From assembly GCF_009709575.1 (NCBI RefSeq), contig NZ_WIXO01000001.1, positions 3,164,001 to 3,228,000 of the forward strand: a DNA stretch of 64,000 nt, given 5' to 3'. How positions within the stretch are numbered: the first letter of the stretch is position 1; each line of letters starts with the position of its first letter. Both the position numbers and the translations under genes were made by a program. This document shows, piece after piece, positions 1-64,000 of the stretch. This DNA comes from Streptomyces taklimakanensis. Lineage in GTDB: Bacteria > Actinomycetota > Actinomycetes > Streptomycetales > Streptomycetaceae. The notes below the pieces were generated by a model, which saw only the letters and a list, made by a program, of their open reading frames with translations, was not told where the DNA came from and did not search any database.

Positions 1-74
1 GACTGTCTTCGGGGGCGGTGCTCACAGCGACCTCCAGTGGCCGGTCGGTTGGGAGTAGGCGGTTACCAGGTTGG

Positions 75-1550
75 TCAGGAGTTCCAGAAACCCTGTTGCT
101 CGTCGAAGGGAGGCATGGAACTGAGCACTTCCCGGGCGTCCTCAGGGGAGCGACCCTGCCCCAGGAGTGCCTCGTACACCTGGCGGGCGATGCTGACGGT
201 CTCCAGAGTGGCCGGCCCCGGACCGCCGAAGGGCTCGGGGTCGTCGACCGTGTCGGTCTCGTGGAGCATGCGAAGCGCCGTTACCGGGACCGTTTCCTCA
301 AGGAGGCGGATCATTGAGCGGACGACGTCCGGACTGCCGCCCTGGCCATGCAGTGCTGCCTTCACCAAGGGGTGTTTTCTGTTGATGCGCAGGAGGATCC
401 GGCCGTCTTGACGCTTCACGTTCCAGGCGAACTTCAGCGGGTCACCGTGTGCCCGTGACACCACCTGACCACGCTGTCGTGCGGAACGGGCGGCCATCTC
501 GCGGGTGTGCTTGGCGATCCTCTCCAGGTGACGACGCAAGGAGACGGGGGGAACCACGCTCGCCTTGCGCACGTCCACGCCCCAGTCAGCGTCGGCCTCT
601 GCCGGGATGTCCACGGCGATCCGCGCGAGGTTGTACTTCTCCTCGCGCCGCAGGCCGCGGATCCCCAGCCAGTCGCCAGCCAGGATCAGGCGGTCACGGC
701 GGTAGACGTAGAACCCCTGCTGCCCCAGCCATCCCCTGGGCCCGGCAGCCGACTCGTACTCGGCCTCCGAGAGACGCTGTGCCGTCGGGAGGACGAAGGG
801 CTCCACACGCACCGACTCCGATCCCAGTGGCAGAGGCTCCCAGGGAATCCGCTGCACCGACGGGTGCGTGGACAGGAACGGGTCCCACGGGGAGAGGTCG
901 GAGCCGCGAACCCGGATCCGGCGCCGGGCCGGGGGCTGCAGGAAACGGGCGAAAACCATTGAGAGGTGGGCTTCGGTACGTTCCGCCTCGGCATAGAACT
1001 GGGCCTGTGTCTTTTCGTCGTCACTGGCAACGGCGGTGTTGTGGTAGCCGGAGAGCTGCTCCCACAGGACGACGGTCCCGTGCTGCATGCTTCCCGTAAC
1101 ACGACGCAGTAGGGCCGTGGTCGTGCCGCCGGGGTCACGGAGAAGCCGCCACTCCTTGTAGTGCTCGACGACACCGAGGTCCCACGTTCGGATGTGCCAG
1201 ATCCCGTCCCTGACTGTGGCGACGGTGAGCTTGCGGCACTGGGAGAAGGAGGCGGACTTCAGCCCCACCCCGAAACGACCGAGATCCGTGGCGCTCCGCT
1301 CGGCGGACGGACCGCGAGCAGCCACCGTCATGGCAGTCACCAGTTCGGGTTCCGTCATCCCCTTACCGTCGTCCGTCACCGCGATCCAGGAGCTCTGTCC
1401 GTCCCACGTGAAGTCGATGTCGATGTTCTTGGCCTCTGCCGAGACGCTGTTGTCCACGAGATCTGCGATGGCGGCAGGAAGCGAGTAGCCGAGCGAGCTG
1501 AGCGACGCCACCATGCCGGCAGGGTCGGGAGCGGCGACGTCGAAGTCCAT
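75..1550 (-). CDS. MORC-like GHKL (HATPase_c_3) ATP-binding protein
   Basis: A 491-residue protein with the GHKL/Hsp90-type ATP fold at its N-terminus: N-box DLVDNS (residues 30-35), DDGKGM (60-65) and the glycine-rich lid GRFGVGLKSAS (91-101). The rest has no motif I can name. This N-terminal pattern is that of the MORC-like ATPases found in bacterial restriction-type loci, often beside Z1-domain, PD-(D/E)XK and cytosine methylase genes. None of those is inside this window, but the next gene downstream would lie off the left edge. The start is set at 1550 because GGAG lies 8-11 bases upstream and the conserved MDFDVAAP begins there; an in-frame extension to 1649 is basic and looks non-coding. 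The ATPase fold is secure; the defence role is inferred. Confidence 0.85.
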   Translation of the reverse strand: MDFDVAAPDPAGMVASLSSLGYSLPAAIADLVDNSVSAEAKNIDIDFTWDGQSSWIAVTDDGKGMTEPELVTAMTVAARGPSAERSATDLGRFGVGLKSASFSQCRKLTVATVRDGIWHIRTWDLGVVEHYKEWRLLRDPGGTTTALLRRVTGSMQHGTVVLWEQLSGYHNTAVASDDEKTQAQFYAEAERTEAHLSMVFARFLQPPARRRIRVRGSDLSPWDPFLSTHPSVQRIPWEPLPLGSESVRVEPFVLPTAQRLSEAEYESAAGPRGWLGQQGFYVYRRDRLILAGDWLGIRGLRREEKYNLARIAVDIPAEADADWGVDVRKASVVPPVSLRRHLERIAKHTREMAARSARQRGQVVSRAHGDPLKFAWNVKRQDGRILLRINRKHPLVKAALHGQGGSPDVVRSMIRLLEETVPVTALRMLHETDTVDDPEPFGGPGPATLETVSIARQVYEALLGQGRSPEDAREVLSSMPPFDEQQGFWNS

Positions 1551-1848
1551 CTTCACGCTCCGTACCCGGTGCACCCGGTCAGTCCTGTGCAGTCGATTCT
1601 TCTGTGTGCTCCGGGGGAGCCGCATGTGGTAGGACTTCTCGGGCTTCACGTGTTGAGTGCGCTACTAATCGCCCCACACCAGCCGGACCCCCCGGTTCGG
1701 AGCATGCTACCGAAAGGGGCTTGTCGGGCGTAGGTGATCTCTGTGAAGAGCTGCCAATCAGCTTCACGAGACATGACACATACGCCGCTGAGTCACGGGG
1801 GTGTGCAGCGTGGCGTGGCCAGGAACCCTTCAGGGCAGGAAGTGCGAC

Positions 1849-2418
1849 ATGGGCGATCTGACTGTGGCGTGGTCGACGCAGGTAGCGCAAGCCGAACTCA
1901 GCACTGCGCTTCCACGACGGTGGGCACATACGCGAGGAGTGGCCGAACGCGCGGTCGAAGTAAGCCAGGTACTCGGCAAGGGGGCATCCCTGCTCGTTGC
2001 TGCTGCCACGCTGCACGATGTCGGATACGCGCCACGGCTGACGAAAACGGGCTTCCATCCGCTGGACGGAGCCCGGTTTCTGCGCGATGAGCATGGCGCG
2101 GACGAGCGGCTGGTGCGGTTGGTGGCGAACCACTCGTTCGCGCTGCTGGAGGCCGAGGAGCGCGGGCTGCGGGAGGTACTGGAGGCGGAGTTCCCGTTGC
2201 TGGAGGACCAGTTGTTGGTGGACGCGCTGGTCTACTGCGACATGACGACGACGCCCGACGGGGAGCGAACCACCGCCGAGGAGCGGGTGGCCGAGATCCG
2301 GGGCCGCTACGGGGACGACAGCGTGGTGGGGCGGTTCATCCGCCGGGCGGCGCCGGAGATCTTCGCCGCGGTGGAACGGGTGGAGGAGGCGCTGGCAGCT
2401 CAGTCCAGGCGGGGGTAG
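1849..2418 (+). CDS. HD-domain phosphohydrolase-like protein
   Basis: A 189-residue protein with the metal ligands of the HD superfamily: H27 (RWAHTRGVAER), the doublet H56-D57 (LHDVGY), H95 (NHS) and D131 (VYCDM). HD proteins hydrolyse phosphomono- or phosphodiesters, including nucleotides; the substrate here is unknown. The ATG at 1849 is preceded by GCAGGAAG, and the frame is open from 1801 without a better start. It is divergent from the MORC-like ATPase across about 300 bp and ends 19 bp inside the convergent NUDIX gene. Such stand-alone HD proteins are common accessory genes in Streptomyces. Confidence 0.8.
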   Translation: MGDLTVAWSTQVAQAELSTALPRRWAHTRGVAERAVEVSQVLGKGASLLVAAATLHDVGYAPRLTKTGFHPLDGARFLRDEHGADERLVRLVANHSFALLEAEERGLREVLEAEFPLLEDQLLVDALVYCDMTTTPDGERTTAEERVAEIRGRYGDDSVVGRFIRRAAPEIFAAVERVEEALAAQSRRG

Positions 2419-2867
2419 GTGCCGGCGAGGTAGTCGCCGATCTGCTGGCGCATGCTGGGGTGGATGTCGTACCGGTCGAGGTCGGCCGGGGGAACGAAGC
2501 GGACGCCGTCGGCCTCGTCGTTGACCGTGGGCTCGCCGCCGACGGGGCGGCCGATGTAGGTGGTCTCGTACTGCTGGCGGATCTCGCCGTCGGTGTAGGC
2601 GACGATGTGGTGGGGATTGGTGTAGACGCCGAGGAAGCCGGTGATCTCGGCGACGATGCCGGTCTCCTCCAGGCACTCGCGCACCGCGCACTGTGCGGCC
2701 GTCTCGCCGATGTCCTGGGCGCCGCCGGGCAGGGCCCACTGGCCGGTGTCGCGGCGGCGCTGGAGCAGGATGGCGCCGTCCTCATTGACGACGAGCAGGT
2801 TGCTGGCGGGGATGAGGGTGTTCGCCTTGGGGGCGTCGGCGTCGTGGTAGTACTCAGTCCTGCCCAT
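2400..2867 (-). CDS. NUDIX hydrolase
   Basis: A 155-residue single-domain NUDIX protein. The box runs from G49 to I71 with the canonical spacing: G49, E55, R63-E64, E67-E68, G70. NUDIX enzymes cleave nucleoside diphosphates linked to another moiety, using divalent metal bound by the REXXEE glutamates. The start MGRTEYYHD at 2867 lies 14 bp inside the 3' end of the DUF5919 regulator gene, so the two are probably co-transcribed and translationally coupled. The 3' end overlaps the convergent HD gene by 19 bp. Substrate unknown. Confidence 0.88.
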   Translation of the reverse strand: MGRTEYYHDADAPKANTLIPASNLLVVNEDGAILLQRRRDTGQWALPGGAQDIGETAAQCAVRECLEETGIVAEITGFLGVYTNPHHIVAYTDGEIRQQYETTYIGRPVGGEPTVNDEADGVRFVPPADLDRYDIHPSMRQQIGDYLAGTYPRLD

Positions 2868-3636
2868 GGGCGGCCATCCCCTCCTGGTCGGGCGTCCAGG
2901 GCCGGGCACCGGCCCAGACGGCGTCGAAACTCTGAGCGTAGTTGTCGAACCACCCGGAGGCGTCGACTCTCCTGAGGTGGAGAAGAGGGTTGGCGCTGGC
3001 CGGCTGGCCCCAGATGTGCGGGTTGACCAGCAGGTTGTCGTCGTAGCGGAACATCGACGTGTAGAGCGTGGTGTCGTGCAGCCGCACCTCGCATCCCTCC
3101 TCGGAGAGCAGGGAGCGGTAGTAGGTCAGGGAGGCGCGGATCTTGGCGGCGAGGGTGTCGCCGATGCCTTCCTCCCGGCCCCGGACGGCGACCGCCCGGC
3201 CCGCCGGGTCGCCGAAGCACAGGCGGACCCGTACCCCGTCGGCCGCGCGCTCGGCGAGCATCTTGGCGACGTGCGGGTTGGACTGGGCGAAGAAGGTGCC
3301 GGAGAAGACGAGTACGCCGATCTCCCTCCGGGCCTCCTGCAGCAGTGAGAGCCACATCTCGCGGGGGACGCTGGCGCGGTTGGCGTAGGTGCCGACGAGT
3401 TCGGCGCCTGATCCTGCGGCGGGGCGGCCGGTCCGGGGTTGCGGGGCGGGCCAGAGGAACGTCTCCTCCACCCGCAGGTGCTGCGCGACACGGAAGCGGT
3501 GCCGCGGATGGGGTACGCGCCCACCCAGCCAGCGGCTGACGGTCTTGGGGTCCACCCCGCAGGCTTCGGCAAGCGACTCGGGTGGGACGCCGCGCTGGGC
3601 GAGTACGGAGTGAAGTCGCTCGTTCACAGAACCCAT
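2854..3636 (-). CDS. XRE-type regulator with DUF5919-like domain
   Basis: A 260-residue protein. Residues about 5-55 form an XRE helix-turn-helix (LAEACGVDPKTVSRWLGG). The remainder resembles the DUF5919 domain that accompanies such helix-turn-helix regions in Streptomyces; its conserved stretch is VLVFSGTFFAQSNP near the middle. The effector is unknown. It is divergent from the HAD gene across an 87-bp gap and overlaps the NUDIX gene by 14 bp, so it may control both directions. The ribosome binding site is weak; a GTG nine bases downstream (3627) is an alternative start. Confidence 0.75.
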   Translation of the reverse strand: MGSVNERLHSVLAQRGVPPESLAEACGVDPKTVSRWLGGRVPHPRHRFRVAQHLRVEETFLWPAPQPRTGRPAAGSGAELVGTYANRASVPREMWLSLLQEARREIGVLVFSGTFFAQSNPHVAKMLAERAADGVRVRLCFGDPAGRAVAVRGREEGIGDTLAAKIRASLTYYRSLLSEEGCEVRLHDTTLYTSMFRYDDNLLVNPHIWGQPASANPLLHLRRVDASGWFDNYAQSFDAVWAGARPWTPDQEGMAAHGQD

Positions 3637-3723
3637 GGAAGCCGAGGCGGGCGTGATCGGGCAAGGACGTTATGGGACGTTCCTGCGAAGCTGGTGCCGC
3701 GCCCGGGTGCTTACCCTGGCGGA

Positions 3724-4416
3724 ATGCAGCTCATCGTCCTGTGGGACATCGACCACACGCTCATCGACAACGCAGGGGTGAGCAAGGAGATCTACGCGGC
3801 CGCGTTCTCGGCACTGGCAGGCCGCCCGCCGACCGGACCGGCACGGACCGAGGGCCGCACAGACCGCATGATCATGCGGGAGATGTTCCTGCGCGAGGGC
3901 CTGCCCGAGCCGGACTGGACCGCCGTCGAGGCCGCCCTCACCCTCGCCGGCCAGGAGCGGCTTGAGGAGCTGCGCAGGCGTGGGACGGCTCTGCCGGGCG
4001 TACGGGACGCGCTCAAGGCCGTCTCGGTACAGGACGGTTGGGTGTCATCGATCCTGACCGGGAACATCGCGGCCAACGCCCGGGTGAAGCTGTCGGCTTT
4101 CGACCTCGACCCTCTGCTCGACCTGTCGGTCGGAGCCTACGGTGCCGACGCGCTCCAGCGCCCCGACCTCGTGGCCGTCGCCCGGGAGCGCGCCCGCCTT
4201 CTTCGCGATGTGCGCCCTGACGTGCCCGTGGTGCTGGTGGGTGACACGCCACGGGACGTGGAGTCCGCGCTCACCACGGGTTCCGGGATCGTCGCGGTCG
4301 CCTCGGGCATCCACAGCGCCGAGGAGCTGGCCGCCGCCGGCGCGTCCGTCGTACTGCCCGACCTGTCGGACACCGCGGACCTCCTGAGGATCCTGGAGTC
4401 CTTCGCGGCGCGCTGA
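3724..4416 (+). CDS. HAD-superfamily hydrolase (phosphatase-like)
   Basis: A 230-residue HAD protein. Motif I is DIDHT with nucleophile D8 and acid/base D10, motif II is SILTGN, and the motif III/IV region contains VGDTPRDVE. A helical cap lies between motifs I and II, as in the beta-phosphoglucomutase/phosphoglycolate phosphatase class. It probably dephosphorylates a small molecule. ATG 3724 follows TGGCGGA; the longer upstream frame is spurious because it runs through the divergent promoter. It sits about 107 bp before the radical SAM gene in the same direction and could be the first gene of that operon. Confidence 0.85.
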   Translation: MQLIVLWDIDHTLIDNAGVSKEIYAAAFSALAGRPPTGPARTEGRTDRMIMREMFLREGLPEPDWTAVEAALTLAGQERLEELRRRGTALPGVRDALKAVSVQDGWVSSILTGNIAANARVKLSAFDLDPLLDLSVGAYGADALQRPDLVAVARERARLLRDVRPDVPVVLVGDTPRDVESALTTGSGIVAVASGIHSAEELAAAGASVVLPDLSDTADLLRILESFAAR

Positions 4417-4523
4417 AAACGTCCCGAGACGTCCTCGGAGCGTCCGGATACGCGGTGACGCGGTCCCCGTACGCTCCGCCACCATCGGGTCTCCCACCAG
4501 GCGACTGGCCGGAGGAGGCCCAC

Positions 4524-5426
4524 GTGATCGCGGAAGTCACCGGTATCCGCAGGATCCGGATGCTGTACCTGCAGCTGCTGTACCGCTGCAACTTCGAGTG
4601 CCTGCACTGCTTCCACGGCACCCGGCTCCAGCACGCCGACGCCTTCACCGCCGAGCAGGCCGCCAACCTCCTCACTCTCATGCGGGACCGGTACGGCACC
4701 GAGGCCGTCACCTTCCTCGGCGGTGAGCCGTTCGTCTACAAGGACCTCGCCCGGGTGGTCCGGCACGCCCGGCGGGAGCTGGGCCTGCGGGTCGAGATCT
4801 GCACCAACGGCTACCGGATCGAGCGCCGGCTGGCCGAGATCGCCCCGCACCTGGACCTGCTGCGGGTCTCGTTGGAGGGTGTCGGCTCGACCAACGACCA
4901 CATCCGCAGGTCCGGGAGCTACCAGAGCGCGCTGAACGCGCTCGGCCTCGCCCGGGAACTCGGCGTCCCCACGGGCGCGACCATGACGGTCACCTCCCGC
5001 AACATCGACGAGGTACTGCCGCTGGCCCGCGTCCTGGAACACTTCGAGGTACGGCAGTTGAAGCTGCACTGTCTGCGTCCGGTCGGCAACGCCGCCGCCC
5101 ACCCGGAGCTCCTGGTCACCGAACCCGCCGCGTACGCCCGCCTGCGCGAGCGGCTCCGGGAGGCCCAGCCGGCCATCGAGGTGGTCGTCGACGAGGACCT
5201 GTCCGAGCACGGTGCCCCGGAGGTCTGCGCACCCGCCGGCGGCCCGGCCGAGATCGAGCGGATCGAGGCCGACCCGCGCGGTGCGCTCACCATGTCCTGC
5301 AAGGCCGTCGGCAGGGACGCGCACGCCTTCTGGTACGACAAGCGCGCCAACCGCATCGTCCACCGGCCCACCGCCACCGACGAACTGGCCCTCGCGGTGC
5401 CGGACGTGGTGTGCGGCCGTGTCTGA
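4524..5426 (+). CDS. Radical SAM enzyme
   Basis: A 300-residue protein with the radical SAM CX3CX2C cluster motif at C22, C26 and C29 (RCNFECLHC) and the SAM-binding GGEP about 50 residues later. Four later cysteines (LHCLRP, EVCAPAGG, MSCKAVG, DVVCGRV) suggest a short twitch- or SPASM-like extension, typical of enzymes that modify peptides or alcohols. GTG 4524 is chosen for its excellent GGAGGAGG (4511-4518); a further upstream ATG has no such site. Its stop overlaps the next start by 8 bp. Radical SAM identity is certain; the substrate is unknown, though a nearby small peptide gene makes peptide modification plausible. Confidence 0.88.
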   Translation: MIAEVTGIRRIRMLYLQLLYRCNFECLHCFHGTRLQHADAFTAEQAANLLTLMRDRYGTEAVTFLGGEPFVYKDLARVVRHARRELGLRVEICTNGYRIERRLAEIAPHLDLLRVSLEGVGSTNDHIRRSGSYQSALNALGLARELGVPTGATMTVTSRNIDEVLPLARVLEHFEVRQLKLHCLRPVGNAAAHPELLVTEPAAYARLRERLREAQPAIEVVVDEDLSEHGAPEVCAPAGGPAEIERIEADPRGALTMSCKAVGRDAHAFWYDKRANRIVHRPTATDELALAVPDVVCGRV

Positions 5427-6060
5427 CCGCCCGCTGTTCGAGAGCCTCGAAGGACTCCGCGGCACCGGCAAGTCGACCATCGCGCCGATGCTGGCGGCGG
5501 CTCGCGGCGCGGTGCTGGTCCCGACCGTACCGCCCGCCTACCAGCGCCTGCGGCGCGACGTGGACGCGCGGGGGAACGTCGAGGCACGGATGTGCTTCCA
5601 CCTCTCCGCGCTGTTCGCCGCGGCCGACGAGATACGGCGCCATCTCGCCCTCGGCATCCCGGTCGTCGTGGAGAGCTACTTCGCCCGCTGCCTGGCCACC
5701 CACCACGCTTTCGGCACCCGCCTCGGGATCACGCTGCCGCCCGACCTGCCGCAGCCCGTCACCTACCACCTGGCCTGCGACGAGGACGAGCGCCGGTGGC
5801 GCCTGGCCGGGCGGGACAAGCCGGTGACCCACTGGGACGCCCTCGCCGAGGCCACCGTCGACCGGCTCACCGCCGCCTACGCCCGGTTCCCGATGCACCG
5901 CGTGGACACCACCGGCCTCGACCCCGACGAGGTCCTCCGGGCGATCCTCACCATCGACACGCAAGGAGCCCACCACCGTGCGGACACAGAGCCTGTGGGA
6001 GCACACCCTCACCTTCTTCCCCCAGTTCCTCGCCGCGCTGAGGGAGCACACCGCCGCTGA
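5419..6060 (+). CDS. P-loop nucleotide kinase-like protein (dTMP-kinase fold)
   Basis: A 213-residue protein with Walker A GLRGTGKST at residues 12-20. The layout resembles thymidylate-kinase-type enzymes (N-terminal FESLEGLRGTGKST, then VVVESYFAR), although the substrate-binding residues of true Tmk are not evident. The GTG start overlaps the radical SAM stop by 8 bp. The frame stays open 83 bp into the methyltransferase gene, an unusually long same-strand overlap. The last 30 residues are rich in His, Arg and Pro and may be functionally neutral. It could phosphorylate a pathway intermediate or act as a regulatory ATPase. Confidence 0.72.
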   Translation: MSDRPLFESLEGLRGTGKSTIAPMLAAARGAVLVPTVPPAYQRLRRDVDARGNVEARMCFHLSALFAAADEIRRHLALGIPVVVESYFARCLATHHAFGTRLGITLPPDLPQPVTYHLACDEDERRWRLAGRDKPVTHWDALAEATVDRLTAAYARFPMHRVDTTGLDPDEVLRAILTIDTQGAHHRADTEPVGAHPHLLPPVPRRAEGAHRR

Positions 6061-6655
6061 TGCCACCGTCGCGGTCGTCGGCGCGAGCGACGGCAAGTTC
6101 GTCCTGCCGCTGGCAGCCGCCGGTTACCGCGTCATCGCCATCGAACGCGACCCGCTGGCCCTGCACGGCGGCGAGGTCCGCCTTCCGGGTGAGGAGCACA
6201 CCCACGCGATGGGCCTGATCGACCGGCTCAAACTTGAAGAGCTCCACGACCGCGTGCAGGTCGTCGAGGGCGACTTCCTCCAGAACGAACCGCCGGGTAC
6301 GCCCTGCGACGCGGTCTGGACGAGCTGTTCCTGGCATTACAGTGCCAACCACCACCGCCCGCTCGCCGAGTTCGTCCACCACATGCAGCGCCTGGTCGGT
6401 CCGGGCGGCCTCATCGGCGCGGAGTTCATGATGCCCGTCGAGCACCGCCACCACCTGGTCGAGCACTACACGTCCTCGGAAAGGCTCCGGCGCCACTTCA
6501 TCGGCGACTGGAACGTGCTGCTCACGCTGCGCACGAACGAGTTCACCGAACGGGCCCACGTCGGCCGGCTCCAGGACCACACCCATCGCATGGGTCTGAT
6601 CCTCGCGGCCCGTACGCCCGGCCCCTCCCACCGTTACGGGAAGAAGGACTCATGA
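5978..6655 (+). CDS. Class I SAM-dependent methyltransferase
   Basis: A 225-residue Rossmann-type methyltransferase. Motif I is VAVVGASDGKFVLPLA near residues 31-46, followed by an acidic loop ending in AIERDPLA; the motif IV region is DAVWTSCSWHYS. GTG 5978 follows AAGGAG (5964-5969) and lies inside the 3' end of the kinase-like gene. The stop overlaps the CYTH start as ATGA (6652-6655), implying coupled translation. The acceptor is unknown; the context suggests modification of the cluster's own product. Confidence 0.82.
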   Translation: MRTQSLWEHTLTFFPQFLAALREHTAADATVAVVGASDGKFVLPLAAAGYRVIAIERDPLALHGGEVRLPGEEHTHAMGLIDRLKLEELHDRVQVVEGDFLQNEPPGTPCDAVWTSCSWHYSANHHRPLAEFVHHMQRLVGPGGLIGAEFMMPVEHRHHLVEHYTSSERLRRHFIGDWNVLLTLRTNEFTERAHVGRLQDHTHRMGLILAARTPGPSHRYGKKDS

Positions 6656-7239
6656 AGCACGAGTACGAAGCGAAGTTCCTCGCCGTCGACGTCACCGACC
6701 TGCAGACCAGGCTGACCCGGCTCGGTGCCGTCCAGGTGCTCCCGCGCACCCTCCTCACCCGCAAGATCTTCGAGAACGACGCCCTCGACGTCGGCGCCTG
6801 GATCCGCCTGCGGAACGAGGGCACCCGGTCCACGCTCACGCTCAAGCAGGTCACCGACGCCACCACCATCGACGGCACCACCGAGGTCGAGACCGAGGTG
6901 GCCGACCTGCACGCCATGGCCGAGATCCTTCGCCGCATCGGGCTGCGCGAGGTCCGCTACCAGGAGAACTACCGGGAGGAGTGGCGCCTGGGCGAGGTCG
7001 TCTTCGACTTCGACACCTGGCCGGATCTCCCCACCTTCGTCGAGATCGAGGGCCCGGACGAGGCATCGGTCCGCCAGGCCGCCGCCCTCCTCGAACTCGA
7101 CTACTCCGAGGCCCGGTTCGGCAGCGTCGACGAGATCTACAAGAGCGAGGCGGGCCGCGACATCCTCTCCGAGCCCACCCTCCTCTTCGCCGACTCCGAG
7201 AAGGACGAGTCCCGCCCCGTGCCCACCCAGGGCACCTGA
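6652..7239 (+). CDS. CYTH-domain protein (class IV adenylate cyclase-like)
   Basis: A 195-residue triphosphate tunnel metalloenzyme fold. It starts MKHEYEAKF, carrying the ExExK signature at E4, E6 and K8. Alternating basic and acidic strands follow (WIRLRNEG, TLTLKQV, EVETEV, FVEIEGPD). The family includes class IV adenylate cyclases, thiamine triphosphatases and inorganic triphosphatases, so it acts on a triphosphate-bearing ligand. The start is coupled by ATGA to the methyltransferase. The acidic C-terminal tail beyond about residue 175 is extra. The role in the pathway is unknown. Confidence 0.85.
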   Translation: MKHEYEAKFLAVDVTDLQTRLTRLGAVQVLPRTLLTRKIFENDALDVGAWIRLRNEGTRSTLTLKQVTDATTIDGTTEVETEVADLHAMAEILRRIGLREVRYQENYREEWRLGEVVFDFDTWPDLPTFVEIEGPDEASVRQAAALLELDYSEARFGSVDEIYKSEAGRDILSEPTLLFADSEKDESRPVPTQGT

Positions 7240-7256
7240 CCCCCGGGGGGAGCACC

Positions 7257-7628
7257 GTGCTTCCGGAACCGGCCGGGCCACACAGGGCGGCACCGGGCAT
7301 CCCCGACTTCGCCCGGGGCGGGCTTCCCGCCCCGGCGGCCACCGACGACGGAAACCGGTGGGTCGACGGCTCCTGCTGGCTCTACTGCGGCCGGCGGTGG
7401 ACCCGCGTCCTGTGGGTCGGTCCCGTGAACGTGGCCGGTGTCCAGGCACCGATGTACGCCTGCGGCCCCTGCATCCGGAAGCTACAGGAGCAGGTATGGC
7501 AAGCCGTCCTCCTCAACGACGCACCGACGCGCTCCGCACAACCCGGCGCTCCCGCCGGAGCCGAACCGCCCGGCAGGCGGCGTGGAGGAAGGCACCGAGC
7601 ACGAGGCGGCTTCCCGCGTCGCGGCTGA
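7257..7628 (+). CDS. Small cysteine-pair protein, function unknown
   Basis: A 123-residue open frame starting at GTG 7257, seven bases after GGGGGGAG and 18 bp after the CYTH stop. The middle carries two cysteine pairs, SCWLYC (CX3C) and ACGPC (CX2C), about 30 residues apart, flanked by tryptophans: a likely zinc or Fe-S knuckle. The C-terminal 35 residues are Arg/Gly/Pro-rich and may not be under protein selection. Overlapping short frames in this stretch (for example one ending at 7767) have poorer starts. No family is recognised. Its position in the operon suggests an accessory or carrier role. Confidence 0.55.
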   Translation: MLPEPAGPHRAAPGIPDFARGGLPAPAATDDGNRWVDGSCWLYCGRRWTRVLWVGPVNVAGVQAPMYACGPCIRKLQEQVWQAVLLNDAPTRSAQPGAPAGAEPPGRRRGGRHRARGGFPRRG

Positions 7629-7782
7629 ACACCGCCCGGGCCGGCGAACCGCCCCCTCCTACCCCGTCCCCGTGGACGACTCCCCTACGGCCACGGAGAC
7701 GGCCCCGGCAACACCAGCACCTCCGCACACCACAGCTTCCCGCCGAACCCGGCGGGAGAACCGGTAGAGGAAGGAGCACCAA

Positions 7783-7944
7783 GTGGGAGACACCACCCCC
7801 TCCGTGGAGGAGGGTCTTCTGGTCGCCGTGGAAGTCCTCGCGAGCGTCCACGACCGGCACGACAGCAGCGCCTCCGACCCGGGGCAGGGCAGCTCCGGTG
7901 ACGGCCCCTGGCCCGGTGGCGACGGCCTGAACCACGCGGCGTAA
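7783..7944 (+). CDS. 53-residue peptide, candidate RiPP precursor
   Basis: A short gene with GTG 7783 and a strong GGAAGGAG (7769-7776). The product starts MGDTTPSVEEGLLVAVEV and ends GPWPGGDGLNHAA. Its N-terminal half is acidic and helix-prone (leader-like). Its C-terminal half is rich in Gly, Ser and Asp, with DRHDSSASD and a single tryptophan, and contains no cysteine. It lies among modifying-enzyme genes and is followed within 14 bp by a strong hairpin, an arrangement typical of precursor peptides. A perfect 7-bp-stem hairpin (7738-7757) lies just upstream. No homologue is recognised, so the precursor role is inferred from context only. Confidence 0.55.
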   Translation: MGDTTPSVEEGLLVAVEVLASVHDRHDSSASDPGQGSSGDGPWPGGDGLNHAA

Positions 7945-7957
7945 CCGCCGGCTCTCC

Positions 7958-7989
7958 GGTGGAGGGGCCGCGCACGCGGCCCCTCCACC
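7958..7989 (+). terminator. Hairpin between peptide gene and oxygenase gene (attenuator-like)
   Basis: A perfect 14-bp stem (GGTGGAGGGGCCGC at 7958-7971 pairing with 7976-7989) closes a four-base loop GCAC. It starts 14 bp after the peptide stop and 38 bp before the oxygenase start. No U-run follows, as is usual in Streptomyces. It probably limits read-through so that the peptide is made in excess over the downstream enzymes. Confidence 0.75.
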
Positions 7990-8026
7990 TTCCACCTCCC
8001 ATCTGACGCAAGGAAGGGAACAGCCC

Positions 8027-9232
8027 ATGGAGCACCGTCTGGTCCGCGCCGTCGAAGAGGCACTGGGGTGGGACGGCCCGGCCCCGCTCGGAAAGGACTT
8101 CGCCCGGGGAAGCATCGGCGACCCCCAGCTCGTCACCCGACTGCTCACGCCCGCGCGCCTGCTCGACATGGTCATGCGCCGGAGCCTGGCCAACCCCCAG
8201 TTCCGCTTCTTCAAGGGCGGCGAGGAGCTGCACCCCGACGCGTACCTGGACCGGCAGGTCACACCCCGGGGCCAGGCGATACCGATGGCCGGCATGCGCC
8301 GCGTGGGCAGCCTGCTGCGCGAGGGCGCGACGCTGGTCCTGGACCAGTCGAACGTCTTCGACCCCACGATGGAAGTGACGTGCCGAGCCCTGCAGTGGTG
8401 GTCCCGGGAGCACGTCCAGGCGAACGTGTACCTGACCACCAACGACGCCTCCGGCTTCGACCTGCACTGGGACGACCACGACGTCCTCATCGTCCAGCTC
8501 GCCGGAGAGAAGCAGTGGGAGGTACGCGGCACATCACGGCCCGTGCCCATGTTCCGGGACGCCGAGCGGAACAACACCCCCAGCGAGGAGATCGTGTGGA
8601 CCGGCACCATGAAGGCCGGCGACGTCATGCACATCCCCCGCGGCTACTGGCACGCCGCCACCCGGGCGGGCCGGGGCGGCGGCCACAGCACCCACGTGAC
8701 CTTCGGGTTCGCCAAGCGCACCGCCGTGAGCTGGCTGACCTGGCTCGCCGACTGGTCCCGCCAGGAGGAGGTGTTCCGCCATGACCTCGACCGCTGGGGC
8801 AGCCCGGAGGAGCAGCAGGTCCAGGAACGGCGGCTGACCGACGCGGCCTCCCGGCTCCTCGACGCACGCGGCCCGGCGGAGTTCCTCCGGCTCCGCGAGC
8901 GCGAGGCTCCCTCCGGTCGGCACGTTCCCTTCCTGGAGATCTTCGGGCCGCTTGAGGCCGTGGTGTGTGTCAGCGAGTTCCCGCCGCTGATCCAGGAGGA
9001 GCAGGAGACAGTCACCGTGGTGGCCGCAGGCAAGAAACTCACCTTCGCCTCCAAGGCCCTGCCCGGACTCCGCCTGCTCCTGAGCGGCCACCCGGTGCAG
9101 CTGGACGAGGCCGCCCAGGTCGTGGGCGCCGAGGTGGGAGCCCTGGCGAAGATCCTGGTGGAGGAGGAACTGTGCGCGAGCCTGACCCCCGAGTTGTCCT
9201 CGGGCTACACCGATCTCGTCATGAGCGCCTGA
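8027..9232 (+). CDS. JmjC/cupin_4-type 2-oxoglutarate oxygenase
   Basis: A 401-residue protein with a cupin core. Candidate Fe(II) ligands are H147 and D149 (LHWDDHDV) and H209 (RGYWHA), and VQLAGEKQWEV follows the first pair, as in cupin_4/ribosomal-oxygenase proteins (YcfD, MINA53, NO66). The C-terminal third (LDEAAQVVGAEVGALAKI) resembles the winged-helix tail of that family. Such enzymes hydroxylate Arg or His side chains in proteins using O2 and 2-oxoglutarate. ATG 8027 follows AAGGAAGGG. The gene follows the small peptide gene and overlaps the reductase by 61 bp, so a peptide substrate is attractive but unproven. Confidence 0.82.
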   Translation: MEHRLVRAVEEALGWDGPAPLGKDFARGSIGDPQLVTRLLTPARLLDMVMRRSLANPQFRFFKGGEELHPDAYLDRQVTPRGQAIPMAGMRRVGSLLREGATLVLDQSNVFDPTMEVTCRALQWWSREHVQANVYLTTNDASGFDLHWDDHDVLIVQLAGEKQWEVRGTSRPVPMFRDAERNNTPSEEIVWTGTMKAGDVMHIPRGYWHAATRAGRGGGHSTHVTFGFAKRTAVSWLTWLADWSRQEEVFRHDLDRWGSPEEQQVQERRLTDAASRLLDARGPAEFLRLREREAPSGRHVPFLEIFGPLEAVVCVSEFPPLIQEEQETVTVVAAGKKLTFASKALPGLRLLLSGHPVQLDEAAQVVGAEVGALAKILVEEELCASLTPELSSGYTDLVMSA

Positions 9233-10032
9233 TCCTCACCAGCGCGCTGGAACTCGGTGTCGAGGCGATCGACACCAGTTTCAACTACCACGGCTTCTCG
9301 GCCCACACCGCCCTGGCGGAGGTGGGGGGCGACCTCCTGCCCCGCTTCACGGTCTCCACCAAGGTCGGATTCTTCCCGGCCGCCGACGGGGTCGAGCACT
9401 CACTCGACCCCGGCAGGCTCCGGGCAGCGGTGGAACAGACCAACCGTGATCTCGGACGCGTCCCCGACCTGGTGTTCCTGCACAATCCGGAACGCTCCCT
9501 GCCCGAACGCTCCTCCGTTGGTCAGGAAGCGCTGGGTACGGCGTGCGCTGCCCTGGAGAGAGCCGCGGCGAACGGGCTGTGCGGGGCCTGGGGCGTCTCC
9601 TCATGGGACCCCCTCCCACTGCCCGGCCTCGTGGACGACACCATGCCCAGGCCCGACGTGCTCATGATTCGGGCGGGGCTCCTGGTTCCGATCGACGTCC
9701 TGGAGGCGTCGGAGGCCCTGGCAGCCCGATGGGACCTCGACGCCGAACGGCTCTGGGGCATGAGCCCCTTCGGCGGCGGGGCCGGAAATCCGCTGTGGGA
9801 GACGTTCGACCCACGGGTCTTCATCCAGAACCCTGACGACGACCTTTCCGCCGTACAGGCCGCGTTCCGCATCGCCTGCCGGCTGCCGCAGGTGGGGAAG
9901 GTCGCCGTCGGCACGGACGACCCGTCCCACCTGGCGGAGCTGGTCGCCGCCCTGCGGTACGAGGCGGATGTCGGCAGCCTGCGCACGTACCGGCGGCTTC
10001 TCCGCGAGCGGGCGGGCCGTCAGCCGGTCTGA
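9172..10032 (+). CDS. Aldo/keto reductase family protein
   Basis: A 286-residue AKR-type barrel. The catalytic tetrad is visible: D34 and Y39 (AIDTSFNYHG), K64 (STKVGF) and H104 (VFLHNPER). A later GMSPFGGG may contact cofactor phosphate. GTG 9172 is preceded by GGAGGAGG inside the oxygenase gene, giving a 61-bp overlap; later in-frame starts would remove the conserved first strand. The predicted reaction is NAD(P)H-dependent carbonyl reduction. The N-terminus is shorter than in typical 310-340 residue AKRs. The stop overlaps the convergent APH-fold gene by 13 bp. Confidence 0.8.
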   Translation: MREPDPRVVLGLHRSRHERLILTSALELGVEAIDTSFNYHGFSAHTALAEVGGDLLPRFTVSTKVGFFPAADGVEHSLDPGRLRAAVEQTNRDLGRVPDLVFLHNPERSLPERSSVGQEALGTACAALERAAANGLCGAWGVSSWDPLPLPGLVDDTMPRPDVLMIRAGLLVPIDVLEASEALAARWDLDAERLWGMSPFGGGAGNPLWETFDPRVFIQNPDDDLSAVQAAFRIACRLPQVGKVAVGTDDPSHLAELVAALRYEADVGSLRTYRRLLRERAGRQPV

Positions 10033-10877
10033 AGTTCCTCCGCGATCCGTGCCGTTGTCCGGCGTGCCGGCTCCAGGCGGGGGTCCTCGGGGTGGGCGTC
10101 CGGGGCCAGGACCTTCGCGCAGACGAACAGGGTCATCAGCTTGCCGTCCCGGCTCTCCAGGTCGCGACGCCGCTCCTGGCGGACGCGTTCGGCCAGGGCC
10201 GGGACGGCGAGGGAGTTGCCCCACAGCGATGCGGCATCCAGCCCTCGGGGTGCCATGCCCCAGTCCTCCCAGTCGAACAGGCAGAACTTGGGGCCGGTCA
10301 TGTTCGCCCAGTTCAGGTCCGCGTGCGCGGGCCGCCACTGGCTCACCGTCGTATCCATGCCATCGGGCAGGAAGCGGCGGGCCGCCTCGGTGACACCGCC
10401 CTGGGTGATCGTGACGGTGTCCGGGGTGGCGACGCGGCTCGTGCGGTGGGCGGCCAGCGCGTCCAGCGAGGCGTTCAACGCCTGCCACCACGCATCCGGC
10501 AGTCCGGGATCGGTGGCCAGGACGCTGGTGCCGATCGGCGCTCCGGGCAGCAGATCGGTCTCATCCGCCCGCCACATCGCGGCACCGTCCGGCTGACGCC
10601 ACACCACCGCCCGGTGCCACCGGGGCTGCGCGACTCCTTCCAGGACGGCCGCGCACTCGGTGCCGTTCCAGCCCTGGCTCCCGATCTTCTCCATCCGGCG
10701 CCGCTCGATGCGCACCCATGTGCCCCGGTCCGTCCGCGCACCCAGCGAGCGCCGCTTGCGCACCAGCGTGTCCCGGTCCAGCCGGGTCTGGAGGGACCGC
10801 TCGACATCGTCGAGCACAGCGTCGACCGGCTCGATTCTCAGGTCGGCCGGTGCGGCGGCAGGCGCGGAAGATGGCAT
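10020..10877 (-). CDS. Aminoglycoside phosphotransferase (APH)-fold kinase
   Basis: A 285-residue protein with the APH/choline-kinase catalytic loop HADLNWAN (H185, D187, N192) and the metal-binding DWE (D202-E204). The N-lobe has WVRIERRRMEK but no classic P-loop. ATG 10877 has AAGGAGG immediately upstream; an in-frame start at 10910 is less likely. Family members phosphorylate antibiotics, sugars or other small hydroxyl compounds. It is convergent with the reductase (13-bp overlap), so it could provide self-protection for the adjacent cluster or be independent cargo. Confidence 0.78.
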   Translation of the reverse strand: MPSSAPAAAPADLRIEPVDAVLDDVERSLQTRLDRDTLVRKRRSLGARTDRGTWVRIERRRMEKIGSQGWNGTECAAVLEGVAQPRWHRAVVWRQPDGAAMWRADETDLLPGAPIGTSVLATDPGLPDAWWQALNASLDALAAHRTSRVATPDTVTITQGGVTEAARRFLPDGMDTTVSQWRPAHADLNWANMTGPKFCLFDWEDWGMAPRGLDAASLWGNSLAVPALAERVRQERRRDLESRDGKLMTLFVCAKVLAPDAHPEDPRLEPARRTTARIAEELQTG

Positions 10878-10970
10878 GGAACCTCCTTGGCGGCCGTCCG
10901 ACGCTAGCAAGGAACCGGCCTCCCATGTCTCTGGAAGGGAAGACGCGGCACAGCGGTCCGCTCGGTGTGG

Positions 10971-12638
10971 TCAGCGGTGCCGCGTCCGGGACGGCTGCGG
11001 GTCTGGAGCGGCGGGGTGCTGCGCGGTGGTGCGTGCTCTGGCTGCCTGGGCTTGTGGGCTGGGGGCGTGGCGTTGGCCGAGGCGGTGGATGCGCCAGGTC
11101 AGGGTGCGGGCAGGGTGGCGGGCGTCGTTCAGGGTGCGCTGGCCCAGGGCCTGGTCGAGGAGGGTGACGGCGTTGTGGCCTGTGGTCTCGGCGTCGGCGA
11201 GCACGGCGGCGAGGGCGTCCCAGGCGGGGTCTTTCAGGATGCGCTCGGCGTGCTCGGGGGCCGCCCGTTGGAGATGGAGGGTGAGGCGTTGCTTGGTCTG
11301 GAGGCTGGGGGTGCGGTGGGCGAAGTGGTCCAGGACCGGCCCGGCGATTCGTGTGTAGGCGGTCTGGAGGTGGAGAAGGGTCTGCTCGGCAGCTGCTTCC
11401 TGCTGAGCGTGCCGGTGGGCGCGGTGCCAGTGCCTGGCGTAGGCCACGGCGAGGAGCGCGGCGTCCAGCAGCATGGCCAGCCCGGCGCCGTCCGCCGGGG
11501 CGGGGTCGCGCACGATCGCCTGAACGCTGCGGCGCAGGACACGCGCGCTGTCGAGGTCCGCGGTGATGCGGGAGCGGGTGGCGCGTTCGAAGGCGACGGC
11601 GGCCTGCCCCAGCTCGTTCCGCAGGCCGGCCGGTGCGGCAACCGGCAGGAGGTCCAAGGCTCCGCCGAGGGCGACCAGCTGCCCCTGCGCCACCCTGTCG
11701 TCGCTGCCGGTGAGGTGTACAGGGATGCGCTCGGTGGCCGCGGTGGCCTGGTGCCAGGGATCGGCCGGGCGGGCGGGTGCCGGCCGGCGGGTGGGGGCGC
11801 CGAGGCGTTGGCGGATCTTGGGCAGGGAGAGGTCGTCGGCCAGGGTGGAGCCGGAGTACCACACGGGCTCGCCTTGGCCGTTGGTGTCGCCGGGCAGGGC
11901 GACGCTGTAGCCCAGCAGGTCGCCGGACGGCCCGGCCTTCGGGCGCACCTCCACACCGGAGGCGGCCAGCAGCGCGAAGAACCCGGCCTCGTCGTCGGCG
12001 GCGGCCACCGCGCGGCGGACCCGCAGGCGCAGGATCTCCCGCGCGGTGGCGTCCCGGCCCTGCCGTTTGGCCTTGAAGTGCTCCTTGCTGGTGGGTCGCT
12101 TGGCCGCGGTGCCGTCGCCGAGCTTCAAGCGCCGAAGCCCGTAGTCGGCCTCGATCCTCCGTGCCTCCTTCTGGACGGCGCGATAGTCGTGGCCCCGGTC
12201 GGGGCGGCGGCCGTCCTGGCGGACGAGGGTGGCGGCGATGTGGATGTGGTCCTCGGCATGCCGTACCGCCACCCAGCGGCACGCCTGGCCGTCCCCGTCG
12301 GAGGCGAGACCGGCGGCGGCCACCATCCGGCGGGCGATGTCCGCCCACTGGGCGTCGGTGAGGACCGGGTCCTCCGGTGCGGCACGGACCGGGCAGTGCC
12401 AGATGGTGTTCTTCGGCGCCCGGTCGCCCAGCAGGGTCACCGGCTGGTCGAGCTGGGCCGCGAGCTGCCTTTCCACTGTCTTCGGGTCGCGGTGCGGGAT
12501 GCGACCGGGGTCGGGGGCGAAGCCGTTCCAGGAGGCCACCAGGTGCGGATCGGTGTGCTCGTTGGCCCGGCCCGTGCCGAACAGGTAGGCGACCAGACGG
12601 CGGGTGCTGCCTCTGCCGAGGATGATCTTCGGTATCAC
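10971..12638 (-). CDS. Relaxase/mobilization nuclease (MobA/VirD2-like)
   Basis: A 555-residue protein. The N-terminus IPKIILGRGSTRRLVAYLF is typical of actinobacterial relaxases. The three-histidine metal motif is RHAEDHIHIAAT (H127, H131, H133), which positions the nicking reaction at oriT. The C-terminal half is Ala/Arg-rich and helical. The nicking tyrosine is not obvious; the N-terminal Y18 is a candidate. It lies 4 bp downstream of mobC, so the two form a relaxosome operon. High-GC long frames on the opposite strand here are shadows. Confidence 0.85.
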   Translation of the reverse strand: MIPKIILGRGSTRRLVAYLFGTGRANEHTDPHLVASWNGFAPDPGRIPHRDPKTVERQLAAQLDQPVTLLGDRAPKNTIWHCPVRAAPEDPVLTDAQWADIARRMVAAAGLASDGDGQACRWVAVRHAEDHIHIAATLVRQDGRRPDRGHDYRAVQKEARRIEADYGLRRLKLGDGTAAKRPTSKEHFKAKRQGRDATAREILRLRVRRAVAAADDEAGFFALLAASGVEVRPKAGPSGDLLGYSVALPGDTNGQGEPVWYSGSTLADDLSLPKIRQRLGAPTRRPAPARPADPWHQATAATERIPVHLTGSDDRVAQGQLVALGGALDLLPVAAPAGLRNELGQAAVAFERATRSRITADLDSARVLRRSVQAIVRDPAPADGAGLAMLLDAALLAVAYARHWHRAHRHAQQEAAAEQTLLHLQTAYTRIAGPVLDHFAHRTPSLQTKQRLTLHLQRAAPEHAERILKDPAWDALAAVLADAETTGHNAVTLLDQALGQRTLNDARHPARTLTWRIHRLGQRHAPSPQAQAARARTTAQHPAAPDPQPSRTRHR

Positions 12639-12642
12639 CGGC

Positions 12643-13248
12643 TCACCGCCCCGCCGTCACCTGGGCGATGGCGGTGTCCAGCTCGGCGATCGACGCCTCG
12701 ACGCGGTCCAGGAGGCGGCGGACCGCCTCCCGCTCGGGCAGGGCGCCGTCCTGGTTGAGGTGCCGGGCGAGCTGGTTGAGGTTGCTGCCGACCTTGCCCA
12801 GCTGCCCGTTGGCGGCCATCAGCACTCTGACCGCGGCGCGGTAGTCGGCGACCGCCGCCGCGGGGTCGTCGGCGCGGGCGGCGGCCAGCGACGCCTCGGC
12901 GACGTAGCCGCCCACCTGCATACCACTGGCCCCGGCCGCCTTTGCAAGGTCGGCGAACTCGCCGTCGCTGTAGCGAGGATGCACGCGGCGCTTACGCAGT
13001 CGGCGCTCGCGCAGACGACGACGCGGCGTGGGCGGCTGCGGCGCGCTCGGCGACGGCTCGGCGGCTCCTCCCACGGTCGGCTCCCCCGGGCCGGCCGACC
13101 CCGGCGCCCCCGCAGCGCCGGATGCCTCCGCCACCCCTGGGGCGGAGACCGGGTAAGGACTCCTAACCCGACAACTTGCTGCCCCGATGACGGCCGTGGG
13201 TGCCTCCTGCTGCGATCTTTGGGCGCGGTTGGCGTGTGGGTGGTGCAT
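12643..13248 (-). CDS. MobC-like relaxosome accessory protein
   Basis: A 201-residue protein. The C-terminal 110 residues match MobC: basic RRLRERRLRKRRVHPRYSD, then a helical region with NGQLGKVGSNLNQLARHLN near residues 150-168. MobC binds oriT DNA and helps the relaxase open it. The N-terminal 80 residues are low-complexity Pro/Ala/Gly. ATG 13248 has GGAG 9 bases upstream; GTG 13134 is a possible shorter start and would leave the inverted repeat at 13151-13169 intergenic. Confidence 0.78.
   Translation of the reverse strand: MHHPHANRAQRSQQEAPTAVIGAASCRVRSPYPVSAPGVAEASGAAGAPGSAGPGEPTVGGAAEPSPSAPQPPTPRRRLRERRLRKRRVHPRYSDGEFADLAKAAGASGMQVGGYVAEASLAAARADDPAAAVADYRAAVRVLMAANGQLGKVGSNLNQLARHLNQDGALPEREAVRRLLDRVEASIAELDTAIAQVTAGR
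13151..13169. repeat. Inverted repeat, candidate oriT element
   Basis: GGGTAAGGACTCCTAACCC is a nearly perfect 19-bp palindrome just inside or upstream of mobC, followed by ACAACTTGCTGCCCC. An inverted repeat beside a nick site next to mobC is the usual oriT plan in mobilizable elements. The nick position cannot be assigned from sequence. Confidence 0.4.
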
Positions 13249-13944
13249 GCGCGGTGTCTCCGTGGTGGCTGTGGGTGGCGGGCGCCGGACGAAGGCGATC
13301 AGAGGTTCAGGGCGTGGCGGGCTCGTGATGCCGTTGCCGTCCTGCTCGCGGACGGTCCTTGTCCGGCGTATTCACTGAGAGCCGTGCAGCGGCTTGGTGG
13401 GACCGCGTCTGGGTCCCGTCTTCGCTGGCTTTGTCCTGTGGTCCTCGGTCCCCGGGGCGGTTCGCGGTTTTCGGTCCCCGGGATGGTCCCGGTCCCGGCT
13501 CGGTCCCCGCCGCCTGTGTCTGCGGGCGGGGACGGTCCCGAACGCGGTCTGCTGTCGGTTTGCGGGGACCGTCCCGTGGTCGGCAGGCAGGCGGTGGTCC
13601 CGGGGAACGGAGTTGCGCAGAGGGGCCATGGGCGGCGGACCTGCGGTGATGCTGGTCCGTGGTCCCGGTGGGTGTGCGCGGTCCCCGATCTTCGGGGCGG
13701 TCCCCAGTCCCACAGTCCCCGAGGGGGCTGCGGTCCCCGACATGGCTTGGTCCCCAGTCCCCGGTTCCCAGCGCGGTCCGCGTTCCGGTCCCCGGCTACT
13801 GGTCTCTGAGGGGACCGGGGACCGCGGGGACCGTGGTCCCGGGTGGTCCGGTCCCCGGCTCTGTTCGGCGGGGACCGCGAGGGTCTGGTCGTCTTCTTCA
13901 GCAGCGGGCCGGTCCGCCGCCGTTCCGTTCGGGTGTGGGGTTGT
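13249..13944. repeat. Gene-free tract with dense GGTCCC/GGGACC iteron-like repeats
   Basis: About 700 bp without a convincing gene. Between 13399 and 13876 I count 22 exact copies of GGTCCC or its complement GGGACC, many extended to CGGTCCCCGG. Starts include 13399, 13412, 13447, 13473, 13485, 13491, 13502, 13534, 13565, 13596, 13661, 13680, 13699, 13732, 13749, 13787, 13811, 13818, 13827, 13835, 13850 and 13871. Both orientations occur and spacing is irregular. The tract lies between mobilization and replication genes, where an origin or oriT control region would be expected. A 123-codon open frame on the minus strand (13372-13743) is a by-product of the repeats. Confidence 0.7.
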
Positions 13945-14700
13945 TCAGCGGGTGCGTCCTGGGACCGGAGTCGGCGGAGGGGCGGCCACAGCGGTCGGCA
14001 CCGGGGCGTGCGCGGGTGTCCGGCGTCGATCGGAGCCGGTGAGGATGACGCGGTCGGTCATCTCGGCGAGGCGGGAGGCGACGCGGTCGCCGAGCGCGGT
14101 GCGCAGCTCGGTGGTGGGGAGGTTGGTGGTGATCAGGGTGGGGCGCAGGTGCTCGTACCGGTGGTTGATCAGCCGGTAGGTGAGTTCCTCGGTCCAGTCG
14201 CTGGCCTTGGCGGCGCCGAGGTCGTCCAGGAGCAGCAGTGGGCAGCGGGCCAGGGCATGCAGGTCGCGTTCGCCGTCGTGGCCGGAGCGGGGGCGCAGGC
14301 GGGCGTAGAGGTCGGCGGCGGTGATGGCCTCCCAGCGCAGGCGGACCCCGGCGGTCAGGAGAGTGCGGATGGCGCCGTACGCCTGGTGGGTCTTGCCGGT
14401 GCCGGTGGGTCCGGCGATCAGCAGGGACGGGCCCTCGGCGATGCCCGGGGCGCCGCCCGGCCCGGGGCGGCCGGTGCGGGTGATGGTGTCGGCCCAGGCG
14501 GTGATCCGCGGGTGGTCGGCCAGGGCGCGGCGGTAGCGGGCGGGTATGCGGGCGTCGGCCAGCTCCAACGCGGTGACCGGCTCGTCGGCCGGTTCTTCCA
14601 GGGGAGCGGCGGGGTCGATGCCGCGGGCGGTGAGGATCGCGTTGAGCCGGTCGGCCAGCGGGCCGACGCGCTGTGGCGCGCGGGTGTGGGTGGTGGTCAC
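13945..14700 (-). CDS. DnaC/IstB-like AAA+ ATPase (helicase loader)
   Basis: A 251-residue AAA+ protein. Walker A is AGPTGTGKTHQ, Walker B is LLLLDDLGA, sensor I is TLITTNLP, and an arginine-finger region follows at DRVASRLAEM. This is the DnaC/IstB-type ATPase that loads replicative helicase or assists transposition; beside a replication-initiator-like gene it is most likely a helicase loader. GTG 14700 overlaps the upstream stop as GTGA (14700-14697), so an earlier in-frame ATG at 14745 is not needed. Confidence 0.82.
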   Translation of the reverse strand: MTTTHTRAPQRVGPLADRLNAILTARGIDPAAPLEEPADEPVTALELADARIPARYRRALADHPRITAWADTITRTGRPGPGGAPGIAEGPSLLIAGPTGTGKTHQAYGAIRTLLTAGVRLRWEAITAADLYARLRPRSGHDGERDLHALARCPLLLLDDLGAAKASDWTEELTYRLINHRYEHLRPTLITTNLPTTELRTALGDRVASRLAEMTDRVILTGSDRRRTPAHAPVPTAVAAPPPTPVPGRTR

Positions 14701-15629
14701 AGCTCGCCCCCGTAGGCTGCCTCGACGTCGGCCGGGTTCATCCACGGGCGGTGGGCGGCGGGTGCGGTCCGGGCGGCGTTCATCGCCTCGTGGACGAGGC
14801 TGGGCAGGGTGCTGGGGTGCAGGCCCTTGGCGCGGTGGCGTTCCAGCCCGGACCGGATGTGGGCGGGATCGATGCCCTCGGCCAGCAGCTTGCCGACCTC
14901 CCGGCCGAGGTGTCCCAGGACGTCCTTCGGGGGGCGGTGGGCGCAGGCGGTGACGTACTCGCCGATGAGCTGCCGGGCCGAGACGGTGTCGGGTGCGGGG
15001 GCGCTCGCGCCCCCCGACGGAGTAGTTCCTAGATCCATGATCCTAGGTCCTAGATCCGGACGGTGAGGTGTCACTGCCGCTGCCGGGAGGTCTCCGTGCT
15101 TCTTCACGGAGGGTTTCGTGAAACCGTCCTCACCTGCGGTTTCGTCAGCAGGTTCGGGATTCGGTGAGGGCTCGCGCGTCTCACGGGAGTCTTCATGGAG
15201 GGTTCCGTGAGGCGTTGGTGCGGGCTCCGTGACACCGGTCCGTGCGGCAGGCGCGGTGGTGCTCCCCGCGGTGCCGGACGGAGCGTCGTGGTGCGGGCAG
15301 CCGGGGAGGCGGCTCTTGCTGGGCCGGTTGATCTTCTGGTGCTGGTGCCAGGTGACGATGTGCAGGTAGCGCTTGTCGTCCGGGCTCTTGTAGCGGCAGA
15401 TCAGGCCGGCGTCCGCGAGCTGGGCGAGGTCCTTCTCGACCTCGGCGGGCGTGTGCTCCGGGCGTAGGACCCACAGCTGTCCGGCGATGATCGCGGCGTG
15501 GTCGCGGTGGCGGCCCTGGTCGTCGGCCTGGGTGAGCAGGCCGAAGAAGGTCCGCTCGGCGGTCAGGGGGACGGCGGCCAGGGACTCGGAGACGAATGCT
15601 TCGGGCTTGATGGTGCGGATGCGTGCCAA
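14697..15629 (-). CDS. Replication initiator/replisome-organiser-like protein
   Basis: A 310-residue protein starting at TTG 15629 (ARIRTIKPEAF), the typical opening of actinophage and ICE winged-helix replication proteins. Residues 1-100 form a winged helix (AERTFFGLLTQADDQGR, LAQLADAGLICRYKS, YLHIVTWHQHQKINRP). A Pro/Thr/Glu-rich linker with internal DNA repeats at 15028-15057 follows. The C-terminal helical domain is DnaD-like (LGREVGKLLAEGIDP). It is coupled to the loader gene by a GTGA overlap. I infer initiation of element replication. Confidence 0.7.
   Translation of the reverse strand: MARIRTIKPEAFVSESLAAVPLTAERTFFGLLTQADDQGRHRDHAAIIAGQLWVLRPEHTPAEVEKDLAQLADAGLICRYKSPDDKRYLHIVTWHQHQKINRPSKSRLPGCPHHDAPSGTAGSTTAPAARTGVTEPAPTPHGTLHEDSRETREPSPNPEPADETAGEDGFTKPSVKKHGDLPAAAVTPHRPDLGPRIMDLGTTPSGGASAPAPDTVSARQLIGEYVTACAHRPPKDVLGHLGREVGKLLAEGIDPAHIRSGLERHRAKGLHPSTLPSLVHEAMNAARTAPAAHRPWMNPADVEAAYGGEL
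15028..15057. repeat. TCCTAGRTCC repeats inside the replication gene
   Basis: TCCTAGATCC occurs at 15028-15037 and 15048-15057, with TCCTAGGTCC between them at 15041-15050. They form a low-GC island in a very GC-rich gene. Lambda-type replication genes carry their origin iterons inside the initiator coding sequence, so these are origin candidates. Confidence 0.55.
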
Positions 15630-16122
15630 GAGGAGCGGTCCTCACTCGGCGGGCGGTGGGCGGGCGTCCACGGCTCACCGTCGGTTGCGGAGGTTCGGGC
15701 GTGAAGGGCAGGGGGGAGTGGTCGGCCACTGGCACGGGGTGCGCTGATGGCCGGTCGCGTTTTCCGGGGGTGTCGTCAACATAGCCACACCCAGGACATG
15801 CAAGTCCAGCCCGATACAACCGAATCTCTGACGGCAGAAAATCCACCGTAAAGCAGGGCCGTGAAGGGCGGTGCGAAAACAGTAGGGCACGATCGGTGGC
15901 TGACTAAATAGTTGCCCCCGGACGCCGAGCCGGAAGGATCACATCGACAAGCCGTTGACGTCCTGCGGGCGACGAAGCTACAACACAACACCCCACGTCA
16001 GAGCCTCTTCCGAGTGCCGCTCAGTATCGCGGCCCCGGGTCTCCCGGCTGCGGAGAACCCTCCGCGTGTGTGCCGAGTGAGGCGCAACATAGACCACGAT
16101 CGCCGGTTAACCAAACCGGCGA
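15630..16122. promoter_or_regulatory. Divergent control region of the mobile element
   Basis: A 490-bp gap between the replication gene (minus) and the XRE/excisionase-like gene (plus). It has a clear plus-strand promoter: TTGACG at 15955-15960, an 18-bp spacer, and TACAAC at 15979-15984. An imperfect palindrome GGACATGCAAGTCC lies at 15793-15806 on the replication-gene side. A perfect-arm operator at 16101-16121 is listed separately. I see no gene in it. Confidence 0.6.
16101..16121. promoter_or_regulatory. Operator-like inverted repeat abutting the regulator start codon
   Basis: CGCCGGTT (16101-16108) and AACCGGCG (16114-16121) are perfect 8-bp inverted arms around AACCA. They end one base before ATG 16123, so a bound dimer would cover the initiation region. 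The obvious candidate ligand is the XRE protein encoded immediately downstream (autoregulation). Confidence 0.6.
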
Positions 16123-16851
16123 ATGCAGGCTAGTAATGGAGATATGGCAGCGCGATCACTGGAAATCGGCCCCGTAGGAATACGGGCAGCCCGGACCATC
16201 GAAATCCTCCGCACCGAGCGTGGCCTCGCACAGCGTCAGCTGGCCGGCCGGGTGACCGCCCTCGGCCGCCCGATGTCCAACACGATGCTGTCCCGCATCG
16301 AACGCGCCCAGCGCCGCTGCGACGTCGACGACCTCGCCGCGATCGCCGAAGCCCTCCTCGTCTCACCCCTCGTGCTGCTGCAGGGCCCGACCGCCCCGCG
16401 ACGAGACCCGTCCGGTACCGCTGACCGAGCACGCCCACCACCGAGTCAGGACCCGCCGCCCTTGCACCGACCTTCGCCCACGCCCGCGACCGCACACCTC
16501 CCGCACAACCCGGGCGACGCCCCTCTGCCGCGCCTCTACCGACCCGAGGAGATCGCCGAAGCACTCGGCTGCTCTGCCTGGTGGGTCAAGGACCGGGCCC
16601 GGCGGAGCCTCATCCCGCACACCCGCGTCGGCCGCGCCTACCGCTTCACCGCCGGCCACCTCGCCGAGATCGTCCGCCTCCACGAGGAGACACCGGCACG
16701 GCCCGCCCAGCCGGCCGGGAACGTGTCCGCTCCGTCCTCCCCGGCTGCCACCCTGGACGGATCCCCACAGCCGCGCCGCCACCCCACCACTTCGGTGAAC
16801 CACCTGCGGGCCCGGCCACCGCGCCGGGCCCAGTACGACGCCACCGCGTAA
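16123..16851 (+). CDS. XRE regulator with excisionase-like second HTH
   Basis: A 242-residue protein with two DNA-binding modules. Residues about 19-85 are a Cro/C1-type helix-turn-helix (IEILRTERGLAQRQLAGRV, then MLSRIERAQRRC). Residues about 135-185 resemble an AlpA/Xis-type winged helix (LYRPEEIAEALGCSAWWVKD, then TRVGRAYRF). A proline-rich linker joins them. Combining repressor and excisionase-like modules suits a switch between integration and excision. ATG 16123 lacks a good ribosome binding site; M8 at 16144 is an alternative behind TGGAG. The integrase gene follows 46 bp later. Confidence 0.75.
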   Translation: MQASNGDMAARSLEIGPVGIRAARTIEILRTERGLAQRQLAGRVTALGRPMSNTMLSRIERAQRRCDVDDLAAIAEALLVSPLVLLQGPTAPRRDPSGTADRARPPPSQDPPPLHRPSPTPATAHLPHNPGDAPLPRLYRPEEIAEALGCSAWWVKDRARRSLIPHTRVGRAYRFTAGHLAEIVRLHEETPARPAQPAGNVSAPSSPAATLDGSPQPRRHPTTSVNHLRARPPRRAQYDATA

Positions 16852-16897
16852 ACGCATCCCGACACGCAGCAGACAGAAGCGAAGGAGCCACCGAAAG

Positions 16898-18412
16898 TTG
16901 GGTTTCGCGGAGAAGCGCGGAAACTACTGGCGCGGCCGGTACAAGACCGCGCCCGGCAAGCACCTCACGGTCGTCGACGAGCGGGGCAAGGCGGTCAGGT
17001 TCGCCACCAAGGGCGAGGCCCAGCGTGCCGCGAGCGAGGCCGAGAACAGGTACCGGCGCGGCGACTGGCGCGACCCGGCGCTCGGCCAGGAGACCTTCGG
17101 CGAGTACGCGAACCGCTGGTACGCCGCCCAGGACCTGGCAGCCTCGACCATGCAGAACTACAAGCGCCACATCGAGGAGCACCTGCTCCCCGCGTTCGAG
17201 GACAAGGCGCTCGCCGGCATCCTCCGCTCGGACGTCGATCTGTGGGAGAAGAAGGAGAAGGCCCTCTACGCGGCCTCCAGCGTCAAGACCTGGCGCTCCA
17301 CGCTCCACCTGATCCTCGAGGACGCGATCGACGAGGGCCTGATCACCTCCAACCCGGCGGCCAGACGACGCGGGCGCGGCAAGCGCGCCGGCCGCTCCCG
17401 CGACCGCGGCCCCGAGAAGACCATCACCGATCCTCTCGGCGCCCTGCTGATCGCCGAGAGAGCCGCGCTGCTCTCCGGCCGCGACGACGAGTTCGTCGCC
17501 GTGGTCCTCATGGCGTACACCGGAATGCGGTGGGGCGAGACCGTCGGCTTGGAGACCGAGTTCACCCGCCCCGGCGCCGTCCGCGTCGAGCACCAGCTGT
17601 ACGAGCTGGACTCCGGGACGCTGATCCGCTGCCCGCCCAAGGACGACAGCTACCGCACCATCGACGCCCCCGACTTCCTGTCCACCCTGATCGCCGACCA
17701 CATCGCCCGCACCAAACCGACCCCGTGCCCCTGCCACGGCAAGCGGTACGTCTTCCGCGGCCAGGGCACGGCGCGCACCGGCGGACACCAGGGCGCCAAG
17801 CTGGCGGACGTCGCCCGCCGCGCCGGCGTCTCCACCGGCACGGTGTCCAACGTCCTCAACCACCCCGAGCGCGTCCGCGAGGACACCCGCGCCAGCGTGG
17901 AGACGGCCATCACCGAACTCGGCTTCATACGTGGCGGTGTGCCGACGGAGAACGCGGCCCACTGGCGCCGCAACGGCTTCGCCACCTGGCTGTTCACCCC
18001 GGCCGCCTCGGGTTGGTACCCGAAGAAGGCACCCCAGGAGGCCCGGCCCGTCCCCCTGCTCGGCGAGCCCTGGCCCGGCATCCCGGCACGGGGGCGCGGC
18101 GCCGGCGGACGGGCCGACTCCTGCTGGCTGCCGATCACCAAGGGCCTCACCCCTCACGGCCTGCGCCACACCCACAGGACCGTGATGGAGGACCTCGGCA
18201 CCGAGAAGGTCCTCATGGACGAACGCATGGGCCACATCGACGGCTCCGTCTCCGCCCGCTACGCCCACGTCACCCCCGGCATGCGCAAGCGCCTCATGGC
18301 CGGTCTGACCGAGCAGTGGGAGGCAGCCCTCGACGCTCGTCTGACAATGAGCCCTCACTCTCCGGTGAGAGTCCTTGACGTGCTCCTACGGGCGCGTGCG
18401 GTACTTGGCTAG
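16898..18412 (+). CDS. Tyrosine integrase with embedded LacI-type HTH
   Basis: A 504-residue tyrosine recombinase. An N-terminal arm-binding/AP2-like region (1-60) and a core-binding SAM-like domain (about 65-150) precede the catalytic domain with R211 (TGMRWGE), H420 and R423 (HGLRHTHR), H446 (MGHID) and nucleophile Y455 (ARYAHV). Residues about 302-344 are a LacI-type DNA-binding domain (LADVARRAGVSTGTVSNVLN) inserted between strands of the catalytic domain, next to a CPCH motif. TTG 16898 is supported by GAAGGAG at 16881-16887. It integrates and excises the element; its att site is not directly adjacent. Confidence 0.9.
   Translation: MGFAEKRGNYWRGRYKTAPGKHLTVVDERGKAVRFATKGEAQRAASEAENRYRRGDWRDPALGQETFGEYANRWYAAQDLAASTMQNYKRHIEEHLLPAFEDKALAGILRSDVDLWEKKEKALYAASSVKTWRSTLHLILEDAIDEGLITSNPAARRRGRGKRAGRSRDRGPEKTITDPLGALLIAERAALLSGRDDEFVAVVLMAYTGMRWGETVGLETEFTRPGAVRVEHQLYELDSGTLIRCPPKDDSYRTIDAPDFLSTLIADHIARTKPTPCPCHGKRYVFRGQGTARTGGHQGAKLADVARRAGVSTGTVSNVLNHPERVREDTRASVETAITELGFIRGGVPTENAAHWRRNGFATWLFTPAASGWYPKKAPQEARPVPLLGEPWPGIPARGRGAGGRADSCWLPITKGLTPHGLRHTHRTVMEDLGTEKVLMDERMGHIDGSVSARYAHVTPGMRKRLMAGLTEQWEAALDARLTMSPHSPVRVLDVLLRARAVLG
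17801..17929 (+). other. LacI HTH insertion within the integrase gene
   Basis: This stretch encodes integrase residues about 302-344, with the LacI-family order: recognition helix VSTGTVSNVLN, then a hinge-proximal helix ending ITELGFI. It lies between catalytic R211 and H420 without breaking the frame. Confidence 0.7.
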
Positions 18413-18603
18413 GAGTTACGGTCTCACGCCGGACCTCGCGTCGGGGTGGTGCAGGGCATGGCACCGACGAGGAGCCTCCGACGGTGAGGCCAGTTGCGTG
18501 AGGCATGAGGAGCGATCGGGGCCGCTGCGCTCAGATGTGGACAAAGGAGGACCACAGCGTCGTAGCCCCGTGGCTTCTGACGGTGCCAGTCGGCCCGCAG
18601 TGC

Positions 18604-19029
18604 TCATCCCACGGTCGGACTGGCCCCATGCCGCTTGTAGAGCCGTTTCACTTGCTTGATCCAGAAGTCGAACTTCTCGTCCGCGGACGCGCTCATGGGC
18701 AAAAGCTGGAGCTCCTTGGCCAACTGATAGAAACCGGGGCCAGCGTCGTTGGCACCCAGGTAATTCACCAGAGCCGAGAGCATGACAGGGGGGTTGGAGG
18801 GAGCGATCTCCCGGTCACGGCCCACGATCAGTCCCAGCAGATGCCCCATGGCGGCCCGCTCGTCAGCACGCTCGAAGTCGAAGGCACGACAGCCAGTTCG
18901 CCTGGCCAACGTCACGTTGAGCTCTGTGTACGAGGTGAGCTTGCCAAGCTTCGCGCGTTCGACAAGGAACTCCCGACCGGCCTCTACTAGCACGTCCCAC
19001 TCGCTGTCTGCGCGGCCGTACCCAGGCAT
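18604..19029 (-). CDS. Conserved hypothetical protein, 141 residues
   Basis: A well-formed soluble alpha/beta protein starting MPGYGRADSEWDVLVEAG, with balanced composition unlike the low-complexity shadow frames. It has stretches such as LTSYTELNVTLARRTGCRAF and the repeated phrase pattern HLLGLIVGRDRE. ATG 19029 has GAAGGGGG upstream. I do not recognise the family. A near-palindrome CGTACGGGGAAACGTAC lies about 35 bp upstream and may belong to its promoter. It sits between the integrase and the DUF4352 gene, so it is probably cargo of the element. Confidence 0.65.
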   Translation of the reverse strand: MPGYGRADSEWDVLVEAGREFLVERAKLGKLTSYTELNVTLARRTGCRAFDFERADERAAMGHLLGLIVGRDREIAPSNPPVMLSALVNYLGANDAGPGFYQLAKELQLLPMSASADEKFDFWIKQVKRLYKRHGASPTVG

Positions 19030-19325
19030 CCCGCCCCCTTCGAGTCAAACCGATCCGTACGGGGAAACGTACAATGACGGCACAGCGCTCACAATCGCTC
19101 CTACGGCGGTAGGTAACGACCGCAGTCGCACGCGGTAGGGCTGCTGCAGGCTGGAGGGGCCGGTGAGGGCAAGCATTGGTTGTGGTCAGCATCCGCGCAG
19201 GGCACCCCTGCTCCATTCCATGGTGAGGGTAGCCACGACTGAGCGTTCCCCTCTGTTGCCTTATGAACGCTGTGCGGCGCTGACTCGGAATGCGGGTGTT
19301 GCCGCCTCTTCCCGGTCCTGGAGCC

Positions 19326-20006
19326 TCAGACGCTGCGCAGCTCGATGGTCGACGGCTCCTGGTCGGAGGTGAGGTCGTACTCGGAGAACTCCCAGGCCAT
19401 GACCTTAGCGTCCTTCGGGACTCGGTAGACAAACAGCATCTCTTCCTTGAAGCCAGGTTGAAGTTGGTCGTTGCACTCGGGATTGCCCGCCACTTCGTAT
19501 AGGTCGTCGATGGAGTCGTAGCGGCGGTCTTCTTCATCGAGCAGGTTGTTCACGATGGGCAGGCCGCACGTGAGGTCCATGCTGGCCTTGGTGTCGTTGA
19601 ACACCACGGTCTCCAGGATCACGTATTTGGCGCCAGCGCCCGCCTTCTTCGCAACGCCAGCCATGGTGATCGACTCGGTCTCCCAGACTTTGTTGATCGT
19701 GACGACAGCACCACCGTTGCGGGCTTCCTCGCCGATCTTGAACCCGGCCGGTCGGCTCGGGGTGGGGGAAGTGGGCTCGACCGGTTCGGGGTCAGCGCGG
19801 GGGCGACTATCTTGCCAGATCGAGGGTGACGGATCAGCAGAGGCGTTGGGAGAACTGTTCTGGTCGTCCGTGATGGTGTAAACGAGCGCTGCGGAGGTCA
19901 CAAGGAGCGCGCCGGCCAGGCAGAACGTCGCCATCTTCCACGGGTTCCTGGCGGTCTTGGGACCGCTGGGAGACTGTTCAGGGATTGGTGGGATCTGACC
20001 GCTCAC
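19326..20006 (-). CDS. Membrane-anchored DUF4352-like protein
   Basis: A 226-residue protein. It has a short Pro/Ser N-terminus, one transmembrane helix (MATFCLAGALLVTSAALVY, about residues 26-44), a Ser/Pro linker, and an extracellular immunoglobulin-like DUF4352-type domain (VVTINKVWE, KYVILETVVFND). Two cysteines in the outer domain (DLTCGLP, NPECNDQ) may form a disulfide. ATG 20006 is the natural start. The function of the family is unclear; members are secreted or surface-anchored. The 300 bp on its 3' side hold nothing I recognise. Confidence 0.72.
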   Translation of the reverse strand: MSGQIPPIPEQSPSGPKTARNPWKMATFCLAGALLVTSAALVYTITDDQNSSPNASADPSPSIWQDSRPRADPEPVEPTSPTPSRPAGFKIGEEARNGGAVVTINKVWETESITMAGVAKKAGAGAKYVILETVVFNDTKASMDLTCGLPIVNNLLDEEDRRYDSIDDLYEVAGNPECNDQLQPGFKEEMLFVYRVPKDAKVMAWEFSEYDLTSDQEPSTIELRSV

Positions 20007-20322
20007 AGAAGTCCTCTCGTGGATGGAAGGGGATCGTCAGGAACCTGCTGACCTGCATGACCGCAGAGGCAACGTGGATGCCCGCAGGCTGACCCCGAAC
20101 CACTCGGGTGCACCAACGGCGCCGACGATAGCAATGGCGTCGGCGGAGAAGGTGCCGTTTGCGCAGGACCGCACTGGTCGGCAGACCCAGCCCCGTCTTC
20201 TGGGACTGGCCGGAAGCCCTGCTCTTCCGGCCCATCGGTGAAATGAATGTGAAACCAGGGCAGTGCGCTCACCCATCTGGCCTTTACCGTAGGACGAGTT
20301 GCCAGGCAGTGCGGGAGGACAT
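20007..20322. other. Divergent intergenic region
   Basis: Between the DUF4352 gene and the small plus-strand gene. It is less GC-rich than its surroundings and presumably carries both promoters. I see no gene, convincing promoter pair or long repeat in it. Confidence 0.5.
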
Positions 20323-20553
20323 GTGAGCAGCACGCCGACACACGCCGAGTCCCTCACCGAGGCCATCCAGGCCCTCGGTGGCACCTGGGACGCCGAGCGC
20401 GCTCTGACAGCCCTGTTCGGAGCGGGATATCGCCCCGCTGACGTGGCGGCCGGGGAAAAGCGGGCGCGCCAGGTGCTCCGAGACCTCGCTGACGCCGGGG
20501 TTGTCGTGAAGATCAGTGAGAGGCCCGTGGAGTACCGTCACGCGGTCAGCTGA
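20323..20553 (+). CDS. Small hypothetical protein, 76 residues
   Basis: GTG 20323 with GGGAGGA ending four bases upstream. The product is helical with a winged-helix look (LTEAIQALGGTWDAERALTAL, then DVAAGEKRARQVLRDLADAGVVVKI), so it may be a small DNA-binding protein. No family is assigned. It stands alone before a degenerate region. Confidence 0.6.
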   Translation: MSSTPTHAESLTEAIQALGGTWDAERALTALFGAGYRPADVAAGEKRARQVLRDLADAGVVVKISERPVEYRHAVS

Positions 20554-20746
20554 ACTGCTGCTGACAAGGGCAGCCGCGTCGCGTCCTGCTGGGGCACCAC
20601 AGGATCGGGCGCGCGTGCCGCAGCAGGATTCGCCGCAAGGCAACCATGCCGGATGAGCGCACAGCCTCGTGGGACAGCGGCATGCCTCCGACAGGACGTC
20701 AGCTGTCCAGAAAGCGCTGGATTTCACCCAGCGGCAAGCGTGCTTC

Positions 20747-21355
20747 TTAAGCGGCGGCCTTGGCCTCGACCCGGGCCGGAGTGAGGGTGAACTCCTCCAC
20801 CTCCGGTGTCGGATAGACGTTGGTTAAGTCGGTGATGAGGTGTCCTTTGACCCTCCACAGGATCATCTAGACGAGATCGATGTCGAGGTTCATCTCCGAC
20901 AGCCACACCACGGTGTGGGTTGCCTGCTTGGGGAAGTCGGCGGCGATGATCACTTGCCGGGGCCGCTGGGGAGCAGCTCCGGACTCCACTTCCCGTCGAC
21001 ATGGTCGAGGAGGCGCTGCCTGCACGCGTCGAGGTCGAGAGCCTTCTCTCTGCGCGCCAGAAAGTCGCGGTGTGCCTGGGCCAGGGTGTCGAGACCGAAG
21101 CGGGACACCAGAGCGGCGTACGTAATCGACTGGAGGTGAACGTCTCGGTCGGCCATCCCCCGTTTCAGCTCGACCACTACGAGGCGGCCCGTGGCGTCCA
21201 GCCCCAGGATGTCCAGCCGGTCCCGCGCCGGAACCCCTTCCGTGTCGGCCCACCGGTCGAACTCTGCGGTGATCATCTGCACCGACTCGCCGACGATCTA
21301 CGAGTTGTCGATCACCCACTTCTGAAGGTGCTGCCGTTTGAGTGGTCCTTCCGCA
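20747..21355 (-). pseudogene. Decayed NucS-like/PD-(D/E)XK nuclease-domain gene
   Basis: Three pieces of one protein in order. LQKWVIDNS is interrupted by TAG, then IVGESVQMITAEF and LDILGLDATGRLVVVELKRG (the D and ExK of a PD-(D/E)XK core) run in the same frame to about 20953. The frame then shifts to ADFPKQATHTVVWLSEMNL, meets a second in-frame TAG at 20867-20869, and continues to NVYPTPEVEEFTLTP and a TAA at 20747-20749. Two stops and one frameshift make it a pseudogene. The original was probably a small DNA-cleaving or DNA-binding accessory protein. Its decay fits an old island edge. Confidence 0.78.
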
Positions 21356-21538
21356 GCCAGCCCAGTGGGTGAGACCGGGGTTGTCGAACGATCCGCAACC
21401 GTGAAGAGATAATCCACTTCGCCCCTCGTCCGCCCGGCGGTGTCAGGCTGGGCGCTCCGAGCCTATGGCGCGGACGGCTCCCGGGGCAGCTCCATCGCAC
21501 TTCGCTCCTGGAATCCCGCGCACACCTCAGGGACTGAC

Positions 21539-21578
21539 TGGGAGCCGTCTCCCGCGCTCGGCTCCCAAATGGCTCCCA
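21539..21578. repeat. TGGGAGCC repeats next to tRNA-Pro, candidate attachment region
   Basis: TGGGAGCC at 21539-21546 and its complement GGCTCCCA at 21560-21567 and 21571-21578, the last two spaced 11 bp apart (one helical turn). Such arm-type integrase sites occur beside tRNA genes used as attB. No second copy of the tRNA 3' end was found in the window, so the integration event is not proven. Confidence 0.45.
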
Positions 21579-21593
21579 AGAGGACTCCGGAAA

Positions 21594-21638
21594 CAGCTCA
21601 GGGACCCGATCCGCTGTGCGGATCAGGCCCCTGAGCTG
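21594..21638 (-). terminator. Double-stem terminator downstream of tRNA-Pro
   Basis: An outer stem CAGCTCAGGG/CCCTGAGCTG (21594-21603 with 21629-21638) encloses an inner stem GATCCGC/GCGGATC around TGT. It lies 12 bp beyond the tRNA 3' end and should end its transcript. Confidence 0.8.
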
Positions 21639-21649
21639 GTGTTTCTCTG

Positions 21650-21723
21650 TCGGGGTGGCGGGATTTGAACCCACGACCTCTTCGTCCCGAACGAAGCGCG
21701 CTGCCAAGCTGCGCCACACCCCG
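21650..21723 (-). tRNA. tRNA-Pro (CGG)
   Basis: Read on the minus strand, a 74-nt cloverleaf: acceptor CGGGGTG/CACCCCG, a D-arm containing AGCTTGGCAGCGC, anticodon arm CTTCG-TTCGGGA-CGAAG with anticodon CGG, and a T-arm with GGTTCAAATCC. The discriminator is A and CCA is not encoded. It marks the border between the accessory left part and the conserved right part of the window. Confidence 0.96.
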
Positions 21724-21796
21724 TGGCAACGAGGAATACTCTAGCCCACGCTCGCGCTCAGGAGAAATCCGGTTTCCCGGGGCGGGGTGTGGCGGG

Positions 21797-22738
21797 TCAG
21801 GGACGCTCGATCAGGGTGAGGAGCGTGGCCTCCGGAGGGCAGGCGAAGCGGAACGGGGTGTATCGGTTGGCGCCGCAGCCCGCCGAGACGTGGAGGTAGG
21901 AGCGGTGGCCGTCCACTTCGTGGTGGGACAGGCCCCGGGCGCGGTCGGTGTCCAGGTCGCAGTTGGTGACCAGGGCGCCGCGGAAGGGGACGCGGAGTTG
22001 GCCACCGTGGGTGTGCCCGGCCAGGATCAGCGGATAGCGGTCGGCGGTGAAGGCGTCCAGAGCGCGCAGGTAGGGGGCGTGGACCACGGCGAGGGGGAGG
22101 TCGGCGTCGGTCTCGGGGCCGCCGGCCACCTCGTCGTAGCGGTCGCGCTTGATGTGCGGGTCGTCCAGCCCGGTGAGGGCGATCTCCTCGCCGCTGCTCA
22201 GCTTGATGCGCCCCCGGGCGTTGGACAGCCCCACCCAGCCGGCCGCGTCGAAGGCGTCGCGCATGCCCTCCCACGGGTTGTGGACGGCGCCGACGGCCGG
22301 TGGATTGCCGTTGAGACCGTGGCGTCCGGTGGCCTTCTCCACCAGGTAGCGGGCGGGGTTGCGCAGCTTCGGACCGTAGTAGTCGTTGGAGCCGAAGACG
22401 TACGCGCCGGGGAACTCCATCAGCGGGCCGAGGGCGTCCAGCAGCTCGGGGACGGCCTCCGGGTCGGAGAGGTTGTCCCCGGTGTTGACCACGAAGTCCG
22501 GGCGCAGCCCGGCCAGGGACTGGAGCCAGTGCCGCTTCCTGTTCTGGCCGCTGACCATGTGGATGTCGGACACCTGGAGCACGCGCAGCGACCGCGTTCC
22601 GCGCGGCAGTACGGGGACGGTGACGCGGCGGAGGCGGAACGAGCGGGGCTCGATCGCTCCCGCGTAGACGAGGCAGGCCGCGCCGACCGCCGTGACGCCG
22701 AGGGGGACCGTGAGGGAGAGCGGGTATCGCGCACGCAT
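21797..22738 (-). CDS. Metallophosphoesterase, membrane-anchored
   Basis: A 313-residue protein with an uncleaved N-terminal signal/anchor (about residues 6-28) followed by a calcineurin-like domain. Metal motifs appear in order: QVSDIH, NTGDNL, GSNDYYG, an HAPYL segment and GHTHGGQLR. This is the YkuE-type phosphoesterase with the active site outside the membrane. The S. coelicolor neighbourhood upstream of the penicillin-binding protein gene has an equivalent. ATG 22738 is the first in-frame start and is divergent from the YqeY gene across 107 bp. Confidence 0.9.
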   Translation of the reverse strand: MRARYPLSLTVPLGVTAVGAACLVYAGAIEPRSFRLRRVTVPVLPRGTRSLRVLQVSDIHMVSGQNRKRHWLQSLAGLRPDFVVNTGDNLSDPEAVPELLDALGPLMEFPGAYVFGSNDYYGPKLRNPARYLVEKATGRHGLNGNPPAVGAVHNPWEGMRDAFDAAGWVGLSNARGRIKLSSGEEIALTGLDDPHIKRDRYDEVAGGPETDADLPLAVVHAPYLRALDAFTADRYPLILAGHTHGGQLRVPFRGALVTNCDLDTDRARGLSHHEVDGHRSYLHVSAGCGANRYTPFRFACPPEATLLTLIERP

Positions 22739-22845
22739 GGGGACATGGTCGCAGATGCGCGAAGTGGGCGCGGAAGGGCGAACGGGCGGGCGTCGGCGGT
22801 GGAATGAGGTGGGCGCCGGGGGGCACGTCCTGGCACACTTCCGGC

Positions 22846-23310
22846 ATGACCACGCTCAAGACCCGGCTCCAGGACGACCTCACCGCGGCCATCAGGGCGC
22901 GCGACGAGCTGCGCTCCTCCACCCTCCGTCTCACGCTCACCGCGATCCAGAAGGAGGAGGTGGCGGGCGAGAGCGCCCGCGAGCTGTCCGACGGGGAGGT
23001 CGAGAAGATCATCGCCCGTGAGGCCAAGAAGCGGCGCGAGGCGGCGGACGCCTTCGCCAAGGGCGGACGGACCGAGCAGGCCGAGCGGGAGCGGGCCGAG
23101 GGTGAGGTGCTCGCCGAGTACCTGCCCAAGCAGCTCACCGACGAGGAGTTGGACGCGCTGGTGGCCGAGGCCGTGGCGGAGGCGAGGGCCGCCGGGGCCG
23201 AGGGGCCGAGGGCCATGGGCGCCGTGATGAAGCTCGTGAACCCGAAGGTCGCCGGACGGGCGGAGGGGGGCCGGGTGGCCGCCGCCGTCAAGAAGCGCCT
23301 GGCGGGCTGA
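22846..23310 (+). CDS. GatB/YqeY domain protein
   Basis: A 154-residue YqeY-like protein. It has a long charged N-terminal helix bundle (LKTRLQDDLTAAIRARDELR) and the C-terminal tail with GAEGPRAMGAVMKLVNPKVAGRA, matching the tRNA-binding tail domain of GatB. Members are found next to aspartyl/glutamyl-tRNA amidotransferase functions, but their own role is unclear. ATG 22846 is the conserved start (TTLKTRL). Convergent with the penicillin-binding protein gene over a shared terminator. Confidence 0.9.
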   Translation: MTTLKTRLQDDLTAAIRARDELRSSTLRLTLTAIQKEEVAGESARELSDGEVEKIIAREAKKRREAADAFAKGGRTEQAERERAEGEVLAEYLPKQLTDEELDALVAEAVAEARAAGAEGPRAMGAVMKLVNPKVAGRAEGGRVAAAVKKRLAG

Positions 23311-23359
23311 CGCTTCCCCGGGAGGTTCCGGGGAGACGAGGACAGGGAGAAACGGAGAA

Positions 23360-23393
23360 GGGGTGCCCGGCCGGTCCGTCGGTCGGGCACCCC
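23360..23393. terminator. Bidirectional terminator
   Basis: A perfect 10-bp stem GGGGTGCCCG (23360-23369) with CGGGCACCCC (23384-23393), between the convergent YqeY and penicillin-binding protein genes. Confidence 0.85.
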
Positions 23394-23451
23394 TTCGGTG
23401 CTCGCTGTGCGGTGATGTCGATGCCCGGGGGTCCTCCGGGCTCGACGGTGG

Positions 23452-25848
23452 TTACCTGGGGCCCCAGCCGCCGTCCTGGCCCTGTGCCGTCCAGCCACTG
23501 TTGCCGTTGCCGTTGCCGCCGGGTCGGCCACCGTCGGTGGTTCCGGTCGTGCCGCCCGTGGTGCCCACGATCGTCCCGCCGAGAGTGCCACCGAGGGTGG
23601 TGCCGCCGCTGTCGCCGCCCATGGTGGTGGCTCCGTCGTCACCGCCGTCGTTCCCGCCGATGACACCGGGCGGGAGGGTGATGTCGGGGAGGGAGTCGCC
23701 CGGGCGCCGGTCGCCGGGCTTGCCGTCGTCCTCGCTGCCTTCCCGGTCCCCGTCGCGCTCCTTCTCGCCGTCGGTGTCGCCGCGCGGCACGTGGACGTCG
23801 TTGAAGGACTCGACGGGCTCGCCCTGCAGGGCGCCGGTCATCGCGGTCTTCCAGATGGGGCCGGGGAGGCAACCACCACAGACCTTCGCGTAGAAGGTGC
23901 CACCGATGGTGATGTCGTACATGCCGTCTCGCTCACCAACGTCGTCACCGACCCAGACGGCGGTGGAGAGGTTCGGTGTGTAGCCGACGAACCAGGCGTC
24001 CTTGCGGTCGTTGGTGGTACCGGTCTTGCCCGCGTTGTCGCGGTCCGACAGACCGGCCCGCTCGCCGGTGCCGTCCTCGACCACGCCCTTGAGCATCTCG
24101 TTGATGGAGTCCGCGGTGTGCGGGGACATGGCCCGCTTGCATGTGGTCCTGGGCACCGGGAGTTTGTCGCCGTTGGCGTCGGTGACCTTCTCGATCGCGA
24201 CCGGGGAGCAGTAGACGCCGCGGTTGGCGAAGGTGGTGTAGGCGGCGGCCATGCTGAGGGGACTGATCTCCTCGCCGCCCAGGGTCACCGAGGCATTCGC
24301 TCCCAGGGGCTTGTTGTCACCGCGTTCGATGCCCATCTTCTCGGCCATGGTCAGGGTCTCGCACAGACCGGCCTTGCGCTCCAGCTCGGCGAAGTAGGTG
24401 TTGATGGACATCCCGAGCGCGCTGGTCATGTCCCAGGTGCCCTTCTCGGACTTCAACTCGTTCTGGACCGGCCAGTCGTCGTAACCGGAAGGCTTGCCCT
24501 CGCAGGTCTTGTAGTCCTCCTTGTCGAAGATCGCCTTCCAGTCGCTCTTGTAAGTGAAGGAGGGGCTGATGCCCTTCTCCAGCGCGGCGGCGGCGGTGAT
24601 CGGTTTGAAGGTGGAACCGACCTGGAAGCCGTGGCTGCTGCCGCCCATGGCGTTGTCGACCGCGAGGTTGAGCAGGGTCTGGTTCTGGTTCTGGTCCAGG
24701 CCGTACGGACGGCTCTGGGCCATGGAGAGGATCTTCCCGGTGCCGGGCTCCACCTGGACGACGGAGGCGGCGACCGGGTCGTCCTCGTGGACCAGGCTGG
24801 TGGCGGCCTCGGCGGCGGCCTTCTGCGCCTTGGGGGAGAGGGTGGTGCGGATGGTCAGGCCGCCCCGCTTCCAGCGTTCCTTGCGTTCGTCCTCGGTCTT
24901 GCCGAAGACGGGGTCGGACAGGATGATCCTGCGGACGTAGTCGCAGAAGAAGCCGGCCTTGTCGACGGCGGTGATGCAGCCGCTCCGGGGCTTGCTGACC
25001 TTGAGGCCCAGCTCCTTCTCCTTGGCCGCCGCGACGTCCTCCTCCGAGGCGGCCCCCGTCTCGGCCATGCGGTTGAGCACGATGTTGCGGCGCTCGACGG
25101 CTCGGTCCGGGTAGTTGACCGGGTCGTAGTAGCTGGGGGACTGGACGAGGCCGGCGAGGAGGGCGGCCTCGTGGAGTTCGAGGTCGGCGGCGTTCTTGGA
25201 GAAGTAGCGTCGGGCGGCGGCCTCGATGCCGTAGGCCTGCTGTCCGAAGAAGGTGATGTTGAGGTAGTTCTCCAGGATCTGGTCCTTGGTCAGCTCCTCC
25301 TCGACCTTGATCGCGTACTTGAGCTCCTGGATCTTGCGACCGATGGTCTGCTGGACGGCCTCGGCGACCTTCTCCTGGTCGTCCCCGGCCTGTTCCACGA
25401 AGACGTTCTTGACGTACTGCTGGGTGAGGGTGGAGCCGCCCTGGGCCACCTCGCCCTCCTGCGCGTTCTTGTTGAGCGCGCGCAGCACGCTCTTGAGGTC
25501 GATCGCGCCGTGCTCGTAGAAGCGCGAGTCCTCGATGGCGACGAGCGCCTTTCGCATGACCGGGGCGATCTTCTCCAACGACACCACCGTGCGGTCGCGG
25601 TAGTAGTCGGTGGCGATCAGGTTGCCCTCGGAGTCGAGGATCTGGTTCTTCTGGCTCAGCGGGGGGCGCTTGAAGTCGATGGGTATCTCGTCGAAGCTCT
25701 CCACGGTGCCCTTGGCGGCCAGACCGATGCCGCCGGCCACGGGCAGGGCGATGCCCGCCAGCACCGCTCCCGCGAGGACGCTGACGCCGAGGAACTTGGC
25801 GGCCTGCTGTGACCCGGTCAGCCCGCCACCCGAGCGCTTGTTTGCCAT
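23452..25848 (-). CDS. Bifunctional class A penicillin-binding protein
   Basis: A 798-residue peptidoglycan synthase: short cytoplasmic N-terminus, one membrane helix (about 18-46), then glycosyltransferase 51 with EDSRFYEHGA and GGSTLTQQYVKN. The transpeptidase domain has the SXXK motif STFK, SIN (MSINTYF) and KTG (AGKTGTT). The last 70 residues are Gly/Thr/Asp-rich with GGTT repeats, a low-complexity extracellular tail. It polymerises and crosslinks glycan strands at the outer face of the membrane. The gene is divergent from wblA, the order seen for ponA2-whiB4 in mycobacteria and SCO3580-wblA in S. coelicolor. Confidence 0.93.
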   Translation of the reverse strand: MANKRSGGGLTGSQQAAKFLGVSVLAGAVLAGIALPVAGGIGLAAKGTVESFDEIPIDFKRPPLSQKNQILDSEGNLIATDYYRDRTVVSLEKIAPVMRKALVAIEDSRFYEHGAIDLKSVLRALNKNAQEGEVAQGGSTLTQQYVKNVFVEQAGDDQEKVAEAVQQTIGRKIQELKYAIKVEEELTKDQILENYLNITFFGQQAYGIEAAARRYFSKNAADLELHEAALLAGLVQSPSYYDPVNYPDRAVERRNIVLNRMAETGAASEEDVAAAKEKELGLKVSKPRSGCITAVDKAGFFCDYVRRIILSDPVFGKTEDERKERWKRGGLTIRTTLSPKAQKAAAEAATSLVHEDDPVAASVVQVEPGTGKILSMAQSRPYGLDQNQNQTLLNLAVDNAMGGSSHGFQVGSTFKPITAAAALEKGISPSFTYKSDWKAIFDKEDYKTCEGKPSGYDDWPVQNELKSEKGTWDMTSALGMSINTYFAELERKAGLCETLTMAEKMGIERGDNKPLGANASVTLGGEEISPLSMAAAYTTFANRGVYCSPVAIEKVTDANGDKLPVPRTTCKRAMSPHTADSINEMLKGVVEDGTGERAGLSDRDNAGKTGTTNDRKDAWFVGYTPNLSTAVWVGDDVGERDGMYDITIGGTFYAKVCGGCLPGPIWKTAMTGALQGEPVESFNDVHVPRGDTDGEKERDGDREGSEDDGKPGDRRPGDSLPDITLPPGVIGGNDGGDDGATTMGGDSGGTTLGGTLGGTIVGTTGGTTGTTDGGRPGGNGNGNSGWTAQGQDGGWGPR

Positions 25849-26245
25849 GGGGGCACCCTACGTTCTCAATCGCCGGACAGGTGAGCGTGTGTTCGCCTAC
25901 GCTGTAACACGTCTGACGCGGGTTAAGGGTTCCTTGTCAACTCCTAAGTCACTCCATCGGGTGTTGAGATGTGACCGGATTGCAACTGAACGTCAGAAAT
26001 GTTCTGTCCCAACCATGCTGAAGCGGTACCGAAATAGCGCGATGTGTCCGAAGGGCTCCTTTTGTTCTTGGGTCACTCCGTTGGGTGATCTGCCGCGTAC
26101 CCATAGTCCGTTCGGGCCATTCAAGATTGGGCCCGTCGGGGGTGTTGTGTCCCGCCTCACCTTCCGTAACGTCCTGCACTGGCAGCGGTGAATATGCCGC
26201 CTGCCGCCGTGGGGGAGCCTCGATTCGGGAGAGGACGGCGCCGGC
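25849..26245. promoter_or_regulatory. Long wblA/PBP divergent control region with direct repeats
   Basis: About 400 bp, clearly lower in GC than the flanks. GTCACTCCATCGGGTG (25948-25963) and GTCACTCCGTTGGGTG (26082-26097) are 14/16 identical and lie 134 bp apart in the same orientation. They suggest two binding sites for one regulator, possibly looping. wblA is a heavily regulated developmental gene, so a long control region fits. No gene is seen inside. Confidence 0.6.
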
Positions 26246-26617
26246 ATGAGCTGGGTTACAGACTGGAGTGCGCAGGCGGCCTGCCGCACTACCGATCCGG
26301 ACGAACTGTTCGTACAAGGGGCGGCACAGAACCGCGCCAAGGCGGTCTGCACCGGTTGTCCGGTGCGCACGGAGTGCCTGGCCGACGCCCTGGACAACCG
26401 CGTGGAGTTCGGTGTCTGGGGCGGGATGACCGAGCGGGAACGGAGGGCGCTGCTGCGCCGTCGCCCGACGGTCACCTCCTGGCGCCGGCTTTTGGAGACC
26501 GCGCGCACCGAGTACGAGCGCAGCGCGGGCCTGGTGCCCGTGGAAGTGCCCGTGGAGGTGGACACGCGCGAGTACGACGCACAGCGGTACAGCGACAACT
26601 ACGCCGCGGCGGGCTGA
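26246..26617 (+). CDS. wblA: WhiB-like regulator WblA
   Basis: A 123-residue WhiB-family protein with the four Fe-S cysteines C13, C35, C38 and C44 (CTGCPVRTEC) and the turn GVWGG, then a basic tail RRALLRRRPTV. Its extended C-terminus (RRLLETARTEYERS) and its place next to the penicillin-binding protein and ArsA-like genes identify it as WblA (SCO3579 type). WblA is a nitric-oxide- and redox-sensitive factor that promotes sporulation and down-regulates antibiotic production. ATG 26246 follows GGGAGAGGA. Confidence 0.95.
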   Translation: MSWVTDWSAQAACRTTDPDELFVQGAAQNRAKAVCTGCPVRTECLADALDNRVEFGVWGGMTERERRALLRRRPTVTSWRRLLETARTEYERSAGLVPVEVPVEVDTREYDAQRYSDNYAAAG

Positions 26618-26742
26618 TCCGGGCCCCGCCACGTCCGTCCGTGTCACCCCTCCCCGCCGGCGCGGGGCGGAGAGCCGGAACGGTTCGCCACGGCACCCGG
26701 GCGGGCCCGGCGACCGGCCCGTGAAGCGGCGGCGGCGTCGAA

Positions 26743-26777
26743 CGCCGTGGTCCGCCGTGGTCCGCCGTGGTCCGCCG
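26743..26777. repeat. Tandem 10-bp repeat CGCCGTGGTC
   Basis: Three exact tandem copies (26743-26772) and a partial fourth ending CGCCG, in the convergent gap between wblA and the ArsA-like gene. Probably slippage-prone sequence with no evident function. Confidence 0.7.
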
Positions 26778-26857
26778 TGCCTGCGGACGTGCGGCCTCGG
26801 CGCGGGCGTGTCCGATCGAGCCGGCACTTCGGTGCCGGCGGGCCCGCGCGGTGCGGT

Positions 26858-28243
26858 TCAGGCCGACTCGGCGCCGGGCCGTGCCGCGAGCCGCTCGCCG
26901 ATCGCCCGCAGCCCCTCCAGATCGTGGACGTCGCCGGGCAGCGCGGCGACCTCCACCACCGGCACCTCGGGGTGCAGCGCGGCGAAGCGCTCACGCGTGC
27001 GCCGCTCGCGCGAGATCACGTGCATCCGCTCCACGTGCAGCCGCAGCATCCCGGCGGCCAGCCGTTCGGCCGTGGCGGGAGCGGCGGGGGAGCCGTCTCG
27101 GGATGCTCTGTTCCCGGCGTTCCCGGCGTTCTCGGCGTTCCCGGCGTTCTCGGGGCCCTCGGGATCCTCGGAGGCTTCGGGCGGTGCTTCGGGAGAGCCG
27201 TCGGCGGGGGAGCCGGCGTCGGGAGAAGTCCGCCCTTCATCACCCTTCCCGGTGTGATGATCCACAATGCCGTCGTCCTCGAGATTCTCCGCGGCGGCCA
27301 GCGCCCGCTCGGCACCCAGGTGCGCCGCCTCGCTGCCGTGCACCCGGTTCAGGACCAGTCCGGCCAGCGGCATCCGGTCCGCGGCCAGCCGCTCGACGAA
27401 GTACGCCGCCTCCCGCAGCGCGTCCCGTTCCGGTGCCGCGACCACCAGGAACGCCGTTCCCGGGGCCTGGAGCAGCCGGTACGTGGCGTCGGCCCGGGCG
27501 CGGAAGCCGCCGAACATCGTGTCCATCGCGGTCACGAACGTCTGCATGTCGCGCAGCAGTCCCCTGCCCAGCAGCTTGTCGAGCAGGCCGGTGAAGACCG
27601 ACAGCCCGGACACGCCCAGGTTCATGAACTTCAGCCCCGCCCGGCCGCCGACCTTCGCCGGAGCCGTCAGCACCCGGATGAACCGTCCGTCCAGGAAAGA
27701 CCCCAGGCGCCCCGGAGCGTCCAGGAAGTCCAGGGCGGAACGGCTGGGCGGGGTGTCGACGACGATGAGGTCCCACTCGTCCTCGGCGCGGAGCTGGCCC
27801 AGCTTCTCCATCGCCATGTACTCCTGCGTCCCCGCGAAACCGGCCGACAGCGACTGGTAGAAGGGGTTCTCCAGGATGGCGCGGGCCCGTTCGGGGTCGG
27901 CGTGGGCCTCGACGATCTCGTCGAAGGTCCGCTTCATGTCGAGCATCATCGCGTGCAGTTCACCACCCGCCGAGTCGTCCACGCCCGCCACCCGGCGGGG
28001 AGTGTTGTCCAACTCGGTCAGGCCCATCGACTGCGCCAGCCGGCGGGCCGGGTCGATGGTGAGGACCACGACCCTCCGGCCGCGCTCGGCCGCCCGTATG
28101 CCCAAGGCCGCGGCCGTCGTCGTCTTGCCGACGCCGCCCGCGCCGCAACAGACCACGATCCGGGTGCCGGGGTCGTCGAGCAGCGCGTCGACGTCCAACT
28201 CCGGTTCGGGCGTCGCCGCGGACGCCGTCGTACGTGCCGTCAC
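26858..28243 (-). CDS. ArsA/Get3-like ATPase, second of pair
   Basis: A 461-residue P-loop ATPase with deviant Walker A GAGGVGKTT (about residues 34-42), switch region TIDPARR and VVDTPPSRSALDFLDAP. An extra 60-residue low-complexity segment rich in Glu, Pro, Asn, Ala and Gly (ENAGNAENAGNAGN) interrupts the C-terminal third. It pairs with the upstream gene through a GTGA overlap (28243-28240). The pair corresponds to SCO3577/3578 and to mycobacterial Rv3679/Rv3680, which form a Get3-like heterocomplex linked to glycerol and redox stress. Despite arsenite-ATPase annotations, an arsenic role is unlikely. Confidence 0.88.
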   Translation of the reverse strand: MTARTTASAATPEPELDVDALLDDPGTRIVVCCGAGGVGKTTTAAALGIRAAERGRRVVVLTIDPARRLAQSMGLTELDNTPRRVAGVDDSAGGELHAMMLDMKRTFDEIVEAHADPERARAILENPFYQSLSAGFAGTQEYMAMEKLGQLRAEDEWDLIVVDTPPSRSALDFLDAPGRLGSFLDGRFIRVLTAPAKVGGRAGLKFMNLGVSGLSVFTGLLDKLLGRGLLRDMQTFVTAMDTMFGGFRARADATYRLLQAPGTAFLVVAAPERDALREAAYFVERLAADRMPLAGLVLNRVHGSEAAHLGAERALAAAENLEDDGIVDHHTGKGDEGRTSPDAGSPADGSPEAPPEASEDPEGPENAGNAENAGNAGNRASRDGSPAAPATAERLAAGMLRLHVERMHVISRERRTRERFAALHPEVPVVEVAALPGDVHDLEGLRAIGERLAARPGAESA

Positions 28244-29217
28244 CTCGACACCCCCTGGTCGTGCAGTTCACCCGCGAGCAGATAGGCACCGGGCAGGTCG
28301 GCGCCCTCGGCCAGCAGTTCCAGTTCGTGCACGGGCAGTCCGAGCCCCGCTATCTCGGCGCGCAGGTCGTCCTCCAGCGCCAATCGCTCGGCGTGCTCAC
28401 GGGCCTGCCGCAGCAGCGGACCGACCAGCTGCTCGGCCTTCCCGCCGCGCCGCGCGCCGCCCAGGCCCGCGCGGGAGAGCGCCTTGGCGATCTCGCTGCG
28501 GGACTCCTCGGCGGCCCGCACCGACGCGTGGTCCAGCACCGCCGGGCGCGTCATGTTGACGAACACCCGCCCCACCGGCAGTCCGGCGGCGCGCAGCTCG
28601 CAGACCCCGTCGACGGTCTCCTGGACGGGCATCTCCTCCAGCAGGGTCACCAGGTGGACGGCCGTCTCGGACGACTTGAGCACCCGCATCACGGCCTGGG
28701 CCTGGTTGTGGATCGGGCCGACCCGGGCCAGCCCGGCCACCTGGTCGTTGACACCGAGGAAGCGGGTTATCCGGCCGGTGGGCGGCGCGTCCATGACCAC
28801 CGAGTCGTAGACGAAACCGCCGTCACGGGCACGGCGCCGCACCGCCTCGCAGACCTTGCCGGTGAGCAGCACGTCGCGCACGCCGGGGGCGATGGTGGTG
28901 GCGAAATCGATGGCGCCGATCCTCTTCAGGGCCCGTCCCGCGCCGCCGAGTTTGTAGAACATCTGCAGGTAGTCCAGCAGGGCCTTCTCCGCGTCGATGG
29001 CCAGGGCGTACACCTCGCCGCCGCCCGGACCGACCGCGATTCTGCGCTCCTCGTAGGGCAGGGCCTCCGTCTCGAAGAGTTGGGCGATGCCCTGCCGGCC
29101 CTCGACCTCCACCAGGAGGGTGCGTCGTCCTTCCCGGGCGAGGGCCAGCGCGAGTGCGGCGGCGACCGTCGTCTTCCCGGTCCCGCCCTTGCCGGTCACC
29201 ACATGCAGCCTGCTCAC
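28240..29217 (-). CDS. ArsA/Get3-like ATPase, first of pair
   Basis: A 325-residue partner ATPase starting SRLHVVTGKGGTGKTTVAAAL: the deviant Walker A is GKGGTGKTT at about residues 9-17. VVMDAPPTGRITRFLGV is the switch II region. GTG 29217 places the P-loop where family members have it; an upstream in-frame ATG near 29268 is possible but its sequence is not conserved in character. The stop overlaps the partner start by 4 bp. It is divergent from the DUF4177 gene across 153 bp. Confidence 0.87.
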   Translation of the reverse strand: MSRLHVVTGKGGTGKTTVAAALALALAREGRRTLLVEVEGRQGIAQLFETEALPYEERRIAVGPGGGEVYALAIDAEKALLDYLQMFYKLGGAGRALKRIGAIDFATTIAPGVRDVLLTGKVCEAVRRRARDGGFVYDSVVMDAPPTGRITRFLGVNDQVAGLARVGPIHNQAQAVMRVLKSSETAVHLVTLLEEMPVQETVDGVCELRAAGLPVGRVFVNMTRPAVLDHASVRAAEESRSEIAKALSRAGLGGARRGGKAEQLVGPLLRQAREHAERLALEDDLRAEIAGLGLPVHELELLAEGADLPGAYLLAGELHDQGVSR

Positions 29218-29370
29218 CCTTCGGAGCCTAACCAGCGGGCCGGCGGAGTACGCGTGCGGATGGGCCATGGAGGTGCGCCGACGGTGTCGCCGGGGCGTGG
29301 ACGACGGGCCGGACGCCGGGCGGCGGGGGATGGTGGGGGGCGGCAGGAAGGAGGGGCTAAGGTCGGGCCC

Positions 29371-29526
29371 ATGACGAAGTGGGAATACGCGACCGTACCG
29401 CTGCTCGTGCACGCGACCAAGCAGATCCTGGACACCTGGGGCGAGGACGGCTGGGAACTGGTCCAGGTCGTTCCGGGCCCGAACCCCGAGCAGCTCGTGG
29501 CGTACCTGAAGCGGGAGAAGCAGTGA
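29371..29526 (+). CDS. DUF4177-type small protein
   Basis: A 51-residue protein starting MTKWEYATVPL with the DUF4177 signature GEDGWELVQV. This small beta fold of unknown function sits at this position in S. coelicolor as well (SCO3576). ATG 29371 follows GGAGGGG at some distance. Its stop overlaps the RidA start (GTGA), so the two are coupled. Confidence 0.9.
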   Translation: MTKWEYATVPLLVHATKQILDTWGEDGWELVQVVPGPNPEQLVAYLKREKQ

Positions 29527-30026
29527 GCGGCGAGGCGGCCGCGGGCGCCTCCGACCGCTCCGGCGGTTCCGTCCGGGCAAGGCTGGAGGAGCTGGGGCTG
29601 AGCCTGCCCGAGGTGGCCGCCCCGTTGGCCTCCTACGTCCCGGCGGTGCGCTCCGGCCCCTACGTCTACACGGCCGGGCAGCTTCCGCTGGTGGACGGCG
29701 AGCTGCCGGTGACGGGCAAGGTCGGCGCCGAGGTGACGGCGGAGGAGGCCAGGGAACTGGCCGGCATCTGCGCGCTGAACGCCCTGGCCGCCGTGGAGTC
29801 GGTCATCGGCGACCTGGACCGGATCGCCCGGGTCGTCAAGGTGGTCGGTTTCGTCGCCTCCGCGCCGGACTTCACCGGCCAGCCCGGTGTGATCAACGGC
29901 GCCAGTGAGCTGCTGGGCGAGGTGCTGGGCGACAAGGGCGTGCACGCCCGCAGCGCGGTGGGCGCCGCGGTGCTGCCGATCGACGCGCCGGTCGAGGTCG
30001 AGATCCAGGTCGAGGTGGTGGACTGA
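29523..30026 (+). CDS. RidA family protein (enamine/imine deaminase-like)
   Basis: A 167-residue RidA/YjgF protein: YVYTAGQLPL, GEVTAEE-type helix, and the C-terminal DAPVEVEIQVEVVD. It lacks the conserved active-site Arg-X-X-Val-Glu ending of canonical RidA, so it belongs to the Rid subgroup with uncertain activity. The GTG start at 29523 follows GGGAGAAG and overlaps the upstream stop. The order matches the mycobacterial ATPase pair-RidA-MBL-crp. Confidence 0.88.
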   Translation: MSGEAAAGASDRSGGSVRARLEELGLSLPEVAAPLASYVPAVRSGPYVYTAGQLPLVDGELPVTGKVGAEVTAEEARELAGICALNALAAVESVIGDLDRIARVVKVVGFVASAPDFTGQPGVINGASELLGEVLGDKGVHARSAVGAAVLPIDAPVEVEIQVEVVD

Positions 30027-30116
30027 GGCACCGGAACGGCACGGCGTCGGGCCGGGCGGGCGCGGTGTTCGAGGGGCACACTCGAACATCGCAGCTCGCG
30101 GCCGTACGATCCGGCC

Positions 30117-31109
30117 ATGCCGTCAACGCCGACGCCCCCGTCCCGACCCGTCCCCCCACAGCCGCCGGGGTCCTCGCAGCCCCCGCCGGAATCGTCACCG
30201 GCCGAGCGGCGCGACGGGCAGTGGTACCCGCCCGAGTGGCCCGAGCGCATCCGTGCCCTGGCCGAGGGGCGGCTCACACCCGTGGTGCCGCGCCGGGCGG
30301 CCACCGTGCTGTTGCTGCGCGACACCGAGCGGGGGCCGGCCGTCCACATGCTGCGTCGCCGCGCCTCCATGGCCTTCGCCGCCGGCGCGTACGCCTATCC
30401 GGGCGGCGCGGTCGATCCGCGGGACGAGAGCGATCGACACGCCGTCGCGTGGGCCGGACCACCGCGCGAGGAGTGGGCGCGACGGCTCGGAGTGGACGAG
30501 GCGGGCGCGCAGGCGGTGGTGTGCGCCGCCGTGCGCGAGACCTTCGAGGAGGCGGGCGTCCTGCTGGCCGGGCCGGACCCGGAGACGGTCGTCGCCGACA
30601 CCACCGGCGAGGACTGGGAGGCGGACCGGGCGGCCCTGGTCGCCCGTGAGGTGTCCTTCGCGGACTTCCTCACCCGCCGCGGACTGGTGCTCCGCAGCGA
30701 CCTGCTGGGCGCCTGGGCGCGCTGGATCACCCCCGAGTTCGAGGCGCGCCGCTACGACACCTGGTTCTTCGTGGCCGCCCTGCCGAAGGGACAGCGCACC
30801 CGCAACGCCTCCACCGAGGCGGACCGCACGGTGTGGACACGGCCGGCCGACGCGGCCGCCGCCTACGACCGCGGCGAGCTGACGATGATGCCCCCGACGA
30901 TCGCCACCCTGCGGCAACTCCTGCCGTACCCCGACGCGGCCACGGCGCTGGCCGCCGCCGACGGACGGGACCTGACGCCCGTACTGGCCCGCGCGCGGCT
31001 GGAGGACGACGGGGCCGGCGGGCAGCGGGTGGTGCTGAGCTGGCCGGGGCACGAGGAGTTCACCAAACACGTGCCCGCGGGCGGGCACCCGGGGGGAGGC
31101 GCGTCGTGA
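30117..31109 (+). CDS. NUDIX hydrolase, long form
   Basis: A 330-residue NUDIX protein with a proline-rich N-terminus of about 55 residues. The NUDIX region begins AAYP-like (AYAYPGGAVDP) and the catalytic helix is AAVRETFEEAGVLLAG; more than 50 residues separate the glycine and the REXXEE helix, an insertion typical of the NUDT19-like (CoA-active) branch. ATG 30117 is the first start after the RidA gene. It is coupled to the next gene by a GTGA overlap. Confidence 0.85.
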   Translation: MPSTPTPPSRPVPPQPPGSSQPPPESSPAERRDGQWYPPEWPERIRALAEGRLTPVVPRRAATVLLLRDTERGPAVHMLRRRASMAFAAGAYAYPGGAVDPRDESDRHAVAWAGPPREEWARRLGVDEAGAQAVVCAAVRETFEEAGVLLAGPDPETVVADTTGEDWEADRAALVAREVSFADFLTRRGLVLRSDLLGAWARWITPEFEARRYDTWFFVAALPKGQRTRNASTEADRTVWTRPADAAAAYDRGELTMMPPTIATLRQLLPYPDAATALAAADGRDLTPVLARARLEDDGAGGQRVVLSWPGHEEFTKHVPAGGHPGGGAS

Positions 31110-31936
31110 CCGACGCGGCGGCACTTCCCGGACAGCCGCGCGGCGGCGTGATCGACGGCACCGGCACCGCGCGGGCGGTGTGCGTGCTGGCCCCGAACGC
31201 CTCGCCGATGACGCTGGACGGCACCAACACCTGGATCGTCGCCGAGCCCGACTCGCCCCTGGCGGTCGTGATCGACCCCGGTCCGCTGGACGAGGGGCAC
31301 CTGCGCCACGTGATCGACGTCGTCGAGCGGGCGGGGCGACGGCCGGCGCTGACACTGCTGACCCACGGCCATCCCGACCACGCCGAGGGCGCCGCCCGCT
31401 TCGCGGAGCTGACGGGCACCTCCGTCCGCGCGCTGGACCCGGCGCTGCGGCTGGGGGACGAGGGGCTGTCGGCCGGGGACGTGATCACCACCGGCGGGCT
31501 GGAGCTGCGGGTGGTACCGACCCCGGGACACACGGCGGACTCGCTCAGCTTCCACCTGCCCGCCGACGCCGCGGTGCTCACCGGCGACACCGTCCTGGGA
31601 CGCGGCACGACGGTGGTGGCGCATCCCGACGGCCGGCTGGGCGAGTACCTGGACTCGTTGCGGAGGCTGCGCTCCCTGGCGGTGGACGACGGCGTGCACA
31701 CGGTGCTGCCGGGACACGGCCCGGTGCTGGACGACGCCCAGGGCGCGATCGAGTACTACCTGGCGCACCGTGCCAAGCGGCTGGCGCAGGTGGAGACGGC
31801 CGTCGAGAACGGACACCGGACGGCGTCCCGGGTCGTGGCACACGTCTACGCGGACGTGGACCGTTCACTGTGGCCGGCGGCCGAGCTGTCGGTGCGGGCG
31901 CAACTGGAGTACCTGGAAGAGCGCGGTCTGATGTGA
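31106..31936 (+). CDS. Metallo-beta-lactamase-fold hydrolase
   Basis: A 276-residue MBL-fold protein with LTHGHPDHAEG (HXHXDH), PGHTADSLSFHL, GDTVLG and LPGHGPV, then a C-terminal winged-helix-like tail as in LACTB2. GTG 31106 overlaps the NUDIX stop by 4 bp. Family members are nucleases or thioesterases; the substrate is not predictable. Corresponds to the MBL gene next to crp in S. coelicolor and M. tuberculosis (Rv3677c type). Confidence 0.9.
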   Translation: MTDAAALPGQPRGGVIDGTGTARAVCVLAPNASPMTLDGTNTWIVAEPDSPLAVVIDPGPLDEGHLRHVIDVVERAGRRPALTLLTHGHPDHAEGAARFAELTGTSVRALDPALRLGDEGLSAGDVITTGGLELRVVPTPGHTADSLSFHLPADAAVLTGDTVLGRGTTVVAHPDGRLGEYLDSLRRLRSLAVDDGVHTVLPGHGPVLDDAQGAIEYYLAHRAKRLAQVETAVENGHRTASRVVAHVYADVDRSLWPAAELSVRAQLEYLEERGLM

Positions 31937-31941
31937 GACGG

Positions 31942-31985
31942 GACCGGCACCGGGGCCGCCGGCCCGGGGGCGGCCCGGTACCGGA
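31942..31985. terminator. Bidirectional terminator between MBL gene and crp
   Basis: A long imperfect GC stem: GACCGGCACCGGGGCC pairing with GGCCCGGTACCGGACC-like sequence around a GC loop, within the 72-bp convergent gap. Confidence 0.65.
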
Positions 31986-32008
31986 CCGTGCCCCGGGAGG
32001 GGACGGGC

Positions 32009-32683
32009 TCAGCGCGAGCGCTTCGCCAGCCGCTCCACGTCCAGGAGGATCACCGCTCGGGCCTCCAGCCGCAGCCAGCCACGGCTGGCGAAGTCGGCCA
32101 GGGCCTTGTTGACCGTCTCGCGGGAGGCGCCGACGAGCTGGGCCAGCTCCTCCTGGGTGAGGTCGTGCACCACGTGGATGCCCTCCTCCGACTGCACGCC
32201 GAAGCGGCGCGACAGGTCGAGCAGCGCCTTGGCGACGCGGCCGGGGACGTCGGAGAAGACCAGGTCGGACATGGAGTCGTTGGTGCGGCGCAGCCGTCGG
32301 GCGACAGCGCGCAGCAGCGCGGTGGCGACCTCGGGGCGGGCGTTGAGCCAGGGCTGGAGATCGCCGTGGCCCAGGCCGAGCAGCTTGACCTCGGTCAACG
32401 CGGTGGCCGTGGCGGTGCGGGGGCCCGGGTCGAAGAGGGAGAGCTCGCCGATCAGCTCGCCGGGGCCGAGGACGGCCAGCATGTTCTCGCGGCCGTCGGG
32501 GGAGGTGCGGTGGAGCTTGACCTTGCCCTCGATGACGACGTAGAGCCGGTCGCCGGGGTCGCCCTCGTGGAACAGGGCCTCACCCCGGGCGAGCGTCGCC
32601 TCCGTCATGGAGGCGCGCAGTTCGGCAGCCTGCTCGTCGTCAAGCGCCGCGAAGAGCGGGGCGCGCCGCAGAACGTCGTCCAC
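32009..32683 (-). CDS. crp: Crp/Fnr family transcription factor
   Basis: A 224-residue protein: cyclic-nucleotide-binding beta roll (GELIGELSLFDPGPRTATA phosphate-binding cassette), a long dimer helix, and a winged helix-turn-helix (LTQEELAQLVGASRETVNK). Length and context match S. coelicolor Crp (SCO3571), which controls germination, growth and antibiotic synthesis. GTG 32683 (DDVLRRAPLF) is preceded by AAGGAGAG; a start at 32710 would add nine residues without a ribosome binding site. Divergent from nth. Confidence 0.94.
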   Translation of the reverse strand: MDDVLRRAPLFAALDDEQAAELRASMTEATLARGEALFHEGDPGDRLYVVIEGKVKLHRTSPDGRENMLAVLGPGELIGELSLFDPGPRTATATALTEVKLLGLGHGDLQPWLNARPEVATALLRAVARRLRRTNDSMSDLVFSDVPGRVAKALLDLSRRFGVQSEEGIHVVHDLTQEELAQLVGASRETVNKALADFASRGWLRLEARAVILLDVERLAKRSR

Positions 32684-32745
32684 GAGTTCTCTCCTTGTCC
32701 ACCTGCCCACGGGTCTGTCGCCCCCATGATGCCGGACGGTAAAAC

Positions 32746-32761
32746 AGTGCGATCAATCACA
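32746..32761. promoter_or_regulatory. Crp-like binding site upstream of crp
   Basis: AGTGC-GATCAA-TCACA fits the TGTGA-N6-TCACA pattern with one perfect half. It lies 63 bp upstream of the crp start and 145 bp upstream of nth, suggesting autoregulation. Confidence 0.5.
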
Positions 32762-32906
32762 AGTTTGACGCACCCGGCCTCGAAGCGTGCGTCAGGGGGC
32801 CGATTGGGCCCCGAATCGGTGGTGGGCGGGGCGGATGTCGGCCCGTCCCCGTACGCTGGCCGGGTGGCCAACACGCCGGTGAGGCCGGACGGAAGGGGAC
32901 GTACGG

Positions 32907-33821
32907 GTGACGGTTTCCCGCAGCTCATCCCGTGATTCCGCTGAAGGCGAACAGAAGTCCGCCGAGCGGGTGACGGAGGCGGAGCCCGAGGGGGCGGCGA
33001 CGGTCGGGACCGGGCCCGCCGGTGCGGGAGGGAGGAAGCGGAAGAGGAAGACGGAGACACGGCTGGGCATGGTCCGCCGGGCGCGGCGCATCAACCGCGA
33101 ACTGGCGGAGGTGTACTACTACGCGCACCCGGAACTGGACTTCGAGAACTCCTTCCAGCTCCTGGTCGCCACCGTCCTGTCGGCCCAGACGACCGACCTG
33201 CGGGTCAACCAGACCACTCCCGCCCTCTTCGCCGCCTACCCCACCCCCGAGGACATGGCCGCCGCCGATCCGGAGCGGCTGGAGGAACTGATCCGGCCCA
33301 CCGGCTTCTTCCGCAACAAGGCCAGGTCGCTGCTCGGGCTCTCCGCCGCCCTGCGCGACCGTTTCGGCGGCGAGGTTCCGGACAACCTCGAGGACATGGT
33401 CTCCCTGCCCGGTGTCGGCCGTAAAACGGCCCACGTCGTCCTCGGCAACGCCTTCGGCAGGCCCGGCCTGACCGTGGACACCCACTTCGGGCGGCTGGTG
33501 CGCCGCTGGAAGCTCACCGAGCACACCGACCCGGAGAAGGTCGAGGCCGAGATCGCCGAGATTATCCCCAAGAACGAGTGGACGATGTTCTCGCACCGGG
33601 TGATCTTCCACGGCCGCCGCATCTGCCACTCCCGCAAGCCCGCCTGCGGCGCCTGCCCGATCACACACCTGTGCCCCTCGTACGGGGAGGGCGAGACGGA
33701 CCCCGAGAAGGCGAGGAAGCTGCTGAAGTACGAGATGGGGGGCGCGCCCGGCCAGCGGCTCAAGCCCCCGGCGGACTACCCCGGACGGCCCGCGCCGCCG
33801 CTGGGCGCGGACCGGGGCTGA
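32907..33821 (+). CDS. nth: Endonuclease III
   Basis: A 304-residue DNA glycosylase/AP lyase. The HhH-GPD core has [12 protein letters not shown] with catalytic K173, D191 (TVDTHFGR), and the Fe-S cluster C240, C247, C250 and C256 (CX6CX2CX5C). It removes oxidised pyrimidines. A charged N-terminal extension of about 50 residues with RKRKRKTE precedes the core, normal for Streptomyces Nth. GTG 32907 follows GGAAGGGG. It heads a run of three closely spaced genes. Confidence 0.95.
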
Positions 33822-33835
33822 GGTGTGAGGTGCGC

Positions 33836-34609
33836 ATGAAGGAGGCACCCGAGGCCCACGCGGGCTCCGTCCGACCGGGGTCCCACCCCGTCACCGTTAC
33901 CGACCGGGGGCTGCCGCACTGGCTCCGCCCGGTGGCCGACGCCGCGTCGACGATGCGGCCGCACCAGCTCAGCCGTTTCCTCCCGCCCCGGGACGGGGGG
34001 CGGGAGTCGGCCGTGCTGGTCCTCTTCGGGGAGTCGGGGACGCGGGGCGGAGCGGAAGACGCGGGGGGAGACGGTGCCGACGGGATCGGTGGGCGCGGCG
34101 GTGCCCCCGAGCTTCTGCTGATGGAACGGGCGTCCAGCCTGCGCTCGCACGCCGGCCAGCCGTCCTTCCCCGGGGGCGCCCTCGACCCGGAGGACGGCGA
34201 TCCGGGGAGCGACGGTCCGCTGCGGGCGGCCCTGCGGGAGGCCGAGGAGGAGACCGGGCTCGACCCGTCCGGGGTGCAGGTCTTCGGGCGGCTGCCGCGG
34301 GTCTACATCCCGGTGAGCGACTTCGTCGTCACGCCCGTCCTGGGCTGGTGGCGGGAGCCGAGCCCGGTGGCGCCGGTGGACCCGGCCGAGACGGCCCGGG
34401 TCTTCACCGTGCCCGTGGCCGACCTCGTCGACCCGGCGAACCGCGCCACCGTGGTGCACCCCAGCGGGTTCCGCGGTCCGTGCTTCCTCGTCGGGGACAC
34501 GCTGGTGTGGGGTTTCACCGCGGGGATCATCGACCGCGTCCTGCACTACGCCGGGTGGGAGCGGCCGTGGGACACGGATCGACGCGTGCCCCTGGACTGG
34601 AGCGCATGA
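33836..34609 (+). CDS. CoA pyrophosphatase-type NUDIX hydrolase
   Basis: A 257-residue NUDIX protein with the CoA-specific motif LRSHAGQPSFPGG and catalytic helix LREAEEETGL, with an acidic loop between them. Predicted to hydrolyse CoA or related derivatives. ATG 33836 is 15 bp after nth; a GTG three bases upstream is also in view but out of frame. An Asp/Gly-rich insertion (GAEDAGGDGADGIGG) interrupts the first strands. The mycobacterial equivalent lies at the same place (Rv3672c type). Confidence 0.88.
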   Translation: MKEAPEAHAGSVRPGSHPVTVTDRGLPHWLRPVADAASTMRPHQLSRFLPPRDGGRESAVLVLFGESGTRGGAEDAGGDGADGIGGRGGAPELLLMERASSLRSHAGQPSFPGGALDPEDGDPGSDGPLRAALREAEEETGLDPSGVQVFGRLPRVYIPVSDFVVTPVLGWWREPSPVAPVDPAETARVFTVPVADLVDPANRATVVHPSGFRGPCFLVGDTLVWGFTAGIIDRVLHYAGWERPWDTDRRVPLDWSA

Positions 34610-34613
34610 GACG

Positions 34614-35822
34614 GTGGGCGACGTGAACGTGCTGGACGTACTGCTGCTGCTCGCCACCGTGTGGTTCGCGGTCATCGGCTACCGCCAGGGATTCGTGGTG
34701 GGCGTGCTGTCGGTGGCCGGCTTCCTCGGGGGCGGACTCGTCGCGGTCCACCTGCTGCCGGTCGTCTGGAAGGAGTTCGCCGACGGGGCGTCGCCCGGGA
34801 CGGTCGGCGCGGTCGCGGCGGTGGTCGCGGTGATCGTGTGCGCCTCGGTCGGCCAGGCGGTCACCACCCATCTGGGCAACCGGCTGCGGCGCCACATCAC
34901 CTGGTCCCCGGCGCGGGCCCTGGACGCCACCGGCGGTGCGCTGGTGAACGTCGTGGCCATGTTGCTGGTGGCCTGGCTGATCGGCACGTTGCTGGCCGCC
35001 ACGTCCGTGCCCGTCGTCGCCCGGGAGGTGCGCGGGTCCACGGTGCTCCAGGGGATCTCCAGAACGCTGCCGGACGGTGCCGACACCTGGTTCAGGGACT
35101 TCACCTCGATGCTCGCGCGCAACGGGTTCCCGCAGGTCTTCTCGCCGTTCGCCAACGAACCGATCACCTCCGTCGAGCCGCCGGACCCGGAACTGGTGAA
35201 CAGCCCGGCCGTGGCCCGGGCCAAGCGGTCCATCGTCAAGGTGGTGGGCACCGCACCCGGCTGTGGCAAGGTGTTGGAGGGCACCGGTTTCGTCTTCGCC
35301 GACGACCGCGTGATGACCAACGCACACGTCGTCGGCGGAGTCGACGAGCCGACGGTGCAGATCGGCGGCGAGGGCAGGCTCCACGATGCCACGGTCGTCC
35401 TCTACGACTGGGAACGCGACATCGCCGTGCTCGACGTCCCGTCACTCGACGCGCCCGCGTTGGAGTTCGTGGAGGACGACGCGGAGACCGGTGACGACGC
35501 GATCGTCGCGGGTTTCCCGGAGAACGGCGCGTTCGACGTCCGTTCCGCGCGTGTGCGCGGCCGCATCCAGGCCACCGGCCCGGACATCTACCACCGCGGC
35601 ACCGTCCGTCGGGACGTCTACTCGCTGCACGCCCTGGTCAGGCAGGGCAACTCCGGTGGGCCGCTGCTCACGCCGGACGGCAGGGTGTACGGCGTCATCT
35701 TCGCCAAGTCCCTGGAGGACGAGAACACCGGTTACGCGCTCACGGGCGACGAGGTGCGCCAGGACGTCCTGCGGGGGCGTACCGCCCAGGGGGCGGTGGA
35801 CAGTCAGGGCTGCGCGATGTGA
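34614..35822 (+). CDS. MarP-like membrane serine protease
   Basis: A 402-residue protein with a four-helix CvpA-like membrane domain (about 1-135) and a periplasm-facing trypsin-like domain. The triad is H238 (TNAHVVGG), D269 (WERDIAVL) and S347 (QGNSGGPL). C217 and C400 could form the disulfide that stabilises MarP. In mycobacteria MarP (Rv3671c) protects against acid and processes cell-wall enzymes. GTG 34614 lies 5 bp after the NUDIX stop; GTG 34623 is an alternative. Confidence 0.92.
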   Translation: MGDVNVLDVLLLLATVWFAVIGYRQGFVVGVLSVAGFLGGGLVAVHLLPVVWKEFADGASPGTVGAVAAVVAVIVCASVGQAVTTHLGNRLRRHITWSPARALDATGGALVNVVAMLLVAWLIGTLLAATSVPVVAREVRGSTVLQGISRTLPDGADTWFRDFTSMLARNGFPQVFSPFANEPITSVEPPDPELVNSPAVARAKRSIVKVVGTAPGCGKVLEGTGFVFADDRVMTNAHVVGGVDEPTVQIGGEGRLHDATVVLYDWERDIAVLDVPSLDAPALEFVEDDAETGDDAIVAGFPENGAFDVRSARVRGRIQATGPDIYHRGTVRRDVYSLHALVRQGNSGGPLLTPDGRVYGVIFAKSLEDENTGYALTGDEVRQDVLRGRTAQGAVDSQGCAM

Positions 35823-36390
35823 CACCGGTGGCGCGGCGTCGCGGCATCGCGCCACCGGTCGAGTCCGGACCGAACGGTGATGTGGGCCGTTTCCCGGCGG
35901 AGACGGTGGTGCGCTGTGGCGTCGTGGTGCGGGTACGCGCGGCCTCAGCCGCGCGTATGCCTCAACCGTGCGCCGACCCAGCGGGCCCGGCGGCGCAGGA
36001 TGTGGGGAATGCCGAGTTGGGGATCGCGGAGGTCGTGGGAACCTCGGTGCTCCCGCGGGGCGTGAGGGGGTGAACCCTGCGCGCCGTTCTGTTCCCGGAT
36101 ATCGCGTGACACGTCACGGTAGTCGTGCGTCCAGCCCATACTCCGGACTTTGCCCCCCGCCCAAGGTCGGTAATCGCCGAATGGTCCGTCAATTGGCCTA
36201 TGCGGGCGTCACGTGCGCATATCGTCGGCCTGTTTCGGGAGCCGGGCGCCGTCCCCGTCGCCCCCTCTTCCTCCGTCCCCCTTCCCCGGGCCCCCGAATC
36301 CCACGCCGTCCCGATTCGTGTGCCGCCCGCCCCTCCGACCCCCGGGCCCGCTCGGCGCCTTCCGGCGGCCCGTCGCCGGTGCTCCCGCGG
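35823..36390. other. Gene-free convergent gap with terminator hairpin
   Basis: 568 bp between the protease and hydrolase stops. A perfect 10-bp stem TACGCGCGGC/GCCGCGCGTA with loop CTCA at 35934-35957 is a likely terminator. The rest, including an AT-richer patch near 36110-36200, shows no gene, RNA or repeat that I can support. Confidence 0.6.
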
Positions 36391-37344
36391 TCAGCGGTCC
36401 GGCTCGGGGTCCTTGAGCCAGTCGACCAGCTCCTTGGAGAACGTCTCGGGGTCCTCCTCGTGCGGGAAGTGGCCGAGTCCGTCGAAGAGGCGCCACCGGT
36501 AGGGCGCTTCCACGTACTCGCCCGAGCCGGCCGCGCTGCGGGTGCGCATCACCGGATCGAGGGAACCGTGCAGGTGGAGGGTGGGGACGCGAACCGGACG
36601 CTTCATACGGCGGTTGAACTGGAAACCGTCCAGCCGAGCCAGCGAACGGACCATCCAGCGGTACGGCTCGATCGAGCAGTGCGCGGTGGAGGGGATGCAC
36701 ATCGCCCGCCGGTAGACCCCGATCGCCTCGTCGTCCGGTGTGCGGGGCCCGGACCACTCGCGCACCAACCGACCGACCAGCTCCCCGTCGTCCGCGAGTA
36801 GACGCCGCTCCGGAACCCAGGGGCTCTGGAGGCCCCAGACGTACGAGCCGGCCGCGGTCTGCCGCAGGTCGCCCAACATCGCCGCGCGCCAGCGGCGCGG
36901 GTGGGGCATCGAGACGACGGCCAGGCGCCGGACCAGTTTGGGGCGCATCACCGCCGCCGTCCACGCCAGGTAGCCGCCCAGGTCGTGTCCGACGAGTGCC
37001 GCGTCCGGCTCCCCCAGGGAGCGGATCACACCGGTGACGTCGAGCGCGAGGTTCGCCGGGTCGTAGCCCCGGGGGGTGCGGTCGCTGCCGCCGACGCCCC
37101 GCAGGTCCATCGCGACCGCGCGGAAGCCCGCCTCGGCGAGGGCCGGCAACTGGTGACGCCAGGTCCACCAGAACTGCGGGAACCCGTGCAGCAGCATCAC
37201 CAGTGGGCCGTCCCCCATCTCCACGATGTGGAAGCGCGCGCCGTTGGCGGCGACGTCCCGGTGGGTCCAGGGGCCGGCCATCCGGACGACCGAGGAGGGA
37301 GGGCCGGGAGGGGTCGCGTCCGTCATGCCTGTCATGCCCGTCAT
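36391..37344 (-). CDS. Alpha/beta hydrolase, epoxide hydrolase-like
   Basis: A 317-residue alpha/beta hydrolase: oxyanion HGFPQFWW, nucleophile elbow VGHDLGGYLAW with D121 (an aspartate as in epoxide hydrolases), and catalytic H in GLGHFPHEED. The start is ATG 37344, which overlaps the upstream stop as ATGA; the N-terminus MTGMTGMTD comes from a 9-bp tandem repeat and offers three possible starts. Corresponds to ephE (Rv3670) in position. Substrate unknown. Confidence 0.88.
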   Translation of the reverse strand: MTGMTGMTDATPPGPPSSVVRMAGPWTHRDVAANGARFHIVEMGDGPLVMLLHGFPQFWWTWRHQLPALAEAGFRAVAMDLRGVGGSDRTPRGYDPANLALDVTGVIRSLGEPDAALVGHDLGGYLAWTAAVMRPKLVRRLAVVSMPHPRRWRAAMLGDLRQTAAGSYVWGLQSPWVPERRLLADDGELVGRLVREWSGPRTPDDEAIGVYRRAMCIPSTAHCSIEPYRWMVRSLARLDGFQFNRRMKRPVRVPTLHLHGSLDPVMRTRSAAGSGEYVEAPYRWRLFDGLGHFPHEEDPETFSKELVDWLKDPEPDR

Positions 37345-37802
37345 GCGGAAGAGCTTGACATGGGTTCCACGGCGGTGGGTTCCGTCCGCTTCACCGAGGA
37401 GCTCCTCGGGTGGGGCTTGACGCCGGAGAGCACGGCCGCCGACTGCTTGGCCGAGGCGATCGAGCGGCGCGGCGGCTCGATCCTGGAGAGCTTGACCTTG
37501 GCCAACAGCAGGAGCACGAACGCGACCAGCAGGTGGACGGCCCCCACGATGGTGAACGACCAGGCCAGGCCGAGCCCCAGGTTGTGGATGCCGTAGGCCG
37601 CGGCGAAACTGAGCACCGGCAACGAGAAGAGCACCAGCACACCCGCCGCGATGGCGGCGCCGCTCCCGATCACACCGCGCTTGACGTCCTGTCGCAGCTC
37701 GGCCTTGGCCAGCGCGATCTCCTCGTGGACCAGTGCGGACAGCTCGGTGGTGGCCGAGGCGACCAACTGGCCGATGCTGCGGCCGTCGTCGGTTGGACTC
37801 AT
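37341..37802 (-). CDS. Phage-holin-like (DUF1469 family) membrane protein
   Basis: A 153-residue protein. An N-terminal amphipathic helix (IGQLVASATTELSALVHEE) is followed by two membrane helices (about 46-72 and 78-101) and a basic Ser-rich tail. This is the Pfam holin superfamily III layout common in actinobacteria; a lytic role is not implied. Coupled to the hydrolase gene by an ATGA overlap. Confidence 0.85.
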   Translation of the reverse strand: MSPTDDGRSIGQLVASATTELSALVHEEIALAKAELRQDVKRGVIGSGAAIAAGVLVLFSLPVLSFAAAYGIHNLGLGLAWSFTIVGAVHLLVAFVLLLLAKVKLSRIEPPRRSIASAKQSAAVLSGVKPHPRSSSVKRTEPTAVEPMSSSSA

Positions 37803-37960
37803 CGCTTGCTTCCTCTCGTCGCGGCTGCCGATGAGTCTGCATCATGCCGGACCGGGGGCCCCGACGTCGCACGCGGTCACGGCGAGCCGTCCGCCGCGCG
37901 CCCGGGGCCGGTCGGGGCGCCTCGGAACCGACCGGGGTCCGCGTCGGGCGAACGCACGAC

Positions 37961-38002
37961 GGGGGCGTCCGGCCGTCGTCGGTGCGATGGCCGGACGCCC
38001 CC
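37961..38002 (-). terminator. Terminator downstream of acs
   Basis: A perfect 14-bp stem GGGGGCGTCCGGCC (37961-37974) with GGCCGGACGCCCCC (37989-38002) and a 14-nt loop, 62 bp beyond the acs stop. Confidence 0.85.
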
Positions 38003-38063
38003 GCGTCCACCGTGTCCGTCCGCTCCCCGTCCACCCGCCGGACGGGGGCCGGAGCGGCGCGGT

Positions 38064-40028
38064 TCAGTCCTCGCTGGAGGCGGCCCCCGGCAGCTTGGTC
38101 TGGATCAGTTCCATCACCGTGGAGTCGGTGAGGGTGGTGACGTCGCCCAGGGCCCGGTTCTCGGCGACATCGCGCAGCAGCCGCCGCATGATCTTGCCGG
38201 AGCGGGTCTTGGGCAGTTCGTCGACCGGCAGGATGCGCTTGGGCTTGGCGATCGGACCGAGGTGCTGGGCGACGTGGGCGCGCAGCTCCTCGACCAGGCC
38301 CTCCTCCTCGGCCGCGGTGCCGCGCAGGATCACGAAGGCGCAGATGGCCTGGGTGGTCTGCGGGTCGGCGGCGCCGACGACCGCCGCCTCGGCGACCTTC
38401 GGGTGCGAGACGAGCGCGGACTCCACCTCGGTGGTGGAGATGTTGTGACCGGAGACCAACATCACGTCGTCCACCCGGCCCAGCAGCCAGATGTCGCCGT
38501 CCTCGTCCTTCTTGGCGCCGTCGCCCGCGAAGTAGCGGTTCTCGAAGCGCGACCAGTAGGTGTCCAGGTAGCGCTGGTCGTCGCCCCAGACCGTCCGCAG
38601 CATCGACGGCCACGGCTCGGTCAGGACCAGGTAGCCGCCGGAGCCGTTGGGCACCTCGCCCGCGTCGTCGTCCACGACGGTGGCCGCGATGCCGGGCAGC
38701 GGCACCTGGGCCGAGCCGGGCTTGGCCTCGGTGACGCCCGGCAGCGGGCTGATCATGATGGCGCCGGTCTCCGTCTGCCACCAGGTGTCCACGACCGGGG
38801 TGCGGTCGCCACCGATGGTGTGGCGGTACCAGACCCACGCCTCGGGGTTGATCGGCTCACCCACCGAACCCAGCACGCGCAGCGAGGACAGGTCGAACTT
38901 CGCCGGGATGTCGTCGCCCCACTTCATGCAGGTGCGGATGGCGGTCGGGGCGGTGTAGAGGAGCGTGACCTTGTACTTCTCGACGATCTCCCACCAGCGG
39001 CCCTTGTGGGGGGTGTCGGGGGTGCCCTCGTACATCACCTGGGTGGCGCCGTTGGCCAGCGGGCCGTAGACGATGTACGAGTGGCCGGTGACCCAACCGA
39101 CGTCGGCCGTGCACCAGTAGACGTCCGTCTCCGGCTTGAGGTCGAAGACGGCGTGGTGGGTGTAGGCCACCTGGGTGAGGTAGCCGCCGGAGGTGTGCAG
39201 GATGCCCTTGGGCTTACCCGTGGTGCCGGAGGTGTAGAGGATGAAGAGCGGGTGCTCGGCCTCGAACGCCTGCGGGGTGTGCTGCTCGGACTGGCGGTCC
39301 ACCAGGTCGTGCCACCACACGTCGCGCCCCTCGGTCCAGGCCGTCTCCTCGCCGGTGCGGCGCACGACCAGGACGCTGCGGACGTTCTCGGTGCCGGGGC
39401 GCGTCAGGGCCTCGTCCACGGCGGGCTTGAGCGCGCTGGGCTTGCCGCGCCGGTAGCCGCCGTCGGAGGTGATGACGACCCGGGCGTCGGCGTCCTGGAT
39501 GCGGGTGGCCAGCGCGTCGGCGGAGAAGCCGCCGAAGACGAGCGAGTGCGGAGCGCCGATGCGGGCGCAGGCCAGCATCGCCACGACCGTCTCGGGGATC
39601 ATCGGCATGTAGATGGCGACCCGGTCGCCGGTCCGCACGCCCAGCTCGACGAGGGCGTTGGCGGCCTTGGAGACCTCGCGCTGGAGATCCGCGTAGGTGA
39701 TCGCTCGGGCGTCGCCGGGCTCGCCCTCGAAGTGGATGGCGACCCGGTCGCCGAGGCCCGCCTCGACGTGGCGGTCGACGCAGTTGTAGGCGACGTTGAG
39801 CCGGCCGTCCTTGAACCACTTGGCGAAGGGCGGGTTGGACCAGTCCAGCGTCTCGGTCGGTTCGGTCTCCCAACTCAGTCGGCGGGCCTGCTCGGCCCAG
39901 AAGCCCAGCCGGTCCGCTTTCGCCCTGTCGTACGCCTCCGCCGTGACGTTGGCGTTCGCCGCCAGCTCGGCGGGAGGTGCGAACCTCCGTTCCTCCTTGA
40001 GCAGGTTGGCCAGGCTCTCGTTGCTCAC
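38064..40028 (-). CDS. acs: Acetyl-CoA synthetase
   Basis: A 654-residue AMP-forming synthetase of standard length. It has [11 protein letters not shown], the acetate/CoA-binding region with [10 protein letters not shown], and the C-terminal [11 protein letters not shown] whose lysine is the acetylation site controlling activity. It activates acetate to acetyl-CoA. GTG 40028 (SNESLANLL) follows GGGAGA; the upstream ATG at 40070 lacks conserved sequence. The upstream region holds a DasR-like site. Corresponds to SCO3563/Rv3667. Confidence 0.95.
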
Positions 40029-40094
40029 GACATCTCCCTTTCCCAGGGTGTCTGCTGTGTCCCGCGTCATAGCAGACCAGCCCCGATGGCCTCT

Positions 40095-40128
40095 GACAAG
40101 ACTTGTCTGCCAAGTGGTGTAGACCTTT
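40095..40128. promoter_or_regulatory. Palindrome and DasR (dre)-like site upstream of acs
   Basis: GACAAGACTTGTC is a perfect 13-bp palindrome. Six bases further lies AGTGGTGTAGACCTTT, close to the GntR-family DasR consensus ASTGGTCTAGACCAST. Both are within 100 bp of the acs start and could be operators for two regulators or one extended GntR site. Confidence 0.5.
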
Positions 40129-40481
40129 TGCGACCAGGGGTCGGCGCACGTGGTCGAGCGGTCGACGAGCGGTCGGAAGGCGCACTTCCGAGCCTTTCCC
40201 GTGCGCCCTCGACCACTCCTGACCGGCGGCGCCCGGCCACTCGGGCGGCCGGTGCGTCGGGTCTCACGGAGACTCCCGGGGAAACGGGCCGAGGGGGCGG
40301 GTCGGCTGTCGTCATCGGGGCGGCGTCGGGCGGACGAGCAGGAACGCGGGTGGACGCGGGCGCCCGCGCTCCGGAGAATCGGTTGCTCTCCGCATTGGCT
40401 CCACTACGGTGAGTTTTGGTAAAGGAATCGCAATATCGCTTAAAGGATCAAGGGGGAGGGGCGGGGCAATCGGGCTCACTC

Positions 40482-40550
40482 TTCACGCCTGGGGGTGAAT
40501 AAGGGGCGGGAACCGCTCGCTTCGCTTGCGCCTCTCACAGAGCGTGTGAG
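40482..40550 (+). promoter_or_regulatory. Structured leader of the deacetylase-like lipoprotein gene
   Basis: Three consecutive hairpins: TTCAC...GTGAA (40482-40499), GCGG-GAA-CCGC (40506-40516) and CTCACA-GAGCG-TGTGAG (40534-40550). They begin 127 bp upstream of the start codon and could form a regulatory leader. They do not match a riboswitch consensus well enough to name. Confidence 0.4.
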
Positions 40551-40608
40551 GTTGGTCGCAGGCCGGACATGCCGGCTGGAAGCGAACGAAGCGGATGAGG
40601 TGGAAACC

Positions 40609-41856
40609 ATGGGTGCTGCAGGGAGGTTGACCAGAGGAGTCGCGGGAGCGGCCGTGCTGGCGACGCTGGCCGTCGGGTGTTCGGGGTCCTCGCCGGAGTC
40701 GCCGGAGGGCGGCAGGGGCGAGCAGGCGAACAAGGACGCCGAGCGGGGGAAGCCGGGCGGCGTGGTCCGGTTGATAGGCGACGGCTCCACCGCCTACATA
40801 GGCGCTCAGCCGAACCAGCCCGAGCCCGAGCGACTCGAACCCGGCCGGAAGCCCCCGCAGTTCGTCGTCTTCTCCTGGGACGGAGCGGGCGAGGACAGCA
40901 AGAAGCTCTTCTCCCACTTCCGCGAGGTGAGCGAGAAGTACGACGCACACATGACGTTCTTCCTCAGCGGCGTCTACGTCCTCCCGGAGTCCGAGGCCCA
41001 CCGATACGAACCGCCGGGCCACAGCCGCGGTGCCTCCGACATCGGCTACCTCAAGGACGAGAACATACGCGCCACCCTGGAACAGCTCCGCGGTGCCTGG
41101 CTGGACGGCCACGAGATAGGCACCCACTTCAACGGCCACTTCTGCGGCCCGGGCGGCGTCGGCAGTTGGACGCCCGAACAGTGGAAGAGCGAGATCCAGC
41201 AGGCCAAGTGGTTCGTGAAGAACTGGAAGACCACGACCGGCTGGAAGGACGAGGAGCCCCTCCCCTTCGACTACGACCGCGAGCTCGTCGGTGGCCGCAC
41301 CCCCTGCCTGGAGGGGCGCGAGAACCTCCTCCCCGCCGCGAAGGAGATGGGCTTCCGCTACGACTCCTCCGGCAACGGCACCCAGGTCTGGCCCGACAAG
41401 GAGGGCGGCCTGTGGGACCTGCCGCTGCAGCAGGTTCCGATGCCCGGACGCTCCTTCGAGACGCTCGCGATGGACTACAACTTCCTGGCCAACCAGTCCG
41501 GTACGGTCAACGGCGATCCTGCGCAGCGCGAGGCGTGGGGGCGGCAGATGCGCGACGGCCTGCTGGAGGGCTTCGACCGCGCCTACGACGGCAATCGGGC
41601 CCCCCTGATCATCGGCAACCACTTCGAGAACTGGAACGGCGGCGTCTACATGAAGGCCGTCGAGGACGTCGTCAAGAAGGTCTGCCCCATGGAGGACGTG
41701 CGCTGCGTCTCCTTCCGGCAGCTCGTCGACTGGCTCGACCGGCAGGACCCGAAGGTCCTGGAGAAGCTGCGCACCCTCGGGGTCGGCGAGGCGCCGAAGA
41801 ACGGCTGGCGGGAGTTCCTGGCCACCGGCCGGGAGGGTGTGACGGCGGCCTCGTGA
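40609..41856 (+). CDS. Secreted lipoprotein with polysaccharide-deacetylase-like fold
   Basis: A 415-residue lipoprotein: signal peptide with lipobox LAVGC (C24), a Ser/Glu/Gly linker, then a NodB-like domain. FSWDGAGED supplies the first aspartate region and GHEIGTHFNGHF the histidine motif; the C-terminal half is longer than in typical deacetylases, with conserved-looking GNHFENWNGGVY. ATG 40609 has GAGGTGG upstream, and upstream in-frame residues run through the leader hairpins. It probably acts on cell-wall or extracellular glycans; catalysis is not assured. Confidence 0.82.
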   Translation: MGAAGRLTRGVAGAAVLATLAVGCSGSSPESPEGGRGEQANKDAERGKPGGVVRLIGDGSTAYIGAQPNQPEPERLEPGRKPPQFVVFSWDGAGEDSKKLFSHFREVSEKYDAHMTFFLSGVYVLPESEAHRYEPPGHSRGASDIGYLKDENIRATLEQLRGAWLDGHEIGTHFNGHFCGPGGVGSWTPEQWKSEIQQAKWFVKNWKTTTGWKDEEPLPFDYDRELVGGRTPCLEGRENLLPAAKEMGFRYDSSGNGTQVWPDKEGGLWDLPLQQVPMPGRSFETLAMDYNFLANQSGTVNGDPAQREAWGRQMRDGLLEGFDRAYDGNRAPLIIGNHFENWNGGVYMKAVEDVVKKVCPMEDVRCVSFRQLVDWLDRQDPKVLEKLRTLGVGEAPKNGWREFLATGREGVTAAS

Positions 41857-41946
41857 CGGCGTCCGCGGCGCCTGCGGTCCCGTGACGTCGTGGGGTCCGG
41901 GACCGGGGCGAACGGACGCCGTCCGAGCGGAGGCGCCGTCCGTCCG

Positions 41947-42948
41947 TCAGACGGACGAGGACGCCGGTGCCGCGTCCTGCCGGAGCACGAAGGCGGGGTC
42001 GACCTGGGCGGCCAGGTCGGCGCCCGTCTTCGCGTTGCCCCAGCTTTCGGCGTTCTTCAGGTGGAAGTGGACCATCTGCCGTGTGTAGCGCTCCCAGTCG
42101 CGCAGCTCGTACGACGCGTCCACGGCCTCCCGCATCACGCACAACGCCTTGCGGTTGGTGTCCTCCAGCGTGTCGAAGGGGGCGGCGCGGCCCTTCTCCA
42201 GGGCCCGTACCCAGTCGGAGTGTCCGATGGTCACCAGCAGGTCGTCACCGGCCTCGGCCTGGAGGAACTCCAGGTCGTCGGGCCCCTGCACCTTGTTGCC
42301 CACCACGCACAACCGGACGCCGTAGTCCCGGGCGTACTCCTTGTACTGCCGATAGACGGCCACGCCCTTGCGGGTCGGCTCGGCGACCAGGAACGTCACG
42401 TCGAACCGGGTGAACATTCCGGAGGCGAAGGAGTCCGAGCCCGCCGTCATGTCGACGACCACGAATTCGTCCCGTCCGTCGACCAGGTGGTTCAGGTACA
42501 GCTCCACGGCGCCGACCTTGGAGTGGTAGCAGGCCACGCCCAGGTCCGCCTCGGTGAAGGGGCCGGTGGCCAGCAGCCGCACGTCGGAGCCGTCGGTGAG
42601 GCCACCGGGGCGGACGCGGCGCGCGCAGGCGTCGTGGATCGGGTTGTCCTCGGTGATCCGCAGCAGCCGGGAACCCTCTCCGGGCGGAGTCGTCTTGATC
42701 ATCGTCTCGGCGGAGGCGATCCGCGGGTTGGTGCCGCGCAGGTAGTCCTTGATCAGCGGGAGGTGGGCGCCCATCGCCGGCAGGGCGGCCGCCTCCGCCT
42801 CGTCCAACCCCAGCGCCACGCCCAGGTGCTGGTTGATGTCGGCGTCCACGGCCACGACGGGTGCGCCCAGGGCGGCGAGGTGACGGACGAACAGCGACGA
42901 CAGGGTGGTCTTTCCGCTGCCGCCCTTTCCCACGAAAGCGATTTTCAT
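41947..42948 (-). CDS. CooC/MinD-type P-loop ATPase
   Basis: A 333-residue deviant-Walker ATPase starting MKIAFVGKGGSGKTTLSSLF with VVAVDADINQHLG and VVVDMTAGSDS. This matches the CooC/ParA-MinD superfamily that inserts metals or positions proteins; the family found here in Streptomyces is annotated only as ATP-binding. It is divergent from the Fic-like gene across 105 bp. The ATG is the only sensible start. Confidence 0.88.
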   Translation of the reverse strand: MKIAFVGKGGSGKTTLSSLFVRHLAALGAPVVAVDADINQHLGVALGLDEAEAAALPAMGAHLPLIKDYLRGTNPRIASAETMIKTTPPGEGSRLLRITEDNPIHDACARRVRPGGLTDGSDVRLLATGPFTEADLGVACYHSKVGAVELYLNHLVDGRDEFVVVDMTAGSDSFASGMFTRFDVTFLVAEPTRKGVAVYRQYKEYARDYGVRLCVVGNKVQGPDDLEFLQAEAGDDLLVTIGHSDWVRALEKGRAAPFDTLEDTNRKALCVMREAVDASYELRDWERYTRQMVHFHLKNAESWGNAKTGADLAAQVDPAFVLRQDAAPASSSV

Positions 42949-43053
42949 GGTCGGAAGCGTAGTGGCGGCCCGGCGGTGCGGTACCGGATCGCGTGAAGAA
43001 GACCACTCGAACGTGGGGCACGGGCGTCGACCGACGGTGCGTAGGGTCTAGGC

Positions 43054-43908
43054 ATGCCTACGACTGCTGATCCCCTCGCCGCGCTGGGCGCGCTGCCCGG
43101 CGTCGCCGATTCCGTCGAAGCGGTGCGCGGGGCCGTGGACCGGGTGTACGGGCACCGGGTGATGCGGCGCCGCAGCAGCGAGGTCACCGCCGAGGCGGTG
43201 CTGCGCGGGGCCCGCGCCTCGGCCGCCCTCGGCGGTGCCGACTGGCCGCTGGAGGAGGTGCGCAGGCGCAGCGACTTCGGAGTGGACGCCGAGGCGCGCA
43301 CGGTCGGTGCGGCCCTGCGGGCGACGGCGGAGGCCGGGCAACTGCTGGAGGTGTGGCGGCAGTCGCCGCTGCGGGTCCTGGCCCGGATGCACCTGGTGGC
43401 GGCCGGTGGCGACGTGACGGAGCTCGACCGGGAGCCGTCCGCCCCCGCCGGGGAGCGGGTGGGACGGCCGCGCCTGGCGGGCGAGCCGGTCACGGAGCCG
43501 CTGGCGGACGGACTGCCGCTGCCGGACGCCGCCGAGGTCTCGGCCCGTCTGGACGGGCTGGCCCGCACCGTCGTGACGGGCACCTCCGCGCCCGCCCTGG
43601 TGGTGGCGGCGGTGGTGCACGGCGAACTGATGGCGCTGCGGCCCTTCGGCTCGTACAACGGGGTGGTCGCCCGGGCGGCCGAGCGGATCGTGTTGATCGC
43701 CGGCGGCCTGGATCCGAAGTCCGTCTGTCCGGCGGAGGTCGGCCACGCCGAGCAGGGCGCCGAAGCCTACGTCGAAGGACTGCGGGGATACCTGTCCGGC
43801 ACCCCGGAGGGGATGGCGGCGTGGATCGCGCACTGCGGCCGTGCGGTGGAGTTGGGCGCGCGTGAGAGCACGGCGGTCTGCGAGGCGTTGCAGCGCGGGG
43901 CGGCCTGA
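43054..43908 (+). CDS. Fic/DOC-like protein with degenerate active site
   Basis: A 284-residue protein. Its C-terminal helix-loop-helix around VHGELMALRPFGSYNGVVARAAERI (residues 189-211) aligns with the Fic motif HPFX(D/E)GNGR, but the catalytic His is Arg196, the Asp/Glu is Ser200 and the last Arg is Val204. AMPylation is therefore unlikely; it may have become a binding or regulatory fold. The N-terminal domain is helical and Ala-rich. ATG 43054 is the conserved start in this neighbourhood. A terminator hairpin follows. Confidence 0.75.
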   Translation: MPTTADPLAALGALPGVADSVEAVRGAVDRVYGHRVMRRRSSEVTAEAVLRGARASAALGGADWPLEEVRRRSDFGVDAEARTVGAALRATAEAGQLLEVWRQSPLRVLARMHLVAAGGDVTELDREPSAPAGERVGRPRLAGEPVTEPLADGLPLPDAAEVSARLDGLARTVVTGTSAPALVVAAVVHGELMALRPFGSYNGVVARAAERIVLIAGGLDPKSVCPAEVGHAEQGAEAYVEGLRGYLSGTPEGMAAWIAHCGRAVELGARESTAVCEALQRGAA

Positions 43909-43986
43909 CGGCGGAGCGCCCGACGGCTGGGGCGCGGAAGCGTGTCCGGCGCGGCTCGTACACGAAAAACCCGTACACGAGAAAGC

Positions 43987-44015
43987 GGCGGCACCGGCGT
44001 GGAGTCGGTGTCGCC
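43987..44015 (+). terminator. Terminator downstream of Fic-like gene
   Basis: GGCGGCACCG (43987-43996) pairs with CGGTGTCGCC (44006-44015) at 9 of 10 positions, loop GCGTGGAGT, 79 bp after the stop. Confidence 0.7.
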
Positions 44016-44219
44016 GCCGGCACGTCCACCGGGTTACCAGGCGTGCATCTCTGGCGCCGTCATCAGGGGGGACTTCGCCCGACCCTGGTGCGGCCGGCCC
44101 GGTCGCGGGTCTCCTGCGCGTGGGTTCCCGGTCTCCGTGCTCGGTCCGTGGGGCCTTCGCCTGTACCGGACTTCCCGCCGGAAGCGGTCGGTTCAGGTCT
44201 CGCGGGCCGCTTGATTCCT

Positions 44220-44317
44220 TTGTACTCCCCTCGGCGTCGGAGCGGAACCTTTCTCGCGTTTCTTTGCTTTTCCTCTCAAGCTTCGCTTGTCCGACGCAAG
44301 GTGCAAAAGGAGTACAA
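44220..44317. repeat. Nested inverted repeat around an AT-rich core
   Basis: Outer arms TTGTACTCC (44220-44228) and GGAGTACAA (44309-44317); inner arms GCGTCGGA (44234-44241) and TCCGACGC (44290-44297). The 48-bp core is rich in TTTCT/CTTTT and ends CAAGCTTCGCTTG. Unlike ordinary Streptomyces terminators in length and composition. Confidence 0.7.
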
Positions 44318-44412
44318 GAAGCGTAGTGCCGTGCGTGGCGCCCGCCGTGGGTGCTCGTCGGCGCCCGTGGTGCCACCGGACGAACACCCCCGGAGGCCTG
44401 TGCCGGTACGCG

Positions 44413-45243
44413 TCAGGCCTCCGCGAGGCCGAGGCGGGTCCTGCGTCGACTCGCGTACCAGACCAGCCCCGCGGTGGCCGCCGCCGCGCCGACCGCCACC
44501 GCGGCGGCCAGGGCCGGCCGCCGGGGGATGGAGAAGGTGGGGAAGCGCTGCTTGAGGCGGACGGGACGCTGGAAGGTGAGGATCGGCCAGTCCCGTGCCT
44601 GGGCCTCCCGGCGCAGCGCGCGGTCGGGGTTGACGGCGTGCGGATGGCCGACCGCCTCCAGCATGGGGACATCGGTGATCGAGTCGCTGTAGGCGTAGCA
44701 GCGGGAGAGGTCGTACCCCTCGGACTCGGCCAGTTCGCGCACTGCCTCGGCCTTCGTCGGCCCGTACGCGTAGTACTCCACCTCGCCGGTGAAACAACCG
44801 TCCTCGACGACCATGCGGGTCGCCACGACGCGGTCGGCGCCGATCAGCTCGCCGATCGGTTCGACCACCTCCGCGCCGGAGGTGCTCACGATCACGACGT
44901 CCCGTCCGGCGAGGTGGTGTTCCTCGATCAGGGAGGCGGCCTCGTCGTAGATGATCGGGTCGATGAGTTCGTGGATCGTCTCGGCGACGATCTCCCTGAC
45001 CTGCTGGACGTTCCATCCCCGGCAGAGCGCGGACAGGTAGGCGCGCATCCGTTCCATCTGGTCGTGGTCGGCACCGCCCACGAGGAACACGAACTGCGTG
45101 TACGCGGTACGCAGTGCGGCACGCCGGTTGATCAGTCCCCCTTGATAGAAGGACTTCCCGAAGGTGAGCGTGCTCGACTTCGCGATGACCGTCTTGTCCA
45201 GGTCGAAGAAGGCAGCGGTGCGCGGCAGCGAGTGGTTTTCCAC
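44413..45243 (-). CDS. HAD-IB family phosphatase, membrane-tethered
   Basis: A 276-residue HAD-IB protein: FFDLDKTVIAKSS (nucleophile and acid/base aspartates), VSTSGAE, YAYSDSITDVPML. A C-terminal transmembrane helix (about 243-263) and basic tail anchor it to the membrane. The mycobacterial gene before ssd (Rv3661 type) is equivalent; CicA-like members are thought to dephosphorylate phospholipid head groups. GTG 45243 (ENHSLPRT) is used; ATG 45267 would add eight residues and neither has a good ribosome binding site. Confidence 0.87.
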   Translation of the reverse strand: MENHSLPRTAAFFDLDKTVIAKSSTLTFGKSFYQGGLINRRAALRTAYTQFVFLVGGADHDQMERMRAYLSALCRGWNVQQVREIVAETIHELIDPIIYDEAASLIEEHHLAGRDVVIVSTSGAEVVEPIGELIGADRVVATRMVVEDGCFTGEVEYYAYGPTKAEAVRELAESEGYDLSRCYAYSDSITDVPMLEAVGHPHAVNPDRALRREAQARDWPILTFQRPVRLKQRFPTFSIPRRPALAAAVAVGAAAATAGLVWYASRRRTRLGLAEA

Positions 45244-45390
45244 GGGGCGAGCATATGCGCCCGCCATTCGGCGTAAGGTGGGGCGCGTGGGTTTGCCTGA
45301 GAAGGCTCTCGGGTACACCATGGAAGTCACGGATCGTTCGCGACCGTGCCACCCCGGTCCGGCTCCTCCCCCCCCCGAGTCGGCCGTGGG

Positions 45391-45425
45391 GACGACCCCC
45401 GCTCTCCCCCCCGGCGGGGGTCGTC
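45391..45425 (+). terminator. Strong hairpin upstream of ssd
   Basis: A perfect 12-bp inverted repeat with loop TCTCCCCCCCG. It follows no gene end (the HAD gene runs the other way), so it is either an attenuator in a long ssd leader or a shield against distant read-through. Confidence 0.6.
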
Positions 45426-45571
45426 GCATGTCCGGGGCCCTTTTCCGGCGTCGGGCCCCTTCCTCTGGCCCTCTTCGGCCCTCGCGGGTGCCCTCGTGCC
45501 CCCTTCCAAGATCCGTCACGCAGAGTGTTCGTCAGGCTGCGTCCACGGAGGCGCCCGTTCGAGTGAGCAAG

Positions 45572-45598
45572 TTATTCACAACTGCCGAGTTGTCCACG
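45572..45598 (+). promoter_or_regulatory. Tandem DnaA-box-like sites upstream of ssd
   Basis: TTATTCACA (45572-45580) fits the general DnaA box TTATNCACA; TTGTCCACG (45590-45598) differs from the Streptomyces box TTGTCCACA at one base. Same orientation, 18 bp apart, 110 bp before the ssd start. Confidence 0.55.
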
Positions 45599-45707
45599 CA
45601 TTTAGACCAAGATCATCGAGTTTTTCCGTTCCCCGTCACCGTGATTGAGCACGGCGTTCGCGGCGGTTCCGCGAGCTGGAGAGCCGTAATCCGGAAGGGA
45701 ACGGGAC

Positions 45708-46811
45708 GTGACCGGAAGCATTCTGATCGTCACCGAGGACGAGAAACTGCTGGACGACCTGTTGCGCCTGTGCGCGGCGGCAGGCACCGAGGCGGAGGTG
45801 GTGCACGGCCCGCCACCGGGGCCGGGGTCCTGGGAGAGCGCTCCGCTGGTGTTGGTGGGCGACGATCGGGCCGGCCCGCTCTCCCGGACGGCCGGGGCGC
45901 CCACCCGTCGAGCGGGGGTGCTGCTCGTCTGTCGGGACTTGGACGACCCCGGCGTCTGGCAACGCGGTGTGGGAATCGGCGCGGAACACGTGGTCTTCCT
46001 CCCGGACGGCGAACCCTGGCTCACCGGACGGATCGCCGACGCGGTCGAGGGCGTCGGGCGGCAGGCGCTGACCGTTGGCGTGCTGGGCGGCCGGGGCGGT
46101 GCGGGAGCGTCCACCCTGGCCTGCGCGTTGGCGGTCACGGCCGCGCGGGCCGGGCACCGCACGGTGCTCGTCGACGGCGATCCGTTCGGCGGCGGGCTGG
46201 ACATCCTGCTCGGCGGAGAGCGCGTGGAGGGCCTGCGCTGGCCCGCGTTCGCCGACTCGCGCGGTCGGGTCGGGGGCGTGGCGCTGGAGGAGGCCCTGCC
46301 TCGACTGCACGGCCTGCGAGTGCTCAGTTGGGACAGGGGCGAGAGCGTGACCGTGCCGCCCGAGGCGGTGCGGGCGGTCCTGGGCGCCGCCAGACGACGG
46401 GGCGGGGTGGTCGTGGTGGATCTCCCGCGGCGGCCGGACGACGCGGTCGCCGAGGCGCTGGTCCAACTGGATCTGGGCCTGTTGGTGGTGCCCGCCGAGC
46501 TTCGGGCGGTCGCCGCGGCGCAGCGGGTGGCGTCCAGGGTGGGCCTGGTGCTGCGTGACGTGCGAGCCGTGGTGCGCGGCTCCACCGGTTCCGGGCTGGA
46601 CGGCGAGGAGGTCGCCCGGCTGCTCGGGCTGCGGCTCGCCGGCGAGCTCCCCACCGAGCACGGACTCCTCGCGGCGGTGGACGCCGGGCGGCCGCCCGGC
46701 TCGGACGCGCGTGGTCCGTTGGCCCGGTTCTGCGCGGAGTTCTGGGCCCGTGCCCTGCCGGCGGGCGACGGGGCGTCGCCTCCCGAGGGTCGGGGGAGCG
46801 TGGCGGTATGA
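45708..46811 (+). CDS. ssd: Septum-site-determining protein (Ssd/CpaE-like)
   Basis: A 367-residue protein with an N-terminal receiver-like domain (SILIVTEDEKLLDDLLRL) and a C-terminal MinD/ParA-type fold. The P-loop reads LGGRGGAGASTLA, so both the signature lysine and the Walker A lysine are absent, as in Ssd/CpaE proteins that position Tad pili or affect septation. GTG 45708 follows GGAAGGGAACGGGAC. First gene of the Tad operon and coupled to tadA by ATGA. Confidence 0.88.
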   Translation: MTGSILIVTEDEKLLDDLLRLCAAAGTEAEVVHGPPPGPGSWESAPLVLVGDDRAGPLSRTAGAPTRRAGVLLVCRDLDDPGVWQRGVGIGAEHVVFLPDGEPWLTGRIADAVEGVGRQALTVGVLGGRGGAGASTLACALAVTAARAGHRTVLVDGDPFGGGLDILLGGERVEGLRWPAFADSRGRVGGVALEEALPRLHGLRVLSWDRGESVTVPPEAVRAVLGAARRRGGVVVVDLPRRPDDAVAEALVQLDLGLLVVPAELRAVAAAQRVASRVGLVLRDVRAVVRGSTGSGLDGEEVARLLGLRLAGELPTEHGLLAAVDAGRPPGSDARGPLARFCAEFWARALPAGDGASPPEGRGSVAV

Positions 46812-48163
46812 GGGGGCGCATCGGAATCGAACCCGTCCCGGACGGGCCGGTGGGGGCGGGAGTGCTCGCCTCCTTCGGGGGTGGTGCGGCGGTCGGGGCG
46901 CCGCCCGTCGCCCTGTCCGGGGCGCCGCCCGGACAACGATCGAAACCTCCGGCGGTGCCCACGGTGGCGTCGCCGTCCGAGCCGTCGAGGGCCCCGCGGT
47001 CCGATGCCCCGCGGGCACTGGTGGAGGCGGTGCGGCTGAGACTGGCGGAGGCAGGGGCCGAGCCCACACCCGCCCGGGTCGCGGCGGCGCTGCGGGCCCA
47101 GGGGCGTCTCCTGGGTGACAGCGCGGTGCTGGGGATCGTGGAGGCGCTGAGGTCGGAGATGGTCGGTGCCGGCCCCCTCGAACCACTGCTGGCCGAACCG
47201 GACGTGACGGACGTGCTGGTGACCGGCCCGGACGCGGTCTGGGTGGATCGGGGCGCCGGAGTGGAGCGCACCGGAGTCCGTTTCCCCGACGCGTCGGCGG
47301 TCCGCAGGTTAGCCCAACGGCTGGCCACCGCCGCGGGGCGGCGCCTGGACGACGCGCACCCCTGGGTGGACGCCCGGCTTCCGGACGGCACACGGCTGCA
47401 CGCGGTGCTGCCGCCGGTGGCGGTCGGCTGTACCTGTCTGTCCCTACGGGTGGTGCGCCCACGCGCGTTCGGACTGTCGGAACTCGTGGCGGCCGGTACG
47501 GTGCCACCCAACGGTGACCGACTCCTGCGGGCGGTTCTGGACGCCCGGCTGTCGTTCCTGGTCAGTGGTGGTACGGGCACGGGGAAGACCACGCTCCTGT
47601 CGACGCTGCTGGGTTTGGTGGGACCGGGGGAGCGGATCGTCCTGGCCGAGGACTCCGCCGAACTGCGCCCCGACCACCCGCACGTGGTGCGGTTGGAGAC
47701 CCGTCCGGCCAATCAGGAGGGCGCCGGCCGGGTGTCCCTGCGGGATCTGGTGCGGCAGGCGCTGCGGATGCGCCCCGACCGGCTTGTGGTCGGCGAGGTG
47801 CGCGGGGCGGAGGTGACGGATCTGCTGGCCGCCCTGAACACCGGCCACGAGGGCGGCTGCGGCACGGTGCACGCCAACGCGGCGGCGGACGTGCCCGCTC
47901 GGCTGGAGGCGTTGGGCGGTACGGCCGGGCTCGATCGGACCGCCCTGCACAGTCAGCTCGCGGCGGCGCTGTCGGTGGTGCTCCACCTGGTCCGGGACCG
48001 CCGGGGACGACGACGGGTCGCCGAACTCCACGTGTTGGAGCAGGACAGGTACGGCCTGGTATCGACGGTACCGGCCGCCATCTGGGCGCCGAACGGTTTC
48101 GTGAGGGAGCGGGGTTGGCCGCGGCTGGAGCGGCTGTGCGCGCGGGGTGGTGGTGTGCCGTGA
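46808..48163 (+). CDS. tadA: Tad pilus secretion ATPase TadA (CpaF-like)
   Basis: A 451-residue type II/IV secretion ATPase: Walker A SGGTGTGKTTLL, Asp box LAEDSAEL, Walker B region RMRPDRLVVGEVRG and His box GCGTVHANAA. A disordered Pro/Ala N-terminus of about 70 residues precedes the N1 domain. It powers assembly of Flp pili. Codon 168 is TTA (47309-47311), the only in-frame TTA I found in the window, so translation should depend on the bldA tRNA. ATG overlaps the ssd stop. Confidence 0.93.
   Translation: MRGRIGIEPVPDGPVGAGVLASFGGGAAVGAPPVALSGAPPGQRSKPPAVPTVASPSEPSRAPRSDAPRALVEAVRLRLAEAGAEPTPARVAAALRAQGRLLGDSAVLGIVEALRSEMVGAGPLEPLLAEPDVTDVLVTGPDAVWVDRGAGVERTGVRFPDASAVRRLAQRLATAAGRRLDDAHPWVDARLPDGTRLHAVLPPVAVGCTCLSLRVVRPRAFGLSELVAAGTVPPNGDRLLRAVLDARLSFLVSGGTGTGKTTLLSTLLGLVGPGERIVLAEDSAELRPDHPHVVRLETRPANQEGAGRVSLRDLVRQALRMRPDRLVVGEVRGAEVTDLLAALNTGHEGGCGTVHANAAADVPARLEALGGTAGLDRTALHSQLAAALSVVLHLVRDRRGRRRVAELHVLEQDRYGLVSTVPAAIWAPNGFVRERGWPRLERLCARGGGVP
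47309..47311 (+). promoter_or_regulatory. TTA codon (bldA dependence) in tadA
   Basis: The in-frame codon AGG-TTA-GCC at Leu168 of TadA. In Streptomyces UUA is read only by the bldA tRNA, which becomes abundant late in development. Confidence 0.9.
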
Positions 48164-49152
48164 CGGTGTCGTACCCCCGGCTCGGGCTCCAGACGGGACT
48201 TCACCTCGGGGCCGATCTCGGGAGCCGGATCGTCTTCTGGGCCGGTACGCGGCCGGAGGCGCTGTACGCGGGAACGGCATGTGCCGCGCTGGCGTGCGCG
48301 CTGGCGTGCGGGGTGGTGACGGGCCGGCTGTGGGGGCGTGCCGGGGAGGGAGCACGGAGAGCGCGACTGCTGTGCGCGGACGGTGCCGCGCCGCTGCCCG
48401 GAGGGGGCGGGCCGGAAGGCTGGGCGATGACGGCCGCGGCGCGCGTACGGCACCGCCTCGGGGCCCGAGTGGGGCGTGAGTGGTGGTGCCTGGCCGGTGG
48501 GGTGCTGCTCGCCCTGTGGGGAGAGTCGGTGCTGCCGCTGTCGGCCGGTGCCGTGGCCGTTCCGCTGACGAGACGCGCGCTGCGGCGGCGGGAGCGGCGG
48601 CGGGCGGGGGAGTCGAGGGAGGTGGCCGTCGCCGATCTGTGCTCGGCGGTCGCCGGTGAGTTGCGGGCCGGTCGAACGCCCGAACGCGCCCTGTTGGCGG
48701 TGGGCATGCCCGGTTTCGGTGCCGGGGGCGCGGCGGTGTTGGCGGCGGCCCGCTTCGGTGGGGACGTGCCGGAGGCGCTGCGGCGACTGTCCCGGCGGGA
48801 AGGCGCGGGTGGACTGCGCGGAGTGGCCGCGTGCTGGCGGGTCGCGGTGGACGGGGGAGCGGGGCTCGCGGACGGCTTGGACCGGCTGGCCGGTGGGCTC
48901 CGGGCGGAACGCGATCGGCGGGAGGAACTGCGCGCCCAGTTGGCGGGACCGCGTTCCACGGCGTTGGTGCTGGCCCTGCTGCCGGCCTTCGGGCTGCTGC
49001 TGGGCGGGGCGATGGGGGCACGTCCCCTGCATGTGCTGCTGCACAGCCCGGTCGGATGGGGCTGTCTGGCGGCGGCCGCCCTCCTGGAGTGGGCCGGACT
49101 CGCCTGGGTCGCCCGGATCGTCCGGACGGCGGAGAGGGGAGGGCGGGAATGA
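48160..49152 (+). CDS. tadB: Tad pilus inner-membrane protein TadB-like
   Basis: A 330-residue type II secretion F-domain protein. Membrane helices lie near the N-terminus, near 110-130 and at the C-terminus (LVLALLPAFGLLLGGAMG and WGCLAAAALLEWAG). The cytoplasmic core has VADLCSAVAGELRAGRTPERAL, the F-domain signature. GTG 48160 overlaps the tadA stop as GTGA; an in-frame ATG at 48115 would overlap by 49 bp and is less likely. It anchors the ATPase to the membrane. Confidence 0.88.
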   Translation: MTVSYPRLGLQTGLHLGADLGSRIVFWAGTRPEALYAGTACAALACALACGVVTGRLWGRAGEGARRARLLCADGAAPLPGGGGPEGWAMTAAARVRHRLGARVGREWWCLAGGVLLALWGESVLPLSAGAVAVPLTRRALRRRERRRAGESREVAVADLCSAVAGELRAGRTPERALLAVGMPGFGAGGAAVLAAARFGGDVPEALRRLSRREGAGGLRGVAACWRVAVDGGAGLADGLDRLAGGLRAERDRREELRAQLAGPRSTALVLALLPAFGLLLGGAMGARPLHVLLHSPVGWGCLAAAALLEWAGLAWVARIVRTAERGGRE

Positions 49153-50024
49153 GCGTCGATTTCGTCCACAGGCTGTGGACGGGGCTGGTGTCGCTCCTGG
49201 AGCTTCCGCTGCCGAACCGGACGCTTCCGTGGTCCGTGCTGCCCGCTCTCGTCCTGTCACCGGGGATCGTGTGCACGGTAGGCGGGAGCTTGATGGCGGG
49301 TCGGTCCCGGCGTCGACGGCTGGAGGCGTTGAGGGATCCCCGAGTCGACGTGCGTCCGCCTCCTCGATCGGTCGGGACGCGGTGGCGCCGGCCGGCGACG
49401 GGGGTGGCGGCGGCTCTCGGCGGCGCCGGTCTGGGCTTCGCCCTGGCGGGTGGGCCGGTGGGCTGTCTGCTCGGTCCGCTCGTGGCCTGTGCCCTCCACG
49501 GGGCGAGGGGGCGGGGCGGTCGCGGATCGAGCGCTGCCGCACCACGCGGAACGAAAGATAACAAATTTGGCTGTTCAGGACCGGATGCGGAGGCGTACGC
49601 ACAGTTGCCGATCATCGCCGATCTGATGGCGGCATGCCTGACGGCGGGCTCGGGACCGCGCGAGGCAGCCGGCGCGGTGGGCGGAGCGGTCGGCGGACCG
49701 CTCGGTGAGGGGCTGGTGAGGGCATCGGCCGAGCTACGGCTCGGCGGTGACCCGGCGGTGGTCTGGGGGCGGTTGGGGGAGCTGCCCGGGGCGGCCGAAC
49801 TGGCGCGCTGCCTGGAGAGGGCCGGGACGGCCGGGGTGCCCGCGGTGGAGTCGGTGGGTCGGTTGGCCGCCGAGTGCCGGGCCCGCCGCGCGCGGGCGGC
49901 CACGGAGCGCGCCCGGCGGGCCGCGGTCCTGGTCACGGGACCTCTGGGGCTGTGTTTCCTGCCCGCCTTCCTACTGGCGGGGGTGGTGCCCGTGGTCATC
50001 GGCCTGGCGCGGTCGCTGTGGTGA
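49149..50024 (+). CDS. tadC: Tad pilus inner-membrane protein TadC-like
   Basis: A 291-residue second F-domain protein: helices near 25-45 and 100-120, core LPIIADLMAACLTAGSGPREA, C-terminal helix LCFLPAFLLAGVVPVVIGLA. The ATG overlaps the tadB stop (ATGA). A short AT-rich stretch (49553-49577) encodes KDNKFGCS with codons unusual for the gene. An inverted pair of DnaA-box-like sequences (49162-49182) lies at the start of the coding region. Confidence 0.88.
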   Translation: MSVDFVHRLWTGLVSLLELPLPNRTLPWSVLPALVLSPGIVCTVGGSLMAGRSRRRRLEALRDPRVDVRPPPRSVGTRWRRPATGVAAALGGAGLGFALAGGPVGCLLGPLVACALHGARGRGGRGSSAAAPRGTKDNKFGCSGPDAEAYAQLPIIADLMAACLTAGSGPREAAGAVGGAVGGPLGEGLVRASAELRLGGDPAVVWGRLGELPGAAELARCLERAGTAGVPAVESVGRLAAECRARRARAATERARRAAVLVTGPLGLCFLPAFLLAGVVPVVIGLARSLW

Positions 50025-50220
50025 GCCGCGCCGACGCCCGGAGACGGAGAGGGGAGTGCGAACGCGGCGTGGCCCGGTGACGGAAGGGGCGCCGGAGGCG
50101 AGGCCGCACGGAAGGGGCGTGGTGGGACCGGGCGGGACGGAGCGGCCCGACGGCGTTCGGGGCGCCGGCGAAGGACCGGCGAAGGACCGACGAAACAACG
50201 ACGAGACAAGGAGAAGGACC

Positions 50221-50430
50221 GTGTGGGTAGGGACGAGTGCGCGAACGCGCGAGTTCACGCGTCGGATTCGGAGCGGTGACGCGCAGGCCGGGATGAGCAC
50301 CGCGGAGTACGCGGTGGGCACGATCGCCGCCGCGGGTTTCGCGGCGGTGCTCTACAAGGTCGTCACCAGCGGGCCGGTGGCCGAGGCGATGCGCGGCCTG
50401 ATCGAGAGGGCGCTCGATGCGGGCCTTTGA
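50221..50430 (+). CDS. Flp-pilin-like DUF4244 protein
   Basis: A 69-residue protein with a short basic N-terminus and GMSTAEYAVGTIAAAGFAAVLY, the pilin-type processing region (Gly before Met, Glu at +5) plus hydrophobic helix. It is the likely major pilin of the Tad system. GTG 50221 follows AAGGAGAAGG, the strongest ribosome binding site in the operon, as expected for a structural subunit. The 196-bp gap upstream may hold its own promoter. Overlaps tadE by 14 bp. Confidence 0.87.
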   Translation: MWVGTSARTREFTRRIRSGDAQAGMSTAEYAVGTIAAAGFAAVLYKVVTSGPVAEAMRGLIERALDAGL

Positions 50431-50809
50431 CCCCGCCACCGGCTCCCCCGCCCCGTCCGGCTCCGGGGCGGGCGGGGCGGGGGAGCGGGGCCACGTGACA
50501 GCGGAGACGGCCGTGGTGGTGCCCTCCCTGGTCGCGTTGCTCGGACTGTTGCTGTGGGGCGTGACGGCTTCGGTGGCGCAGATCCGCTGTGTGGACGCGG
50601 CGGGGGCGGGGGCACGTGCCGCGGCCCGCGACGAGCCGCCGGAGCGGATCCGACAGGCGGTGAGGACGGTCGCACCGTCCGGAGCAGTGGTGGAGACGGG
50701 ACGCGAGGGCGATCTGGTGTGGGTGCGGGTGACGGCGCGGGCGGCCGGCCCCGGGCTGCTGGGCGTGGATCTGGAGGCGGAAGCGGTGGCGCATGCGGAA
50801 CCGCGGTGA
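50417..50809 (+). CDS. TadE-like minor pilin
   Basis: A 130-residue protein. The TadE signature GHVTAETAVVVPSLVALLGLLLW starts at about residue 25 and includes the processing Glu and membrane helix; the outer domain is small with one cysteine (QIRCVDAA). ATG 50417 overlaps the pilin gene, and the stop overlaps the next gene by 17 bp. Confidence 0.87.
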   Translation: MRAFDPATGSPAPSGSGAGGAGERGHVTAETAVVVPSLVALLGLLLWGVTASVAQIRCVDAAGAGARAAARDEPPERIRQAVRTVAPSGAVVETGREGDLVWVRVTARAAGPGLLGVDLEAEAVAHAEPR

Positions 50810-51218
50810 CGGCCCGACAGCCGGGTGGTGGGCGCATCGGTGGGGCCGCGGCGCATGCCCCCGCCCCCACCGCCGGACGTCCTCGTGGGACAGGGGGTCG
50901 GCCACGGTCTGGGCGGTGCTGTGCGGGCTCGCGCTGTGTGCGGTGGCGGCGGCCGTCCTGGGCCTTGGGCAGGCGGTGGCCGCCCGGCACCGGGCCGGTG
51001 CGGTGGCGGACACGGCGGCCCTCGCGGCCGCCGATCACGCCCTGTGGAGCGCGGAGGAGGCGTGCGCCGCCGCTCGGCGGGTGGCCGGGGCCCAGCGGGC
51101 GCGGGTGGTGCGCTGCCGGCTGGAGGGCGCGGTCGCCGACGTCACGGTGCGGGTGCGGGCGGGTCCGTACGCCGCCGTGGCGCGGGCTCGGGCGGGGCCT
51201 GCCTCAGCAACTCCGTGA
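50793..51218 (+). CDS. TadG-like/Rv3654c-type secreted protein
   Basis: A 141-residue protein. A basic Trp-rich N-terminus and DRGSATVWAVLCGLALCAVAAAVL (pseudopilin-type helix) precede RHRAGAVADTAALAAADHA, the pattern of TadG N-terminal domains. It ends the Tad operon. Its last 77 bp overlap the convergent helicase gene. Confidence 0.8.
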   Translation: MRNRGDGPTAGWWAHRWGRGACPRPHRRTSSWDRGSATVWAVLCGLALCAVAAAVLGLGQAVAARHRAGAVADTAALAAADHALWSAEEACAAARRVAGAQRARVVRCRLEGAVADVTVRVRAGPYAAVARARAGPASATP

Positions 51219-53571
51219 GGAGCCGGACGGCGCCGCTTTTGTGCAGTGGATCGTTGCCGTTGCCGCACTTGGGTGACTGGATGCACGACGGGCAGCCGCT
51301 GTCGCACTCGCACGCGGCGATGGCCCGCCGGGTCGCGGTGAGCCACTCCTGGGCGGTGCGGAAGGCGCGCTCGGCGAAGCCGGCCCCGCCGGGGTGCCCG
51401 TCGTAGACGAAAACCGTCGGAAGGAGGGTGTCGGGATGCAGCGGGACGGAGACCCCGCCGATGTCCCAGCGGTCGCAGGTGGCGAAGAGGGGCAACATGC
51501 CGATGGAGGCGTGTTCGGCGGCGTGCAGGGCGCCCGGCAGTGTCTCCGGCCCGATCCGGGCGGCGTCGAGCTGGTCCTCGGTGACCGTCCACCACACCGC
51601 CCGGGTACGCAGGGTGCGTGGCGGCAGGTCGAGCCTGGTCTCACCGAGCACCTCGCCCGTGACGAGCTTGCGGCGCAGGTAGGAGACGACCTGGTTGGTG
51701 ACCTCGACGGAGCCGAAACACAGTCGGGCCTCGCCCCAGGGCACTTCGACGTCGGTCTCCAACACCGAGATCGCGGTGGTGTCCCGAGCCATGGTGGTCC
51801 AGGGTGGGGAGGCCTCCTCCACCAACGCCACGGAGTCCTCCAGGTCCAGGCGGCGCACGGTGTAGGTACGGCCCTGGTGGAGGTGGACGGCGCCCTCGTG
51901 GACGGTGGTGTGGGCGGCATCGGCATCCACCGTGCCCAGCAGCCGTCCGGTGCCCTCTTCCACCACCTGCACGGGCCGGCCGCCCCGGCCCCGGATGTCG
52001 GTGAGGTCGGCGGCCCGGTCGCGACGGGTCCAGTACCAGCCCGTTCCCCGCCGGCGCAGCAGCCCGCGCCGCTCCAACCGTGGCATCAGCTCGGGCACGG
52101 CAGGCCCGAACAGGTCGAAGTCGGTCTCCGTCAACGGGACCTCCGCGGCGGCCGCACACAGATGGGGTGCGAGGACGTAGGGGTTGTCCGGATCCAGGAC
52201 GGTGGATTCCACGGGGCGCCGGAAGATCGCGTCGGGATGGTGGACGAGATAGGTGTCCAACGGGTCGTCCCGGGCGATCAGAACGGCCAGCGCACCCTGG
52301 CCGGCCCGCCCGGCCCGGCCGGCCTGTTGCCACAGCGAGGCCCGGGTGCCGGGGTAGCCGGACAGCAGCACGGCGTCGAGACCGGAGACGTCGATGCCGA
52401 GTTCCAGGGCGGTGGTGGTGGCCAGCCCCAGGAGCCGCCCGGAGTGCAGGTCCCGCTCCAGGGCCCGGCGCTCCTCCGGCAGGTAGCCGCCGCGGTAGGC
52501 GGCTATCCTCCCGGCCAGGCCGCGGTCGACCTCGGCCAGCCGCTCCCGGGCGATCACCGAGATCAGCTCGGCGCCGCGCCGGGAACGGACGAAGGCGACG
52601 GTGCGCACGCCCCGCACGGCCAGGTCGGTGAGCAGGTCGGCGGTCTCGGCGGTGGCGGTCCGCCGCACGGGGGCGCCGCGCTCACCCCGCACCTCCGTCA
52701 GTGGCGGCTCCCACAGGGCGAAGACCACCTCGCCCCGTGGAGAGGCGTCCTCGGTGATCTCGGTGACGGGGAGCCCGGTGAGACGTGTCGCGGCCGCGCC
52801 CGGTTCGGCGGCGGTGGCAGAGGCCAGCAGGAAGACGGGAGCGGAGTCGTAGCGGGCGCACACCCGCCGCAGTCGGCGCAGCACCTGGGCGACGTGCGAG
52901 CCGAACACCCCCCGGTAGGTGTGGCACTCGTCGACGACCACGTAGCGCAACGCGCGCAGGAAGGAGGACCAGCGGGCGTGGGCGGGGAGCAGCCCGCGGT
53001 GCAGCATGTCGGGATTGGTGAGCAGGTGGTTGGCGTACCGTCGGGCCCACTCGCGCTCCTCGGCCGGGGTGTCCCCGTCGAAGACGGCCGGTCGCACCGC
53101 GTTCCCCAGCGGTGCGGCCAGCTCGGCCACCGTTCGCCGCTGGTCGGCGGCGAGCGCCTTGGTCGGGGCCAGGTACAGGGCGGTGGCGCCGCGCCCGTTC
53201 GGGGTCTCCGCACCGTCCAGCAGAGAACTGAGCACCGGCGCCAGGTACGCCAGGGACTTGCCCGAAGCCGTGCCGGTGGCGACGACCACCGAATCGCCGC
53301 GCAGGGCGTGCTCGGCGGTGCGCGCCTGATGTTCCCAGGGACGGGCGACGCCCGTCGCCCGTATTGCGTCGATCACTTCCGGCCGAATCCCGTCCGGCCA
53401 GTCGGCATGACGCCCGTCCCGTGGGGGCAAGTGCTCCACATGGGTGATGCGCACGGCCCTGTCCGCTCCCGCGGCAAGGCTTTCGAGGACCGTACGGGGG
53501 GACGGGGACGAGGGGTGTGCGCCGGTGGACGCCGCGTGCTGGTTGCTGGCCATCGGAACCGAGTGTGTCAC
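51142..53571 (-). CDS. DEAD/DEAH-box helicase (Hrq1/YprA-like)
   Basis: An 809-residue superfamily 2 helicase: Walker A VVATGTASGKSLAYL, DECH (VVVDECHTYRG), SATAAEPG, and motif VI QQAGRAGRAGQGAL. The C-terminal MZB-type cysteine cluster (CECDSGCPSCIQSPKCGNG) is a DUF1998-like metal site of Hrq1/MrfA helicases involved in DNA repair. GTG 53571 is used, but conserved-looking sequence (AFNHLPGG) continues upstream where no start codon fits, so the true start is uncertain. Overlaps the Tad operon end by 77 bp. Confidence 0.9.
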   Translation of the reverse strand: MTHSVPMASNQHAASTGAHPSSPSPRTVLESLAAGADRAVRITHVEHLPPRDGRHADWPDGIRPEVIDAIRATGVARPWEHQARTAEHALRGDSVVVATGTASGKSLAYLAPVLSSLLDGAETPNGRGATALYLAPTKALAADQRRTVAELAAPLGNAVRPAVFDGDTPAEEREWARRYANHLLTNPDMLHRGLLPAHARWSSFLRALRYVVVDECHTYRGVFGSHVAQVLRRLRRVCARYDSAPVFLLASATAAEPGAAATRLTGLPVTEITEDASPRGEVVFALWEPPLTEVRGERGAPVRRTATAETADLLTDLAVRGVRTVAFVRSRRGAELISVIARERLAEVDRGLAGRIAAYRGGYLPEERRALERDLHSGRLLGLATTTALELGIDVSGLDAVLLSGYPGTRASLWQQAGRAGRAGQGALAVLIARDDPLDTYLVHHPDAIFRRPVESTVLDPDNPYVLAPHLCAAAAEVPLTETDFDLFGPAVPELMPRLERRGLLRRRGTGWYWTRRDRAADLTDIRGRGGRPVQVVEEGTGRLLGTVDADAAHTTVHEGAVHLHQGRTYTVRRLDLEDSVALVEEASPPWTTMARDTTAISVLETDVEVPWGEARLCFGSVEVTNQVVSYLRRKLVTGEVLGETRLDLPPRTLRTRAVWWTVTEDQLDAARIGPETLPGALHAAEHASIGMLPLFATCDRWDIGGVSVPLHPDTLLPTVFVYDGHPGGAGFAERAFRTAQEWLTATRRAIAACECDSGCPSCIQSPKCGNGNDPLHKSGAVRLLTELLRQAPPEPAPRRRTDPPAPAP

Positions 53572-53665
53572 CGGCTCGACGGACAATGCCCGCAAGGCGT
53601 CGTGCAGCCCCCCGGGTAAGTGATTGAATGCTGCTGCGGCTGCCGATCCGTCCTCTACCTTCGGC

Positions 53666-53735
53666 GGGGAGAAGATCCCCACCGCCGGTGGGGAGAACCC
53701 AATCCCCGCCCTCGGGGGAGAACCAGGGGGCGGAC
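53666..53735 (+). repeat. Three GGGGAGAA repeats in the bldG leader
   Basis: GGGGAGAA at 53666, 53690 and 53715, spacing 24 and 25 bp. The first two are followed by CCCC able to pair with the GGGG, and TCCCCACC/GGTGGGGA forms a palindrome across units 1 and 2. They end about 40 bp before the bldG start, in the likely 5' untranslated leader. Confidence 0.65.
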
Positions 53736-53763
53736 CGCTCGATAGCAAGGTGCTGGAGGATCC

Positions 53764-54105
53764 GTGGACCTGTCCCTGTCGACCCGTACCGTCGGCGATC
53801 GCACGATCGTCTCGGTGGGTGGCGAGATCGATGTGTACACCGCGCCCAAGTTGCGTGAGCAACTGGTCGAGCTGGTGAACGACGGCAGCTACCACTTGGT
53901 CGTGGACATGGAGGGCGTCGACTTCCTCGACTCCACCGGCCTGGGTGTGCTCGTCGGTGGACTCAAGCGGGTGCGTGCCCACGAGGGCTCGCTGCGTTTG
54001 GTCTGCAACCAGGAGCGCATTCTCAAGATCTTCCGTATCACCGGCCTGACCAAGGTGTTCCCCATCCACACCTCGGTGGACGAGGCCGTGGCGGCCACCG
54101 ACTGA
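53764..54105 (+). CDS. bldG: Anti-sigma factor antagonist BldG
   Basis: A 113-residue STAS protein with the phosphorylation site S57 in [12 protein letters not shown]. It matches S. coelicolor BldG (SCO3549), required for aerial hyphae and antibiotic production; its phosphorylation state controls binding of the downstream-encoded anti-sigma factor. GTG 53764 follows GGAGGA. Next to a hairpin that may partly separate it from the downstream gene. Confidence 0.96.
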
Positions 54106-54140
54106 GAATCGCGTCCGAGCAAGCCCGTACCGGGCGGCCA

Positions 54141-54182
54141 CAGGGGTGCCGGGTCCCGACGCGTGTCGGCCCGGTGCCCCTG
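54141..54182 (+). terminator. Partial terminator between bldG and anti-sigma gene
   Basis: An imperfect 18-20 bp stem, CAGGGG-TG-CCGGG-TC-CCGAC with GTCGG-C-CCGG-TG-CCCCTG, loop GCGT. It could produce the separate bldG transcript known alongside the bicistronic one. Confidence 0.65.
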
Positions 54183-54247
54183 GACGATTTCGGACGGCGC
54201 CCGCACAGCGCCGTCGGGTGACCGCACGCACTACCGAGGGGGATCGC

Positions 54248-54679
54248 ATGGCCACCGTCGAACTGCGTTTCAGCGCGCTGCCGGAGCACGTGAGAACGGC
54301 CCGTCTGGTGGCGGCCGCCGTCGCGCGGCGTGCCGGCGTCGACGAGGCCGTACTCGACGAGGTACGGCTCGCGGTCGGCGAGGCGTGCAGCAGAGCCGTC
54401 GGGCTCCACAACAGCCACGGCCTCGACACACCCGTTCGGGTGGCGCTGACCGAGGACGAGAAATCCTTTCGCGTCGAGGTCGGCGACGACGTTCCGCACC
54501 TGGCGCCCGGCCCGGCCCACGGCTCCCCGACGGAGGGGATCGACCTCGGTGAGGGCGAGGAGGCCGACATGGGGCTCGCGGTGATCAGCGGCCTGGTGGA
54601 CGACGTCGAGGTGGCGTCGGACGGACACGGCGGTCTCATCAGGATGAGCTGGCCGACCGCCCCGGACTCCCTCGCCTAG
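54248..54679 (+). CDS. Anti-sigma factor, RsbW-like (ApgA type)
   Basis: A 143-residue GHKL-type serine kinase fold: N-box LAVGEACSRAV, DMGLAVISGLVDDVEV as the glycine loop region. It corresponds to SCO3548, partner of BldG. It lacks some ATP-lid residues, as noted for this family, so kinase activity is uncertain. ATG 54248 follows GAGGGGG. The terminator at 54716-54750 ends the operon. Confidence 0.9.
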   Translation: MATVELRFSALPEHVRTARLVAAAVARRAGVDEAVLDEVRLAVGEACSRAVGLHNSHGLDTPVRVALTEDEKSFRVEVGDDVPHLAPGPAHGSPTEGIDLGEGEEADMGLAVISGLVDDVEVASDGHGGLIRMSWPTAPDSLA

Positions 54680-55031
54680 GCCGGCGCCCACGCGGTTCCG
54701 CGCTCTTCGTCGCACGGCCCCCGCCTCCGTACCCCACGGAGGCGGGGGCCGTTCCCGTCCGGGCCCTCCGCCCGCCCGCCCGTCCTTCGGCCCGTACGGT
54801 GCCCCCGGGCATTTCGAGATCGTTTTTCCGGGGGTCGGTCGGTCGATCTCATCGGCCGTTCGAGGGAATTGTTTTCGGCGACCGCTATTCGATCTTTCCG
54901 GGTGTTGACCCATAACGAATACCGCACCCTGTCGCGAACCGAACCACCTCCCTACAATCCGTCCACATCTTTGCAGCAGGACGCCTGAGCGTGCTTGCGC
55001 GCGCCCATGTGCCAAACGTCAAGGAGGACGA
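54680..55031. promoter_or_regulatory. Intergenic region with terminator and hppA promoter zone
   Basis: 352 bp. After the terminator, an AT-richer part (54805-54960) has TTGACC at 54905 and a good -10-like TACAAT at 54953-54958. Related short phrases CGAGATCGTTTTTCCGGG and CGATCTTTCCGGG occur about 70 bp apart. The hppA ribosome binding site AAGGAGGA lies at 55021-55028. Confidence 0.55.
54716..54750 (+). terminator. Strong terminator after bldG operon
   Basis: A perfect 15-bp stem GGCCCCCGCCTCCGT/ACGGAGGCGGGGGCC with loop ACCCC. Confidence 0.9.
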
Positions 55032-57476
55032 ATGGCGGGGCACCACCACACTCGAATCCCCTCACCGGACCGGTTGCGGTTGGCCGAGGCCGTACTCACC
55101 GACGGCAACCGCGGTCTGGTGCTGGTCGTGGCACTCGTCGCCGCGGCGGCCCTGGCCGTCGCCGTGGTGCTGGTACGGCAGGTGCTCGCGGCCGGTGAGG
55201 GCACCGATTCCATGAAGAAGATCGCGGCAGCCGTACAGGAAGGCGCGAACGCCTATCTCGCCCGGCAGTTGCGTACCCTCGCCGTATTCGCCGTCGTGGT
55301 CTTCTTCCTGTTGATGTTGCTGCCGGCGGACGGTGCGGGTCAACGAATCGGCCGATCCGTTTTCTTCCTGGTGGGGGCCGGATTCTCGGCGGCCACCGGT
55401 TATATCGGCATGTGGCTCGCGGTGCGCAGCAACGTGCGGGTCGCGGCAGCCGCCCGGGAGGCGACCCCCAAGGCGGGGGAGCCCGCGAAGGATCCGGCCG
55501 ATGTCTCCCACCGGGCAATGAAGATCGCTTTCCGGACGGGCGGCGTCGTCGGGATGTTCACGGTCGGCCTCGGCCTGCTGGGGGCCGCCGTCGTGGTGCT
55601 CGTCTACGCGGCCGACGCCCCCAAGGTGCTGGAGGGCTTCGGGCTGGGCGCCGCGCTGATCGCGATGTTCATGAGGGTCGGCGGCGGCATCTTCACCAAG
55701 GCGGCCGACGTGGGCGCCGACCTCGTCGGCAAGGTGGAGCAGGGCATCCCCGAGGACGACCCGCGCAACGCGGCCACCATCGCCGACAACGTCGGCGACA
55801 ACGTCGGCGACTGCGCCGGCATGGCCGCCGACCTCTTCGAGTCCTACGCCGTCACCCTGGTGGCCGCGCTCATCCTGGGCACGGCCGCCTTCGGCAACGC
55901 CGGGCTGGCCTTCCCGCTGCTCGTCCCGGCGATCGGCGTGGTCACCGCCGTGGTGGGGATCTTCGCGGTCGCCCCGCGCCGCGCCGACCGCAGCGGCATG
56001 ACGGCCGTCAACCGGGGCTTCTTCGTCTCCGCGGTGATCTCGCTGGTCCTCGTCGCCGTCGTGGCGTTCGTCCACCTGCCGTCGAGCTACGACGAACTCG
56101 GCGGCGTCACCGACGCCGCCATCGCCGGACACGACGGCGACCCACGCGTCCTGGCCCTGGTCGCGGTCGCCATCGGCATCGTCCTCGCGGCGCTGATCCA
56201 ACAGCTCACCGGCTACTTCACCGAGACCGACCGCAGGCCCGTGCGCGACATCGGCAGGACGTCACTGACCGGACCCGCCACCGTGATCCTCTCCGGTGTC
56301 TCCGTGGGGCTGGAGTCCGCCGTCTACACGGCCCTGCTGATCGCGCTCGGCGTCTACGGGGCCTTCCTGCTGGGCGGCGCGTCCGTCCTGCTGGCGCTCT
56401 TCGCCGTGGCGCTGGCCGGCACGGGCCTGCTCACCACCGTCGGCGTCATCGTGGCCATGGACACCTTCGGCCCGGTCTCCGACAACGCCCAGGGCATCGC
56501 GGAGATGTCCGGGGACGTGGAGGGCGCGGGTGCCCAGGTGCTCACCGACCTCGACGCCGTGGGCAACACCACCAAGGCCATCACCAAGGGCATCGCCATC
56601 GCCACCGCGGTGTTGGCCGCCGCCGCCCTCTTCGGCGCCTACCGCGACGCGATCGCGACCGCCGTGGCGGACGTGGGTGCCGGAGCCGGGGAGTTGGGCC
56701 TGAGCCTGGACATCTCACAGCCGAACAACCTGGTCGGCCTGATCATCGGCGCCTCCGTCGTCTTCCTCTTCTCCGGGCTGGCGATCAACGCGGTCTCCCG
56801 GTCGGCGGGCTCGGTGGTCCTCGAGGTGCGGCGCCAGTTCCGCGAGCGGCCCGGGATCATGGACTACACGGAGAAACCCGAGTACGGCCGCGTCGTGGAC
56901 ATCTGCACCAAGGACGCGCTGCGCGAGCTGGCCACGCCCGGTCTGCTGGCCGTCATGGCGCCCATCGCCGTCGGATTCGCCCTGGGGGTCGGCGCGCTCG
57001 GCTCCTTCCTGGCCGGCGCCATCGGCGCGGGCACGTTGATGGCGGTCTTCCTGGCCAACTCCGGCGGCGCCTGGGACAACGCCAAGAAGCTCGTCGAGGA
57101 CGGTCACCACGGTGGCAAGGGCAGCGAGGCCCATGCCGCGACCGTCATCGGCGACACCGTCGGCGACCCGTTCAAGGACACCGCGGGCCCGGCGATCAAC
57201 CCGCTGCTGAAGGTGATGAACCTGGTGGCGTTGTTGATCGCGCCCGCGGTGGTGCAGCTCGGTTACGGCGACGACGCCAGTGTCGGGACTCGGTTGGCCA
57301 TCGCGGCCCTCGCGCTCGCCATCGTCGTCGGGGCGGTGTACGTGTCCAAGCGGCGCGGCATCGTGGTCGGTGACGGAAGCGACGAGGGCGACGGTACGGC
57401 GGGCCGCACCTCCGCGCCCGGGACACCGGGGCCGGACGGCTCCTCGGAGCCGGGGGCACCGGTGAAGACCCCGTAG
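55032..57476 (+). CDS. hppA: Proton-translocating pyrophosphatase
   Basis: An 814-residue membrane pyrophosphatase with about 16 helices. The catalytic loop DVGADLVGKVEQGIPEDDPR and DNVGDNVGDCAGMAADLFES carry the Mg-pyrophosphate ligands; VGNTTKAITKG has the lysine that marks K+-independent H+-pumps. It uses pyrophosphate to pump protons across the membrane. A C-terminal hydrophilic tail of about 35 residues is Gly/Ser/Pro-rich. ATG 55032 follows AAGGAGGA. Position and length match SCO3547. Confidence 0.95.
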   Translation: MAGHHHTRIPSPDRLRLAEAVLTDGNRGLVLVVALVAAAALAVAVVLVRQVLAAGEGTDSMKKIAAAVQEGANAYLARQLRTLAVFAVVVFFLLMLLPADGAGQRIGRSVFFLVGAGFSAATGYIGMWLAVRSNVRVAAAAREATPKAGEPAKDPADVSHRAMKIAFRTGGVVGMFTVGLGLLGAAVVVLVYAADAPKVLEGFGLGAALIAMFMRVGGGIFTKAADVGADLVGKVEQGIPEDDPRNAATIADNVGDNVGDCAGMAADLFESYAVTLVAALILGTAAFGNAGLAFPLLVPAIGVVTAVVGIFAVAPRRADRSGMTAVNRGFFVSAVISLVLVAVVAFVHLPSSYDELGGVTDAAIAGHDGDPRVLALVAVAIGIVLAALIQQLTGYFTETDRRPVRDIGRTSLTGPATVILSGVSVGLESAVYTALLIALGVYGAFLLGGASVLLALFAVALAGTGLLTTVGVIVAMDTFGPVSDNAQGIAEMSGDVEGAGAQVLTDLDAVGNTTKAITKGIAIATAVLAAAALFGAYRDAIATAVADVGAGAGELGLSLDISQPNNLVGLIIGASVVFLFSGLAINAVSRSAGSVVLEVRRQFRERPGIMDYTEKPEYGRVVDICTKDALRELATPGLLAVMAPIAVGFALGVGALGSFLAGAIGAGTLMAVFLANSGGAWDNAKKLVEDGHHGGKGSEAHAATVIGDTVGDPFKDTAGPAINPLLKVMNLVALLIAPAVVQLGYGDDASVGTRLAIAALALAIVVGAVYVSKRRGIVVGDGSDEGDGTAGRTSAPGTPGPDGSSEPGAPVKTP

Positions 57477-57647
57477 TGCCACGGCCCCGCGACCGGGCGG
57501 CGGACGGGCGGACGGACCGGGTGGGAAGCGTTCGATCCGAACACCCCACCCACCTGCAAAACCGCCCATAGTGCCCCCTGGCTCGCGGTCGGTGAACCCC
57601 TGGCGTGTATGTTCCGGGCCGAACACCCACGAAGGGATCGGTCCGGA

Positions 57648-58241
57648 GTGAACAAGAAGCTTGCGGCGGTGCTGTCCGGCGGTGCGGTTCTCGTGCTCGC
57701 TCTGAGCGGGTGCGGTGACGACGGCAACGAGGAGGCCGAGAAGTGGGCCGGGCAGTACTGCGACTCGCTGCGGAAGCAGAACGCGCGCATAGCCGGCGCC
57801 AACCAGAAGCTCGATCGGATCACCGAGGGCGACAGCTCCCCGGAGGAGGTCAAGAAGACCGACACCGAGGCGTTCGGTGAACTCTCCGCTGCCTTCGAGG
57901 CGCTGTCGGACGGCGTGCGGAAGGCGGGTGTCCCACCGGTCGACAAGGGCGCCGAGCTCCGGAAGGACGCCATGGCGAAGCTCGACGCCGTGTCGGACGA
58001 GTACGCCGATCTCAAGGAACGTGCCGAGAAGCTCGACACCGAGGACCAGGGGAAGTTCGCCGACGGCCTCCAGGACATCACCGACGAGATGGAGAAGCTG
58101 CCCGCTCAGGTCAACGCCGCCAAGGACGCGTTGAGCGCGTTCGGCGAGGAGGACGCCCTGCGGGACGCGATATCCGCGCAGGAGGGTTGCCGGAAGCAGG
58201 CGGAGTCGCCCGCCGCCTCGCCCGCTGCCTCGGCCGCGTAG
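57648..58241 (+). CDS. Putative small secreted lipoprotein
   Basis: A 197-residue lipoprotein: basic start (NKKLAAVLSGG), hydrophobic stretch and lipobox LALSGC at about residue 21. The mature protein is a charged helical coiled coil (EKWAGQYCDSLRKQNARIAGA through CRKQAE) with two cysteines that may pair, ending in an Ala/Ser/Pro tail. No family is known. GTG 57648 is preceded by GAAGGGA and GGAG; an ATG at 57609 would misplace the signal peptide. Between hppA and the methyltransferase gene, as in S. coelicolor. Confidence 0.85.
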   Translation: MNKKLAAVLSGGAVLVLALSGCGDDGNEEAEKWAGQYCDSLRKQNARIAGANQKLDRITEGDSSPEEVKKTDTEAFGELSAAFEALSDGVRKAGVPPVDKGAELRKDAMAKLDAVSDEYADLKERAEKLDTEDQGKFADGLQDITDEMEKLPAQVNAAKDALSAFGEEDALRDAISAQEGCRKQAESPAASPAASAA

Positions 58242-58325
58242 GTCCGTGCCGCCGGGGTGGCCGGGGCGCGCCCGGAGGGGCGGTGGGGTGCCGTGCGCCG
58301 TTCGGCCCCGCGCGACAATGGGGAG

Positions 58326-59930
58326 GTGAGTACGGACCCCCTCCCCACCCCCGGCCCCGCCCTTCCCCGACTGCGCGACGCCCTCCTCGCCGCCGACTTC
58401 ACCCCCGACGGATTGCTCGACCTGCTCGGCGCGCCCGCGTACGCGGCCCTCGCGCGCAACGAGACCGTCCCCGCGTTGCGTGCCACACGCGGCGACGGGC
58501 CGCTCGGGACGCTGGTGCGGCTGTTCCTGCTCCAGCAGCCGGTGCCGTACGAACGGGCCCGTGCCGCGCTGCCCGTCGACGGCGCGCTCGCCGACGGCTG
58601 GCTGCGGCCCGCGACCGGTCCGGACGTCGACGCCGTGCGGGCGACGGTGGACGTCCGGCCCTACGGCGGTCCCGAGGGGCAGAACTGGTGGATCGTCTCC
58701 GACCTCGGTTGCGCGGTGGGGGGCGCCGGTGGCATCCGCACCGCCGGCGACACCGGTGAGGCCGCCGAGCCGAGCGGTGGCGCGGACCCGGCCACCGGCG
58801 CGGCCGACCGTTCGCAGCTCGTCCTCGGAGTCGGCGGCGCCTCGACGACGCTGGCGGGCATCACGGTGCGGACCCCGGTGGCCCGCGCCCTGGACCTGGG
58901 CAGCGGCTCGGGCATCCAGGCGCTGCACGCCGCCCGGCACGCCACCCGCGTCACCGCCACCGACCTCAACCCCCGCGCCCTGCGCTTCACCCGTCTCACC
59001 CTCGCGCTGTCCGGGGCGCCCAAGGCCGAGCTGCGTCAGGGCTCGCTCTTCGAGCCGGTCGAGGGCGAGGAGCCCTATGACCTGATCGTCTCCAACCCGC
59101 CCTTCGTCATCTCCCCCCGGCCCGCCGACGGGGCCCGTCTCACCTACCGGGATGGCGGAATGGGCGGTGACGATCTGTGCCGAGCCCTCGTGCGGGGCTC
59201 GGTCGACCACCTCGCCGACGGCGGCTACTGCCAGTTGCTGGCCAACTGGCAACACGTCGAGGGCCAGGACTGGCGCGAGCGGTTGGCCTCCTGGGTGCCG
59301 TCCGGTTGTGACGCGTGGATCGTGCAGCGCGAGGTGCAGGACGTGGCCCAGTACGCCGAGCTGTGGCTGCGCGACGGAGGTGACCACCTGGGCGACCCGG
59401 AGGTGTACGCCGCGCGGTACGACGCCTGGTTGGAGGAGTTCGAGGCGCGTGGCACCACGGCCGTCGGTTTCGGCTGGATCACCCTGCGCAAGTCGGGTTC
59501 CGACCGGCCGTCGGTCGTCGTCGAGGAGTGGCCGCACCCCGTGGAGCAGCCGCTCGGCGAGGCGGTGCGCGAGCATTTCGAGCGTCGGGACTTCCTGCGC
59601 GCCACGGACGACGCGGCCCTGCTCGCCACCCGGTTCGTCCTGGCCGACGAGGTGGTCCAGGAGCAGATCGGCAAGCCGGGCGCGGACGACCCCGAGTACG
59701 TGGTGTTGCGGCAGAACCGCGGCATGCGGCGGGCGACGACGGTGGACACGGTCGGGGCGGGGTTCGCCGGTGTGTGTGACGGTTCGCTCCCGGCGGGGCG
59801 GATCCTGGACGCGATCGCGCAGTTGCTCGGTGAGGATCCGGTGGAGTTGCGCGACCGCACTCCGGAGTCGATCCGGCTGCTGGTCGAGCAGGGGTTCCTG
59901 CTGCCCGTGGTGGACGGGCGGGGCGCGTAG
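58326..59930 (+). CDS. SAM-dependent methyltransferase, NPPF type
   Basis: A 534-residue protein. An N-terminal winged-helix-like region (about 1-120) precedes a class I methyltransferase: motif I ALDLGSGSGIQALHAA, acidic ATDLNPRAL, and IVSNPPFVISP, the NPPF motif of enzymes that modify exocyclic amines in nucleic acids or glutamine in proteins. The last 170 residues form an uncharacterised domain. GTG 58326 sits just after GGGGAG. Probably rRNA, tRNA or DNA modification, target unknown. Equivalent gene at this place in S. coelicolor (SCO3545). Confidence 0.87.
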   Translation: MSTDPLPTPGPALPRLRDALLAADFTPDGLLDLLGAPAYAALARNETVPALRATRGDGPLGTLVRLFLLQQPVPYERARAALPVDGALADGWLRPATGPDVDAVRATVDVRPYGGPEGQNWWIVSDLGCAVGGAGGIRTAGDTGEAAEPSGGADPATGAADRSQLVLGVGGASTTLAGITVRTPVARALDLGSGSGIQALHAARHATRVTATDLNPRALRFTRLTLALSGAPKAELRQGSLFEPVEGEEPYDLIVSNPPFVISPRPADGARLTYRDGGMGGDDLCRALVRGSVDHLADGGYCQLLANWQHVEGQDWRERLASWVPSGCDAWIVQREVQDVAQYAELWLRDGGDHLGDPEVYAARYDAWLEEFEARGTTAVGFGWITLRKSGSDRPSVVVEEWPHPVEQPLGEAVREHFERRDFLRATDDAALLATRFVLADEVVQEQIGKPGADDPEYVVLRQNRGMRRATTVDTVGAGFAGVCDGSLPAGRILDAIAQLLGEDPVELRDRTPESIRLLVEQGFLLPVVDGRGA

Positions 59931-59940
59931 GCGCGTTCCG

Positions 59941-59980
59941 CCACCCCGCCACCCCGGCACCCCGGCACCCCGGCACCCCG
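59941..59980. repeat. Five tandem 8-bp units CCACCCCG/GCACCCCG
   Basis: CCACCCCG twice, then GCACCCCG three times, directly after the methyltransferase stop. Likely a slippage-generated microsatellite. Confidence 0.85.
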
Positions 59981-60094
59981 AACGTCTCGCGGGTGTGCGG
60001 GGCGCGGGACATGGGGCGGGGATGCCGTGCTGTTGTTCGAGGGCGTTCACTCGGCGTTCGCCCGGTTGCCTCCCACGGGTGCCACCGTGCCGGC

Positions 60095-60292
60095 GTGGAA
60101 AGTGGACCCGCCGTCTTCGCCGGGGCGGCCTTCACCCTGTTCGGCGCCGGACTGCTGCTGTGGACGTCGATGCGCGTGCGGCTGCGCGCGCCCGTGGCCG
60201 ACGGGGTGAGCCCGCTCGCCGCCACCGTGCTCGCCTCGCTCTTCGGTACGGCTTTCCTGGCCGCCGGGGTCTGGACGTTCGCCCGTCTGTAG
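60095..60292 (+). CDS. Small two-helix membrane protein
   Basis: A 65-residue protein starting at GTG 60095 (ESGPAVFAGAAFTLFGAGLLLW) with two membrane helices separated by a basic loop (MRVRLRAPVADG). No clear ribosome binding site, but a similar small membrane protein occurs at this position in relatives. Function unknown. Confidence 0.6.
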   Translation: MESGPAVFAGAAFTLFGAGLLLWTSMRVRLRAPVADGVSPLAATVLASLFGTAFLAAGVWTFARL

Positions 60293-60302
60293 GACCGTTC
60301 CC

Positions 60303-60327
60303 CGTCGGCACGCACAGCGTGCCGACG
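60303..60327. terminator. Convergent terminator
   Basis: A perfect 11-bp stem CGTCGGCACGC/GCGTGCCGACG with loop ACA, 10 bp after the small membrane protein stop. Confidence 0.9.
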
Positions 60328-60425
60328 CGGGAGCGGGAGCAGGAGCGCGGTGGCGCGCGATGTCCGCGCGTTCCGTGGGGGCCGGTCCGGTTCGGCCACC
60401 AAAACGGCGGAGGGACGGACGGGAA

Positions 60426-60950
60426 TCAGCCGACGGCGTTCCGTACGACCGCCCACACCACCGCGGTCCCCAGGATCGCCGTGGTGCCCCATTTCCCCGG
60501 TGAGGGACGGTAGCGGCGTCCGCGCAGCCCCTCGACGAGCCAGCGGCCGCCGAAGTACGCCGCGACCGGGAGGCCCAGCACCAGGAACAGGGCGTTGTCG
60601 TGGAAGGCGGCCGTGAGATCGCCGTGCAGCAGGTCGTACGCCATGCGTGTCCCGCCGCACGCCGGACAGAGCAGTCCGGTCACCAGGTTGAACGGGCAGC
60701 GCGGCAGCCACTGCCCCGGCTGGTGCGGATTCGTTCCCCACAGGTAGGCGGCCGCGGCGGCCGCGGCCGCGAGCGTGCCCAGCGGCGGCGCCGCGGGGTG
60801 GGCACGGGCGGTGCGTACGGCGCGGCGGGCCCGTGCGAGGGCTCCGGACGGGCCGGGAGCCTCGGACGGACCGGCCGGCCGACCGGACGCGTCCGGCGCG
60901 CCGGGCCGCCGGTCCGCCGGTCCGGGCCGACCTGTCGGTGTTCCGGACAC
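60426..60950 (-). CDS. DUF2752 membrane protein
   Basis: A 174-residue protein: disordered Pro/Gly/Ala N-terminus (about 55 residues), then the DUF2752 core with CPFNLVTGLLCPACGGTRMA and DLLHGDLTAAFHDN, and a last membrane helix. Function unknown; the cysteines may bind metal. The start lies 7 bp after the TM2-domain gene, so they form an operon. Confidence 0.87.
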   Translation of the reverse strand: MSGTPTGRPGPADRRPGAPDASGRPAGPSEAPGPSGALARARRAVRTARAHPAAPPLGTLAAAAAAAAYLWGTNPHQPGQWLPRCPFNLVTGLLCPACGGTRMAYDLLHGDLTAAFHDNALFLVLGLPVAAYFGGRWLVEGLRGRRYRPSPGKWGTTAILGTAVVWAVVRNAVG

Positions 60951-60957
60951 GGCGCGC

Positions 60958-61356
60958 TCAGCTCCGCAGCACGCGGCCCTGGGCGTCCGTGGCGCCGTCC
61001 TGTGTCAGCAGGATGATCCCGTCGATCAGCGACCAGATGCCGCAGCCCCCGCAGGTGAACAGCTGGCCGAGGGCCAGACCGGTGTGGCCGGTGTAGAAGC
61101 GTCCGATGCCGAGGTAGCCCAGGAAGAGGGAGAGCACGCCCGCGACGACCTTGGACTTGTCGGAGTACGGTCGACCGTAGGGGTCGTAGCCGTACGGGGC
61201 GTTCGGGTCCCCGGTGTAGGAGCCCGGAGCGGCCGGCGGCGGGGCCTGGTGGGGATAGCCGTACGCGGGCTGGCCCGGCTGGCCCGGTTGGGCGTAGGGG
61301 TTTTTCTCCGGCTGCTGCGGCTGGCCGTACGGGTTCTGCTGGTACGGGTCGGACAT
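60958..61356 (-). CDS. TM2-domain membrane protein
   Basis: A 132-residue protein. The Tyr/Gln/Pro-rich N-terminus (QQNPYGQPQQPEKNPYAQ) resembles low-complexity tails of actinobacterial membrane proteins. The TM2 domain has two helices around GYLGIGRFYTGHTGLALGQL and GIWSLIDGIILL. ATG 61356 follows GGGGGAAC. Function of TM2 proteins in bacteria is unclear. First gene of a two-gene operon divergent from topA. Confidence 0.87.
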   Translation of the reverse strand: MSDPYQQNPYGQPQQPEKNPYAQPGQPGQPAYGYPHQAPPPAAPGSYTGDPNAPYGYDPYGRPYSDKSKVVAGVLSLFLGYLGIGRFYTGHTGLALGQLFTCGGCGIWSLIDGIILLTQDGATDAQGRVLRS

Positions 61357-61663
61357 GGAAGGTTCCCCCGTGGTGGTTGTGCGGGATGGACAGGTGGCCA
61401 CATCTTGCCAGTCGGCACCGGGCGGCAGGAATGGTGGTTGTCGGGTTACCGTTCGAGTGGCGTTGTGGACTTTTACCGTTTGACACGGGGGCGGGAGGTA
61501 CCGTCACACTCCGCAGCGAGAGCGCGATCGCGGCAGCCGTACGACCGCCGCACGACCGCACGGCCGTACGGTGGCCGCACGACCGGGCGGCGCGACCGTG
61601 CGACCGCACACCAGAGCCGACCCGACAGACCGGAACCACCAACCGGAGAAGAGCGAGAAGAAG
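61357..61663. promoter_or_regulatory. topA upstream region with CCGCACGACCG-like repeats
   Basis: 307 bp. Between 61525 and 61615 the sequence repeats variants of CGCACGACCG, plus an inverted CCGTACG/CGTACGG pair. topA transcription in Streptomyces responds to supercoiling, and this is where its promoter must lie, but I cannot point to firm -10/-35 boxes. Confidence 0.45.
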
Positions 61664-64000
61664 TTGTCCCCGACCAGCGAGACCGCACACGGCGGGCGCC
61701 GACTCGTGATCGTCGAGTCGCCGGCCAAGGCCAAGACGATCAAGGGCTACCTCGGTCCTGGCTACGTGGTCGAGGCCAGCGTCGGGCACATCCGCGACCT
61801 GCCGAACGGCGCCGCCGAGGTTCCCGCCAAGTACAAGGGAGAGTCCTGGGCCCGGCTCGGCGTCGACGTCGACCACGACTTCGAGCCGCTGTACGTCGTC
61901 AACAGCGACAAGAAGGACCAGGTCAAGAAGCTCAAGCAGCTCCTGGCGGAGTCGGACGAGCTGTTCCTCGCCACCGATGAGGACCGTGAGGGGGAGGCCA
62001 TCGCCTGGCACCTCCAGGAGGTGCTCAAGCCCAAGGTCCCGGTCCGCCGGATGGTCTTCAACGAGATCACCAAGGACGCCATCCGGGCCGCGGTCTCCAA
62101 CACCCGCGAGCTCAACCAGCGCCTGGTCGACGCCCAGGAGACCCGCCGCATCCTCGACCGGCTCTACGGCTACGAGGTCTCCCCGGTGCTGTGGAAGAAG
62201 GTCATGCCCAGGCTCTCGGCGGGCCGCGTGCAGTCCGTCGCCACCCGTCTGGTCGTCGAGCGCGAGCGCGAGCGCATCGCGTTCCGCTCCGCCGAGTACT
62301 GGGACCTGACCGGCACCTTCACCGCCGGTGACCCGGCCGCGCCCACCGCCGGTGACCCGGCCGCGCCCACCGCCGGTGACCCGGCGGGTTTCACGGCTCG
62401 GCTGACCACCGTGGACGGCCGCCGCGTCGCGCAGGGCCGTGACTTCGGCCCCGACGGGCGGCTGAAGGGCGAGTCGAACGTCCTGCACCTGGACGAGTCC
62501 GCCGCCCGCGCGCTGGCCGGCGCCCTGGAGGGCGCCGACTTCACCGTCCGCTCGGTGGAGTCCAAGCCCTACCGTCGCTCGCCCTACGCGCCCTTCCGCA
62601 CCACCACACTCCAGCAGGAGGCGAGCCGCAAGCTCGGCTTCGGCGCGAAGGTGACCATGCAGGTGGCCCAGAAGCTGTACGAGAACGGCTTCATCACCTA
62701 CATGCGGACGGACTCCACCACCCTGTCCGACACCGCCGTCGCCGCCGCCCGGGCCCAGGTCACCCAGCTCTACGGGGCCGACTACCTGCCCGACCGCCCC
62801 CGCACCTACGCGAGCAAGGTCAAGAACGCCCAGGAGGCGCACGAGGCGATCCGCCCCTCCGGCGACCGCTTCCGCACCCCCGCCGAGACGGGGCTGACCG
62901 GCGACCAGTTCAAGTTGTACGAGCTGATCTGGAAGCGGACGGTGGCCTCTCAGATGAAGGACGCCACCGGCCGGTCCGTCACCGTGAAGGTCGGCGGGCG
63001 GTGTGCCGCCGATGGCGGGCAGTGGGCCGGCCGGGACGCGGAGTTCAGCGCCTCCGGCAAGATCATCACCTTCCACGGCTTCCTGAAGGCCTACGTCGAG
63101 TCCACCGACGACCCCGGTGCCGACCTCGACGACCGCGAGCGCCGCCTGCCGCAGGTCACCGAGGGCGACCCGCTGACCGCCACCGAGATGTCGGTGGACG
63201 GCCACGCGACCAAGCCCCCGGCCCGTTACACCGAGGCCACGCTGGTCAAGGAGCTGGAGGAGCGCGAGATCGGGCGCCCCTCGACGTACGCGTCGATCAT
63301 CAGCACCATCCTCGACCGCGGCTACGTCTTCAAGAAGGGAACGGCACTCGTCCCCTCCTTCCTCTCCTTCGCCGTCGTCGGCCTGCTGGAGAAGCACTTC
63401 GGCCGGCTGGTCGACTACGACTTCACCGCGAAGATGGAGGACGACCTCGACCGCATCGCGGCGGGCGAGGCCGACGCGGTGCCGTGGCTGCGCCGCTTCT
63501 ACTTCGGCACCGACGAGCCGGGCGCCGGCACCGCCGCCGCGGCCGACGCGGGCAACGGCGACGGGGATCACCTGGGCGGTCTGAAGGAGCTGGTCTCCGA
63601 CCTCGGCGCGATCGACGCCCGTGGGGTCTCCTCCTTCCCCGTCGGCGAGGGCATCGTGCTGCGGGTGGGCCGCTACGGCCCCTACGTCGAGGAGCAGCCC
63701 AAGACCGAGGGCGAGACCGGCCGGCGTGCCGACGTGCCCGCCGACCTGCCGCCGGACGAGCTGACGGTGGAGTACGCCAGGGAGCTGCTGGATCGACCCA
63801 GCGGCGAGGTCGCGCTGGGCACCGACCCGGACACGGGCCGCGCCATCGTCGCCAAGGCGGGCCGCTACGGACCGTACGTCACCGAGGTGCTGCCCGAGGG
63901 CACCCCGAAGACGGGGAAGAACGCGGTCAAGCCGCGCACGGCCTCCCTGTTCAAGTCGATGTCCCTGGACACCATCACCCTCGACGACGCGCTGAAGCTG
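61664..64000 (+). CDS. topA: DNA topoisomerase I, 3' end beyond window
   Basis: The first 779 codons of a type IA topoisomerase. Toprim LVIVESPAKAKTIKGYL and ATDEDREGEAIAWHL come first, the catalytic tyrosine is Y346 (FITYMRTDST), and SAGRVQSVATRLVVERERER lies before it. The frame continues to the window end, within the C-terminal repeat region typical of the Streptomyces enzyme. TTG 61664 (SPTSETAHGG) matches the known N-terminus. An unusual in-frame tandem repeat lies at 62321-62389. It relaxes negative supercoils and is essential. Confidence 0.95.
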   Translation, partial: MSPTSETAHGGRRLVIVESPAKAKTIKGYLGPGYVVEASVGHIRDLPNGAAEVPAKYKGESWARLGVDVDHDFEPLYVVNSDKKDQVKKLKQLLAESDELFLATDEDREGEAIAWHLQEVLKPKVPVRRMVFNEITKDAIRAAVSNTRELNQRLVDAQETRRILDRLYGYEVSPVLWKKVMPRLSAGRVQSVATRLVVERERERIAFRSAEYWDLTGTFTAGDPAAPTAGDPAAPTAGDPAGFTARLTTVDGRRVAQGRDFGPDGRLKGESNVLHLDESAARALAGALEGADFTVRSVESKPYRRSPYAPFRTTTLQQEASRKLGFGAKVTMQVAQKLYENGFITYMRTDSTTLSDTAVAAARAQVTQLYGADYLPDRPRTYASKVKNAQEAHEAIRPSGDRFRTPAETGLTGDQFKLYELIWKRTVASQMKDATGRSVTVKVGGRCAADGGQWAGRDAEFSASGKIITFHGFLKAYVESTDDPGADLDDRERRLPQVTEGDPLTATEMSVDGHATKPPARYTEATLVKELEEREIGRPSTYASIISTILDRGYVFKKGTALVPSFLSFAVVGLLEKHFGRLVDYDFTAKMEDDLDRIAAGEADAVPWLRRFYFGTDEPGAGTAAAADAGNGDGDHLGGLKELVSDLGAIDARGVSSFPVGEGIVLRVGRYGPYVEEQPKTEGETGRRADVPADLPPDELTVEYARELLDRPSGEVALGTDPDTGRAIVAKAGRYGPYVTEVLPEGTPKTGKNAVKPRTASLFKSMSLDTITLDDALKL
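62321..62389 (+). repeat. In-frame 24-bp tandem repeat within topA
   Basis: Two exact 24-bp units (62321-62344 and 62345-62368) and a partial third encode AGDPAAPT twice and then AGDPAGF. The rest of topA shows no such repeats. Confidence 0.9.

Follow-up and report, generated by a model that had tools for sequence, protein, structure and literature searches.

A probable RiPP cassette of peptide, JmjC, aldo/keto reductase and APH-fold genes adjoins an independent radical SAM block in Streptomyces taklimakanensis

We analysed a 64,000-nucleotide stretch of the Streptomyces taklimakanensis genome (the window), in which eight open reading frames, all on the + strand, lie between positions 4524 and 10032 (Table 1). 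Their presence and the overlaps described in the initial annotation were confirmed exactly: 8 bp between the radical SAM (rSAM) and kinase genes (5419-5426), 83 bp between kinase and methyltransferase (5978-6060), 4 bp between methyltransferase and CYTH (6652-6655), and 61 bp between JmjC and aldo/keto reductase (AKR) (9172-9232). The enzyme labels assigned there are also backed by Pfam, with weaker matches for the P-loop kinase and the methyltransferase. The proposal that the eight genes constitute one cluster did not hold; neighbourhood and deletion data, given below, show that they are two neighbouring units. Unit A has the order HD-NUDIX-XRE-HAD-rSAM-kinase-methyltransferase-CYTH-small Cys protein, and unit B (7783-10877) comprises the peptide, JmjC and AKR genes together with a convergent APH-fold gene. 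The three genes named earlier as possible further members divide accordingly, the HAD and NUDIX genes going with the rSAM block and the APH gene with the peptide block.

Table 1. Genes and domains of units A and B (window positions)
Feature	Position	Strand	Evidence
HD-domain protein	1801..2418	+	unit A neighbourhood
NUDIX hydrolase	2400..2867	-	unit A neighbourhood
XRE-type regulator (DUF5919)	2854..3636	-	unit A neighbourhood
HAD hydrolase	3724..4416	+	Pfam; unit A neighbourhood
Radical SAM protein, single CxxxCxxC	4524..5426	+	Pfam Radical_SAM 1.2e-23; 20/247 genomes
P-loop kinase-like protein	5419..6060	+	Pfam AAA_18 3.7e-4
SAM methyltransferase	5978..6655	+	Pfam Methyltransf_25 8.6e-5
CYTH / triphosphate-tunnel protein	6652..7239	+	Pfam CYTH 2.4e-10
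Small two-cysteine-pair protein, 123 aa, junction of units A/B	7257..7628	+	homologues
Putative precursor peptide, 53 aa	7783..7944	+	homologue in 80/80 loci; pN/pS; invariant residues
JmjC (cupin_4, ROX-like) 2-oxoglutarate dioxygenase, C-terminal RRE-like domain	8027..9232	+	Pfam JmjC_2 1.2e-21
RRE-like domain of JmjC, ~residues 311-385	8957-9181	+	RRE fold matches
Aldo/keto reductase (AKR)	9172..10032	+	Pfam Aldo_ket_red 1.1e-12; 79/80 loci
APH/kinase-fold protein, convergent with AKR	10020..10877	-	Pfam APH 1.5e-4, just under gathering; 79/80 loci

The reading frame at 7783-7944 is a genuine gene, as had been supposed, and its linkage to the JmjC and AKR genes is consistent. A homologue precedes the JmjC gene in 80 of 80 related loci (median gap 85 bp), so that a short putative precursor is kept beside a modifying enzyme throughout, as in RiPP clusters. 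Within subgroups the peptide is under purifying selection (pN/pS = 0.15-0.29); the value of 0.53 obtained when subgroups are mixed is due to misaligned tails. The product is hydrophilic and acidic and reads MGDTTPSVEEGLLVAVEVLASVHDRHDSSASD followed by PGQGSSGDGPWPGGDGLNHAA, the junction between the two parts being the presumed leader/core boundary. Its N-terminal motif, LLxAVExLxxVxDRxD...SD, is probably helical, and its C-terminal part is the core GSSGDxPWPGGDGLN. Across 81 sequences residues L12, L19, R25, D32, G39, D40, and D47 are invariant, the last three falling in the core, which is very conserved in contrast to the cores of most antimicrobial RiPPs. The 53-residue peptide belongs to no Pfam family, and when all precursor types described here were compared with known peptide families, none had an NCBIfam match or a Pfam match of any significance.

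The peptide and its enzyme also share their fate. The peptide has 33 matches in 247 Streptomyces genomes. A closely related JmjC gene (type I) adjoins 31 of them; the other two, one in G135 and one a second copy in G169, are degenerate and have no type I JmjC beside them. Where the JmjC gene is broken the peptide is absent or degenerate; two of these genomes carry JmjC fragments alone and no peptide. Unit B occurs in ~12% of the sampled Streptomyces, is also plasmid-borne, and spans at least eight actinobacterial genera, including Streptomyces, Kitasatospora, Actinomadura, Nocardiopsis, Amycolatopsis, Frankia, Streptacidiphilus, and Embleya.

The JmjC model (pLDDT 83.8) has NO66, MINA53, and YcfD as its top PDB fold matches, and its iron site HxD...H (H147, D149, H209) is conserved. 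The C-terminal domain (pLDDT 85.7) is predicted to adopt an RRE-like bbb-aaa arrangement and matches ThcOx, the leader-bound structures of PbtF-RRE and TbiB1, McbB, and PqqD, as well as a lasso-peptide B1 protein and the homologous ROX domain; these RRE matches are weak (E 0.02-0.6), and ROX winged-helix domains, which do not bind RiPP leaders, have the same fold. A JmjC fold with the HxD...H site and a C-terminal winged helix is the combination found in ROX-type enzymes. The enzyme could thus be a ribosomal oxygenase of the NO66/YcfD kind, with the ribosome or some other protein as its substrate and the peptide as an accessory or regulatory partner, given that its nearest solved folds are such oxygenases, whose winged helix is homologous to its C-terminal domain. 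We consider this unlikely. Unlike NO66, MINA53, and YcfD, with which it shares fold, iron site, and winged-helix-like domain, the unit B enzyme is not a housekeeping protein: it is sporadic, found in a minority of Streptomyces and on plasmids, and linked to a short peptide, an AKR, and an APH-fold protein, the latter two of which a ribosomal role leaves unexplained. Different JmjC groups are, moreover, accompanied by peptides with unrelated cores. The genetic linkage points to the peptide, and not a ribosomal protein, as the substrate.

Homologues of the JmjC protein at ~32% identity adjoin other short peptides. A second (type II) group retains both AKR and APH, and its peptide leader aligns with that of the window peptide with modest probability (hhalign E 5.6e-5, probability 66%) whereas the cores differ, a pattern of conserved leader and divergent core that is expected of RiPPs. 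A type III peptide group (MDPIEVEVEDL...SSSDFI) adjoins an S9-like oligopeptidase; its match to the leader of the window peptide is weak (probability 22%), and therefore we claim no homology for this precursor. A further, distant relative comes with a pair of M16-peptidase-like genes, a 51-aa peptide, and an MFS gene. For the type I cassette itself we found no conserved leader protease or exporter; neither is obligatory for RiPPs, and their absence is therefore no bar to membership.

In the AKR, residues D34, Y39, K64, and H104 are all conserved and are read as the AKR tetrad. The APH-fold protein conserves the motifs HADLxxxN and DWEDWG. A sequence search returned no useful solved relatives for either protein. 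Like the JmjC protein, both also lack any PADLOC match, which weighs against another reading of the cassette, that of a small toxin-antitoxin or self-defence unit in which the peptide acts as a toxin and the enzymes modify or neutralise it. The shortness of the peptide, the kinase-fold partner, and the association with plasmids and mobile elements would suit such a unit; the hydrophilic, acidic character of the peptide would not, and three enzymes with intact active sites exceed what an antitoxin needs. We regard this reading as very unlikely.

Unit A is an independent neighbour of unit B. The closest solved relatives of its rSAM protein are cytosylglucuronate decarboxylase and viperin, and that of its CYTH protein is the Saci_0718 TTM. 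Assignment of the rSAM protein as a SPASM peptide maturase was rejected, as it reached no NCBIfam equivalog cut-off (best 82 bits versus 350) and is missing from most peptide cassettes; assignment as a viperin (pVip) failed likewise (63.6 bits against the curated cut-off of 180), and its PADLOC match to pVip (8.7e-25) looks like general rSAM similarity. We also set aside a defence system, since PADLOC gave just a match of the kinase to the candidate family PDC-M51B (2e-19) and weak matches for the rSAM, methyltransferase, and XRE proteins. The small Cys protein, which has no Pfam family, has a homologue (58-71% identical) closing most rSAM-block loci and a paralogue (28-45% identity) 5' of the peptide in about half of the peptide loci. 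The window region around unit A carries mobile-element genes; an attachment repeat of a mobile element was looked for and not found.

Distribution separates the two units. Unit A is a Streptomyces block, largely intact at every one of the 20 rSAM loci retrieved from 19 further genomes, and neither the peptide nor JmjC was found near these loci. Conversely, of the 80 unit B loci 75 lack the rSAM gene, and five carry it together with the kinase and methyltransferase genes. The rSAM gene is present in 20 and the peptide in 32 of the 247 Streptomyces genomes; they occur together in two, versus 2.6 expected, and are adjacent in one. Six close relatives lack part or all of the rSAM-to-CYTH segment and keep the peptide cassette intact. 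Because co-occurrence is at expectation and these deletions spare the cassette, the CYTH protein and kinase, initially proposed as unusual RiPP partners, are unsupported in that role and belong to a separate conserved block. Homologues of the whole eight-gene set are thus almost never found together, which is not so for peptide, JmjC, and AKR. Some observations do favour a single RiPP cluster that includes HAD, NUDIX, and APH and in which rSAM, methyltransferase, kinase, and CYTH also modify the peptide. The genes are packed in one direction both in the window and in L085, L086, L087, and L095, four close relatives; L094 has a divergent CYTH-MT-rSAM-kinase set ~6.5 kb away from the cassette; and in L121 and L125 a CYTH gene immediately follows APH. 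The last three cases exceed a rough chance estimate (~0.04 expected among 80 loci). Relaxase and mobilisation genes lie near both kinds of locus and offer a simpler reason for the repeated neighbourhood, and with the distribution data they make the single cluster extremely improbable.

Unit B is thus probably a RiPP cassette; the RiPP reading proposed at the outset is the best one for the peptide block, and its basis is gene content, linkage, coding status, catalytic residues, and the predicted fold and domain. The 53-residue product would be the precursor, whose leader motif the JmjC enzyme would recognise with its C-terminal RRE-like domain. With Fe(II), O2, and 2-oxoglutarate, this enzyme would then oxidise the C-terminal core, most likely at the invariant D40 and/or D47. 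The AKR, translated from the overlapping reading frame, may next reduce or interconvert a carbonyl introduced into the core; the APH-fold protein may phosphorylate the product or serve self-protection. Removal of the leader is presumed, as is the order of the steps.

APH-like kinases phosphorylate Ser/Thr in the clusters of thioamitides and class V lanthipeptides; unit B shares an APH-fold protein with these and has no lyase, cyclase, or YcaO. A RiPP formed by alpha-ketoglutarate-dependent macrocyclisation, with a 2-oxoglutarate enzyme as its main enzyme, has reportedly been found by Xia et al. in 2025. Unit B resembles it in the type of main enzyme, but its cores contain no conserved Cys; as a citing paper describes the product as a Cys-Tyr crosslink (PMC12636437), we set this system aside as a match. 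In the biphenomycin-type RiPPs (bip/bpm/pbs), the JmjC hydroxylases BipG/BpmG and the cupin-like PbsQ hydroxylate Orn of the precursor (PMC12707348, PMC12257519), which establishes that JmjC hydroxylases can act on RiPP precursors. There, however, the JmjC enzyme is a late tailoring enzyme beside MNIO, B12-rSAM, and arginase on a motif such as FHAFRF, whereas in unit B it is central and partnered by AKR and APH. Membership of that family was rejected, as MNIO, B12-rSAM, and arginase are not among the conserved partners and the core lacks any such aromatic motif. Structure-based RRE mining has flagged fusions of JmjC (PF08007) to an RRE, with bacterial homologues in RiPP-like contexts (PMC12710340). 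These share with unit B a JmjC domain fused to an RRE-like fold; the passages of that article that were consulted describe for them neither a family of precursors nor partner genes nor a leader motif, all of which unit B supplies for one actinobacterial group. A literature search by gene combination and core motif returned no description of a peptide-JmjC-AKR-APH family and no described class that fits, and the cassette is apparently undescribed.

Because the core hardly varies, a conserved physiological function seems likelier than use as a weapon. A bolder proposal, which we put forward tentatively and consider doubtful, is that unit B represents a new RiPP class defined by a ROX-like JmjC enzyme with a built-in RRE, in which a core Asp, once oxidised, would pass to the AKR for reworking and to the APH-fold protein for phosphorylation, giving a highly conserved non-antibiotic small molecule (a signal, cofactor, or metal ligand) common to actinobacteria and carried on mobile DNA. 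The plasmid records that we examined name the genes cupin protein, aldo/keto reductase, and hypothetical protein, and either call the peptide hypothetical or do not annotate it; with such generic or missing annotation the family can escape name-based mining. If the RiPP reading is true, the family would be widespread, in the sampled Streptomyces and in many other actinobacteria; it would give partner genes and precursors to JmjC-RRE fusions that structure mining has flagged, and the peptide and JmjC enzyme would offer a simple two-gene reaction open to testing.

Re-examination of the sequence between window positions 4524 and 10032 bore out the eight open reading frames of the initial annotation, their strand, and their four overlaps; its domain labels were upheld, those of the kinase and the methyltransferase by weak scores. 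The proposal that these genes form a single unit failed, as the radical SAM (rSAM) block (unit A) and the peptide cassette (unit B) recur separately. We searched 247 Streptomyces genomes with the JmjC, the rSAM, and a peptide profile and then inspected the flanking genes. The 20 rSAM loci, in 19 genomes besides that of the window, share the order HD, NUDIX(−), XRE(−), HAD, rSAM, kinase, methyltransferase, CYTH, usually ending with a small Cys protein, with a few genes absent or disrupted at single loci; neither the peptide nor JmjC was found close to any of them. JmjC loci repeat the order peptide, JmjC, AKR, convergent APH. Both units occur in 2 of 247 genomes versus 2.6 expected (20 × 32/247) and are adjacent only in the window's genome (6.1 Mb). 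In a second, independent sample of 80 peptide loci from named genomes, JmjC accompanied the peptide in all 80 and AKR and APH each in 79, compared with 5 for rSAM, kinase, and methyltransferase and 8 for CYTH. Among named loci, the window's nearest relatives are those of S. verrucosisporus CPB1-1 and S. sp. CNQ085, which places the host in Streptomyces.

Window coordinates of the two units and associated features
Feature	Position	Strand
Unit A, conserved Streptomyces block HD-NUDIX-XRE/DUF5919-HAD-rSAM-kinase-methyltransferase-CYTH-Cys protein	1801-7628	
53-residue peptide	7783-7944	
JmjC	8027-9232	
AKR	9172-10032	
APH	10020-10877	−
Relaxase (PF03432), NikA/MobC-like mobilisation protein, IstB-like ATPase	10971-15629	
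Integrase/LacI-type HTH ORF, TTG start	16898-18412	
Missing in L088	4643-7428	
Missing in L092	4572-6636	
Left breakpoints, L088-L091 and L096	4636-4643	

Natural deletions separate the units further. Locus L088, with flanks ~95% identical to the window, lacks most of the rSAM block. A near-identical segment is gone from L089, L090, L091, and L096, and a shorter one that spares CYTH from L092. All six retain peptide, JmjC, AKR, and APH, indicating that the cassette can do without the rSAM block. The left breakpoints of all but L092 nearly coincide, leaving the first ~40 rSAM codons. Because the Cys-protein gene ends unit A and a paralogue precedes the peptide in about half of unit B loci, the two genes could have recombined and so brought the units together.

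The relaxase, mobilisation, and IstB-like genes immediately downstream of the cassette make up a mobile element. Since relaxase homologues lie near both rSAM-block and cassette loci, and the cassette is also found on plasmids, we favour a shared landing region, rather than a shared function, as the explanation for the recurring neighbourhood. The units may nevertheless cooperate loosely: L094 carries a divergent CYTH-methyltransferase-rSAM-kinase set ~6.5 kb from the cassette, and L121 and L125 a CYTH gene behind APH, exceeding a rough chance estimate of 0.04 (80 loci × 20% of genomes × 18 kb/8 Mb). Further along the window, one ORF matches phage integrase domains and, at residues 302-344, a LacI-type HTH (8e-16); a fusion, an insertion, or an artefact of the reading frame could explain the combination.

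The closest solved proteins to the unit A rSAM are cytosylglucuronate decarboxylase and viperin, and to its CYTH a triphosphate-tunnel enzyme; the kinase is closest to a candidate defence family (PADLOC PDC-M51B, 2e-19). With the NUDIX, HAD, and HD partners, these relatives make nucleotide-like chemistry a fair guess only.

In unit B, the peptide lies a median of 85 bp from JmjC (80 loci) and is under purifying selection, with pN/pS of 0.19 in the main group (47 unique sequences) and 0.15-0.29 in others. Across 81 sequences, L12, L19, R25, D32, G39, D40, and D47 are invariant and V16, V22, D24, D27, and S31 nearly so. Loss or fragmentation of JmjC (G135, the second copy in G169, G064, G158) goes with a degenerate or undetected peptide. 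Conserved residues include H147, D149, and H209 of JmjC, D34, Y39, K64, and H104 of AKR, and the HADLxxxN and DWEDWG motifs of APH. The predicted JmjC model (pLDDT 83.8) matches NO66, MINA53, and YcfD. Modelled alone (pLDDT 85.7), its C-terminal domain matches the leader-bound RiPP recognition elements (RREs) of PbtF and TbiB1, as well as ThcOx, McbB, PqqD, and the corresponding ribosomal oxygenase (ROX) domain. Although the E-values are weak, which a domain of about 75 residues would lead one to expect, RRE and ROX domains fill almost all the top ranks.

The directly established layer of the mechanism we propose consists of the genes and how they are linked, evidence of selection, active-site residues, and fold predictions. 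The RRE-like domain would bind the peptide leader. Asn, Asp, and His are targets of ROX/FIH-type hydroxylases; on that ground, and because D40 and D47 are the invariant side chains, JmjC would oxidise a core Asp. Judging from their folds, AKR may act on a carbonyl and APH may phosphorylate. JmjC hydroxylation of RiPP precursors has precedent in biphenomycin (PMC12707348, PMC12257519), and JmjC-RRE fusions in RiPP-like contexts also have a precedent (PMC12710340).

Streptomyces JmjC homologues of ~32% identity (type II) occupy similar peptide-JmjC-AKR-APH cassettes, one on S. glaucescens plasmid pSglau1, whose peptides have a leader alignable with that of the window's peptide and cores such as GGSTGRSDGND. 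At L186, a type II cassette sits inside a decayed cassette of the window's type (peptide and AKR broken, APH intact). Another JmjC group has a 35-37-residue peptide partner and an upstream oligopeptidase-like gene, assigned by eye; in one actinobacterial family (L165-L176), the adjoining peptide is nearly invariant and ends in SSDFI, and the upstream gene is prolyl-oligopeptidase-like. Divergent JmjC relatives lie beside two M16-peptidase-like genes, an MFS gene, and a 51-residue peptide (L191, 227-7191) or a ~50-residue peptide and an MFS gene (L062), likely a separate RiPP family. A single JmjC enzyme family with several short-peptide partners is what one expects to see for RiPP enzymes.

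Follow-up and report, generated by a model that had tools for sequence, protein, structure and literature searches.

A JmjC-linked short peptide gene of Streptomyces taklimakanensis that probably encodes the precursor in an RRE-dependent RiPP-type cassette

Introduction

Ribosomal oxygenases of the ROX type take ribosomal proteins as substrates, and APH-type kinases such as LxmK are components of class V lanthipeptide and thioamitide pathways. 2OG chemistry is rare in RiPPs and consists mostly of hydroxylation, with precedent for beta-hydroxylation of Asp by 2OG enzymes (PMC12636437). JmjC or cupin-like hydroxylases (BipG, BpmG and PbsQ) are found in the biphenomycin pathways (PMC12707348, PMC12257519), in which ornithine gamma-hydroxylation takes place on a ribosomal precursor with an FRF core and the JmjC enzyme is one of many, working beside an MNIO, a B12-rSAM, an arginase and a TldD protease. 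A 2OG-dependent macrocyclase that forms a Cys-Tyr crosslink (Xia et al. 2025, JACS 147:26693) is described second-hand in PMC12636437. Additionally, fusions of PF08007 to an RRE have been reported in fish and algal proteins, with their closest bacterial homologues in RiPP-like contexts (Bregman et al. 2025, mSystems, PMC12710340); the passage of that paper describing the fusions names no precursor, cassette or chemistry.

Here we analyze a short gene and its neighbors within a 64,000-nucleotide stretch of the Streptomyces taklimakanensis genome (the window; assembly GCF_009709575.1, contig NZ_WIXO01000001.1, positions 3,164,001 to 3,228,000 of the forward strand). Like BipG, BpmG and PbsQ, the JmjC protein encoded beside this gene would be a JmjC-annotated Fe/2OG enzyme acting on a ribosomal precursor, but here it is the constant enzyme, the partner enzymes of the biphenomycin pathways are lacking, and the core is Asp/Gly/Ser-rich. 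A biphenomycin-type pathway was considered and rejected, as the peptide has no FRF core, there is no MNIO among the scanned genes of the window, and the radical SAM gene at 4455 is not conserved with the cassette. Judged from the second-hand description, the macrocyclase of Xia et al. is alike in that a 2OG dioxygenase would, here too, take a RiPP precursor as its substrate, whereas the present peptide and nearly all of its homologues contain no Cys. With NO66, MINA53 and YcfD the JmjC protein shares its overall fold and its catalytic residues; ribosomal proteins are the substrates of those three enzymes, however, and their genes do not lie in the company of precursor, reductase and kinase genes. 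An APH-type kinase in what would be a ribosomal-peptide cassette recalls the class V lanthipeptide and thioamitide pathways, but a HopA1-type lyase is absent from the conserved genes of the present cassette. No paper describing this cassette was found in the open literature.

Results

A conserved short gene precedes the JmjC gene

The initial annotation had proposed a 53-residue gene with a strong Shine-Dalgarno sequence upstream of an oxygenase gene. Both are present as described (Table 1), with a GTG start, 53 codons and the product MGDTTPSVEEGLLVAVEVLASVHDRHDSSASDPGQGSSGDGPWPGGDGLNHAA. In public records the peptide is a "hypothetical protein" and the enzyme a "cupin domain-containing protein", and no Pfam or NCBIfam family matches the peptide.

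Table 1. Features of the cassette, with positions in the window
Feature	Position	Strand	Basis or remark
5'-UTR hairpin TCCCGCCG-AACC-CGGCGGGA	7738-7757	+	just upstream of the peptide Shine-Dalgarno
Shine-Dalgarno AAGGAG of the peptide gene	7771-7776	+	Shine-Dalgarno match of 6 nt in most homologues
Putative precursor peptide gene, 53 aa	7783-7944	+	79/80 JmjC loci, purifying selection, reciprocal profile search
3' hairpin, 14-bp perfect stem	7958-7971 / loop GCAC 7972-7975 / 7976-7989	+	folding, covariation in Streptomyces
JmjC_2 (ribosomal-oxygenase-like) Fe/2OG oxygenase, 401 aa	8027-9232	+	PF08007, E=1e-21
RRE-like winged-helix domain, C-terminal part of the JmjC protein	8930-9229	+	folded alone, Foldseek
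Aldo/keto reductase (AKR)	9172-10032	+	PF00248; 5' end overlaps the JmjC gene; start codon chosen by inspection
APH-type kinase, convergent	10020-10910	-	PF01636, E=1.6e-4, just below the gathering score

We collected 80 loci using the JmjC protein as the sole query. If the short frame were a chance reading, no conserved counterpart would be expected beside JmjC homologues; a peptide profile instead recovered a homologue immediately 5' of the JmjC gene in 79 of the 80 loci. At the one exception, L081, there is a short frame that is a possible divergent counterpart, and the peptide of L074 has a divergent C-terminus. Thirty-nine homologues are 55 aa long, and pairwise comparison of all of them gave a pN/pS of 0.34 for the whole peptide and ~0.24 in both the leader part and the core part. 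By these ratios the peptide gene is under purifying selection.

The alignment divides the peptide in two. Its N-terminal half is alike between lineages while the C-terminal half differs in length and sequence. The leader spans about residues 1-28 and carries LLVAVExL..V..R, and from about S31-D32 on follows a core rich in Asp, Gly and Ser. The locus thus presents a short encoded precursor candidate with a conserved leader and a more variable core, adjoining its enzymes. L12, R25 and D32 are near-invariant across both peptide subfamilies, most homologues also have an Asp near position 40, and D47 is conserved in subfamily 1. At position 23 other homologues have Arg, Gln or Ala in place of His, and Pro is confined to a PWP subgroup; the His residues, like the PWP segment, belong to particular lineages. 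The initial annotation had listed His, Asp and Pro of the peptide as residues that a JmjC enzyme could hydroxylate. On conservation across the homologues we reject His and Pro as target sites, and Asp, with D32 and the residue at about position 40 persisting in nearly all of them, appears the likelier site of modification.

We then searched in the reverse direction, from the peptide profile to genomes. Among 296 genomes of the class there were about 15 clear matches. Sixteen regions were available with flanking sequence, and in 14 of these the JmjC gene lies right downstream of the peptide; of the other two, L184 has the AKR gene directly after the peptide and L189 is a poor match. Some of the peptides returned are minimal and end in SDSDGSDG. 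Two loci, L185 and L186, are themselves minimal, consisting of the peptide and JmjC genes with neither AKR nor APH. In 119 sampled Streptomycetales genomes, JmjC homologues only 29-35% identical to the one studied here are mostly preceded by short related peptides, and most have AKR and APH genes downstream. Peptides of this more distant type combine a related leader with a shorter core, as in MNENAPTEETSGLLIGVRRIAAARSRAEEASDNTGGRSDMNDS, and share the pattern LLxAV...R...SD...GxD. Subfamily 1 occurs in about 10 of these 119 genomes and the distant type in roughly 15, a patchy distribution for Streptomycetales; plasmids also carry related cassettes.

A few loci depart from the common layout. 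At L195 (1241-5191) a JmjC gene 38.7% identical to the present one lies beside genes for an M16-type peptidase and an MFS protein, and the peptide there is 51 aa long, dissimilar and Asp-rich, ending in IDDGADADLD; L195 may be a sister cassette that encodes a protease and an exporter of its own. In L179, L180, L181 and L185, which are Pseudonocardiaceae-type loci without APH, a gene resembling Suc_Fer-like ones (CxxHxxxxxCC motif) sits on the minus strand 3' of JmjC/AKR, about 1.3-3.3 kb past the peptide; Pfam was applied to the L179 copy only. The JmjC copies of L118 (6123-8539) and L089 are broken: about 1.1 kb of additional sequence interrupts one, and the other is reported to carry an in-frame TAG.

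The JmjC protein and its C-terminal domain

The AlphaFold2 model of the JmjC protein has a pLDDT of 88, and among solved structures it comes closest to the ribosomal oxygenases NO66, MINA53 and YcfD; comparison with NO66 gave a Z of 22.9 and an rmsd of 7.8 over 366 residues. The iron ligands H147, D149 and H209 and the lysine K162 are present in 113-114 of 114 homologues. The protein therefore has the HxD...H triad, the 2OG-binding Lys and the combination of JmjC domain and winged helix that mark the ROX type.

When the C-terminal 100 residues were folded alone they gave a pLDDT of 86 and a PqqD-like winged helix in the order beta-beta-beta then alpha-alpha-alpha. Among the top Foldseek matches of this domain are ThcOx, the PbtF RRE, TbiB1 (lasso, with leader), McbB, TigE, TruD and PqqD, at weak E-values (0.01-0.4) and TM of 0.45-0.65, and the same list includes the ROX winged helix. 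Because the RRE-like fold is common to ROX enzymes and the E-values are weak, the fold alone is not proof of leader binding.

The cassette and its neighborhood

Across the 80 loci, the only genes of the window that are conserved are those for the peptide (61 loci by tblastn, 79 by profile), JmjC (80), AKR (74) and APH (79). The catalytic tetrad of the AKR, D34/Y39/K64/H104, is intact here and in 102 of 102 homologues. Likewise the APH motifs HxD...N and D, formed by H185, D187, N192 and D202, are intact in 105/105 homologues; the true start of this kinase gene is probably at 10877. Clustering of the called genes revealed no conserved protease or exporter gene with the cassette.

Several neighbors were considered as members of the system. 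The radical SAM, P-loop kinase-like, methyltransferase and CYTH genes (4455-7239) were rejected, being present in 5-7 of the 80 loci. This operon-like run is limited to the closest strains; at L011, which has a distant cassette, related radical SAM, kinase and methyltransferase genes form a run about 7 kb away from it. A defense system was also rejected, as PADLOC gave no match for JmjC, AKR or APH. In about 39 Streptomyces loci an HATPase_c_2 gene and a gene for an XRE-like regulator (HTH, no Pfam match) recur about 1.3 and 2.8 kb before the JmjC gene. These are absent at the present locus and are possible regulators of the cassette where they occur. Genes for a relaxase (MobA/VirD2-like) and a MobC/NikA-like protein (10971-13248, minus strand) adjoin the cassette. 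Since such genes adjoin it and related cassettes are plasmid-borne, the cassette may travel with mobile elements.

Two hairpins flank the peptide gene in Streptomyces

The initial annotation had also described a perfect 14-bp stem between the peptide and oxygenase genes and had named it an attenuator. The stem is there, with 14 perfect pairs, and begins 13 nt past the peptide stop. Folding of 7930-8060 yielded -67.5 kcal/mol, compared with -51.2 +/- 4.0 in dinucleotide shuffles (z -4.05, 0 of 200 shuffles as low). In 38 Streptomyces-type loci 94.4% of its pairs are kept, versus 85.6% in shuffles, and 41 cells are altered on both sides, versus 9.3; sliding controls collapse. This covariation shows that compensatory changes preserve the 3' hairpin in Streptomyces. 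It is missing outside the Streptomyces group. In L063, L064, L068, L071, L076 and L079 the peptide stop and the JmjC start are 11-14 nt apart and the hairpin is absent; gaps of this size, which leave it no room, occur in several Amycolatopsis, Nocardia and Actinokineospora loci. In the Nocardiopsis loci L055 and L058 no stem forms.

The 5' UTR holds a second hairpin, which is common to both Streptomyces subfamilies. It is 94.1% paired in 37 Streptomyces-type loci, with 18 compensatory cells versus 4.4 in shuffles. When a covariance model of this 5' element was run against 41 Streptomyces genomes, the best matches were four subfamily-1 loci and the weaker ones included three loci of the second type; peptide genes could be read directly at six of the seven loci returned. 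These matches speak independently for the peptide genes and for the two conserved RNA elements around them. An Rfam search with both hairpins returned noise below the gathering score and no known RNA family.

Intrinsic terminators combine a G+C-rich hairpin with a U-tract, and no U-tract follows the 3' hairpin; a consensus scan around the peptide gene likewise found neither a sigma-70 promoter nor a U-tailed terminator. The stem ends 37 nt before the JmjC start. A promoter for the JmjC gene alone would hardly fit into this space, and expression of the enzyme probably depends on read-through. The hairpin itself is thus real and supported by covariation in Streptomyces, while the attenuator role given to it is only tentative, since there is no U-tract and, where the gap is 11-14 nt, no hairpin to act through. 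For lack of a U-tract and of a hairpin outside the Streptomyces group, attenuation is only one option beside mRNA stabilization, and the second hairpin in the 5' UTR makes stabilization fit as well.

Discussion

We propose, with a probability of roughly 0.8, that 7783-7944 encodes the precursor of an RRE-dependent RiPP-type cassette in which the leader docks on the JmjC enzyme, the enzyme oxidizes the core, and the hairpins raise peptide output. That the peptide is a precursor substrate of the JmjC enzyme, as the initial annotation had suggested, gains support from the linkage of the two genes, from purifying selection on the peptide and from the RRE-like domain on the enzyme. In the scheme that we infer, the leader (about residues 11-28, GLLVAVEVLASVHDRH) would dock on the RRE-like domain at the C-terminus of the JmjC protein, and the Fe(II)/2-oxoglutarate center would oxidize the Asp/Gly/Ser-rich core, most likely by hydroxylation of at least one conserved Asp, the candidates being D32 and D40 and, in subfamily 1, also D47. 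Where present, the AKR and the APH-type kinase may act later on the oxidized or hydroxyl-bearing core. Leader removal by trimming, and export, would fall to proteins encoded outside the cassette, maybe in trans. In Streptomyces the 5' and 3' hairpins flank the precursor message and probably raise the output of peptide over that of enzyme, through 3'-end stabilization, partial termination, or both.

The peptide could instead be an unmodified partner of the enzyme, whether a regulatory subunit or a docking or inhibitor peptide, that would bind the winged-helix domain, with the true JmjC substrate being another protein, for example a ribosomal one. Such a role would suit an enzyme with the ROX fold, given that NO66, MINA53 and YcfD act on ribosomal proteins, and it would suit a peptide that is always single-copy beside its enzyme and is conserved more than many RiPP cores. 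It accounts poorly, however, for a variable C-terminal half set against a constant N-terminal half, which is typical of leader and core, for two further catalytically intact tailoring enzymes in the cassette, and for a distribution that is patchy in Streptomycetales and in places plasmid-borne; the linkage of the JmjC gene to the peptide gene itself argues for a substrate other than a ribosomal protein. We therefore consider an unmodified partner unlikely. Far more improbable still is that the frame is a regulatory leader peptide, functionless in itself, which controls the hairpin and oxygenase expression by translation-coupled attenuation. The order of frame, hairpin and enzyme, with a conserved hairpin beginning so soon after the stop, is what such a mechanism would look like, but amino-acid conservation in leader and core goes beyond regulatory need, the peptide persists at the hairpin-less loci with 11-14 nt gaps, and a run of regulatory codons is missing from the frame.

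A separate question is what the hairpins do if the peptide is indeed a precursor. We give about even odds to the 3' hairpin being mainly a 3'-end stabilizer or processing barrier of a short mRNA, and not a terminator, with the 5' hairpin adding to the lifetime of the message. The missing U-tract, the short distance to the JmjC start with probable read-through into the enzyme gene, and the second conserved hairpin in the 5' UTR all point this way, but U-runs are often absent from Streptomyces terminators, and partial termination is equally compatible with the data. Stabilization of this kind is compatible with the RiPP-type precursor that we favor.

As to how the cassette should be classified, it is a widespread and apparently undescribed gene cassette for a peptide natural product in Streptomyces and related bacteria. 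We lean slightly toward regarding it as an undescribed RiPP class, in which a ROX-type JmjC enzyme with a built-in RRE would be class-defining, AKR and APH would process the oxidized core, and the two hairpins would keep the message abundant. The cassette connects RREs to the ribosomal-oxygenase winged helix, and, if our reading is true, the eukaryotic ROX winged helix and bacterial RREs would be one peptide-recognition module. The cassette would also be a clean case for studying how bacterial cells produce more of a precursor than of the enzyme acting on it, and the minimal loci with only a peptide and a JmjC gene would offer a compact system of one substrate and one enzyme for JmjC action on a ribosomal peptide.

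Follow-up and report, generated by a model that had tools for sequence, protein, structure and literature searches.

The window, by which we mean the whole 64,000-nucleotide stretch of Streptomyces taklimakanensis DNA that was analysed, houses an integrative, replicating and probably mobilizable Streptomyces element. Its genes encode an integrase, a RepO-like protein, a DnaC-like ATPase, MobC and a relaxase, and the gap separating the dnaC-like gene from mobC holds a dense array of GGTCCC/GGGACC hexamers. The features are listed below by window coordinates and strand.

10971..12638, minus strand: MobA/VirD2-type relaxase (Pfam Relaxase, 5e-8)
12643..13248, minus strand: MobC/NikA-like accessory protein (Pfam NikA-like, MobC)
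13115..13182, minus strand: candidate oriT, GCAGCAAGTTGTCGG plus two hairpins, in the 5′ end of mobC (conserved across a 19-locus alignment; DNA fold z -3.0)
13212..13213, no strand: end of similarity to the related loci L001, L002 and L049 (96.3-96.6% leftwards), putative module-exchange breakpoint beside the oriT candidate (DNA comparison)
13399..13876, no strand: array of 22 GGTCCC/GGGACC, consensus CGGGGACCG, non-coding in this element (hexamer count, shuffles, consensus)
13945..14745, minus strand: DnaC/IstB-like ATPase of the helicase-loader type (Pfam IstB_IS21, 1e-14; NCBIfam DnaC/DnaI-type matches below cut-off)
13961..13966, minus strand: 23rd hexamer, within the 3′ end of the dnaC-like gene (hexamer count)
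14697..15629, minus strand: RepO-like protein (no Pfam match; named for its place in the gene order and its internal conserved core)
15027..15057, minus strand: candidate oriV core GGATCTAGGACCTAGGANNNNGGATCTAGGA in repO, with rare CTA codons (11 of 11 repO genes examined)
16123..16851, plus strand: HTH protein with a Cro/C1-like and a MerR-like part (assigned by visual inspection of the sequence)
16898..18412, plus strand: tyrosine integrase with an inserted LacI-type HTH (Pfam)

The LacI-type insert of the integrase spans residues 302-344, ahead of the C-terminal catalytic part, and relatives with 79-87% identity align with this integrase over an equal length. To the left of the relaxase (3439-9232) lie genes for HAD hydrolase, radical SAM and JmjC-type proteins, which are either cargo or chromosome. 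A search for tRNA-linked att repeats found no 16-mer of the tRNA-Pro region repeated in the window, and the ends of the element were not found.

A preliminary description of this DNA had reported 22 exact hexamers in about 480 bp, far above chance, in both orientations and within extended contexts, and each of these points stands. The recount yields 22 exact GGTCCC/GGGACC hexamers on the two strands of 13399-13876; within 13249-13944, 16 of them read GGTCCC (plus) and six GGGACC (minus). By comparison, when the 696-bp intergenic stretch was shuffled 2000 times with its dinucleotides preserved, the count averaged 2.54 and never exceeded 9. The spacings are irregular, and the copies extend to a 9-bp consensus, CGGGGACCG / CGGTCCCCG. 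The rest of the window never reaches more than three hexamers in any 478 bp, and the word is scarce across the window as a whole (66 observed vs. 116 expected). The genome-wide count that had been proposed as a check disclosed no similar cluster: a pattern of three GGTCCC with gaps of 0-30 matches 20 times in the 6.1-Mb genome, nine times within the array itself and 11 times scattered over 10 other places. The array is a real, dedicated feature of a mobile element.

Related elements, also proposed for comparison, carry the array with the same 9-bp consensus, and neither of the two findings named beforehand as refuting, a similar density elsewhere in the chromosome or absence from relatives, was made. 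A relaxase search returned 80 loci (81 with this element), 76 of which have at least 3 kb upstream of the relaxase; membrane ORFs in these 76 were identified by homology, a hydrophobicity filter being too strict. Fifty-one contain a DUF2637-type gene, and among them one has a GGGACC array, seven have a CGGTCA array and the remaining 43 show either different words or no clear array. The 25 loci devoid of such a gene divide into 17 with a GGGACC array, three with a CGGTCA array and five with neither (L008, L014, L022, L070 and L078). A DNA-pattern scan of 295 Streptomyces genomes, independent of the relaxase, supplied 30 loci (L081-L110). Nine of these have at least 10 copies in 500 bp at seven or more different spacings, and all nine match proteins of this element family; four others have at least 10 copies at no more than five spacings, and none of the four belongs to the family. 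Mobilization genes (mobC and relaxase) also lie near the array in 14 of 15 longer stretches, hand-chosen for irregular-looking spacing and thus more biased than the automatic L081-L110 set, the exception being L203, which has no family genes. Two of the eight viral contigs with at least 10 copies at seven or more spacings belong to the element family.

The gene-free setting noted in the preliminary description holds for this element, where the array is flanked by the dnaC-like gene, which stops at 13945, and mobC, which starts at 13248, but in many relatives the array is intragenic. It occupies the non-coding dnaC-mobC gap here and in L052 and L194, the 5′ part of a RepAM/DUF3631 open frame in the L015 group, L041 and L200-202, a position after c81 in L055 and L199, and the inside of a DUF2637-type gene, before its C-terminal HTH, in L024 and L189-198. 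The consensus CGGGGACCG is common to four sets of arrays: non-coding ones beside repO/dnaC, non-coding ones beside other modules, those at RepAM 5′ ends and those in DUF2637 genes. Among the three intergenic arrays (this element, L052 and L194), alignable patches reach no more than 46 bp, yet 22-32 copies have been kept. In the coding arrays (47 genes) the word falls in every one of the three frames and on either strand, which indicates that the constraint acts on the DNA. Seven aligned RepAM-type arrays differ at a rate of 0.057 in motif columns vs. 0.111 outside, with rarer hexamers of the same composition ranging from 0 to 0.26, a comparison that supports motif constraint only mildly.

These observations make it extremely improbable that the array is a functionless compositional accident or a slippage product. 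The host is GC-rich, and some GGGGACC clusters elsewhere (L106, L081 and L090) are plain tandem repeats; here, however, the copy number far exceeds the shuffle maximum, the spacing is irregular, and relatives retain the word amid diverged flanks, to which the RepAM columns add a little weight. A G-quadruplex role was discarded, since the CGGTCA arrays could not form one.

Array presence was checked in turn against the relaxase, MobC, the integrase, the HTH regulator, RepO/DnaC and RepAM, and it goes with none of them. The LacI-type HTH of the integrase was considered as a binder because many of the sites in relatives are palindromic. It was dropped as a candidate, since integrases 79-87% identical go with different words or with none at all, and some array-bearing elements, the L015 group among them, encode another integrase.

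An oriT would be expected to be conserved together with relaxase and MobC, and this is not what was found. Three loci, L001, L002 and L049, correspond to this element over 5.2 kb (8001-13212, the edge of the compared stretch) at 96.3-96.6% DNA identity, mobC and relaxase included, and have a different upstream half that is free of any array. Given three elements with a 96% identical mobilization module and no array, neither relaxase nor MobC requires it. In addition, the 13115-13182 segment in mobC is likely to be the oriT itself. The earlier suggestion of an oriT control region has thus lost ground, a core role now being unlikely. It is true that the array adjoins mobC, and that irregular arrays keep company with the element family in the scan and with mobC and relaxase in the hand-picked stretches; binding by MobC or relaxase in an oriT or relaxosome control region is nonetheless very improbable, in view of the array-free modules, of the better oriT candidate and of the RepAM group, in which a whole gene separates array and mobC. 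At 13212 the 96% identity drops abruptly to none, the front half (integrase, replication and array) being swapped relative to L001, L002 and L049, and the position of this join beside the oriT candidate suggests that modules were exchanged there.

A replication origin had also been put forward. Iteron-type repeats should be present in every element with RepO, and the array is present in three of the 11 repO genes' elements examined, whereas a CTAG-rich core lies inside all 11 genes. In this element the core, at 15027-15057, is likely to be the heart of oriV; it uses rare CTA codons for a conserved GGATCTAGGA-type core in repO. Downstream of the RepAM genes, inverted repeats and a GC-rich hairpin occur in L015 (7199-7350) and L065 (7040-7240), with words differing between elements, and these are likely RepAM origins. 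Moreover, the repO/dnaC, RepAM, DnaB-like and c81/c82 modules are each found both with and without an array. What survives of the origin proposal is an accessory role, the minimal oriV being unlikely. Such a role is the main rival to the reading preferred below: the hexamers would be iterons, or belong to a region with accessory or copy-control function, with RepO/DnaC or host factors as binders. Three elements (the present one, L052 and L194) have the array directly behind the gene for the DnaC-like helicase loader, the RepAM group has it within the 5′ part of the initiator gene, and in the phage-like contigs L135 (7105-7386) and L165 (4305-4477) a similar GGTCCC array comes right after Prim-Pol/AAA_25 and AAA_25 genes, respectively. 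Against this stand the separate core of repO, the separate repeats and hairpin of the RepAM elements and the independence of the word from replication type, and we regard an origin function as possible but on the whole doubtful. The comparison with iteron-type origins (lambda O-like, or Streptomyces rep with iterons) runs along the same lines: short repeated words lie by replication genes in both cases, but repO has its own conserved core and the array word does not depend on the replication module.

A different association emerges from the DUF2637-type membrane proteins. When their genes carry an array, it lies directly upstream of a C-terminal three-helix HTH domain. Across 91 DUF2637-type genes, array similarity correlates with HTH similarity (partial r 0.50, with none of 500 permutations as high) and not with similarity of the membrane part (partial r 0.03); at the level of sequence, the array word tracks the HTH, not the membrane domain. 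The GGTCCC-type HTH was found in 57 of the 295 Streptomyces genomes. Of 34 genes retrieved with nothing but the HTH as query (those of L238-L277 with at least 80 bits, leaving out 13 genes found via their array), 32 have at least 10 copies in the 1 kb upstream, and the other two are at contig ends. Divergent HTHs go with altered words: four of six weaker matches have CCGGACC arrays, and one 81-bit HTH gene has an array that is mainly GGGGACG. L189 amounts to a natural swap, its membrane part being 74% identical to that of a gene with a GGTCA array while its array is of GGTCCC and its HTH of the GGTCCC type. On the other hand, array and HTH are adjacent in DUF2637 genes, and their co-variation could reflect joint inheritance of one segment. 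The predicted HTH structure is moderately confident (pLDDT 75-77), and fold searches with this model returned nothing convincing, with a best Foldseek E of 1.3 and a best VIA-align 2 Z of 5.0 for a ribosomal chain, the others being lower and tied. Identity with FtsK-gamma was rejected, a single c8-type domain reaching just E 0.1 and the GGTCCC type giving EF-hand-like chance matches.

Together with the known systems described below, this leads us to a preferred reading, to which we assign a probability of roughly 45%: the array would be a multi-copy cis-acting docking site for a protein, clt/TRS-like or centromere-like, present here in an "orphan" form without the gene of its protein. The approximately 22 copies of CGGGGACCG, irregularly spaced and in both orientations, would serve as protein-recognition words, and the array as a stand-alone version of the module that sister elements have in their DUF2637-type gene, directly upstream of the HTH. 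Several HTH-carrying membrane proteins might bind it. Binding would hold the DNA of the excised element at the membrane, and this in turn could aid maintenance, spread between mycelial compartments or hand-over for transfer, as for TraB-clt or a centromere. In the present gene-less element the binder would be a supposed trans-acting protein or a still unrecognised protein of the element. Binding, membrane docking and the role in maintenance, spread or transfer are all steps that we infer from sequence patterns and analogy. The partition-like site of the preliminary description came closest of its three proposals, in that relatives tie a multi-copy site to a membrane-anchored HTH family; the protein, however, is missing here.

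The docking reading owes its form to two precedents, since recognition of repeated words is known from clt and TraB/TraA, and a site within the gene of its own binder from sps and SpdA2. According to PMC3583192, the words of clt are repeated and 7-9 bp long, and the protein that binds them is the membrane-anchored TraB/TraA, whose recognition helix is in a C-terminal winged HTH. As in the clt/TRS of the FtsK-like TraB/TraA systems (pSVH1, pJV1, pWTY27), words are multi-copy, direct and inverted, and differ between elements, and the protein family linked to the array in relatives combines a membrane part with a C-terminal HTH. Unlike them, elements of the array family encode a relaxase and MobC, their arrays reach about 30-40 copies, and this element is without a protein gene. 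No FtsK/SpoIIIE-type translocase was detected among 10 Pfam-scanned proteins, which include some flanking genes, and the DUF2637-type proteins scanned gave no Pfam match to an FtsK motor. For sps, PMC4170104 places it inside spdA2, ascribes to it an effect on stability and describes two to three copies of a 12-bp palindrome. The DUF2637 genes of relatives resemble sps/SpdA2 of pIJ101-type plasmids in having the site of a predicted binder inside its own gene, with the link to stability being known for sps; they differ in their tens of copies of a 9-bp word (22 of the hexamer core here) and in the membrane-anchored HTH family, and the sps palindrome GGGACCGGTCCC is absent from the 64-kb window. 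As regards parABS, no ParA/ParB match occurred among the 10 Pfam-scanned proteins, a set that covers small genes only partly. Actinobacterial AICEs and IMEs share the integrase, the replication module and sometimes RepAM (DUF3631), but here relaxase and MobC replace TraB, and the accessible part of PMC3218068 mentions no arrays. A published description of such arrays was not found in the open literature searched, including the accessible parts of PMC9513070 and PMC3218068. Multi-copy recognition arrays of mobile elements are already known; it is the orphan arrays that raise a further question.

In 20 of the 25 elements without a DUF2637 gene the word is GGGACC or CGGTCA, which are also the two words seen in HTH-carrying genes. 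In this genome no gene matches the HTH at E ≤ 10, and none of its six DUF2637 genes has a GGTCCC array. More broadly, the HTH was present in one of about 22 orphan-array genomes (24 were examined, two of which, G073 and G003, appear to duplicate L041 and L027), compared with 57 of the 295 genomes sampled across the genus (Fisher p 0.09), and a helper resident in the same genome is thus unsupported. A bolder, rather unlikely extension of the docking reading is that relaxase-type Streptomyces elements share a modular address system, with a motor-less membrane receptor, DUF2637-type plus HTH, whose gene bears an array of its target words, word and HTH changing together; orphans such as this one would have dropped the receptor gene, kept the address and become satellites that use the receptors of other elements in transfer or spread. 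The array might instead be a decoy or incompatibility locus titrating the HTH membrane protein made by rival elements, and it would fit this that orphan arrays bear only the words of HTH-carrying elements and that HTH genes seem rarer in their company. This rarity is not significant, however, and there is no sign of competition, which leaves titration improbable.

DUF2637-type proteins are common in Streptomyces (44 matches at E ≤ 0.01 in eight genomes), yet they are barely named in the literature searched. If the HTH reads the adjacent array, the family gains a testable DNA target and the address word of each element can be read from its sequence; if the orphan reading is true, orphan arrays would give easy access to the ties between helpers and satellites among mobile elements. 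Other words occur in comparable settings. In this same genome, a DUF2637 gene (L308, contig C1, about 3306100-3308100) has 25 CTGCCA/TGGCAG in the 600 bp before another C-terminal HTH-like end. Two Streptomyces plasmids, L313 (NZ_CP108607.1, 26686-28164) and L320 (7899-9227), have DUF2637-like genes with GGCACA or CGCACA arrays; these genes are followed by coiled-coil-looking ones, and L313 also carries genes of the TraM-recognition and SCO6880 families.
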